A stretch of DNA of 32,335 nt. Source: Candidatus Mediterraneibacter norfolkensis. GTDB lineage: Bacteria > Bacillota > Clostridia > Lachnospirales > Lachnospiraceae. The notes under the pieces were generated by a model that ran no database searches, was not told the origin of the DNA, and worked only from the letters and a program-made list of their open reading frames with translations. Positions 1-32,335 of this stretch are shown piece after piece. Position numbers and translations under genes: made by a program. Position 1 is the stretch's first letter, and every line of letters begins with the position of its first letter. The stretch is taken from assembly GCA_019120615.1 (NCBI GenBank), contig DWUT01000145.1, positions 1 through 32,335 of the forward strand, in the 5' to 3' direction.

Positions 1-109
1 TTGTTGGAGTTTCTTATTTTAACTAGCACAACAGGTTAATTTAATACATAAGTAGCAGTGCTCTGTTTAACAGTGTCACATTTACGTAACATGCACATAC
101 ACAATCTCC

Positions 110-1111
110 CTATTCATTCCCGGTGTACAGCCTGTAAATTTCCGGAGCCACAACCTTCTGTATCTCTTCATACACCGGCTCACTCGTCCGGATCATCTCC
201 TCCCGCACAGAATCGTCCAGCGTGATGATCTCAGTCCCGCTGTCCCGGATAGTCTGGATCCTGTCATCGATCCTCTCATCGGACTGCTCTCTCGCATATT
301 CCTTTGCGATCTCCTCCGCTTTGATCAGGATCTGCTGGTCTTCCTCCGGAAGATCTTTAAAGAAATCCTCGCTCACCACAAGAGAGATAAGGTGAGGCAC
401 ATGATTCGTCTCAACGATATAGTCCTGCTGCTCATAGAGGCGGTTGGACACGATAACTTCATAAGGATTCTCCTGAGCGTCAATGGTATGCTGCTGAAGT
501 CCGATATAGACTTCGCTGAAGTTCATCGGCGTCGGATTTGCCCCCAGCTGCTGCCAGAAAGCGAGCTGATAGGCATCTTCCATGGTCCGGATCTTCTGTC
601 CTTCAAAGTCAGAGAACTCCCTGACAGCCTTGTTCGTGGACATGACGCGGAACCCCTGATCCGCATATCCCAGGAGTTCAAATCCAGATTCCCGGTAAGA
701 CTCCTGCATCTTTTCCAGGAATTCCGGCTGATCCACTGTCTCCCTGACCGACTCGATGTCACTGAAGATACAGGGCGCGTCGAACACTGCCGTATCGTCG
801 ATAAAACTGACCTGAGGCGCTGTGTTCTGGATCACAAACGGGATATCCCCGTCATAACAGCTCTCCAGAAGTTCCCGGTCTCCGCCAAGCACACTGTTCG
901 GGTAGACCATGATCTTGATCCTTCCTTCGCTGAGGCGGTCCACTTCCTCAACGAACTTTTCCGCATAGATCTGGGTCACTGTGTCCTCCGGGCTCGCCGT
1001 TCCCAGCGGATACGCGTACCGCTGCTCTCCGTCCTTCCCGGAGGCGCATCCCGCCAGAACTCCGGCCGCGGCAAGCACCACAGCAGCCGCAAAAATATTT
1101 TTCTTTCTCAT
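110..1111 (-). CDS. dctP: TRAP transporter substrate-binding lipoprotein (DctP family)
   Basis: Extracytoplasmic solute-binding subunit of a TRAP transporter, which captures an organic anion and delivers it to the DctQM membrane pair. The 333-aa product starts with a basic, hydrophobic signal and a lipobox LAGC (Cys22), so it should be a membrane-anchored lipoprotein. The ATG at 1111 is preferred over an in-frame upstream start because AAGGAGA lies just before it and the signal peptide begins there. The body shows the DctP features SPEDTVTQIYAEKFVEEV, the FRVMSTNK and GQKIRTM region around the ligand arginine, and ENPYEVI. It is last in the dctQ-dctM-dctP order, 28 bp after dctM. Sequence gives no direct ligand assignment; its position downstream of aroD/aroE-type genes suggests a cyclitol carboxylate, a cinnamate or a related acid (inference). 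No convincing terminator is visible in the 109 bp downstream. Confidence 0.93.
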   Translation of the reverse strand: MRKKNIFAAAVVLAAAGVLAGCASGKDGEQRYAYPLGTASPEDTVTQIYAEKFVEEVDRLSEGRIKIMVYPNSVLGGDRELLESCYDGDIPFVIQNTAPQVSFIDDTAVFDAPCIFSDIESVRETVDQPEFLEKMQESYRESGFELLGYADQGFRVMSTNKAVREFSDFEGQKIRTMEDAYQLAFWQQLGANPTPMNFSEVYIGLQQHTIDAQENPYEVIVSNRLYEQQDYIVETNHVPHLISLVVSEDFFKDLPEEDQQILIKAEEIAKEYAREQSDERIDDRIQTIRDSGTEIITLDDSVREEMIRTSEPVYEEIQKVVAPEIYRLYTGNE

Positions 1112-1139
1112 AACTGTCTCCTTCCGTTTAAACCCGCCG

Positions 1140-2429
1140 TTACAGCAGCGCCAGGCTGACCGCCGGAACAAATGTGATGATCAGAAGCGCCACAAGGAAA
1201 TACAGGATCATAGGCAACGCATGTTTTGCGATCTCCATAAGGGGCACCTCCGTAAGCGAACTTGCCACAAACAGGTTGACTCCGATAGGCGGAGTGACAA
1301 ACCCGATTGCAAGGTTCACCACCATCATCACACCGAAATGGATCGGATCCATCCCGATGGACTCCACGATCGGGAGAAGGATCGGTGTCAGTATAAGAAT
1401 CGCAGGCGTCGTATCCATGACCATTCCCACGATCAGCAGGAATCCATTGATAACAAGAAGAAGGATCACAGGATTCGTAAAGTGGGCCAGGATCCATGTG
1501 CTGATCGCCTGAGGAACCTGCATCAGAGTCAGCACTCTTGAAAATGCGATCGCCGCCGCAAGGATAAACAGGATCGGAGCATAAGTGCGTATGGACTCCA
1601 CAAGGATCGCCCAGATGTCCTTCACCTTAATCGTCTTATAGACCAGCATACTGATCAACAGTGCATAGAACACGGAAATAACCGCTGCCTCTGTCGGAGA
1701 AGCGATTCCTGTGTAGATGCAGCCAAGGATGATGACCGGGCTCAGAAGAGCGAACGCGCTGTCCTTCAATACACGGAACAGTCCCCTCTCATGGAGCGCG
1801 CCGACTACCACCATCTTCTTTTCCTGGTCTTCACCGTTTTTCTTGCAGTAGTAGAATGCATAAACCATCAGGAGCCCGCCGATCAGAAGTCCCGGGATGA
1901 TGCCGGCGATAAACAGGTCGCTGACGGAAGCCCCCGAAGCGGACCCGTACATGATGAACGGGATACTGGGCGGTATGATAACTCCCAGTCCTCCTGCCAC
2001 GGCTACCAGAGCAGTGGTAAATTTCTTATCGTACCCCATCTCGATCAGGATCGGGATGGTCATGCTTCCTACTGCCGCCACAGTCGCCGGTCCGGAACCG
2101 GAGATCGCTCCGTAAAACAGACAGGTCACGACCACGGCACAGGGCATGCCCGCCGTCCTCTTCCCCATGAAATAGGCAAACACATCAAACAGTTTTCTTG
2201 AGATTCCTCCCCGGGCCATGATGATCCCGGACAGTACGAACATGGGCACCGCAAGGAGCGGGAAACTGTCAAGTCCTCCCAGCATGGATCGTATCACATA
2301 GGTCGCGCTTGCCGTAAACGACGGATCTACCGCCCCGGGAAGCACAGAAACAATCCCAAGCGAGATGGAGACCGGGATCGCGATGACCAGGCACACGACA
2401 AAAATAATAAATAAAACAACAGCCGACAT
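1140..2429 (-). CDS. dctM: TRAP transporter large permease subunit (DctM family)
   Basis: Large membrane subunit of a TRAP transporter, the ion-coupled translocation channel. The 429-aa product has about 12 hydrophobic segments and family motifs such as GVIIPPSIPFIMYG, SPTEAAVISVFYALL and GMVMDTTPAILILTPILLP. Its length matches the family. The start at 2429 is chosen over the longer frame to 2489 because AAGGAGG precedes it and because the dctQ stop (2431-2433) lies one base upstream, giving tight translational coupling. The Pro-rich loops and the DTTPA segment are typical of DctM and are seen directly. It acts in the cytoplasmic membrane with DctQ and DctP, which flank it. Confidence 0.95.
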   Translation of the reverse strand: MSAVVLFIIFVVCLVIAIPVSISLGIVSVLPGAVDPSFTASATYVIRSMLGGLDSFPLLAVPMFVLSGIIMARGGISRKLFDVFAYFMGKRTAGMPCAVVVTCLFYGAISGSGPATVAAVGSMTIPILIEMGYDKKFTTALVAVAGGLGVIIPPSIPFIMYGSASGASVSDLFIAGIIPGLLIGGLLMVYAFYYCKKNGEDQEKKMVVVGALHERGLFRVLKDSAFALLSPVIILGCIYTGIASPTEAAVISVFYALLISMLVYKTIKVKDIWAILVESIRTYAPILFILAAAIAFSRVLTLMQVPQAISTWILAHFTNPVILLLVINGFLLIVGMVMDTTPAILILTPILLPIVESIGMDPIHFGVMMVVNLAIGFVTPPIGVNLFVASSLTEVPLMEIAKHALPMILYFLVALLIITFVPAVSLALL

Positions 2430-2430
2430 C

Positions 2431-2922
2431 TCACTCTCCTCCTTTCCGGCGCACTGAATTGAACTCCGCGATCCACCTCTGAAGTACACGGATCGCAGAA
2501 AGGATAAATCCTACCAGGGGCGCTGCCTGTACATAATACATCGGAATCCCCATAGCCGGACTTGTCTGCCCGTTTGCCACGGCGGACATCAGATATTTCC
2601 ACGCAAACGGAATCAGATAAAGGAACAGAATCAGTTCAAACGTGTGGTTTACCACCTTAAACATCGCCTTGCCCCGTTTCGGGAACAATGCGACAAACTG
2701 CTCAATCTTGATGGAAATACATTTCTTTGTACAATAGCTGACACTTAAAAATCCTGCCCAGATAAAAATATATCTGGTCAGCTCCTCGGACCAGGACAGG
2801 GAGGCGCCAAGCACATATCTGCAGAACACCTGCACTCCCATGATCAGAGCCATGGCTGCAAGTGCAGCCACCAGAAGTACCTCTTCCAGATACTCGTCTA
2901 TCCAGTTTATTGCTTTTTTCAT
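2431..2922 (-). CDS. dctQ: TRAP transporter small permease subunit (DctQ family)
   Basis: Small membrane subunit of a TRAP transporter, needed for assembly and function with DctM. The 163-aa product has four hydrophobic segments and the family signature around residues 27-60 (MGVQVFCRYVLG, WSEELTRYIFIW). The ATG at 2922 has a GGGAG site at suitable distance. It is the first of three TRAP genes and almost abuts dctM. A strong hairpin with a downstream T-run (2945-2971) separates it from the upstream GntP-family permease gene, so TRAP expression probably depends on readthrough or on a promoter inside that gene. Confidence 0.93.
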   Translation of the reverse strand: MKKAINWIDEYLEEVLLVAALAAMALIMGVQVFCRYVLGASLSWSEELTRYIFIWAGFLSVSYCTKKCISIKIEQFVALFPKRGKAMFKVVNHTFELILFLYLIPFAWKYLMSAVANGQTSPAMGIPMYYVQAAPLVGFILSAIRVLQRWIAEFNSVRRKGGE

Positions 2923-2944
2923 ATAGAATCTCCCAATAACAAAA

Positions 2945-2971
2945 GGGAGACGAAGCGGTGCATCGTCTCCC
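2945..2971 (-). terminator. Hairpin with T-run between GntP-family permease gene and dctQ
   Basis: A perfect 9-bp stem (GGGAGACGA with TCGTCTCCC) and a 9-nt loop. Read on the minus strand it is followed by TTTTGTT, as expected for an intrinsic terminator or attenuator. It sits inside an otherwise co-directional run, in only 66 bp between two genes, so partial termination is more likely than an operon end (inference). Confidence 0.7.
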
Positions 2972-2988
2972 TCTTCTGTGCTGAAAAC

Positions 2989-4293
2989 TTAATATAAGAT
3001 GATCGCTGCCACGACCGCGGCTGCCGATCCGATCATCGGCGCCAGCACGGATGTGACAAAGACATACCAGTAACTCTCCGCCAGGGAAAGGTTCATCCAG
3101 CGCAACTGCGCCACCATGCCGCCCGCATTGGGAAGAGTGTTCATCCCTGTCGCGCATGCCGGAGCAAGTCTGTGTAGCGCTCCCGGATCCGCCCCCTGGG
3201 CGATGAGTCCATCGGACAGATGCTCAAAAAACATGGCGATGGCGGAAGTTCCGCTTCCCATGATCCCCGCCAGGATATTCAGTCCGATAAACTCTGTGAT
3301 GTAAGCGTTCATGTTCAGACCCAGAACAAAATCGATCACTGCCTGGAAGCCCGGGCAGGACTGGAGCACACCGGAGAATCCAAGAATCGCAGCCGCCATG
3401 ATGGTAGCGCCGATCCCGTTATCCACACCTTTCCCGATGATCTTCTTCACACCGTCCAACTGTTTATGACAGGTCAGGACGATCACCGCAGAGCCGATGA
3501 ACAGGCTGAGAACGACCACTGCATTTGTATCCATCTCCGTAAAGTTGGAGAATATGAGCACCAGCACAACGGCCAGAACAAAGGGGATCAGAGCGATCCC
3601 GACCGATGGAAGATCATCCCTTGTGGGCTGGATCTTGATCGGTTTTGAATCGTCTACAACAGTTCCCTCTTTCACTGCGGCCTTCCTTGCCGCGTATACC
3701 ATGTAAAAATATCCTACCGCGATGGATACCGCGAACGCGATCCATCCAAGGATCGGCGCGGACCCCATAGAAGTCCCCAGATACTGTGCCGGCATGATAT
3801 TCGTGATATTGATCGCATAGGGAATCATAGCGGAGCAGGTTGCCCCAATAAATATGATTCCCGGGATCATCCGGTACGGATAACCTGCCTGCTTCATCAT
3901 GACCGTTGCAATCGGCGCCAGGACGAACAGCACCACAAATCCGGAAACGCCTACATATACGAACACGGTGCTGATTACGGTAATGGAGAGGATCACACGC
4001 TTCACTCCCAGCTTTTCCGTAATCACATTGGCAATCGCCTCCGCACATCCCGAGGATCCCATCAGTTCTCCGAACACGGCGCCGATCACCAGAACAAACA
4101 GGTTGCCCTGTATGAATCCCACATATCCTGATGCATAGGATGTCAGCGCATCCCACCACTGCATCCAGCTCGTAATGATGATGATGAATGACACCAGGAT
4201 CGTAGAAGTAAATACATCAAGCCCTTTCCAGATGACAACGATAAAGATCACCGCTGCCGCCAGAAGGCCCAACACTGATATTATAGTTTCCAT
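2989..4293 (-). CDS. GntP-family organic-anion permease
   Basis: Predicted cation-coupled permease for a sugar acid or similar small carboxylate. The 434-aa protein is nearly all hydrophobic, with about 12 segments, a length typical of GntP. Recognisable features are WKGLDVFTSTIL near the N-terminus, GAVFGELMGSSGCAEAIA, and the C-terminal GSGTSAIAMFFEHLS and CATGMNTLPNAGG loops, which resemble the GntP helix breaks. The ATG at 4293 follows GGAGAAGGCAGGA. It lies 21 bp after the alpha/beta hydrolase gene and 66 bp before dctQ. The substrate is not readable from sequence; context suggests quinate, shikimate or a related hydroxy acid. The related citrate and gluconate permease groups share this topology, so the family call is firmer than the substrate. 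Confidence 0.82.
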   Translation of the reverse strand: METIISVLGLLAAAVIFIVVIWKGLDVFTSTILVSFIIIITSWMQWWDALTSYASGYVGFIQGNLFVLVIGAVFGELMGSSGCAEAIANVITEKLGVKRVILSITVISTVFVYVGVSGFVVLFVLAPIATVMMKQAGYPYRMIPGIIFIGATCSAMIPYAINITNIMPAQYLGTSMGSAPILGWIAFAVSIAVGYFYMVYAARKAAVKEGTVVDDSKPIKIQPTRDDLPSVGIALIPFVLAVVLVLIFSNFTEMDTNAVVVLSLFIGSAVIVLTCHKQLDGVKKIIGKGVDNGIGATIMAAAILGFSGVLQSCPGFQAVIDFVLGLNMNAYITEFIGLNILAGIMGSGTSAIAMFFEHLSDGLIAQGADPGALHRLAPACATGMNTLPNAGGMVAQLRWMNLSLAESYWYVFVTSVLAPMIGSAAAVVAAIILY

Positions 4294-4314
4294 TCCTGCC
4301 TTCTCCGTCTCTTT

Positions 4315-5295
4315 CTATTCTTCCCCGACGATGCAGATCTCACGGAATTCTTTCCTGTAAGGGTTCTTTCCGTCATAGAAGACTTTGTCGATAAAATCGA
4401 TGCATCTTCTTATGTTGTCATCTGCCTTGATCCTCTGCGATCCGTGAGGCTCCCCCTCGAAGAGTTCGAGCTGCACCCGGTCTTCCCCGCATACCACCTT
4501 CACCTTTTCATACATATAGATGGACTGATGATGGTCGATGATCAGGTCATCTGTCCCGTGCTCCAGGAGCATGGGCGGGCAGTCTTCCGTCACTTGGCAG
4601 ATCGGACTGACCTTGCAGGTCCGTTCCGGATACTGGATCGGGTTGTAGCCCAGGAGCATGGTAAACAGTGAGGAAGTTCCCACACCGTCACCTGGCATCA
4701 TTCCCTTGCCCGCGCCTGTCCGGGTACGGATGTCCTCGATATCCACACCGAACTGTTCCGCCGAGCAGAGTTCGCTGATGGTGTACCATGCCAGAGCACA
4801 CTGCACCTTTGAGGACGCCTTCAGTCCGACGGAAAGGTCATCATATTCCTCCCTGTCCCCGGTCACTGCCAGAAGCTGGGTGACTGTCCCGCCTGCGGAG
4901 TTGCCCCACACCGCGAAACGTTCGGGATCCAGGTTCAGTTTTTCCGCATTAGCACGCAGATATCTTATCGCCGCTTTCCCGTCGATCAGCTGTGCCGGCC
5001 ACAGAGCCTCCTGCACCAGACGGTACTCCACCGTAGCCACCGCATATCCCTGTGTGACAGGCTGGCACATTGATTTGATGTAATGGCTACGTTTATGTCC
5101 CATGGCAAATGCTCCGCCGTGGAATACAATGACCAGCGGGAACGGCCCTTCCCCCTCGTCCGGATACATGATATCCAGGATCTGGTTTTCTGACTGGTCT
5201 GCATACTTAAGATCCAGTTCCACATGTCTGAACTGTGACATATCCATTTCCGGCTCAGATGCCAGAAACTGTTCTCTGTTGTTAAAACCTGCCAT
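4315..5295 (-). CDS. Alpha/beta hydrolase, feruloyl-esterase-like (BD-FAE / Abhydrolase_3 type)
   Basis: Serine ester hydrolase of 326 aa. The oxyanion-hole motif HGG (59-61) is followed by the nucleophile elbow GNSAG with Ser133. The likely acid is Asp250 in HGTDD and the base is His284 in EPHGS. There is no signal peptide, so it should be cytoplasmic. Start at 5295 follows AAAGGAGG. It lies 23 bp after aroD and 21 bp before the GntP-type permease, so it is probably in their operon. In this family the HGGAF...GNSAGG pattern is common in acyl and feruloyl esterases. With aroD and a quinate dehydrogenase-like gene alongside, a hydroxycinnamoyl-quinate or -shikimate ester is an attractive substrate (inference). 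Acetyl- or lactone-type substrates remain possible. Confidence 0.87.
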   Translation of the reverse strand: MAGFNNREQFLASEPEMDMSQFRHVELDLKYADQSENQILDIMYPDEGEGPFPLVIVFHGGAFAMGHKRSHYIKSMCQPVTQGYAVATVEYRLVQEALWPAQLIDGKAAIRYLRANAEKLNLDPERFAVWGNSAGGTVTQLLAVTGDREEYDDLSVGLKASSKVQCALAWYTISELCSAEQFGVDIEDIRTRTGAGKGMMPGDGVGTSSLFTMLLGYNPIQYPERTCKVSPICQVTEDCPPMLLEHGTDDLIIDHHQSIYMYEKVKVVCGEDRVQLELFEGEPHGSQRIKADDNIRRCIDFIDKVFYDGKNPYRKEFREICIVGEE

Positions 5296-5318
5296 TATAA
5301 GCCTCCTTTCGGGTCATA

Positions 5319-6080
5319 TCAGAGACTCTTGTGAAGGAGTCCCAGGACTGTCTGAAGATCCTCCGCTCCCATCTGCCCCGGTGCGGAAGCCTTTCCTACT
5401 GCTCCGAATGTCAGCGCGGAGCCGAACACCTCTCCGCACAGGCGGCTGATCACGCCGGTTCCAGACATGGACATGGTAATGATCGGGCGGTCCGCATACT
5501 CTGTCGCCATCTCCTCTGTCGCGCACAGAAGTGTCAGGACATCCTTCTTGCTCTGCGGCATTACCGCGATCTTCGGGATATCCGCTCCCAGATCCTGCAT
5601 CTTGCGGAGTCGGGATACGATCTCATCCTTTTCCGGAGTCTTGTGGAAATCATGGTTGGAAGCAACTACTTTCACACCGCACTCATGAGCTGTCTCAACA
5701 ACAGCTTTTACTGCATCGTCCCCTGTGAAAGCCTCGATATCGACCAGATCGATCAGACCTGTCTTTGCCGCTTTCTGGTTCAGCTCAACATATGCGTCTG
5801 TCTCGATCGCTTTCTCTCCGCCTTCTTTGGATGTACGGAATGTAAACAGGATCGGCGTATCTCCAAGCACATCTCTGAGCGCTTTCATCGTCTCCTCTGT
5901 TTTTCCGAAGTCAAAGATATCTTCGTACCAGTCCACACGCCACTCGACCACGTCTGCAGCTGTCGTCTTTATCGTCTCCGCCGCTTTAAGGATCTCTTCT
6001 CTTGTAACTCCCACGATGGGAACACAGATCTTCGGAATACCTGTTCCGATCTCTACATTTCTTACTTTTACCGGATTCAT
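5319..6080 (-). CDS. aroD: 3-dehydroquinate dehydratase, type I
   Basis: Interconverts 3-dehydroquinate and 3-dehydroshikimate through a Schiff-base lysine. The 253-aa product matches the normal type I length. His143 (SNHDFHKTP) and Lys170 (PKIAVMPQ) fall at the same numbers as the catalytic pair of the well-studied enterobacterial enzymes. Arg213, Ser232 and Gln236 (ISRL, GKASAPGQ) match substrate-binding residues. ATG at 6080 is preferred over the frame start at 6131 because AGGAGGA precedes it and the fold begins there. It is surrounded by an MFS permease and an esterase and is near a quinate/shikimate dehydrogenase, with no aroA, aroB, aroC or aroK. A catabolic role (quinate breakdown) is therefore more likely than aromatic biosynthesis. 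Confidence 0.95.
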   Translation of the reverse strand: MNPVKVRNVEIGTGIPKICVPIVGVTREEILKAAETIKTTAADVVEWRVDWYEDIFDFGKTEETMKALRDVLGDTPILFTFRTSKEGGEKAIETDAYVELNQKAAKTGLIDLVDIEAFTGDDAVKAVVETAHECGVKVVASNHDFHKTPEKDEIVSRLRKMQDLGADIPKIAVMPQSKKDVLTLLCATEEMATEYADRPIITMSMSGTGVISRLCGEVFGSALTFGAVGKASAPGQMGAEDLQTVLGLLHKSL

Positions 6081-6178
6081 TCTTATTCTTCCTCCTGTCA
6101 GTGAATTTGATACTTTTACGCTGCAGTTCACACTGTACTCAAAGACAGCTGTAAACCGCGCCCTTTTTAACCACAGGA

Positions 6179-6227
6179 AGGCAGCGTCACGGAACGGCGT
6201 TTTCCGCGCCGCTCCGGCCTGCTGCCT
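6179..6227 (-). other. GC-rich hairpin between MFS gene and aroD
   Basis: The outer stem AGGCAGC/GCTGCCT (6179-6185 with 6221-6227) encloses a second GC-rich stem (6191-6199 with the CGCCGCTCC arm). It lies in the 164-bp gap between the MFS gene and aroD. No clear T-run follows on the minus strand, so it may be a weak terminator, an mRNA-processing or stabilising structure, or a leader element. The gap also leaves room for an internal promoter, but none is convincing. Confidence 0.5.
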
Positions 6228-6244
6228 CTTTTCAGTTCTGTTTA

Positions 6245-7432
6245 TTATTTGGATGTGTCTGCGTTTTTCAGCAGGACTCCATATCTTGCGTTGACGAACA
6301 GCGCAAGAAGGATACCGATGACAGTGATCACGATATTCATGATTATAACACCGGATGCAGTCATATTGGAAGCCGCTGTCAGGATCGTGTAGTTACAGAG
6401 ACTGGATGCGATCATAACGAGGCTGGTAAGTGTACCTTTGATCTTCGGGAACAGGTCATTCGCAACGGCTGTCGCCATCTGAAGGACACCGCCTGCTCCT
6501 GCGTAACCGATCACAAATGCTCCAACATAGCAGATCATCGGGCTCTTGATCATGTAAACGAGGGCCAGCATCACCAGTGAGATCACCGGGTAAATCACAA
6601 GGAAACGGACCTGTTTGAACTTTGTGATCAGGGCGCTTGTGACGAACAGAGCCACCAGAGTACCTGCTGAATAGTATGTCTGCATCATGGAAACATCCTC
6701 AGATGCGATGCCTGCAACTTCTGTACCGAATGTCTGCGCACAGTTCAGCCAGAGCTGGAATGTTGCGGTACATGTGAATCCGATCAGGATCAGAGCAACA
6801 CTCTCTACTGAGAAGTGAGCGCTCTTTAAGTTGCTCAGGAAGGACTCGCCTTTTCCCACGCCTTCAACCTTCGGAAGCGGAGCAAAGATAGCAAGTACAC
6901 CCAGTACTGCGATCACGATACCGCATACCAGAGGAAGCATCAGGTAAGACATAGATGTTCCGACACAGAGACCGAGGAAGAACGGAAGGAGCAGCTGTGC
7001 AACAGAGATGAACAGCTTGATTCCCATCGTTGCGATACCTGTATATTTGTAGATGATCTCTGCAACTGCCGGATATGTAGCTGTGTCAAGGAAGGAGTTC
7101 GCGATACCTCCGAGAACTGCCGCCACATATGCGATCGTCATATTCGGTGAGAATGCAATCCCCACGAAGAAGATCACGTAGGAGAAGCATCCGATCAGAA
7201 CGGAAATCCTTCTTCCGAACTTGTCAGACAGCGGGCCGGCAAACGGAAGAGAGATCAGACGCCCCAGTCCCAGCGCTGCAGCCACTGCGGTAACACCCAT
7301 TACATCACTCATGCCCCATTGCTCTGCCAGAAGTTCTTTTACAACCTGCTGACTTAAGATGGAGCATCCAATACCATGGATAAAATAATTTAAATAAAGG
7401 ATCAGTGCACTTGGTGCGTATTTTTTATTCAT
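6245..7432 (-). CDS. MFS transporter, candidate quinate/shikimate permease
   Basis: Major facilitator superfamily permease of 395 aa with about 12 membrane segments. The conserved cytoplasmic loop between helices 2 and 3 is visible as GPLSDKFGRRISV (around residues 66-78), the classical MFS motif A. Start at 7432 gives a short cytoplasmic N-terminus before the first helix. It lies directly between the shikimate/quinate dehydrogenase gene (37 bp) and aroD (164 bp), so uptake of quinate, shikimate or a related acid is the natural inference; sequence alone does not prove this. It is one of three transporter families in the same leftward run, the others being GntP and TRAP. Confidence 0.9.
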   Translation of the reverse strand: MNKKYAPSALILYLNYFIHGIGCSILSQQVVKELLAEQWGMSDVMGVTAVAAALGLGRLISLPFAGPLSDKFGRRISVLIGCFSYVIFFVGIAFSPNMTIAYVAAVLGGIANSFLDTATYPAVAEIIYKYTGIATMGIKLFISVAQLLLPFFLGLCVGTSMSYLMLPLVCGIVIAVLGVLAIFAPLPKVEGVGKGESFLSNLKSAHFSVESVALILIGFTCTATFQLWLNCAQTFGTEVAGIASEDVSMMQTYYSAGTLVALFVTSALITKFKQVRFLVIYPVISLVMLALVYMIKSPMICYVGAFVIGYAGAGGVLQMATAVANDLFPKIKGTLTSLVMIASSLCNYTILTAASNMTASGVIIMNIVITVIGILLALFVNARYGVLLKNADTSK

Positions 7433-7469
7433 GATTCTTTTTTCCCTCTCTTTTCTCTCTGTTTATCTT

Positions 7470-8348
7470 TTAGTCATATTTGATGTCGAGAACTTCTTTC
7501 ATGTGATCGATCGGCATGTGTTTGCCCGTCCACAGATAGAACGCCGCGTCGCCCTGGAAGAGCATCATTCCGAGACCGTTCATCGTCTTGCGGCATCCTG
7601 CCTCTTTGGCCATCTTAAGAAGAGCTGTCTCTCTTGGAGAATAGATCGTATCTGTCACGATCAGGTCCGGGCGGAAGAAAGATTTGTCCGGAACAACTGA
7701 CTGTCCCTCAAGGGGTTTCATGCCGACACCTGTTGCCTGTGCAAATAGGTAGCTGTCTGCGATCTCTTCTCTTAACTTCTCTTTGTCATCCAGGTCATAC
7801 AGATTTACAATACAGTCTGTATTATTGCGGATCGTCTCCACTGTCTTCTCCGCTGCTTCCCAGAATTTATCTTTGATATTAAAGATGGAGATCTCTTTCA
7901 CTCCGTCCAGAGCCGCCTGAACCTCGATTGCCTTTGCAGCGCCGCCGGCACCTGTGATCGTCATCTTCTTTCCGATCACATCAATGTCATTGTCCTTCAA
8001 GGACTGCATGTAACCGATCCCGTCTGTGATATGTCCGATCAGCTTCCCGTTGTCGTTCACAATGGTATTGACCGCACCGCACATCTGAGCTGCCGGTGAC
8101 AATTCATCCAGGTACTGTCCCACAACCGTCTTATTCGGCATGGAAACGTTTGATCCTACCATTTTCAAAGCCCGAAGCCCTTTCACAGCATCCTCAAGTG
8201 TGCTGTTGTCTACCTCGAACGCAAGGTAAGCATAGTCCAGTCCCAGTGTTGCGAACGCCTCGTTGTGCATTGCCGGTGAACTTGAATGTCTGATCGGGTA
8301 AGCCATCAGGCCGATCAGTTCTGTGTGTCCTGTGATTCTCTCTGCCAT
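7470..8348 (-). CDS. Quinate/shikimate dehydrogenase (YdiB-like, AroE superfamily)
   Basis: NAD(P)-dependent oxidoreductase interconverting 3-dehydroshikimate and shikimate and, in the YdiB branch, 3-dehydroquinate and quinate. The 292-aa protein has the substrate serines in HSSSPAMHN (21-29), catalytic Lys73 (PNKT), Asn94 (AVNT), catalytic Asp109 (ITDG) and the dinucleotide loop GAGGAA (133-138). After the second Rossmann strand the sequence is FNIKD rather than the NRT motif of strictly NADP-dependent AroE. This resembles YdiB, whose catalytic Lys71 and Asp107 are nearly at the same positions. The usual NTDG is HITDG here. The start follows AAGGAG. It is the first gene of the leftward run and is divergent from a LysR gene, a layout typical of an inducible catabolic operon. 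Confidence 0.93.
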   Translation of the reverse strand: MAERITGHTELIGLMAYPIRHSSSPAMHNEAFATLGLDYAYLAFEVDNSTLEDAVKGLRALKMVGSNVSMPNKTVVGQYLDELSPAAQMCGAVNTIVNDNGKLIGHITDGIGYMQSLKDNDIDVIGKKMTITGAGGAAKAIEVQAALDGVKEISIFNIKDKFWEAAEKTVETIRNNTDCIVNLYDLDDKEKLREEIADSYLFAQATGVGMKPLEGQSVVPDKSFFRPDLIVTDTIYSPRETALLKMAKEAGCRKTMNGLGMMLFQGDAAFYLWTGKHMPIDHMKEVLDIKYD

Positions 8349-8410
8349 GATTTTTCTCCTTTTTGATTACTATTCCTGTTTGTTAAATATCAAACAACCT
8401 CTCTGGTTTA

Positions 8411-8440
8411 ATTATACGCAATTACATATTATAGTTCCAA
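8411..8440 (-). promoter_or_regulatory. Predicted sigma-70-type promoter of the dehydrogenase/aroD run
   Basis: On the minus strand, TTGGAA (8435-8440) is separated by 18 bp from a consensus TATAAT (8411-8416). The transcript would have a leader of about 55 nt before the ATG at 8348. The LysR-type dyad at 8460-8478 sits 20 bp upstream of this -35, the usual activator position. Confidence 0.6.
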
Positions 8441-8449
8441 TATATCTTT

Positions 8450-8479
8450 TTGACATTTTTGATAGCTTAAAACTATCAT
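8450..8479 (+). promoter_or_regulatory. Predicted promoter of the first LysR gene
   Basis: Consensus TTGACA (8450-8455), 18-bp spacer, TATCAT (8474-8479). A second TATAAT lies at 8486-8491 and is an alternative -10. The LysR dyad overlaps the spacer and -10, which would fit negative autoregulation. Confidence 0.5.
8460..8478. promoter_or_regulatory. LysR-type operator (dyad with 6-bp half-sites)
   Basis: TGATAG-N7-CTATCA is a perfect inverted repeat and satisfies the T-N11-A rule for LysR-type binding sites (ATAG-N7-CTAT). It lies between two divergent genes, just upstream of the predicted dehydrogenase promoter and overlapping the regulator's own promoter. Confidence 0.65.
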
Positions 8480-8524
8480 TTGTAGTATAATACCACAAAA
8501 GATATTTTTTAAAGGAGCAGTACC

Positions 8525-9400
8525 ATGACACTGAATCAGCTTACTTACTTTCAGACCGTTGCGCGCTGCCAGCATTACCGTCTGGCCGCCTCAGAACTCA
8601 ACATCTCCCAGCCGTCCTTAAGCCGTTCTATCTCCAACCTCGAGGATGAACTGGGAATTATTCTGTTCGAAAGAAAAGGGCGCACGGTCACGCTCACAAA
8701 ATACGGGAAGCTTTTCCTTGAGCACACCGACCGCATCCTGTCCGAGGTAAATCTTGCTGAAAAACATATGAAGAAGCTCTCAGGCAAATCTGGACATGTT
8801 GACATTGCCTATGTTTTTCCTTTGGCTGCCAGATATATCCCCCACACAGTCCGCCGGTTTCTTGCCAGCAGCAATAACGAAAAGATCAGCTTCAGTTTCC
8901 GACAGACCTACACCGCAGAAATGGTTGCAGGTTTGAAATCTGAGCAGTATGACGTTATCTTTGGATCCTATGTGGAAAATGAACCGGATATCCAGTTTGT
9001 CCCGATCATGGACCAGGAAATGATCATCATCACCCCTCTCGGTCACCCTCTTGCCCGTAAAAGCGCGCCTGTTCTGAAGGATCTGGAACGTTATCCGCTG
9101 ATCGGATATGACAGGACCTCCGGTTTGGGGCGCTTCACCAGACGTACTTATGCCGCCTATTCAATCGTTCCAAACATCGTCTGTGAATCACCGGATGAAA
9201 ACGCCATCGCATCTCTTGTGGCCGAGGATTTTGGTATCGCGCTGGTAGCGGATGTGGATATCCTGGAACATTTTTCTCTCGAAAAACTCCACTTGAGCGA
9301 CGTCAGCCTGCGGCACACCGTCTACATGGGATACCTGAAGGATCATTATCAGATCCCGGCGGTCAGGAATTTCATTTCTTTTATAAAAAAAGGTTCTTGA
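8525..9400 (+). CDS. LysR-type transcriptional regulator, divergent from quinate/shikimate dehydrogenase
   Basis: DNA-binding regulator of 291 aa. The N-terminal winged helix-turn-helix (about 1-60) has LNQLTYFQTVARCQHYRLAA and ISQPSLSRSISNLEDELG, followed by an effector-binding domain of periplasmic-binding-protein fold. ATG at 8525 follows AAAGGAG. It is divergent from the dehydrogenase-led operon and shares a 176-bp intergenic region containing a T-N11-A dyad, so it probably activates that operon in response to a pathway intermediate. Its 3' end overlaps the next LysR gene, on the opposite strand, by 20 bp. The two proteins look like paralogues, sharing for example the segment VTLTKYGK. 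Confidence 0.93.
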   Translation: MTLNQLTYFQTVARCQHYRLAASELNISQPSLSRSISNLEDELGIILFERKGRTVTLTKYGKLFLEHTDRILSEVNLAEKHMKKLSGKSGHVDIAYVFPLAARYIPHTVRRFLASSNNEKISFSFRQTYTAEMVAGLKSEQYDVIFGSYVENEPDIQFVPIMDQEMIIITPLGHPLARKSAPVLKDLERYPLIGYDRTSGLGRFTRRTYAAYSIVPNIVCESPDENAIASLVAEDFGIALVADVDILEHFSLEKLHLSDVSLRHTVYMGYLKDHYQIPAVRNFISFIKKGS

Positions 9401-10262
9401 CATATTCCGCGAAGCGCTGCACCAAGGGCGGCTGAAAGGCGTCCCTGGATCTTGCCATATATACATACCTCTTCTCATGCTGATTGCGAAGCGGGATGAT
9501 GTCCACACTGAGCTGCCGTAAGACCGGAATCTCGGGCATCACGGCAATTCCGAAATTCTGTGCTACAAGCCCCGCCATGCAGCCGTCTTCCTCGATCTCA
9601 TAGGCGATCTCCGGCTTCACCCTGATCTGCTCAAACATCCGGTCTACGACCGGCCGAAGACCGCTGTTGGGCGTATAGAAGATCTGGGGGTAGACCGCTG
9701 CCTGCTCCAGATCCACAGCCTTTTCATACGACAGAGGATGCCCCTTTGGGACCACGACCACCAGATTCTCTGTTCCCACGGGCGTAAACTGAATCCCGCT
9801 CTCTCTTTCCGCCATGGAGCAGAACCCAATGTCATACTTCTCTTCCTTAAGTCCTTTTATGATCTCTGAAGTGTTGCCCACAGTAAAATGAAATTTTACT
9901 CTCAATTCCTCATGAGTTCGGATAAAATCACTCACCAGCGACGGAACAAACTCGCTTCCAAGCGTATAGATATACCCCAGTTCGATCAGCCCCTCCGTCT
10001 GTCCTGTCAGAGACCTCACTTTTTTTACTCCTGCATCAAGTGTTTTCATGGATTCATCCACATATTCCCGGAAAATTTTTCCATATTTTGTCAGCGTCAC
10101 ATTTCTGCCCTGCTTCTCAAACAGCTTTGTCCCCAGTTCCGTCTCCAGGGCACTGACCGCATGGCTGAGAGTCGGCTGGGAAATATCAAGCTCCTCCGCA
10201 GCCTTTGTATAATGTTCTACTTCCGCAAGCTTTGAAAAATAATGCAGCTGGTTCAGGTTCAT
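9381..10262 (-). CDS. LysR-type transcriptional regulator, divergent from OYE-type reductase
   Basis: Regulator of 293 aa with the LysR helix-turn-helix at the N-terminus (LNQLHYFSKLAEVEHYTKAA, ISQPTLSHAVSALETELG) and a C-terminal ligand-binding domain (residues about 90-290). ATG at 10262 is chosen over the frame start at 10322 because AGAGGTG precedes it and the HTH begins at once. It is divergent from the large flavin reductase (10473), which it most likely controls. It converges on, and overlaps by 20 bp, the other LysR gene. The N-terminal third is strongly similar to that neighbour, suggesting a local duplication. Confidence 0.92.
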   Translation of the reverse strand: MNLNQLHYFSKLAEVEHYTKAAEELDISQPTLSHAVSALETELGTKLFEKQGRNVTLTKYGKIFREYVDESMKTLDAGVKKVRSLTGQTEGLIELGYIYTLGSEFVPSLVSDFIRTHEELRVKFHFTVGNTSEIIKGLKEEKYDIGFCSMAERESGIQFTPVGTENLVVVVPKGHPLSYEKAVDLEQAAVYPQIFYTPNSGLRPVVDRMFEQIRVKPEIAYEIEEDGCMAGLVAQNFGIAVMPEIPVLRQLSVDIIPLRNQHEKRYVYMARSRDAFQPPLVQRFAEYVKNLFL

Positions 10263-10317
10263 AAAATCACCTCTTTGTATAAAATAGCACAAATCATTAA
10301 AATTTTCTATAATTCTA

Positions 10318-10346
10318 TTCAAAAATATGCATTTGTTTTATATAAT
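10318..10346 (+). promoter_or_regulatory. Predicted promoter of the OYE-type reductase gene
   Basis: TTCAAA (10318-10323), 17-bp spacer, TATAAT (10341-10346). Another TATAAT follows at 10356-10361. The 210-bp divergent region is very AT-rich and would leave a leader of about 120 nt before the start codon. Confidence 0.5.
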
Positions 10347-10472
10347 GGTTTCTTTTATAATACAGCTTGTAAACGGATTGTTAAGCAAAAGACAATACGC
10401 CCGTTTTTCAACAACCTCTCTATTTCATTATTTATTAACTATAACCGATATTATTTTCAGGAGATTAGGATT

Positions 10473-12479
10473 ATGAAGAAAGAGTACAGACATATTTTTG
10501 AACCTTTCACCGTTCGCCGCATGACGCTGAAGAACAGGATCATGATGACTCCCATGGGGACAAACTACGGCGAGCAGAGCGGAGAGATGAGTTTCCTCCA
10601 TATTAATTACTACGAGCAGCGCGCAAAAGGCGGCACAGGCCTGATCATGGTGGAGAATGCCAGCGTCGACTCTCCGGAGGGTTCCAACGGAACAACACAG
10701 CTCCGCATCGACCACGACAACTACATTCCCCGTCTTTTCAAACTGACGGAAACGATCCACAAACACGGGACCTGCATCGGGATCCAGCTAAATCATGCGG
10801 GAGCATCCGCTCAGTCTGCGCGTACGAACATGCAGCCGGTATCTGCCTCCAACATCCCTTCCAAAGAGGGCGGAGATATCCCTCGTCCACTGGAGAAAGA
10901 CGAGATCCTTCGCATTGTAAAGAAATACGGAGAGGCTGCAAAGCGCGCCCAGACAGCTGGGTTCGACTGTGTGGAGATCCATGCCGGACACTCCTACCTT
11001 CTCAGCCAGTTTCTCTCGCCTCTGACAAACAAGAGAACAGATGAGTTTGGTGGTTCCGCAGAAAACAGAGCACGTTTCGCCCGCCTCGTGATGGAAGAAG
11101 TAAGAAGTCAGGTCGGGCCGTTCTTCCCCATCTTCCTCCGTATCAGCGCCGACGAATTCCTTGAGGGCGGAAATACGCTGGACGACTGCCTTGACTATCT
11201 GCAGTATATTGAAAAAGAGGCCGACGTCATCGACGTATCCTGCGGACTGAACGCCTCCATCCAGTACCAGATCGATTCCAACCATTTCCCGGACGGATGG
11301 CGTTCCTATATGGCAAAAGCCGTAAAAGAGAAATATAACAAGCCCTGCGTCACTATGGGAAATATCCGTGATCCTCATGTCGCAGAGGATATCCTTGCCA
11401 GAGGAGACGCTGATCTGATCGGGATCGGACGTGGTCTGATCGCAGATCCGGAGTGGGTCAACAAAGTAGAGTTCGGGGACGTCTGTGACATCAGGAAATG
11501 TATCTCCTGTAATATCGGATGCGCCGGAAACCGTATCGGCATCAACCGCCCGATCCGCTGCACCATCAACCCTGCGGTCGCAGAGGGCGAGGATTACAAG
11601 AAACACCCGATCACCAAACCGTGCAACGTAGTTGTAGTAGGAGGCGGTACTGCCGGAATGGAAGCTGCCTGTACAGCCGCCGAAGTGGGGTGCACAACCT
11701 TCCTGATCGAGAAGAAGCCTTATCTGGGAGGACTTGCAGCAGAGATCTCCAAGATACCGGATAAGAAAAGGCTCTCCGACTTCCCGAATTACATGATCCA
11801 CCGCACGAACAAACTGAGAAATCTCTTTGCATTTACGGATATGGAAGCAGATGTAAACTTCATCAAAAGCCTGAAGCCAAACATCATCGTAAACGCAACC
11901 GGTTCTTCACCGCTGCTTCCGCCGATCGCAGGACTCCATGAGAACCTCGGAAAAGAAGGAAGCAAAGTATACAGCATCCTTGATATGATCGAACACGTCA
12001 ATAACAATGACTATCCGGAAGACATGTCCGGAAAGAAAGTAGTCGTTATCGGCGGCGGCGCGGTAGGTCTTGACGTCGTAGAATACTTTGCTCCGAGAGG
12101 CGCAGATGTAAGCATCGTAGAGATGATGCCGATTATCGGAAACGGCATCGATCCGGTATCCAAAGTTGACATCAACACGCTGATGAACAAATACAACGTA
12201 AAACAGATGCCGAACACGGCACTCAAAGAAGTCCGTCCTGATAACTTCCTTGTGGAGGCAGACGGCGAGCAGAAAGAACTTCCTTTCGATTACGGATTCG
12301 TATGTCTGGGAATGAAGGCCGAACATCCGGTGCTCCAGCAGATCAGAGAGGCGTTCGAGGACGATGACTCCATCGAAATCCTCAACATCGGTGACAGCGT
12401 TCGCGCAAGAAGAATCATCGACGGAACAGAAGAAGGAAGAAATATCCTCAATACACTGGAGAAACGTGGATATCTTTAA
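10473..12479 (+). CDS. Old-yellow-enzyme-type Fe-S flavoenzyme (enoate / 2,4-dienoyl-CoA reductase family)
   Basis: Multidomain NAD(P)H-dependent reductase of 668 aa that reduces electron-poor C=C bonds. An N-terminal FMN TIM barrel (about 1-335) includes FEPFTVRRMTLKNRIMMTPM, the active-site stretch VEIHAGHSYLLSQFLSP and NKRTDEFGGS. Four cysteines follow (343, 346, 350, 363; CX2CX3CX12C) for a 4Fe-4S cluster. Then come two Rossmann motifs: VVVVGGGTAGMEAA (FAD) and KVVVIGGGAVGLDVVEYF (NAD(P)). ATG at 10473 with an upstream AGGAG is preferred; the frame open to 10242 is AT-rich non-coding leader. Length and order match FadH, BaiCD/BaiH and enoate reductases. The substrate is unknown. Given the neighbours, 3-dehydroshikimate (an enone) or a hydroxycinnamate are candidates (inference). 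Confidence 0.9.
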   Translation: MKKEYRHIFEPFTVRRMTLKNRIMMTPMGTNYGEQSGEMSFLHINYYEQRAKGGTGLIMVENASVDSPEGSNGTTQLRIDHDNYIPRLFKLTETIHKHGTCIGIQLNHAGASAQSARTNMQPVSASNIPSKEGGDIPRPLEKDEILRIVKKYGEAAKRAQTAGFDCVEIHAGHSYLLSQFLSPLTNKRTDEFGGSAENRARFARLVMEEVRSQVGPFFPIFLRISADEFLEGGNTLDDCLDYLQYIEKEADVIDVSCGLNASIQYQIDSNHFPDGWRSYMAKAVKEKYNKPCVTMGNIRDPHVAEDILARGDADLIGIGRGLIADPEWVNKVEFGDVCDIRKCISCNIGCAGNRIGINRPIRCTINPAVAEGEDYKKHPITKPCNVVVVGGGTAGMEAACTAAEVGCTTFLIEKKPYLGGLAAEISKIPDKKRLSDFPNYMIHRTNKLRNLFAFTDMEADVNFIKSLKPNIIVNATGSSPLLPPIAGLHENLGKEGSKVYSILDMIEHVNNNDYPEDMSGKKVVVIGGGAVGLDVVEYFAPRGADVSIVEMMPIIGNGIDPVSKVDINTLMNKYNVKQMPNTALKEVRPDNFLVEADGEQKELPFDYGFVCLGMKAEHPVLQQIREAFEDDDSIEILNIGDSVRARRIIDGTEEGRNILNTLEKRGYL

Positions 12480-12486
12480 AATGTGA

Positions 12487-12777
12487 CAGACAGCCCGAAA
12501 ACGGGACTCGAGCTGGGATATGCGTATTCAGGGAGGTGGGGCGGACAGCTCAGGTTCCGTTCCAGAATCCTGAAATACTAAAGCCTCCGAAATCAGGCTA
12601 AAAACAAGCTGTACAATGGTGCAACTCGCTTACGCTCAGGCAATCACCATTGTACAGCTTAACGCCTGCTTTCGGGGGCTTAACTATTTCTACGGATTCT
12701 TCCAAAGTCACCTGCTCTGCCCGCCCCACCTCCCTGAAAGGCGCTTCCAGCCGGGAGGAGCCGTTTTGGACTGTACA
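12487..12777. repeat. Long imperfect palindrome filling the convergent intergenic region
   Basis: The 369 bp between the reductase stop (12479) and the ABC permease stop (12849) contain no gene. They are dominated by an inverted repeat. A perfect 17-bp outer match (12528-12544 with 12721-12737, core GGGAGGTGGGGCGG) and a perfect 16-bp inner match (12606-12621 with 12645-12660, core AAGCTGTACAATGGTG) are joined by partly complementary arms. The loop is 23 nt (12622-12644). Weaker complementarity extends outward to about 12487 and 12777. It could be a MITE-like mobile repeat, a very long bidirectional terminator, or a structured RNA. No clear target-site duplication or T-run was seen. Confidence 0.75.
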
Positions 12778-12848
12778 TCAAAAAGGGCGGGAGGATTGAG
12801 GGCTTCTCGGTTTCTGTCTGTGAGGACGGATTTTTGCAGGGCTGTGTA

Positions 12849-15200
12849 TTACAATTCGTTGATGGTTTCTGTGATCGCCATACTGCGTATCCGTCTGGAT
12901 GGGGCCCGGGCTGCCAGGAGCGCGGTGAAAAGGTTGAATGCGGCGATAATGCAGAGCAGCGGTACGGGCAGGCTCCACTCCGTGCCGAAATATTTCGTGA
13001 TCAGCATGATGTGCAGGTACCTGCTCAGTGCCAGTCCTGCCGCGCATCCAACCACAAGTCCGGAGACGGCATAGACAAGGGCTTCTGCAATGATCATGCG
13101 GGTGAGCTGTCCGCCGTCCATACCGACCGCCCGCATGGCGCCGTACTGCCGGATCCGTGCCGTCACGCTCATCGAAATGCTGTTGATCATATTAAACAGC
13201 GTGATCATGGCGATGATCGCCAGAAAGCTGTACAGCACGAACTGGGCGGCAAAGTAAGTTGCCCTGTCCTCCTGATTCCCATTGCGCAGATCAGAAAAGA
13301 TGATATCGCTGCCTGCCAGGTCATTGATCTGACGGATTGTTTCATCCGTCGCACTACTGTCTAATTTGATCCCGATCAGACTGTAAGCCGTTTCGCCCGT
13401 AAGCCATTCAAATGTTTCCTCGGAACAGATCACGCTGTATTCACTGGGGAACACGCCGGAAGAAACCGCACAGGTGATCGTCACTTCCTTATCCCCGATC
13501 CGAATCCTGTCCCCAACCTGCAACGGGTTGTCTTTATTGCGGATCGTCATGACACTTCCTGTATTTCCATAGACTTCTGAAAGGTTCCCTTCCGCAACGC
13601 TGTCTTCTGCGCTGTCCAGCAGATAATCTGTATAGGAGGTCAGATTGACATGGTCGATCTCCTCTCCTGCATCTGATTTTATATCGAGGGAAGCCGCCGG
13701 GACATTTTCCATGTATGCCGTTCCGTAGGCTGTCTCCACATGCGGGATCTGACGGATCTCATCCAGAAGGCTCTGTTCCAGCACAAGTGCATTGGCATAT
13801 CCGTTCAGTGTGATATCCGGCTGCCAGGACCGAAAGGACGGGATCAGCTCATGGGCAAAATCAAGTCCCACTGAAAAACAGAGGAACAGAATAATGCTCA
13901 GTGAAAAACTGGCAGTCATCAGAAACCAGTTCTTTTTAGAGGCTGTTGCATGATGCACTCCTAAGGTCCAGTCAACTTTCCCCAACAGCATCTTCGACGT
14001 ATGATTCACTTTCGGGACCGTCCCGCTGCTTCCGGAAGCCGCCGCCATCGGGGAGACCTTTGCCGCGCGTTTTGCCGGAGCCTGAGCCGCCAGCAGAACC
14101 GTCATAAGTCCCACCACTGTGCCGCTGACCAGACCGATCGGGCTGAGGGCGAATACGGGAGTGGACGCAAATTCACCGCCGATGCCGTAACGCAGCAGCG
14201 CGCAGACCGCCCAGGTGATGACCGTACCTGCGATCAGACCGACCGGGATCGCTGTTTTGCACCAGTTCAGCGCCTCCAGCCTTACGAAACGGATCACCTG
14301 CTGCCGGCTCGCGCCGATACAGCGCATCATGCCGAAGAATTTTGTCCGCTGGGCGACATTGCTGTTCATGCCTCCGGAGATCATCAGCACCCCGGCCAGC
14401 AGCACCAGGACGAACAGGACCGCCGCGATCCCATAGAAATTTTTCACGGATTCACTGCTGCTCTGACCGGCAAGCCCCATAACTGCTGTGTTTTCACTGA
14501 TGCTTTCTTCCGGCAGATCATACTGCTCCCGGATTTCCGGGATCGCATCCGATGCTTTTGCCGCGCTCTGGAACTGTACATAACAGACCGGGGCGGTGTC
14601 TGAAACGCCGTTTTTATCCATAAGCGACGCAAAGGCAGATTCTGTCATATAGACGGCGACCAGATAGGTCTGACCCTCATAATACTCCTGATCATCTGAT
14701 CCGAAGCCGGATACCGTCAGTTCCACGTCGCCTGCCGGCGTCCGGACTGTCACAGGATCTCCGATCTGCACATCCAGCGCAAGCTTCGCGTTTGAACTGA
14801 GTACCACTTCTCTGTCATTTTGGGGGAAATCTCCCTCTTCCATGCCGTCTGCAAGCTGAGACAGATAGGTTTCGTCTGTGCCGTACAGAGTGGCTTTTCT
14901 GTCGCCAATATACCAGGGCTGGTCCGCATCGAAATTGAACACGGATGACCGGCCGCATGCCGTGACGTCCGGGCGGCTGCCGATCTCTCCGGCAATCTCT
15001 TCCGAAATGTTTTCTATCCGGATATGCCAGCTCCCGTGCTTCTCCATCATTGCAGCACTCTCTCCCCGGATCGTCATGTCCGCGGCGCTGAAAATCGTTG
15101 TCACCAGCAGAACAGATACCATAATACAGAGGATCATCATCCGATTCTGGCGTTTCCGCACCTTTGCCGAGATCGGGATCAGACTCAGATAACTTCTCAT
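12849..15200 (-). CDS. ABC transporter permease, FtsX/MacB family, two FtsX modules
   Basis: Membrane subunit of 783 aa of an ABC exporter or mechanotransmission complex. It has an N-terminal membrane segment (about 20-40) and a large extracellular domain. A first FtsX block has about three helices, with ARRTKF-like and GASRQQV segments around residues 285-400. A second anchor, extracellular domain and C-terminal FtsX block end in SMAITETINEL. ATG at 15200 is chosen because it overlaps the ATPase stop (ATGA) and follows GGGAGGTG; an upstream ATG at 15209 is less favoured. With the adjoining two-component system it resembles peptide-antibiotic or cell-envelope-stress resistance modules. The substrate cannot be read. 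Confidence 0.9.
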   Translation of the reverse strand: MRSYLSLIPISAKVRKRQNRMMILCIMVSVLLVTTIFSAADMTIRGESAAMMEKHGSWHIRIENISEEIAGEIGSRPDVTACGRSSVFNFDADQPWYIGDRKATLYGTDETYLSQLADGMEEGDFPQNDREVVLSSNAKLALDVQIGDPVTVRTPAGDVELTVSGFGSDDQEYYEGQTYLVAVYMTESAFASLMDKNGVSDTAPVCYVQFQSAAKASDAIPEIREQYDLPEESISENTAVMGLAGQSSSESVKNFYGIAAVLFVLVLLAGVLMISGGMNSNVAQRTKFFGMMRCIGASRQQVIRFVRLEALNWCKTAIPVGLIAGTVITWAVCALLRYGIGGEFASTPVFALSPIGLVSGTVVGLMTVLLAAQAPAKRAAKVSPMAAASGSSGTVPKVNHTSKMLLGKVDWTLGVHHATASKKNWFLMTASFSLSIILFLCFSVGLDFAHELIPSFRSWQPDITLNGYANALVLEQSLLDEIRQIPHVETAYGTAYMENVPAASLDIKSDAGEEIDHVNLTSYTDYLLDSAEDSVAEGNLSEVYGNTGSVMTIRNKDNPLQVGDRIRIGDKEVTITCAVSSGVFPSEYSVICSEETFEWLTGETAYSLIGIKLDSSATDETIRQINDLAGSDIIFSDLRNGNQEDRATYFAAQFVLYSFLAIIAMITLFNMINSISMSVTARIRQYGAMRAVGMDGGQLTRMIIAEALVYAVSGLVVGCAAGLALSRYLHIMLITKYFGTEWSLPVPLLCIIAAFNLFTALLAARAPSRRIRSMAITETINEL

Positions 15201-15880
15201 TCCCGGCACCTCCCGAAATCAGTCACCACACCGTCTGACACTTCCAGGATGCGGTCTGCGGTCTGGGCAATGCCCTGGCTGTGCGTGATCATCACAATCG
15301 TCTGCTCATACAGACGGGAGGCTTCTTTCAACAGGGCGATCACCTCGCTTGTATTCTGGCTGTCCAGGTTTCCTGTGGGCTCGTCGGCCAGGATCAGGGC
15401 AGGACGGGTGATCAGTGCCCTTCCTATTGCCACACGCTGCTGCTGGCCTCCTGAGAGCTGACCGGGCAGATGGCTGCGGCGCTCTTTCAGACCCAGCACG
15501 CTCAGCAGTTCCTCCAGATATTTTTTATTCGGCTTCTGATAATCCAGAAGGACCGGGAAAATGATATTCTGCTCCACCGTCAGTTCCGGGATCAGGTTAA
15601 AACTCTGGAAAATAAAACCGATGTTCCGACGGCGGAAGATCGTCAGGTTTCGCTCCTTCATCCCGAAAATATCTCTGCCGTCGATGAATACCTTTCCCGA
15701 AGTGGGAGTATCCAGTGCGCCGATCATATTGAGCAGCGTACTTTTTCCGGATCCGGACTCTCCGACGATCGCGACAAACTCGCCTTTTGGGACCGAAAAT
15801 GTGACCTGCTTCAAAGCATGTACCGCGACCTCCCCGGTTCCGTATGTTTTGGAAATATTCTTAAATTCCAGCAATTCCAT
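15197..15880 (-). CDS. ABC transporter ATP-binding protein (MacB/LolD type)
   Basis: ATPase of 227 aa that powers the adjacent FtsX-type permease. It has Walker A GESGSGKST (40-48), signature LSGGQQQR, Walker B ALILADEP and the H-loop VMITHS. ATG at 15880 is chosen over the GTG at 15892 because that GTG lies within the AGAGGTG ribosome site that serves 15880. Its stop overlaps the permease start by ATGA, showing translational coupling. It follows the sensor kinase gene after 73 bp in the same direction. The short length without extra domains matches the MacB/LolD group, which commonly exports peptides or drives envelope processes. Confidence 0.95.
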   Translation of the reverse strand: MELLEFKNISKTYGTGEVAVHALKQVTFSVPKGEFVAIVGESGSGKSTLLNMIGALDTPTSGKVFIDGRDIFGMKERNLTIFRRRNIGFIFQSFNLIPELTVEQNIIFPVLLDYQKPNKKYLEELLSVLGLKERRSHLPGQLSGGQQQRVAIGRALITRPALILADEPTGNLDSQNTSEVIALLKEASRLYEQTIVMITHSQGIAQTADRILEVSDGVVTDFGRCRE

Positions 15881-15953
15881 TTCGTATAACACCTCTTTCT
15901 GTTTTTGTATAGAAAGAGTAACACGTCAACCCTACTGTATTATGACAGAAATC

Positions 15954-16991
15954 CTACAATTTTGTAGGAATCAGGAAATTGACAGTAAAGGTCGTCCCGA
16001 CTCCCAATGTACTGTTCACCTCGACCGTTCCATTGTGTTCCTCTATGATCGCCTTTGCCAGAGGCAGTCCCAGGCCGATCCCCTGCTTGTCTTTTGAGAA
16101 CCGGCTGCGGTAAAACCGTTTGAAAATGTGGGGAAGGTCCTCCGGATGGATTCCGCTGCCGTCATCGCTCACAATGATCTGTACAACGGAGGCAAAAGCC
16201 CGCCATGTAATGCGGATCTCTGCCCCCGCCGCTGTATGATCAAGCGCATTTTTTACAATATTGCTGATCGCCTCTGTCAGCCAGCTCCTGTCACAGAACA
16301 GCTCAACCTCCTCATCTCCTGACAGGATAAGGGATTTACCTTCCTGCTCCGCCCGGCAGGCAAAATGCCGTTCGATGTAACTCATCATATCAGAAACATT
16401 TTCCGGTGACTTTTCAAATACGATGGTTCCCGCATCCAGCCTTGTGATCTTCAGAAGATTCTGTACCAGAGTTTCGATCCGGTCCAGTTCCTGCTCAGAG
16501 AGTGAAGTAAACTCCCTCAGTTCAGGGTGTCCGTCCACTTCCTCCTGTAAAAGTCCGTTATAGATATTGAGAGCCGCCAGAGGCGTCTTGAGCTGATGGG
16601 AGATATCTGAGATCGTATCCTTCATAAAGGTTTTGGCACGTTCTTCATTTTCGGCATGGGCGTTTAAAATCGTTACAAGAGTATTGACCTCATGAAAAAG
16701 CCGGTACAGGTCCCCTTCATCATCGCATTCGATACGGGCATTCCGATTCCCGTCAATATATTCACGGATCTGATCAATGGCATCGTTCATGATCCTGCTC
16801 TGATCCCTGAAATATCTGTACATCAACGCAAAAAGGGCGCACACCAGCAGCACAGCAGCCGCTGTCACACAGAAGATCGCATATTCCGTTTTCAGGAGGA
16901 GAAAGAAGACGGAAACTGCGATGAAGACTGTCACAGCCAGCAGTACGCATAGAAAAAGACGTTTGATCTTTCGGTTTACCAGTATTCTCAT
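15954..16991 (-). CDS. Sensor histidine kinase of the ABC-associated two-component system
   Basis: Membrane kinase of 345 aa. Two hydrophobic helices (about 11-33 and 38-57) lie very close together, so almost no extracellular sensor is present, as in kinases that sense through a partner transporter. A HAMP-like linker is followed by the phospho-acceptor His132 in ISHQLKTPLAAL. Then come the N-box (EAISNIVKNALDHT), G1 (DDGSGIHPEDLPHIFKRFYRS) and G2 (GIGLGLPLAKAI). ATG at 16991 follows GAGGT, 8 bp after the regulator stop. An 8-bp hairpin (TCCTACAA/TTGTAGGA, 15951-15968) overlaps the stop codon. Context suggests control of the downstream ABC genes. Confidence 0.93.
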   Translation of the reverse strand: MRILVNRKIKRLFLCVLLAVTVFIAVSVFFLLLKTEYAIFCVTAAAVLLVCALFALMYRYFRDQSRIMNDAIDQIREYIDGNRNARIECDDEGDLYRLFHEVNTLVTILNAHAENEERAKTFMKDTISDISHQLKTPLAALNIYNGLLQEEVDGHPELREFTSLSEQELDRIETLVQNLLKITRLDAGTIVFEKSPENVSDMMSYIERHFACRAEQEGKSLILSGDEEVELFCDRSWLTEAISNIVKNALDHTAAGAEIRITWRAFASVVQIIVSDDGSGIHPEDLPHIFKRFYRSRFSKDKQGIGLGLPLAKAIIEEHNGTVEVNSTLGVGTTFTVNFLIPTKL

Positions 16992-16999
16992 AACATACC

Positions 17000-17698
17000 T
17001 CACTCTGTCGTGTTCCACTTATATCCCATGCGCCGTACAGTGACGATCTTCCGAGGATCGGCAGGATCATCTTCGATCTTTGTGCGCAGCCGGCGAATAT
17101 ACACCGTCAGCGTATTGTTGTCAATATACTTCTCATCACAGTCCCACAGCCTGCTTAAGATCTTCTCCGGAGCAAGGACAATATCGGCATTTTCCATGAA
17201 CAGACACAGCAGCTTGTATTCGCTAGCCGTCAGGTCGACCGGGACTCCGTTTTTGGTAACTTCCTGCTTAAGAAGCTGAACCCGTATGCCGTTCGAGTTC
17301 AGCTCTGTACCAGCCTTTGTCTGCTCCTGAGCGAAATTATCACTGCGGCGCAGCAGCGCATTGATCCTGGACAGGAACACAGCCAGCTTGAACGGTTTGG
17401 TCATATAGTCATCGCCTCCGATATCAAGCCCCATGATAATATCTGTTTCCTCGTCTGCAGCTGTGAGAAACATGATCGGTACTTTGGAGGACTCACGGAT
17501 TTTCCTGCACAGGTCAAAACCGGAGCCGTCCGGAAGAGTGACGTCCAGGATCACCAGATCATAGCCGCCCTTCGCCCAGAGCCGCTCTGCCTCCTCTCTG
17601 GTCCTGGCGGTCGTCAGTTCATATCCCTGTTTCCTGATCGCAAAAGACAGGCCATTGATCAGACTCAGATCGTCTTCTACAAAGAAAATGTGCTTCAT
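17000..17698 (-). CDS. OmpR-family response regulator
   Basis: DNA-binding response regulator of 232 aa. The receiver domain (1-120) has acidic residues EDD (8-10), phospho-acceptor Asp52 in LDVTLPDGSG, Thr in FLTAAD and Lys in MTKPF. The C-terminal OmpR-type winged helix has the typical DLTASEYKLLCLFMEN and DNNTLTVYIRRLRTKIEDDP. It is the first gene of a co-directional regulator, kinase, ATPase, permease series, the standard layout for an ABC resistance pump with its own two-component control. Confidence 0.95.
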   Translation of the reverse strand: MKHIFFVEDDLSLINGLSFAIRKQGYELTTARTREEAERLWAKGGYDLVILDVTLPDGSGFDLCRKIRESSKVPIMFLTAADEETDIIMGLDIGGDDYMTKPFKLAVFLSRINALLRRSDNFAQEQTKAGTELNSNGIRVQLLKQEVTKNGVPVDLTASEYKLLCLFMENADIVLAPEKILSRLWDCDEKYIDNNTLTVYIRRLRTKIEDDPADPRKIVTVRRMGYKWNTTE

Positions 17699-17739
17699 CT
17701 GTTTTCACCATCCTCACTGCCACCCGAAAAATGGGTGAG

Positions 17740-17774
17740 AAAAAGGGACACCGTTTAAAACAGTACCCCTTTTT
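17740..17774 (-). terminator. Intrinsic terminator after the binding-lipoprotein gene
   Basis: Stem AAAAAGGG/CCCTTTTT (17740-17747 with 17767-17774) lies 36 bp beyond the stop at 17811, with the T-tract forming the 3' arm on the minus strand. A second small stem, CACCC/GGGTG, follows (17721-17737). It isolates the binding-protein gene from the response regulator. Confidence 0.65.
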
Positions 17775-17810
17775 GTTCATTACTTTTCTAATTCTTTCAT
17801 TCAGCCGGAA

Positions 17811-18986
17811 TTACAGAACAGAGTACTCTCCATTCTCGATCACAACGACTGTCGGCTCTTTTGACGGCTCTCCGTCTTCGCCCCATGTGATCTGTTTTCC
17901 TGTAAGTCCGTCGATTGTAATCTCTGTCATCGCTGTCTTCATAGCGTCGCAGATATCAGAGACGCTCATATCCGGTGTGATGTCAGCCTGCTCTACCGCA
18001 GCCTTGATCGTATACATACAGTCATAAGCATCTGCAGCGAACTGGATCGGTGTATCGCCGAATTCTTTTTCATAATTTGCAACGAATGTCTGAGTAGCTT
18101 CATCCTCTGCGTTCGGTGTGAACGGTGTCAGGAACATTACGCCCTCTGCAAGGCTTCCGTCGAATCCTTCTACGTTCAGGATACCGTCCATTCCATCTAC
18201 GCCAAACCACTTCGGAGCAAATCCTGCTCTGTCAGCCTGCGCAAGGATCAGAGAAGCTTCCTGATAGTAGATCGGAAGGAATACAAGCTCAGCGCCTGAA
18301 TCTTTTGCCTTCTGGATCTGTACAGAGAAATCTGTCTTGCTGTCTGCCGTAAATGCCTCTGCAGCTACAACCTCAAGACCTCTTGCCTCAGCCTCTGTCA
18401 CAAAGTTCTGATAGATACCTGTTGAATATGTGTCAGAGCTGTTATAGATAACAGCGATCTTCTGTGCAAGAGAATTGTCTGCGATATAGTCCGCTGAAAC
18501 AGTACCCTGGCTCGGATCTGAGAAACACATACGGAATGCGTTGTCATACTGGATGCTGTCTACTGCTGTTGCAGACGGTGTGAACTGGAACATGTTATCA
18601 GCATGAGTTTCCTCTACTACAGCAACACACGGTGTAGATGTAACTGTTCCCACCAGCATCTGCATACCCCAGTCCTTCAGAGTATTGTAAGCATTGACTG
18701 ATTTCTCAGAATCGCTCTGGTCGTCCTCGAACTGATACTCGATCTGGTATCCGTTGATTCCTCCATCTGCGTTGATCTCGTCAACTGCCAGCTGGATACC
18801 GTTTTTAACGGCCGTTCCATAAATTGCATTGTCACCTGTTGTAGGTCCGATACCGCCGATCTTGAATGCGGTTGCATCGGAATCTCCGGAATCACTGCTG
18901 CTTCCGCTTCCACTTCCGCAGGCAGCCAGTGAAACTACGAGCGCTGAAGCCAGTGCCAGGCTCGCTGCCTTTTTCCACATTTTCAT
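17811..18986 (-). CDS. ABC transporter substrate-binding lipoprotein, branched-chain amino-acid (LivJ/HAAT) type, orphan
   Basis: Extracellular binding lipoprotein of 391 aa. The signal peptide has lipobox LAAC (Cys23), then a Gly/Ser/Asp linker. The type I binding fold has IGGIGPTTGDNAIYGTAVKNGIQLAVDEIN, the usual start of leucine- and amide-binding proteins. ATG at 18986 follows AAGGAGG. No permease or ATPase of the Liv type is adjacent; a terminator lies downstream and a promoter upstream, so it is a single-gene unit. It may deliver an amino acid, amide or small organic acid to a transporter encoded elsewhere, or act in sensing. Ligand unknown. Confidence 0.92.
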   Translation of the reverse strand: MKMWKKAASLALASALVVSLAACGSGSGSSSDSGDSDATAFKIGGIGPTTGDNAIYGTAVKNGIQLAVDEINADGGINGYQIEYQFEDDQSDSEKSVNAYNTLKDWGMQMLVGTVTSTPCVAVVEETHADNMFQFTPSATAVDSIQYDNAFRMCFSDPSQGTVSADYIADNSLAQKIAVIYNSSDTYSTGIYQNFVTEAEARGLEVVAAEAFTADSKTDFSVQIQKAKDSGAELVFLPIYYQEASLILAQADRAGFAPKWFGVDGMDGILNVEGFDGSLAEGVMFLTPFTPNAEDEATQTFVANYEKEFGDTPIQFAADAYDCMYTIKAAVEQADITPDMSVSDICDAMKTAMTEITIDGLTGKQITWGEDGEPSKEPTVVVIENGEYSVL

Positions 18987-19020
18987 AATATCTCCTCCTT
19001 AAAACTAAGTGTCAAATCCT

Positions 19021-19050
19021 ATGTTACCTCTTAAGGAGGAGGTTTGTCAA
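19021..19050 (-). promoter_or_regulatory. Predicted promoter of the orphan binding-lipoprotein gene
   Basis: On the minus strand, consensus TTGACA (19045-19050), 18-bp spacer and TAACAT (19021-19026). Transcription would start about 30 nt before the ATG. The spacer contains CTCCTCCTTAA, a perfect complement of the gene's own ribosome site. Confidence 0.6.
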
Positions 19051-19082
19051 CCCCAAAACAGATTACACTCTATTTTGCTATA

Positions 19083-19226
19083 ACAGTTCAGCCATGCGCT
19101 AGGATAAAAGAGGACATGCACGGAAGCTGGCTTACGGGCATGATCTCGTTTATCCTGGCATAGGGCGGACGCCCTCAGCGAGAAGAAGCTGCAAAGCAGC
19201 GGATTCGAGCTGCATGGCTGAACTGT
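19083..19226. repeat. Branched inverted-repeat element (MITE-like or structured RNA)
   Basis: The closing arms are a perfect 15-bp inverted repeat (19083-19097 with 19212-19226, core ACAGTTCAGCCATG). Inside are three further hairpins: a 19-bp arm pair with 16 matches (19101-19119 with 19138-19156), AGGGCG/CGCCCT near 19162-19175, and GCTGC/GCAGC near 19188-19200. It lies between the HPr-like gene (stop 19238) and the binding-lipoprotein promoter. No open reading frame is evident. A folded RNA or a non-autonomous mobile repeat would both fit. Confidence 0.7.
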
Positions 19227-19237
19227 AACTGTATATC

Positions 19238-19465
19238 TCACACCGCATATCTCTCGAAAACTGTAAACGCCTGCGCATCATCGGTCACTGCGTTCAGCGT
19301 AAGCGGCGCCGACAGATCCAGGCTGAAGATTCCCAGAAATGATTTCGCGTCAACAACTTTTCTGCCGGAAACAAGGTCGAATTCCCCTTTCATATTTGCA
19401 ATATCCTTTGAAAATCTCTCCACCATATCATAGTCTCTGAACTGAATACTCATTGATTTTCTCAT
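19238..19465 (-). CDS. Small HPr-like protein lacking the phosphorylatable histidine
   Basis: Product of 75 aa. Its second half matches the PTS phosphocarrier HPr: GRKVVDAKSFLGIFSLDL aligns with the region around the regulatory Ser46 of HPr (here Ser42), followed by LTLNAV for the last strand. The N-terminal GLHARPA motif with active-site His15 is absent; residues 8-20 read QFRDYDMVERFSK. It therefore cannot take phosphate from enzyme I in the usual way. A regulatory or degenerate role is inferred. ATG at 19465 has AGGAGGT 7 nt upstream, which favours it over the ATG at 19453. Similar HPr-like proteins may exist in related genomes. Confidence 0.72.
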   Translation of the reverse strand: MRKSMSIQFRDYDMVERFSKDIANMKGEFDLVSGRKVVDAKSFLGIFSLDLSAPLTLNAVTDDAQAFTVFERYAV

Positions 19466-19484
19466 ACACTTTACCTCCTGACAG

Positions 19485-19542
19485 AAAGAGAGACAATAAC
19501 CACGTTGTCCTGCTTCGGACTCCCTGTTTATTGTCTCTCTTT
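19485..19542. terminator. 15-bp perfect inverted repeat between isomerase-Uma2 gene and HPr-like gene
   Basis: The arms AAAGAGAGACAATAA (19485-19499) and its complement (19528-19542) enclose a loop with a small GTCC/GGAC stem. It is the probable terminator of the gene ending at 19655, but it also sits only about 5 bp upstream of the HPr-like gene's ribosome site. A leader or attenuator role is possible. Confidence 0.55.
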
Positions 19543-19654
19543 TAATATCTGCTTTCGCAGACCGCTTTTTAATATGTACCTATAATAACAGAACATCAGT
19601 GATACTGCAAGTTCTTTTTTGCTTTTTTAAATATTTTTCAGAAATCCCAGGTAT

Positions 19655-20941
19655 TTAATCAAAGATTTCAGAAATTTCGACCTTCAGGTCACCCGCAAAG
19701 ATTCCCGCCGGGACAATGTCAGCCTTTCCATACATGACCGGAACATCGTCTTTTTCGAAACAGTAAACGAGTACACGTTCATTGTCCGGGTCTATGATCC
19801 AGTATTCCCTGACGCCTGCACTGCAATATTTCTCCGTCTTTATGACATAGTCCCTTCTCCTGGAAGAAAGTGATACGATTTCTGCCACCAGGTCAGGCGC
19901 ACCCATGATCCGCCCTTTCTCTATCTTACTCTCATCACAGACCACTGTGAGATCCGGTACCACCATTGTGTCATCATCACAGTCAAGCTGAACATCGACC
20001 GGGCCGGCGAATACTTTGCATTTTCCTTTCTTCCTATTAATATAGTTCCCAAACATAACCGTAAGTCTGGTACATATGTCCTGATGGGAAATACTGGGAG
20101 ACGCCATGTCATACAGAACGCCGTCTATAAGTTCCGCTCTGGTGTCTTCCGGGATCTCCAGATAGTCATCCACTGTATATCTTCTTTCTGCCCGATAAGG
20201 AGCTGCATCCTCCTTCACACAGTACAGCTGCCCGGCATCGCCAGTTGCGGTTCCATATGCTGCAGGGGCTTTCGGATATTCATTGCACAGAAGCCTGTAA
20301 GGTTTCTCATCCTCCTCGATCTCAGGGAATCTGCCCACCGGAGGATTGAACCGGTTATCCGTATTGTCGTCATTGCACATGGACACTTCGCCGATCAGCA
20401 CATCGCCGGTCCCCGGCTTTACGTCAAAATCATGATACTGATAAGGCCACAGCGTAATACTCTCTCCCGGCTTTAATTCTACCCCGGTTCCCGCAGGAAC
20501 ATAGTAGGAGCGACCATCCGAATTCACGCACACATCCGTATCAGCCAGTTCCTCATTCTCATCAGCATTGTACACATGGATGATCAATGTTCCGCCGCCC
20601 CGGTTGATAATGTCCTCTGATTTCGTCCAGTGGAAATGCATGGGCGAATGCTGCCCTTCCTTTAACATAAGAAGTTTCTCAGCATAGACCTTCTTGTACT
20701 TCGGGTCCTTCTGGTTCCCGTTCCGCAGAGTGATCAGGGCAAAGCCGACCTTGTTCCAGTCTCCCAGACCATAGTCCGTGATATCCCAGCCAAGCATATT
20801 GTCGCGGATCTCGTCATACTCATGTCCTTTTGACTCCCACTCCTGCGGCGTCCAGTTACAGAACGGGGGAAGATGGAAGCCGTTCTCCCTGATAAGTTTT
20901 TCCATGTCCCTGATACACCGATTGATGTCTGAACGCTTCAT
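19655..20941 (-). CDS. Fusion protein: D-lyxose-isomerase-type cupin plus Uma2 (DUF820) domain
   Basis: One uninterrupted 428-aa frame with two unrelated domains. Residues about 1-225 resemble D-lyxose ketol-isomerase (interconverting lyxose and xylulose). The candidate cupin metal ligands are His102, His104, Glu109 and His170 (HSPMHFHW, SED, YQYHDFD). Residues about 250-428 match Uma2/DUF820, a PD-(D/E)XK nuclease-fold family: YTVDDYLEIPEDTRAELIDG, VVPDLTVV, PDLVAEIVS and GVREYWIIDP. The linker (226-249) is short and polar. Start at 20941 follows AAGGAGA. Each domain is normally a separate protein, so this is a rare architecture if real. The Uma2 part could be regulatory or the result of a gene merger. 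No partner gene is adjacent. Confidence 0.88.
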   Translation of the reverse strand: MKRSDINRCIRDMEKLIRENGFHLPPFCNWTPQEWESKGHEYDEIRDNMLGWDITDYGLGDWNKVGFALITLRNGNQKDPKYKKVYAEKLLMLKEGQHSPMHFHWTKSEDIINRGGGTLIIHVYNADENEELADTDVCVNSDGRSYYVPAGTGVELKPGESITLWPYQYHDFDVKPGTGDVLIGEVSMCNDDNTDNRFNPPVGRFPEIEEDEKPYRLLCNEYPKAPAAYGTATGDAGQLYCVKEDAAPYRAERRYTVDDYLEIPEDTRAELIDGVLYDMASPSISHQDICTRLTVMFGNYINRKKGKCKVFAGPVDVQLDCDDDTMVVPDLTVVCDESKIEKGRIMGAPDLVAEIVSLSSRRRDYVIKTEKYCSAGVREYWIIDPDNERVLVYCFEKDDVPVMYGKADIVPAGIFAGDLKVEISEIFD

Positions 20942-21022
20942 ATTTGAGTCTCCTTCGCTGTTTTACAATTTCTTTTATCGTATCCCCCCGGACATGGATT
21001 GTCAATGGAACAAAGTTTGCTG

Positions 21023-21061
21023 TCAAAAAAACACCTGAAAGATTACTCTCTCAGGTGTCCT
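21023..21061 (-). terminator. Intrinsic terminator of the sugar ABC operon (copy 1 of a duplicated terminator)
   Basis: Stem ACACCTGA/TCAGGTGT (21031-21038 with 21051-21058), followed on the minus strand by seven T. It is 64 bp beyond the permease stop. The 39-bp block is identical, in the same orientation, to 32183-32221 behind the 23S rRNA gene. Confidence 0.88.
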
Positions 21062-21124
21062 AACACTGGCTCCATGAGGGCTGATATTCTCAATTCTCAG
21101 CCTCTCACTTATCCTATATCTTTT

Positions 21125-21961
21125 TCAGCCTTTTACAGCACCGGCTGTCATCCCCTGGATCATAAATTTACTCAAGAACAGATAAAGTCCCAATGTTGGC
21201 AGTACACCGATCGCCATTGATGCAAACATCGGTCCCCAGTCTACCTGACCATGTGCCCCGGAAAACATGACAAGCCCTGTCTGCACTGTTTTCTTGGCTG
21301 TCTCTGAGATCAATGTCTGTGAAAACAAAAGGTCGTTCCAGCTTGTCAGAAACTGAAGCGTCAGAACCGTCACGATTGAATTTCCCATAAGCGGAACCAC
21401 CATCTTTGTCAGGCATCCGTAAATGCTGCATCCATCGATCACCGCTGCTTCAAGCATTTCATTTGGGAAGCTCTCGAAAAATCCGGTAAACATCAGGATT
21501 GTCATAGACAATCCAAATACTGTATACACGAGTATCAGACCAATATGGGAATTCAAAAGGTTCAAATTTTTGTAAATCTGAAAAATCGGTATCAAAGCAA
21601 CCTGAATCGGTATCATCAGTCCCATCATAAAATACTTATTAAAAAATTTTTTCCCTTTCCATTTCATCTTTGTCAGTGCAAACGAAGCCGGAAGCGCGAC
21701 AACGACAATGAGGATCAGTGAACCAATGGTACAAATGATAGAATTTTTAAAGTATACTCCCATATTTCCTGATGTCCATGCAGAAATATAGTTGTCCAGG
21801 TAAAGACCCTGCGGCAGTGCATATGAGGGGAGCAGAGAGAATTCCTGCGTTGTCTTGAATGATGACAGGATCAGCCAGATAACCGGGTAAATACTGAGCA
21901 CCAGTGCAATCCCGATAATGATCTTGGATATGATCTTTCCTTTTCCTTTCTTTGCAGTCAT
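21125..21961 (-). CDS. Carbohydrate ABC transporter permease (MalG/CUT1 type)
   Basis: Membrane subunit of 278 aa with about six helices and the EAA loop EAAVIDGCSIYGCLTKMVVPL that docks the ATPase. The C-terminal end QGMTAGAVKG is typical of MalG-type permeases. Start at 21961 follows GGAAAGGGGATG, 4 bp after the stop of the partner permease. It pairs with the MalF-type permease and the upstream lipoprotein. No ATP-binding subunit is encoded nearby, so a shared MsmX-type ATPase elsewhere is expected, as in many Firmicutes (established knowledge). Confidence 0.95.
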   Translation of the reverse strand: MTAKKGKGKIISKIIIGIALVLSIYPVIWLILSSFKTTQEFSLLPSYALPQGLYLDNYISAWTSGNMGVYFKNSIICTIGSLILIVVVALPASFALTKMKWKGKKFFNKYFMMGLMIPIQVALIPIFQIYKNLNLLNSHIGLILVYTVFGLSMTILMFTGFFESFPNEMLEAAVIDGCSIYGCLTKMVVPLMGNSIVTVLTLQFLTSWNDLLFSQTLISETAKKTVQTGLVMFSGAHGQVDWGPMFASMAIGVLPTLGLYLFLSKFMIQGMTAGAVKG

Positions 21962-21965
21962 GTAC

Positions 21966-22847
21966 TCATCCCCTTTCCTTGAATATCATTCCGACAATAG
22001 ACGTCAGCAGGACACATTCCACAAGTATGATCAATGCGATCGCACTTCCATATCCGAAGTTTCCATAAGTAAATGCCTCATCAAACATATACATTGTGGG
22101 CATGTAAGTCGTTGTTCCCGGACCACCTTTCGTAAGGGAAACCGCAGAATCATAAACTTTGATACATCCTGTGATACTGAAGATAAAAGCCATACGGAAG
22201 ATTGGCTTTAAAAGCGGCATCTGGATACTGCGGATGATCCGGAAAGAGCTCGCTCCATCTATCTTCGCTGACTCCACAACATCTCCCGGGAGATCTATGA
22301 TCGCCGAGTAGAAGATAAGGCAGTAAAGCCCAACTCCCTTCCATATATCCATAGCGCACAGCGCTCCTACTGCCGTAGAAACATCTCCGATCCATGCCGT
22401 AATAAGGAATTTCAGACCGACAATATCAAGGAGCGCATTCAGCAGACCATACTGAGGTGCGATAGCATATATCTTCTGAAACAGCTGACCGACAGCCACA
22501 CTTGGGAGTACAACCGGGATAAACATGCAGACTCTGACAAAATTTTTGCCTCTCTTCACCGCATAATTGATCAGCATGGCAAGCGCGAAGCCGATAAACA
22601 CCTGGCCAATCACTACCACCGCAACATATTTGACATTTAGCCACAGACTGGCGTGCAGTTCAGAGTCTGTAAAAAGCTTAATAAAATTTTCCAGCCCGCA
22701 AAACTCAAAATTAACCCCGGGCATACCGGAAAAAAACGAATAAAACAGCGACCAAATAATCGGCACCACAGCAAACACTGTAAAAAGCAGGATAGCAGGC
22801 AGTGTGAAAAGAGCCAGTGCCTTTTTATTGCTTAACACTCTATTCAT
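21966..22847 (-). CDS. Carbohydrate ABC transporter permease (MalF/CUT1 type)
   Basis: Membrane subunit of 293 aa with six predicted helices, the N-terminal LFTLPAILLFTVFAVVPIIWSLFYSF and the EAA loop ESAKIDGASSFRIIRSIQMPLLKP. Start at 22847 follows AGAGGA. It forms a heterodimer with the downstream permease and receives substrate from the upstream binding protein. A strong hairpin (22871-22907) separates it from the binding-protein gene and probably lowers expression relative to that gene. The substrate is likely an oligosaccharide or glycoside, given the GH78 gene in the same module. Confidence 0.95.
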   Translation of the reverse strand: MNRVLSNKKALALFTLPAILLFTVFAVVPIIWSLFYSFFSGMPGVNFEFCGLENFIKLFTDSELHASLWLNVKYVAVVVIGQVFIGFALAMLINYAVKRGKNFVRVCMFIPVVLPSVAVGQLFQKIYAIAPQYGLLNALLDIVGLKFLITAWIGDVSTAVGALCAMDIWKGVGLYCLIFYSAIIDLPGDVVESAKIDGASSFRIIRSIQMPLLKPIFRMAFIFSITGCIKVYDSAVSLTKGGPGTTTYMPTMYMFDEAFTYGNFGYGSAIALIILVECVLLTSIVGMIFKERG

Positions 22848-22870
22848 ATTATTATTCCTCTTTCTGAAAA

Positions 22871-22907
22871 GCAGCTGCTATACTCTTTTAAGGAATATAG
22901 CAGCTGC
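22871..22907 (-). terminator. Intercistronic hairpin between sugar-binding-protein and permease genes
   Basis: Perfect 12-bp stem GCAGCTGCTATA/TATAGCAGCTGC with a 13-nt loop, followed on the minus strand by TTTTC. Similar structures behind binding-protein genes act as partial terminators or mRNA stabilisers, giving more binding protein than permease. That role is inferred here. Confidence 0.65.
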
Positions 22908-22928
22908 AAGACTACAATATCTCACCTG

Positions 22929-24239
22929 TTATTCATAAAATGCATCCAGGGACACACCGTAATCTTCCGGAGTCATTTCTCCAAGAATAAGCAGTTGTGA
23001 ATTATCAAGAGAAGTCTGCATTGCCCCTGTCTCCATCTTGTATTCTGGCCATACTGCCGCTTCCCCTGCCTCTGCAATAAGGTCCACGACCATCTGCGTG
23101 TAGTAAGGCATTTCATGCTCTTCCTTCATCTCAAAACCACTCAGCATTCCCTGTGTTTCCATAGATTTATCACCATATCCGGAGAATACGTACACAAGCC
23201 AGTCATTCAGGGCGTCATCATAATTGTTGCTTCCGATCACCCATGCAGTGCCGTAGTTCTGGCAGTAATCGTTCTGGTCTGCCACAGCGCCATCCACAGA
23301 CGGGAACCCGAAGAATCCAACATTCTCTCCAAGCTGGTTTTCCTCTTCATTATTCAGATTGCTGGTTACCCATGAGCCATTGTATTCCATTGCCGCACCG
23401 CCAGTCAGGAACACGGAGTTCATGGTAGAACTGTCGATCGTTGTCACGCCTTCGCCCATATAGCCATTGGTGTTCAAATCCTGAACCCACTGATAGGCCT
23501 CCAGAAATGCCGGATCACTGAAACTCTGCTCGCCTGCATTAGCATTGATCAGAGCGTCAACTCCAAGTTTAGATGTCACATATCCGCCCCAGAGCCGTGT
23601 GAAATAGAACTTATCCATACCATCCACTGACAGCGGCTGGATTCCCTTGCTCACTGCATCCTCACAGATTGCCATAAACTCATCCATCGTTTCGGGTACT
23701 TCCCATCCGTTCTCTTCAAACATCTGCTTATTATACCAGAATCCCTCAATATTCTGTTCTGTGGGAAGTGTATACAGTTCATCTCCTTCGGCAGCCTGGA
23801 CATTGATCAATCCCTGTCTTGTCGATTCACTGATGATGTCCTGTATCCCATTTTCTTCAAGGAAATCATCCACACTGTAGATCAGCCCCTGCTCATAAAA
23901 TGTCGCGCTCTGTGCAGTATCCGTTGCAATAAACAGATCCGGGAGTTCACCAGATGCCGCAAGGACTGACAGTCTTGAAGGCATATCGGTCTGGGCGACC
24001 ACTTCTATTTCCACCGTAATCTCCGGATGTTCCGCACAGTACTCGTCGGAGAGAGCTTTCAGAGTCTGTGTTCCTCCCTGTACATCCTCGTTCCAGATCG
24101 TCATGACCTTAATGGTCCGTTCCTGAGTTCCACTGTCTGCCGCCTGATCCGATGTCCCGCCTCCTGTTGAGCCGCATCCGGCAAGCGAGGCCATCATCGT
24201 TCCGATAAGTGCGAGACTTACTGCTTTTTTCCATTTCAT
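22929..24239 (-). CDS. Carbohydrate ABC transporter substrate-binding lipoprotein
   Basis: Extracellular sugar-binding lipoprotein of 436 aa. Signal peptide with lipobox LAGC (Cys22), then a Gly/Ser linker. The solute-binding fold of the CUT1 family shows IKVMTIWNEDVQGG, PDLFIATDTAQSATFYEQGLIYSVDDFL, EGFWYNKQMFEENGWEVPETMDEF and GAAMEYNGSWVTSNL. Start at 24239 follows GGGAGGT. It is the first gene of the transporter operon and lies 125 bp downstream of the YesN-type regulator gene. A TACAAT -10-like element (24273-24278, minus strand) has no good -35, as expected for an activated promoter. Ligand probably a rhamnose-containing glycoside or oligosaccharide (inference). Confidence 0.94.
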   Translation of the reverse strand: MKWKKAVSLALIGTMMASLAGCGSTGGGTSDQAADSGTQERTIKVMTIWNEDVQGGTQTLKALSDEYCAEHPEITVEIEVVAQTDMPSRLSVLAASGELPDLFIATDTAQSATFYEQGLIYSVDDFLEENGIQDIISESTRQGLINVQAAEGDELYTLPTEQNIEGFWYNKQMFEENGWEVPETMDEFMAICEDAVSKGIQPLSVDGMDKFYFTRLWGGYVTSKLGVDALINANAGEQSFSDPAFLEAYQWVQDLNTNGYMGEGVTTIDSSTMNSVFLTGGAAMEYNGSWVTSNLNNEEENQLGENVGFFGFPSVDGAVADQNDYCQNYGTAWVIGSNNYDDALNDWLVYVFSGYGDKSMETQGMLSGFEMKEEHEMPYYTQMVVDLIAEAGEAAVWPEYKMETGAMQTSLDNSQLLILGEMTPEDYGVSLDAFYE

Positions 24240-24364
24240 AAGGTTTTACCTCCCTTTTTCTTTGTTACCTATATTGTACCCTCCTGTCGTATTATTGGTA
24301 ATCCGCCTTTTTTTTGCTTGTTATGCGCTTTTTTATCTTTAACAAAGAAAAGGTGTGTCATTTT

Positions 24365-25933
24365 TTAGATTTTCTTGCCAAGTCTGCTTCTTTTATAAGT
24401 ATCCGGAGTCATTCCATAGTACTTTTTAAACTGCTTGTTGAAATATCTGTAATCCAGATACCCTACTTTCTCGCAGACATCCTTCGCCTTCTCGCCTTTT
24501 TCGAGGAGCTCTGTTGCATGCCTGAGCCTGACTTGTGTCAGGTAACTACTGTATGTGAGTCCTTCCGCCTTTTTGAACGCAACGCTTAAATATGTCGGGT
24601 TCATATGAACCTGTTCCGCAAGAAGGTCCAGAGATATTCCTTCGGAATAATGCTTATCAATATATTTCTTCATCATCTCTGCCGCATTCGGCACTGTGTC
24701 TTTCTGCTTTTCCTGCATCAGGTTCAGAAGCATCTCTGCCTTTCCTGCCGTCCACTCCGCGATCATTTCCGCGGAAGACTGCTTGAGAATACCGCTGTAA
24801 TCAAGCATCTGACCGTCTTCACATATTTCACAGCCTGTTTCTCTGACCAGACTCTGAAGAAGATCCAGCAGTTTCATACATTCATGTCGCATAAATTCCG
24901 GCATCAGCTTTCCCCTTTTCAGGGACTCCAGATAAGAACAGATCTGCTTGCGGCATTCCTCATAATTCTGTGTCCTGAAATTAAATTCCAGGGAATACTG
25001 ACTGTCTGTGATCTTCATTAGCATGTTATTCCCATACTCAACATCTGTAATGCGCACGATCCGCTCCTCTTCGAGAAAGACGGCGTAATTTAAAGCACTC
25101 TGTGCTTCGGAAAACGCATGTTTAAGTTCAAAAATGTTCTGGCAGATGCTGCTGAGTCCTGCGTAGAACGAGATTCCCTGCTCCTCCAGACTCTTTTTTG
25201 CCTCTTCCATCTTCTCATAATATGGAAATATTTCACACTCCTGATTGAAAAAAACAAAAAATATTTTCTCATCAGCAATCAATGTATATATTTCAAAGCT
25301 GTGTCCCTGCACGACGGAAAACGTCATTTCCTGGATCAGGTTCCTGTACTGATCTGATCTATTTCCCGGGTGAAAGACCTGTCCCGCACACATCACAGCG
25401 ATCTCCGTAGCGTATCTGAGATCACCGTTCTGTTCCAGGAGTTGTTCCATACACTCTTTTTCCATCTCCGCAGGATGATTCAAAATATTCAGGAGTGCCT
25501 GTTCCACCAGGACACGGTTCACTTTCACCGCACGTTCCTTCATCTGAATATAGCTCTTCTTATAGTCGATCATATCCTTCGCTTTGTGCAAAGCCTCTTT
25601 CAGGTGGCTGACCGTGACCGGTTTCTCCAGATAATCCAGCACGCCAAGTCCGATCGCCTTCTGGACATATTTAAACTCATTAAACCCACTGAAAATAATA
25701 TAAACAATATCCGGGAACTGCTGTTTTGCCTGTTCGATCATCTCAAGCCCTGTAAGTCCCGGCATCCGGATGTCCGTCAGTACAAGATCTGGCTGTGTGT
25801 TCTGGATCAGCCGGAGACCGTCCTTTCCGTTTTCCGCTGTTCCCGCCAGATCAACATCCGGTTCTCTTTCCAGGACCTTTGTCATTCCTTTTAATACAAC
25901 AGCCTCGTCTTCAATCAAAACTACTTTCAGCAT
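24365..25933 (-). CDS. YesN-type response regulator with AraC DNA-binding domain
   Basis: Response regulator of 522 aa. The receiver domain (1-120) has EDE (8-10), phospho-acceptor Asp54 in LTDIRMPGLTG and Lys in YLEKPVT. A middle region of about 290 residues is followed by a C-terminal AraC/XylS pair of helix-turn-helix units (about 420-520): EGISLDLLAEQVHMNPTYLS and KAKDVCEKVGYLDYRYFNKQFKKYYGMTP. Start follows GGAGGGC. It is the usual activator of an adjacent sugar ABC transporter operon, working with a YesM-type kinase. The kinase frame upstream would originally have overlapped its first 23 bases, but that kinase is now disrupted. Confidence 0.95.
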   Translation of the reverse strand: MLKVVLIEDEAVVLKGMTKVLEREPDVDLAGTAENGKDGLRLIQNTQPDLVLTDIRMPGLTGLEMIEQAKQQFPDIVYIIFSGFNEFKYVQKAIGLGVLDYLEKPVTVSHLKEALHKAKDMIDYKKSYIQMKERAVKVNRVLVEQALLNILNHPAEMEKECMEQLLEQNGDLRYATEIAVMCAGQVFHPGNRSDQYRNLIQEMTFSVVQGHSFEIYTLIADEKIFFVFFNQECEIFPYYEKMEEAKKSLEEQGISFYAGLSSICQNIFELKHAFSEAQSALNYAVFLEEERIVRITDVEYGNNMLMKITDSQYSLEFNFRTQNYEECRKQICSYLESLKRGKLMPEFMRHECMKLLDLLQSLVRETGCEICEDGQMLDYSGILKQSSAEMIAEWTAGKAEMLLNLMQEKQKDTVPNAAEMMKKYIDKHYSEGISLDLLAEQVHMNPTYLSVAFKKAEGLTYSSYLTQVRLRHATELLEKGEKAKDVCEKVGYLDYRYFNKQFKKYYGMTPDTYKRSRLGKKI

Positions 25934-27654
25934 TTTCGCCCTCCATCGGGAATCGGATCACTACCCTTACCCCTTTATCTTTTTTGCTGTAAAAACCAAT
26001 TCCCGCCTCAGCACCGTAAACGAGCTAGATTCTCTCAACACTGTTCCGCACCGCATATCCTTTCATGATATCTTTCTCGACATTCATTCCAACGCCGTCG
26101 TCTTCCACCTCAAAAAACATAAACTTTCCCTGTTTATACATTCTGATCCAGATCGTCCCTTCTCCAATCTTCGGTTCGATCCCGTGATAGACGGCATTTT
26201 CCACGAAAGGCTGGAGCAGGAGTTTGATCACCTTTTCATTCAAAAGTGCCTCGTCAACATCGATTTCAACATGTATCTTTCCTTCAAACCTCCTGTTCTG
26301 GATCAGCAGATAGCTCTTTACAAACTGCAGTTCTTCCTCCACAGATATGTATTTTTCCCCTTTACTGAGGGCAATCTTGAAAACATCGCTCAGTGCTTTT
26401 GTCATATCTGCAATATCATCCGCATCCTCCAGCACGGCCATCCAGTAAAGAGAATCCAATGTATTATATAGAAAATGCGGATTGATATTCGACTGCAGCA
26501 GTTCCAGTTCGGCCTCTTTGGTTTTTAGTTCTGAACGGGCGACCCGGTCAGAAAGCGCAAGCTTTTCATTTACCATTCTGTTAAATTCATACCCGAGCTC
26601 CCCTACTTCATTCTTAGGATAGCTGTCGTCAAGATACCTCTCTCCCTCTCCTACTCTCACGATGTTATCTCTCAGTTGTGACAAAGGTCTGGTGATCCTG
26701 CTGCAGATTACAGATGTAAGTCCGAGTAGAAGGACAAGAGTCAGTACAATACCTGCCGTTACGATCGTTCTGATCACTAATGCATCACCCAGGATGTCAT
26801 CCTGGTGTATTATGTGGATCAGTGTCCATCCCGTCTCACTGTTCTCATATTCCGTGTAATAGTAATCTGAATTATCTTCTCCGATAATTTCTTCCACCTG
26901 TGTCTGCGTAATGTCCTGCGGGGCTTCCAACACGACAAATTCCTGTCCGCCATCTCTTTCATCGCAAACAGCATAGATACTGTTTTCACTTTCATAATCA
27001 GGAAAGATCCTGTCAAAAAATTCTTTATTAAAATTAACGATCATCATGCCGATATCTGTCTGTGTTTCCAGAGATTTCAGCAGTTTCACACAGGAAATTT
27101 CCTCGGAATCCCCTGTGATCACATTAAAGCTCACAAATTGCTCATATCCTCCGCTTTCTGATGCTTTTTTAAACCATTCACTGGACTGTATTTCGGAATA
27201 GTCCAGTGCTTTCATCACCTGAGAACTTCCGGCTGTCATATCAATATAAAAAAGCTTTCCACTGAGATCATAAATGTATATTGATTTTGCTCCCGAAAAA
27301 CCCGTAATATATTTTTCCATTGCTGAGTCTATATTTTGAAAGGTATTCCCATTCATATATCCCCCCCGCTCCCTCACTCATATTGCTTTTAACCAGTTCT
27401 CGCTGAAGCACTGAATCGGCCAGAATACTTCTTGTAATATCCCTGCAATAGTCAAGCTGATCATCCAATACCATACTAGAAGATTCAAGGATTTTTGTAT
27501 AGGACGCCATATTCGATTCAACCAGAAGGCGGCTTACCATATTATTCAGCACTGCTCCCAAAAGGAACAGACACGGAATCACCACAAGGATCTGCATAGC
27601 TATCAACTGATTTCGTATTGTTTTCAGATTGATAACTTTCAGAAGTTTTTTCAT
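25911..27654 (-). pseudogene. YesM-type sensor histidine kinase disrupted by a frameshift and an amber stop
   Basis: Two frames together make one kinase. The N-terminal part (27654 to about 27360) has a membrane helix and the start of an extracellular sensor. The rest (about 27377 to 26025) has the remaining sensor, a second helix (IVTAGIVLTLVLLLG), HAMP, the phospho-acceptor His in NINPHFLYNTLDSLYWMA, N-box PFVENAVYHGIEP and G1 DDGVGM. The frames meet at a run of seven G (27361-27367, C on the plus strand); six G would restore one frame. A TAG at 26025-26027 then interrupts the end. The following 37 codons still encode a normal kinase tail (LVYGAEAGIGFYSKKDKG, VVIRFP) up to a TGA at 25911-25913 inside the regulator gene. 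Each lesion alone would truncate the product. Confidence 0.85.
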
Positions 27655-27693
27655 TACATATCATCTCCATTTGCTGCATCTTTCTTTATTTTT

Positions 27694-27726
27694 GCAGTAA
27701 ACTCATAAAATTTCAAGATTTACTGC
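27694..27726. promoter_or_regulatory. Inverted repeat upstream of the kinase gene (possible operator)
   Basis: GCAGTAAA (27694-27701) and TTTACTGC (27719-27726) are perfect inverted 8-mers with 17 nt between, 40-72 bp before the kinase start. It could be an operator or an RNA hairpin. No clear promoter hexamers were assigned. Confidence 0.35.
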
Positions 27727-27801
27727 CACAGAATTTTTAATCTCATAATGATCTTCTGCTATTCAAAACTGTAAATAAAAGAAAATAGCACTATGCAATT
27801 A

Positions 27802-27825
27802 AGGGATAGACATTTGCCTATCCCT
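27802..27825 (-). terminator. Possible terminator after the GH78 gene
   Basis: Stem AGGGATAG/CTATCCCT (27802-27809 with 27818-27825), 35 bp beyond the stop of the rhamnosidase-like gene on the minus strand. The T-tract that follows is poor (TAATT), so termination may be weak. The 205-bp gap to the kinase gene holds this and the inverted repeat at 27694. Confidence 0.45.
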
Positions 27826-27859
27826 GTAGTCCACATATTGATCTGAATCTGCCGGTTTT

Positions 27860-29911
27860 TCACATGGTTATCTCACATTCTATCCACTCCCCGGGTACGA
27901 TCCGCCTCGTGTTTTCTCCCCAAATAAGCGTACCTCCGCTGCATTCCGTCCTCACTTTTACCCGCCCCTCTGTAATCTCTATGTCGATCACTCCTTTCGG
28001 CAGTGGGACGCTGCCCCTATAATTCCTGAATATCCCTGCCTTGGGCTGTACTTCAAAGGATTCATAGGCAATCCCGGTATTTTTTACCCCTAGAATAAAT
28101 CTTCCTATAATATAGATAACGCTGGCGCTCCAGGCATGGCATAAAGACTTTCCATAAGGGCGGCCATACATTGCGTAATGTTCTATGCCTTCCTCCTCCG
28201 GGTCATACTGTTCATAAAGGGTAGTCGCCCCAAGTCTTATCATTCCGCCGTAATAATCAAGAATGTGCTCCAGACATGTCACGTAATCTCCCTCCAGACA
28301 CATCACCTTATTTTCATAAAATTTAAAATAGGGGGTCGTTATCGGCTGTACATTGTCATTACATATAACATTTCGATAGATTTTGTGTTTTTTTTCCTCG
28401 GGAAGTTTCAGATACAGGTATGCCAGAAGGTTGTTCTGCCGTGTTACATTTTCCCTTCCTGACTCAAAACTGTCTATGTATGCTCCGAGGCTGTCCCTGT
28501 AGAACTTCTCTTCAATTTTTGCTCTGAGTTCAGAAGCTTTTTCCTCCCACTGCTCCGTTCCCTCCACATTCAATGTCCTGCCGATCTTTGCATAACAGTC
28601 CATCATCTCTGCCAGAAGTATCTGTTCTCCGCATACTGCGCCGGTCTTATCCATGGGGCACCAGTCAATAAACACCCAATCACCGCTTTTTCCCTGGATA
28701 AACCCGTCATCATCACGCCTTCCCTCGCAAAATTCTACATGTGCAGAAAGCTGTGGATATATCTGTTTCAGAAATTTCCGGTCTCCGTATGTTCTATAAT
28801 ACTCCCATATACTGATGACCCACATAAATGTGTAATCCATGATCGTATTAATGTAGGATACAACCGGGAGTCCCCCTGCCAGAGCCGTCAGGGTCCGTTT
28901 CTCAAGATTTTGATCCATAAACAGATAGTGATCCACAAAGAGGCTCTGATAAACATCCGCCGACCAGACCCACCGATCTCTTTTTATCCCATCCAGAAAA
29001 AATTCCCTTGAATTCAGATGGAATGTATAAGCGGCAGTTTTCCAGATCTTGTCTATCATTGTTCTGTCTGATGAAAAATTTCCCCGGTATATCAGCGGAA
29101 GCATCTCCGCCTCGACCCTGAGTTCCGCCTCAGGATCACTCACCCAGACATATCGAAAGGCCGATGCCGGAAGGCGCAGATGTCCATTTTCCGGAACCTT
29201 TCTAAAACGGACGACGCTCCACTTCAGATCCAGTGCCTCCGCCTTAGATTCCCCAAAGGAAACCATAACCGGAACCTCTCCTGCATTTTCCAGTTCTGCA
29301 ACTCCGAAAAGTTCTCTTCCAAAATCATAAAGACGCCCCTCCGTATAAAATGACTCCAGTTTCTCAGACAACGGATCTTCCATATTTCTTGTTCCGCAGA
29401 CCGGCATACAGCAGTATGAAGCAGCAGGCTTTTCTTCTCTATACTCAAAGCGGAATACATCCGGTTTCTCCAGCCCTGAATTTAGTTCCCTGTAAAACCC
29501 GACAGGTTCCGCTATACCGGACAGATCATCTGCCATCCATTTATCATCTGTTTCCACAACACCTTCCACGTACACGCTCGGAAATGTTTTATTATTCAAT
29601 ACCCGGATCTCAATCATAAATTCTCCCTCCGGGATCTCCAGCGTTTCCGGATTGCCACATTTGATCTCGTCATTCCCCGGTTCGTTTCCGCCAAATCCTT
29701 CTTTAAACAAAGAAACAACATAATCCCCACATGCGTATATATTGATCTTTCCGCCCTTTGTACTGATTTTCCTTGTAAAACGAACTGAACACTCCGGACG
29801 GTAAATCTTCCATACAGGAGGTTCAATATGACCATATGCCTGTCTGCTGCTGTGTACTAAAATATTATGATATTTCTCATAATCCCCAAATTTCCATATC
29901 CAGTATGCCAT
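27860..29911 (-). CDS. Glycoside hydrolase family 78-like (alpha-L-rhamnosidase)
   Basis: Predicted to release terminal alpha-L-rhamnose from glycosides or oligosaccharides. The 683-aa protein has N-terminal beta-sandwich regions (about 1-270) and an (alpha/alpha)6 catalytic domain (about 280-610) with FFLDGIKRDRWVWSADVYQS (305-323). This is the GH78 acid-residue region, normally DG.xR.R..W.GD. The end of the barrel has YGRPYGKSLCHAWSASVIYIIGRFILGV, also typical, and a C-terminal beta domain follows. There is no signal peptide, so hydrolysis is intracellular after ABC uptake. Start at 29911 follows AGGGAGA. It is 25 bp after the esterase gene, so co-transcribed. Related unassigned GH78-like enzymes with other specificities exist, so rhamnose is probable, not proven. 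Confidence 0.85.
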   Translation of the reverse strand: MAYWIWKFGDYEKYHNILVHSSRQAYGHIEPPVWKIYRPECSVRFTRKISTKGGKINIYACGDYVVSLFKEGFGGNEPGNDEIKCGNPETLEIPEGEFMIEIRVLNNKTFPSVYVEGVVETDDKWMADDLSGIAEPVGFYRELNSGLEKPDVFRFEYREEKPAASYCCMPVCGTRNMEDPLSEKLESFYTEGRLYDFGRELFGVAELENAGEVPVMVSFGESKAEALDLKWSVVRFRKVPENGHLRLPASAFRYVWVSDPEAELRVEAEMLPLIYRGNFSSDRTMIDKIWKTAAYTFHLNSREFFLDGIKRDRWVWSADVYQSLFVDHYLFMDQNLEKRTLTALAGGLPVVSYINTIMDYTFMWVISIWEYYRTYGDRKFLKQIYPQLSAHVEFCEGRRDDDGFIQGKSGDWVFIDWCPMDKTGAVCGEQILLAEMMDCYAKIGRTLNVEGTEQWEEKASELRAKIEEKFYRDSLGAYIDSFESGRENVTRQNNLLAYLYLKLPEEKKHKIYRNVICNDNVQPITTPYFKFYENKVMCLEGDYVTCLEHILDYYGGMIRLGATTLYEQYDPEEEGIEHYAMYGRPYGKSLCHAWSASVIYIIGRFILGVKNTGIAYESFEVQPKAGIFRNYRGSVPLPKGVIDIEITEGRVKVRTECSGGTLIWGENTRRIVPGEWIECEITM

Positions 29912-29936
29912 AAATCATTCTCCCTGCTTTTTAATT

Positions 29937-30950
29937 TCAGATTCTTTCTTTTCCCTTTTGCTGCTGCAGCTGTTCCCAGAAGCCGATACCACGCTCTACC
30001 CACCCTTCCAGCGATGTTCCATCTCCAAGGCCAAAACCATGTCCGCCGGATTTTCCGATTTCAAGCTTCGCCGGAATATTTTTCTTGCTGAGTTCACTGT
30101 ACATCTTTCTGGAATTTTCCGGATCAACCATATCATCGTCCTCTGCCGCAACTAAATAGCATGGAGGATACTCTTTATCTAATCTGGTAATCACATCATA
30201 TTTTTCTACTGTCTCCCTGTCTGCGCCCCTGCCAAACATTGTTTCGATCAAATATGTCTCATTCTTTTCCAATATATCTTTCAGATTTAAAACGGCATAA
30301 ATACAGAAAAGAACATCCGGTTTCTTTAAACCATATTTCTTGTATCCATTCTCCGCAATTCCGAATTCTGCTGTCAGATTACCACCTGCTGAAAAACCTC
30401 CGACAGCATAATCGTCCTGTCCCAATCCCAGTTCATCTTTTCTGGATGATATAAACTTTACTGCCGCTGCAAGATCCTCAAGAGCCATGGGCAGAACCTG
30501 TTCATCCCAGCTCTTCCATGTACGATAATTCAGGCAGAATACCGGATAACCCATTGAGGAAAATTTTGCTGCTACAGGAAACGCTTCAACGATTGAACAA
30601 ACTGCATGATAAGCTCCTCCCGCGCACAATATAACAAAAGGCTTTTCTTTTTCACCCGGAAAGGCAATGAGTTTCACATCCTTACGTGTCGGATCAGCTG
30701 CTATCTCATCCTGTGAATAAACAGAATATACACGGTTTTTTCCATTCTTTCCATTTCGGATCAGTGCCTCCACTCCATAGATCATACACTGGGGATTCCA
30801 GGTATTGTACTTATCATTCAAATCCTGAAAAGTACACCCTTCCTCGTCCTTTTTATTGCCGTCCCGCCGACCTGTAAAATAGTCTGATACCTGAACCAGT
30901 TCCGGGATTTTCTTTATCTCGTCAATTTTCATATCTTTTGTCAATCTCAT
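29937..30950 (-). CDS. Alpha/beta hydrolase, acyl/acetyl-esterase-like, paired with GH78
   Basis: Cytoplasmic serine esterase of 337 aa. Nucleophile Ser187 is in GGFSAGGN, the likely acid is in the EDDDMVDP segment (270-277) and His304 is in GGHGFG. The oxyanion segment reads CAGGAYH (109-115) instead of the usual HGGG. ATG at 30950 is preferred because GAGGTG lies 6 nt upstream; earlier ATGs at 30971 and 30968 lack a ribosome site. It heads the leftward pair with the rhamnosidase-like gene, so it probably removes acetyl or aromatic acyl groups from the imported glycoside (inference). It is divergent from an AraC regulator. It is not closely similar by eye to the esterase at 4315-5295. Confidence 0.85.
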   Translation of the reverse strand: MRLTKDMKIDEIKKIPELVQVSDYFTGRRDGNKKDEEGCTFQDLNDKYNTWNPQCMIYGVEALIRNGKNGKNRVYSVYSQDEIAADPTRKDVKLIAFPGEKEKPFVILCAGGAYHAVCSIVEAFPVAAKFSSMGYPVFCLNYRTWKSWDEQVLPMALEDLAAAVKFISSRKDELGLGQDDYAVGGFSAGGNLTAEFGIAENGYKKYGLKKPDVLFCIYAVLNLKDILEKNETYLIETMFGRGADRETVEKYDVITRLDKEYPPCYLVAAEDDDMVDPENSRKMYSELSKKNIPAKLEIGKSGGHGFGLGDGTSLEGWVERGIGFWEQLQQQKGKERI

Positions 30951-31018
30951 AAGAACACCTCGCTTCATCAATTTAAATCTTACTTTTTCATCCTACTCCT
31001 TCCATCTCGTCTTTCCAA

Positions 31019-31034
31019 TGGTTATATATAACCA
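31019..31034. promoter_or_regulatory. 16-bp perfect palindrome in the esterase/AraC divergent region
   Basis: TGGTTATATATAACCA is fully self-complementary and lies between the divergent starts at 30950 and 31105. It could be an operator or contain the esterase-side -10 (TATATA). No strong -35 is present, as expected for an activator-dependent promoter. Confidence 0.45.
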
Positions 31035-31061
31035 GTGTAGCTATCATTTTTTGATCTCTTC

Positions 31062-31070
31062 TGCTATAAT
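31062..31070 (+). promoter_or_regulatory. Extended -10 promoter of the AraC-family gene
   Basis: TGC directly followed by a consensus TATAAT (31065-31070), an extended -10 arrangement, with no good -35 element. It gives a short leader of about 28 nt to the ATG at 31105. Confidence 0.55.
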
Positions 31071-31104
31071 AAAACAAATCTGTTTACCGGAGGTTTTACT
31101 GCAA

Positions 31105-32154
31105 ATGAAAAACAGCATCATAATAAATTCTTTGCTTGAAATGAATGAGAGTGAACGGTTTTATAAAGAATATGATACAGCTGTAAAGAACGGAACTCTT
31201 TCCGCTCTTCTCTCAGAAATCAATCTGGAAGAAGCGGAAAGACTTTCATTATTAATCCCTGAGCTTGGTCGTGTCAATCCCGCTTCGCTCTCAGACAGCT
31301 ATATTACTGACGCTCATTTACCCTACCGGACCTCTGTCCTTATAGAGAAGCACAACCGTTATACACCTCCATTTTTTCATACCCATGAATTTTTTGAGAT
31401 TATCTATGTTGTACAAGGAATAGCTCAACATCAGATTTTTAAACAAAATCTTCCCCTTCATAAAGGTGATCTTTGTCTTGTCTCTCCGTCGGTATACCAC
31501 TCAATCTATGTAGATGATGACGATAGTATCATATTAAATATTATGATCAGCAGGAAAAGAATCGCTGACATTTTCTATAATACACTGCGGAGCAACAGTG
31601 TTATTTCCTCTTTTTTTAACAGCAGCCTGTACATACAAGGATACCAGGATTATCTTCTGTTCCGCACTGGAGACGATCTGGACATTCAAAGCGAAATGCT
31701 CAGCCTGTACTCAGAACAAATGCAAATAGACAGTTATACTGACAATATAATAAGCGGAATGTTAATGGTGGATTTTTCCCGGCTGGTACGCCTATATCAG
31801 CGTACTGTTGAAACTGCGCCATCTGCTCACCAGACAGAAATTTATAAAAATCTGATTTCATACTTGATGGAAAATTTGAATACTGTGACTCTTCACGACG
31901 TGGCTGAACAGATGAACTATTCTACTGCATATTGTTCCCGGTATATCAAAAGACTGACCGGTTCCAGTTTCACAAATCTGCTTCAATCCCTTCGCTTCAA
32001 CCGAGCGTGCACAATGCTTGAAACTGGAAATATGAGTATTCAGGCGATCAGCGAACAGCTTGGATATGAAAATCCAGAAAACTTTATGCGTGCTTTTAAG
32101 AAGAAATATCATATGACACCGTCAGAATATAGATTGAGTAAGAGAGATAATTAG
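31105..32154 (+). CDS. AraC-family transcriptional regulator with N-terminal cupin
   Basis: Regulator of 349 aa. The N-terminal sugar-sensing cupin (about 80-180) has PFFHTHEFFEIIYVVQG and HKGDLCLVSPSVYHSIYV. The C-terminal pair of helix-turn-helix units (about 250-345) has VTLHDVAEQMNYSTAYCSRYIKR and SIQAISEQLGYENPENFMRAFKKKYHMTPSEYR. ATG at 31105 with an upstream GGAGG (11-nt spacing, slightly long) is chosen; the frame open from 31018 covers the promoter. It is divergent from the esterase and GH78 genes and so probably activates them in response to the released sugar. The module thus has two AraC-type activators. Confidence 0.92.
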   Translation: MKNSIIINSLLEMNESERFYKEYDTAVKNGTLSALLSEINLEEAERLSLLIPELGRVNPASLSDSYITDAHLPYRTSVLIEKHNRYTPPFFHTHEFFEIIYVVQGIAQHQIFKQNLPLHKGDLCLVSPSVYHSIYVDDDDSIILNIMISRKRIADIFYNTLRSNSVISSFFNSSLYIQGYQDYLLFRTGDDLDIQSEMLSLYSEQMQIDSYTDNIISGMLMVDFSRLVRLYQRTVETAPSAHQTEIYKNLISYLMENLNTVTLHDVAEQMNYSTAYCSRYIKRLTGSSFTNLLQSLRFNRACTMLETGNMSIQAISEQLGYENPENFMRAFKKKYHMTPSEYRLSKRDN

Positions 32155-32182
32155 CGATTTTCCCGCTCAAAAGTTATATTTA

Positions 32183-32221
32183 TCAAAAAAACACCTGAAA
32201 GATTACTCTCTCAGGTGTCCT
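32183..32221 (-). terminator. Intrinsic terminator behind the 23S rRNA gene (copy 2 of a duplicated terminator)
   Basis: Same 39 bases as 21023-21061: stem ACACCTGA/TCAGGTGT, then seven T on the minus strand. It follows the 3' end of the 23S rRNA by about 85 bp, so it probably ends the rRNA transcript. It also faces the AraC gene stop at 32154. Confidence 0.85.
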
Positions 32222-32306
32222 CTCATTCCATATGTAAATATTCATGTACCTTCAAAACCACATACAAAGAATCAACTCTTTCATCCATCTTCACCTATTC
32301 CGCTTT

Positions 32307-32335
32307 GGTTATGCCCTCGACCTATTAGTAACAGT
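32307..32335 (-). rRNA. 23S ribosomal RNA, 3' end (partial, continues beyond the window)
   Basis: The last 29 bases, read on the minus strand, contain ACTAATAGGTCGAGGGC followed by ATAACC, the conserved 3' end of low-GC Gram-positive 23S rRNA. Only the terminal part is inside the window. No 5S rRNA gene fits in the 85 bp between this end and the terminator. Confidence 0.85.

Follow-up and report, generated by a model that had tools for sequence, protein, structure and literature searches.

The closest described counterpart of the locus reported here is the qui1 locus of Listeria monocytogenes, whose gene order, as suggested by the locus numbers, we take to be lmo0488 (QuiR), lmo0489 (NADH oxidase/OYE), lmo0490 (shikimate dehydrogenase, SDH), and lmo0491 (AroD). 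Papers that cite the structure 5TED describe it, in the passages available, as Listeria QuiR with shikimate bound, and the available excerpt of a Tn-seq report clusters lmo0491 aroD with other biosynthetic aro genes. A QuiR-like LysR, an OYE, an SDH, and an AroD are common to both loci; the OYE homolog lmo0489 (664 aa) is similar in size to the enzyme here (667 aa), and in both loci AroD appears to act in biosynthesis too, in Listeria as judged from that Tn-seq grouping. Unlike qui1, the locus here encodes two LysR proteins and a TRAP transporter, with the esterase and GntP permease as an optional addition, and the window (the whole 32,335-nucleotide stretch of DNA that we analysed) contains no 3-dehydroshikimate dehydratase among its scanned proteins. 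In Escherichia coli K-12, ydiN-ydiB-aroD places an MFS permease, a quinate/shikimate dehydrogenase, and the cell's aroD in a row, as here, but without a QuiR, TRAP transporter, or OYE, and is followed by ydiF-fadK.

Gut communities are reported to turn dietary quinate into shikimate-like, pyrogallol, and hippurate-precursor compounds (PMC11602726, PMC9560768), and, as far as the available parts of these two reviews go, one of them gives the quinate-aromatisation enzyme as not available. Within the open-licence PMC literature, we recognised no paper that describes this gut locus.

Gene content and conservation of the locus

Domain and profile scans of the window's open reading frames recovered every gene named in a preliminary description of this DNA, near where it had placed them (Table 1), and, as it had remarked, no other aro biosynthesis gene was found among the window proteins scanned. 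An SDH and a type I dehydroquinase adjoin an OYE, as a qui1-type locus requires. The AroD reading frame extends to a GTG at 6131, while the ATG at 6080 is preceded by a ribosome-site-like GGAGG. The hairpin between the MFS gene and AroD may separate their expression. Neither Rfam families nor tRNA genes were found when the window was scanned for them, and a megabase-scale similarity search of the SDH DNA against E. coli genomes likewise gave no match.

Table 1. Features of the locus, with window coordinates and the evidence for each.
Feature	Coordinates	Strand	Evidence
TRAP solute-binding protein DctP, lipoprotein-like start	110-1111 (likely start)	-	PF03480; TIGR00787 over cut-off
TRAP large permease DctM	1140-2489	-	PF06808; TIGR00786 over cut-off
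TRAP small permease DctQ	2431-2922	-	PF04290
Terminator-like hairpin ahead of TRAP genes	2945-2971	-	fold of 2930-2990: -25.8 kcal/mol, z -4.4
GntP-family permease, 434 aa, optional cassette gene	2989-4293	-	PF02447 45 bits, cut-off 22.5
BD-FAE-family alpha/beta-hydrolase (esterase), 326 aa, optional cassette gene	4315-5295	-	PF20434 159 bits
AroD, type I 3-dehydroquinate dehydratase, ~253 aa	5319-6080	-	TIGR01093 265 bits, cut-off 139
Stable hairpin between MFS and AroD	6150-6228	-	fold of 6150-6245: -38.5 kcal/mol, z -2.8, 2/200 shuffles as stable
MFS permease, 395 aa	6245-7432	-	Pfam MFS_1
SDH, shikimate (quinate/shikimate) dehydrogenase, 292 aa	7470-8348	-	NCBIfam PRK00258.2-1 519 bits, cut-off 431
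Operator-like dyad ATAG-N7-CTAT between SDH and LysR1	8462-8476		perfect dyad before SDH in 34 of 80 loci
LysR1, QuiR-like regulator	8525-9400	+	best solved match Lmo0488/QuiR 5ted
LysR2, QuiR-like regulator	9381-10262	-	best solved match 5ted
OYE/BaiCD-like flavoenzyme, 667 aa	ORF 10242-12479, likely start 10476	+	PF00724 and pyridine nucleotide domains

We compared the neighbourhoods of the 80 loci closest by SDH, which are mutually related and not a random sample; 53 of them count as long enough, with at least 6 kb left and at least 6.5 kb right of the SDH. An OYE, a LysR, AroD, and the TRAP transporter all lay beside the SDH in 37 of these 53, a grouping far beyond chance. Gene by gene, AroD was present in 51, MFS in 48, LysR in 48, OYE in 47, and DctM in 42, as against 7 for the esterase and 5 for GntP. 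The conserved core thus consists of the OYE-type reductase, LysR, SDH, MFS, AroD, and TRAP, and the OYE, mostly found in loci that lack the esterase, is a core gene independent of the esterase-GntP cassette. Among nine family genomes having both a close OYE and AroD, the two genes were more than 130 kb apart in two (G109 and G092). A QuiC-like TIM barrel occurred in the loci of 7 of the 80 relatives, with a weak QuiC match (27.6 bits versus a cut-off of 1200).

Regulators and an operator-like dyad

Both LysR proteins are of the QuiR kind. Among solved proteins, LysR1 matched 5ted (Lmo0488/QuiR) with an E-value of 3.9e-36 and LysR2 with 3.5e-45, the runner-up being BenM in each case (9.9e-20 and 5.1e-25, respectively), a preference of 16 to 20 orders of magnitude. 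Upstream of the SDH, we found a perfect dyad ATAG-N7-CTAT in 34 of 80 loci (0.4-0.8 in shuffles), and the same dyad recurred upstream of the OYE in 31 of 71 (0.55 in shuffles); elsewhere it was present before AroD in 2 of 89 cases, before MFS in 0 of 65, and before DctQ in 0 of 59. The perfect SDH dyads are confined to 8 of 24 sequence groups. In the window itself, the dyad immediately precedes the promoter-like site of the SDH and falls within that of LysR1; the promoter region of the OYE here lacks the dyad even when one mismatch is allowed, and dyads with at most one mismatch are not enriched across the whole window (14 versus 10.1 expected). Together, the QuiR-like regulators and the dyad common to SDH and OYE support a locus that, like qui1 of Listeria, serves uptake and interconversion in response to shikimate, which we infer would be its inducer.

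No dehydroquinase other than AroD was found in the genome

The genome that holds the locus, a Mediterraneibacter-like member of the Lachnospiraceae, has a type I dehydroquinase in one place, no type II enzyme, and an AroB, in an assembly that is 94% complete, from which a second dehydroquinase could be absent. Across carrier genomes, AroB was present in 23 of 23 and AroQ in none, with exactly one AroD over the cut-off in 20 of the 23. The same exclusivity held for 120 Lachnospiraceae genomes, where 68 had AroD, 50 AroQ, 1 both, and 3 neither. Because AroD is the sole dehydroquinase found, AroB is present, and genomes of the family hardly ever combine AroD with AroQ, the enzyme almost surely also works in aromatic amino acid and chorismate biosynthesis. 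The "catabolic-looking" label it had been given is therefore not retained, and we rejected a purely catabolic AroD, since no second dehydroquinase was found that could do biosynthesis. An AroD that has transporters and a LysR as neighbours should not be named catabolic until the genome's dehydroquinases have been counted. In an AroD tree, a fork with support of only 82/85 had all 64 OYE-linked rows on one side, together with 21 of the 38 remaining rows; E. coli was unplaced and the OYE-linked label needs 17 changes, and we make no claim of a single origin from this weak tree.

The OYE, SDH, and transporters

The enoate-type reductase of the preliminary description is an OYE of the BaiCD/2,4-dienoyl-CoA-reductase type, sharing with such enzymes the domain order of an FMN barrel (with H169-x-x-H172-x-Y174), a 4Fe-4S site (cysteines 342/345/349/362), and an FAD/NAD domain. 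The HxxHxY pattern, as in enone-binding OYEs, is kept residue by residue in 59, 62, and 62 of 62 rows. BaiCD, a desaturating enzyme, is the closest NCBIfam model, but unlike BaiCD-type enzymes the protein scores far below the curated cut-off (476 versus 825 bits), and we rejected an assignment as the BaiCD bile acid enzyme as weak. The protein also has a conserved segment peculiar to it, QYQID..PDGWRSY at 263-278, that sets it apart from the second OYE in the clostridial clusters.

The nearest solved relatives of the SDH are 3tnl/3toz (E 1.9e-120), with YdiB-type enzymes next, and it scores 338 bits against the YdiB (quinate/shikimate) model, below the cut-off of 349. Lys73 of NVSMPNK and Asp109 of GHITDG, which we take to be catalytic, lie at the usual places. 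The solved relatives of DctP are general and sialate-type DctP proteins, and every NCBIfam GntP model on the GntP permease stays below its cut-off. The relatives of the SDH, the conserved TRAP and MFS permeases, the QuiR-like LysRs, and the dyad shared by SDH and OYE in relatives all fit the earlier reading that this is a quinate/shikimate locus equipped for import and regulated by LysR proteins.

Proposed role and alternatives

Starting from what is read directly in the DNA, namely the gene identities, the conservation, the sole AroD, and the shared dyad, we consider the locus, akin to qui1, to be probably a node at which hydroaromatic acids from plants are taken up and interconverted in response to shikimate, with a dehydroquinase that is also needed for chorismate. 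The TRAP and MFS permeases would import quinate and shikimate. SDH would interconvert shikimate and 3-dehydroshikimate and, as a predicted activity, quinate and 3-dehydroquinate; AroD would interconvert 3-dehydroquinate and 3-dehydroshikimate, imported and self-made alike, and the products of the imported acids would be fed to chorismate. The QuiR-type LysRs would sense shikimate and activate the SDH operon, and in relatives also the OYE gene, via ATAG-N7-CTAT. With NADH, the OYE may reduce the ring double bond of surplus 3-dehydroshikimate, an enone, providing an electron sink in a fermenter, and the optional esterase-GntP pair could free the acids from an ester.

Salvage only, whereby imported quinate and shikimate spare the first chorismate steps and the OYE is unrelated or detoxifies enones, appears unlikely, yet it agrees with several observations: AroD is the sole one, the SDH is the only match to its domain in 3 of 23 carrier genomes, and 24 of 80 relatives carry a chorismate mutase-shikimate kinase fusion inside the locus. 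A quinate-to-chorismate route was earlier proposed, in the available part of the paper, for a rumen bacterium (PMC10054779). However, salvage by itself would not require an OYE, and an enzyme that is present in 47 of 53 loci and often shares its dyad with the SDH is much for an unrelated one.

Quinate is the other half of chlorogenate, and the preliminary description had the locus import a chlorogenate-type ester, split it, and process both halves; in such a scheme the esterase would cut, the OYE would reduce the hydroxycinnamate half, and SDH and AroD would take the quinate. This was its weakest part, and we regard it as improbable. The esterase and GntP do occur together in the locus as a 2.3-kb cassette, but in just 5 of 80 relatives. 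The cassette is absent from most loci, cleanly missing from a near-identical relative, and truncated in locus L017, and the OYE is independent of it; we rejected the esterase as a core gene. Of 397 family genomes, 4 have close relatives of the esterase; one of these is G402, where the esterase and GntP lie apart from SDH/AroD on the 13.6 kb examined. The protein has a GNSAG serine motif and no evident signal peptide, and it retains the catalytic triad residues of an alpha/beta hydrolase, with Ser133 and His284 invariant and Asp250 invariant in 6 aligned rows. Among solved structures, it comes closest to acetyl/carbohydrate esterases and a rumen lipase, at 24-25% identity (model pLDDT only 71), and no cinnamoyl or feruloyl esterase is named among the best 50 listed. 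A related BD-FAE esterase (38-40%) sits by a further MFS gene at the end of the qui-like clusters of Clostridium ljungdahlii and ragsdalei, possibly a second recruitment. The cassette may nevertheless act on an ester.

An aromatising route, in which the OYE desaturates 3-dehydroshikimate toward gallate/pyrogallol or protocatechuate, is very improbable: BaiCD as the closest model and the available accounts of gut communities making pyrogallol (PMC11602726) and hippurate precursors (PMC9560768) from quinate would favour it, but the BaiCD score lies far under its cut-off, reduction pays a fermenter more, and the scanned window proteins include no 3-dehydroshikimate dehydratase.

Implications

For the preferred shikimate-responsive node, the locus offers concrete candidate genes and an assayable reaction for gut quinate conversion, and, from the record titles of related loci, it is carried by culturable genera (Mediterraneibacter, Merdimonas, Anaerostipes, Coprococcus, Pseudobutyrivibrio, and Clostridium). 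More tentatively, many gut and rumen Lachnospiraceae may have wired their sole dehydroquinase into a shikimate-sensing uptake operon, with dietary quinate and shikimate serving both as aromatic precursors and as OYE-linked electron acceptors. If true, the qui pathway would have a reductive counterpart that runs without oxygen, and this would provide an enzyme route to the reduced compounds that arise from quinate in the gut.

A qui1-type locus with a conserved core

ORF and domain searches recovered every gene named in the preliminary description, with corrected starts for four (table). The genome to which the window belongs, as contig C258, measures 3.58 Mb and is 94.4% complete. The quinate/shikimate dehydrogenase (SDH) of the window is 95-100% identical to those of related gut bacteria, Mediterraneibacter and Merdimonas among them. 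The 80 loci closest by SDH (identity at least 75% even in the 80th) were compared with the window gene by gene; 53 of them had enough flank. Among these 53, AroD was present in 51, the MFS permease in 48, a LysR in 48, the flavoenzyme OYE in 47, and TRAP DctM in 42, while OYE, LysR, AroD, and TRAP occurred jointly in 37. The exporter genes FtsX, histidine kinase, and response regulator were found in merely 2 of the 53 and thus lie outside the conserved unit; together with the ABC ATPase, they adjoin the core in the related loci L003 and L005 only.

Features of the window
Feature	Position	Strand	Remark
TRAP DctP/DctM/DctQ	110-2922	-	DctP start corrected to 1111
Hairpin	2945-2971		before TRAP genes
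GntP-family permease	2989-4293	-
Esterase (BD-FAE family)	4315-5295	-
AroD	5319-6080	-	start corrected to 6080
Hairpin	6150-6228		before aroD
MFS permease	6245-7432	-
SDH	7470-8348	-
LysR1	8525-9400	+
LysR2	9381-10262	-	start corrected to 10262
OYE	10476-12479	+	start corrected to 10476
FtsX-type permease, ABC ATPase, histidine kinase, response regulator	12849-17698
Liv-type solute-binding protein	17811-18986
D-lyxose isomerase/Uma2 ORF	19655-20941		residues 1-222/258-396
683-aa protein (weak rhamnosidase match), second esterase, AraC regulator	27860-30971		adjoined by sugar ABC transporter

In six relatives (L003, L005, L006, L007, L010, and L017), a Liv-type solute-binding protein (in the window at 17811-18986) and a LivH-like permease (L003:18494-19384) flank the locus on opposite sides, on the same strand, and the locus looks inserted within a liv operon. 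Two stable hairpins divide the presumed operon, and aroD may be expressed separately from SDH. Further along, a single ORF joins a D-lyxose isomerase to a Uma2 nuclease-like domain; since the isomerase part alone matches in L006 and L007 and the Uma2 part alone in L010 and L017, this ORF is a local fusion or join.

Regulators and a shared dyad

The best solved match of both LysR1 and LysR2 was Lmo0488 (5ted; E = 3.9e-36 and 3.5e-45), followed by BenM (9.9e-20 and 5.1e-25). Two papers describe 5TED as Listeria QuiR in complex with shikimate. In the window, SDH is preceded by a perfect ATAG-N7-CTAT dyad at a distance of 121 bases from its start, and the same dyad occurred upstream of SDH in 34 of 80 stretches (78 from the SDH locus search and 2 fetched later; 0.4-0.8 in base-shuffled stretches) and upstream of OYE in 31 of 71 (0.55 when shuffled), compared to 2/89 for AroD, 0/65 for MFS, and 0/59 for DctQ. 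The loci are related, however: when grouped at 88% SDH identity, only 8 of 24 groups carried the SDH dyad. The window's own OYE promoter has no dyad, and dyads with at most one mismatch across the window were at chance level (14 versus 10.1 expected). Given these limits, an operator-like dyad common to SDH and OYE is established, at the level of sequence, in relatives, and in the window for SDH but not for OYE.

AroD is almost certainly the housekeeping dehydroquinase

AroD had been described as catabolic-looking, which proved wrong. Searches of the window's genome (94.4% complete) found AroB, one type I dehydroquinase, namely the window AroD, and no type II dehydroquinase. Across 23 carrier genomes (named isolates picked from the loci plus the window's own genome), AroB and AroD were each present in 23 and AroQ in none. 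Exactly one AroD match exceeded the cut-off in 20 carriers, and two in G003, G014, and G020, one of those in G003 having an inner stop. Three carriers had a single SDH-domain match: Merdimonas faecis (L012), Petralouisia muris (L029), and Lachnospiraceae 3-1 (L033). Among 120 Lachnospiraceae genomes, 68 contained AroD, 50 AroQ, and 3 neither; both occurred together in one (G082), versus ~28 expected under independent scattering. Ten of the 120 had close OYE relatives; AroD was present in nine of the ten, ≤5 kb from OYE in seven and >130 kb away in two (G109 and G092). AroD context was fetched for 20 of the 59 genomes that have AroD but lack a close OYE (some contigs being short), and in 11 a chorismate mutase-shikimate kinase or SDH lay within ~2.5 kb of AroD. 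The chorismate mutase-shikimate kinase fusion was also found inside 24 of the 80 SDH loci (25 by tblastn). In the Listeria Tn-seq table of PMC11970672, lmo0491 aroD groups with biosynthesis genes such as aroA and aroB, and in E. coli K-12 aroD likewise adjoins ydiB and ydiN.

An optional esterase-permease cassette

Import and cleavage of a hydroxycinnamoyl ester, as initially proposed, over-reached: the esterase was present in 7/53 loci (8/80, of which one is truncated and two share just 38-40% identity), whereas GntP was present in 5/53 (5/80). Across aroD, locus L005 shares 98.9% identity with the window; it then runs directly into the TRAP leader, without a 2.3-kb segment (window ~3004-5325) that is also missing from L006 and L010. 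L017 lacks GntP and retains 168 of the esterase's 326 residues. In genome G402, esterase (70%) and GntP (69%) adjoin each other behind a LysR, with neither SDH nor AroD on the 13.6 kb fetched around them. Esterase relatives at E = 1e-50 or better occurred in 4 of 397 family genomes. With the esterase model (mean pLDDT 71) as query, the nearest structures, 24-25% identical in sequence, were carbohydrate esterases of gut origin and a lipase from the rumen. Judged from gene neighbourhood, a quinate or shikimate ester is a fair guess for its substrate, no more.

The OYE flavoenzyme and a second module

Assigning the reductase to ester catabolism likewise went too far, given how much more widespread OYE is than the esterase. 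OYE has the BaiCD/2,4-dienoyl-CoA-reductase build (476 bits against the BaiCD model, below its cut-off of 825). H172 and Y174 were invariant across 62 aligned rows, H169 was present in 59, and the four iron-sulphur cysteines were conserved. The H/H/Y pattern of OYEs holds the enone carbonyl oxygen and donates a proton, and 3-dehydroshikimate is an enone of this kind. On this basis we infer that 3-dehydroshikimate could be the substrate. The Listeria counterpart lmo0489 has been described as without known substrate (PMC10269891).

Seven of the 80 loci (L045, L046, L048, L065, L070, L073, and L077; C. ljungdahlii, ragsdalei, magnum, thailandense, Terrisporobacter, and two others) carry a TIM barrel with a second OYE, in most cases accompanied by a second SDH and MFS. 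The TIM barrel matches Pfam AP_endonuc_2, and QuiC weakly (27.6 bits versus a cut-off of 1200). This module resembles the Listeria qui2 set; no QuiC-like TIM barrel was found within the window.

Overall, the quinate/shikimate substrate class proposed at the outset was probably right. The locus is of the Listeria qui1 type (lmo0488-lmo0491) with variation, having the same QuiR-like regulator, OYE, SDH, and AroD, to which a TRAP transporter and the optional esterase-permease pair are added. AroD is probably common to import and biosynthesis.
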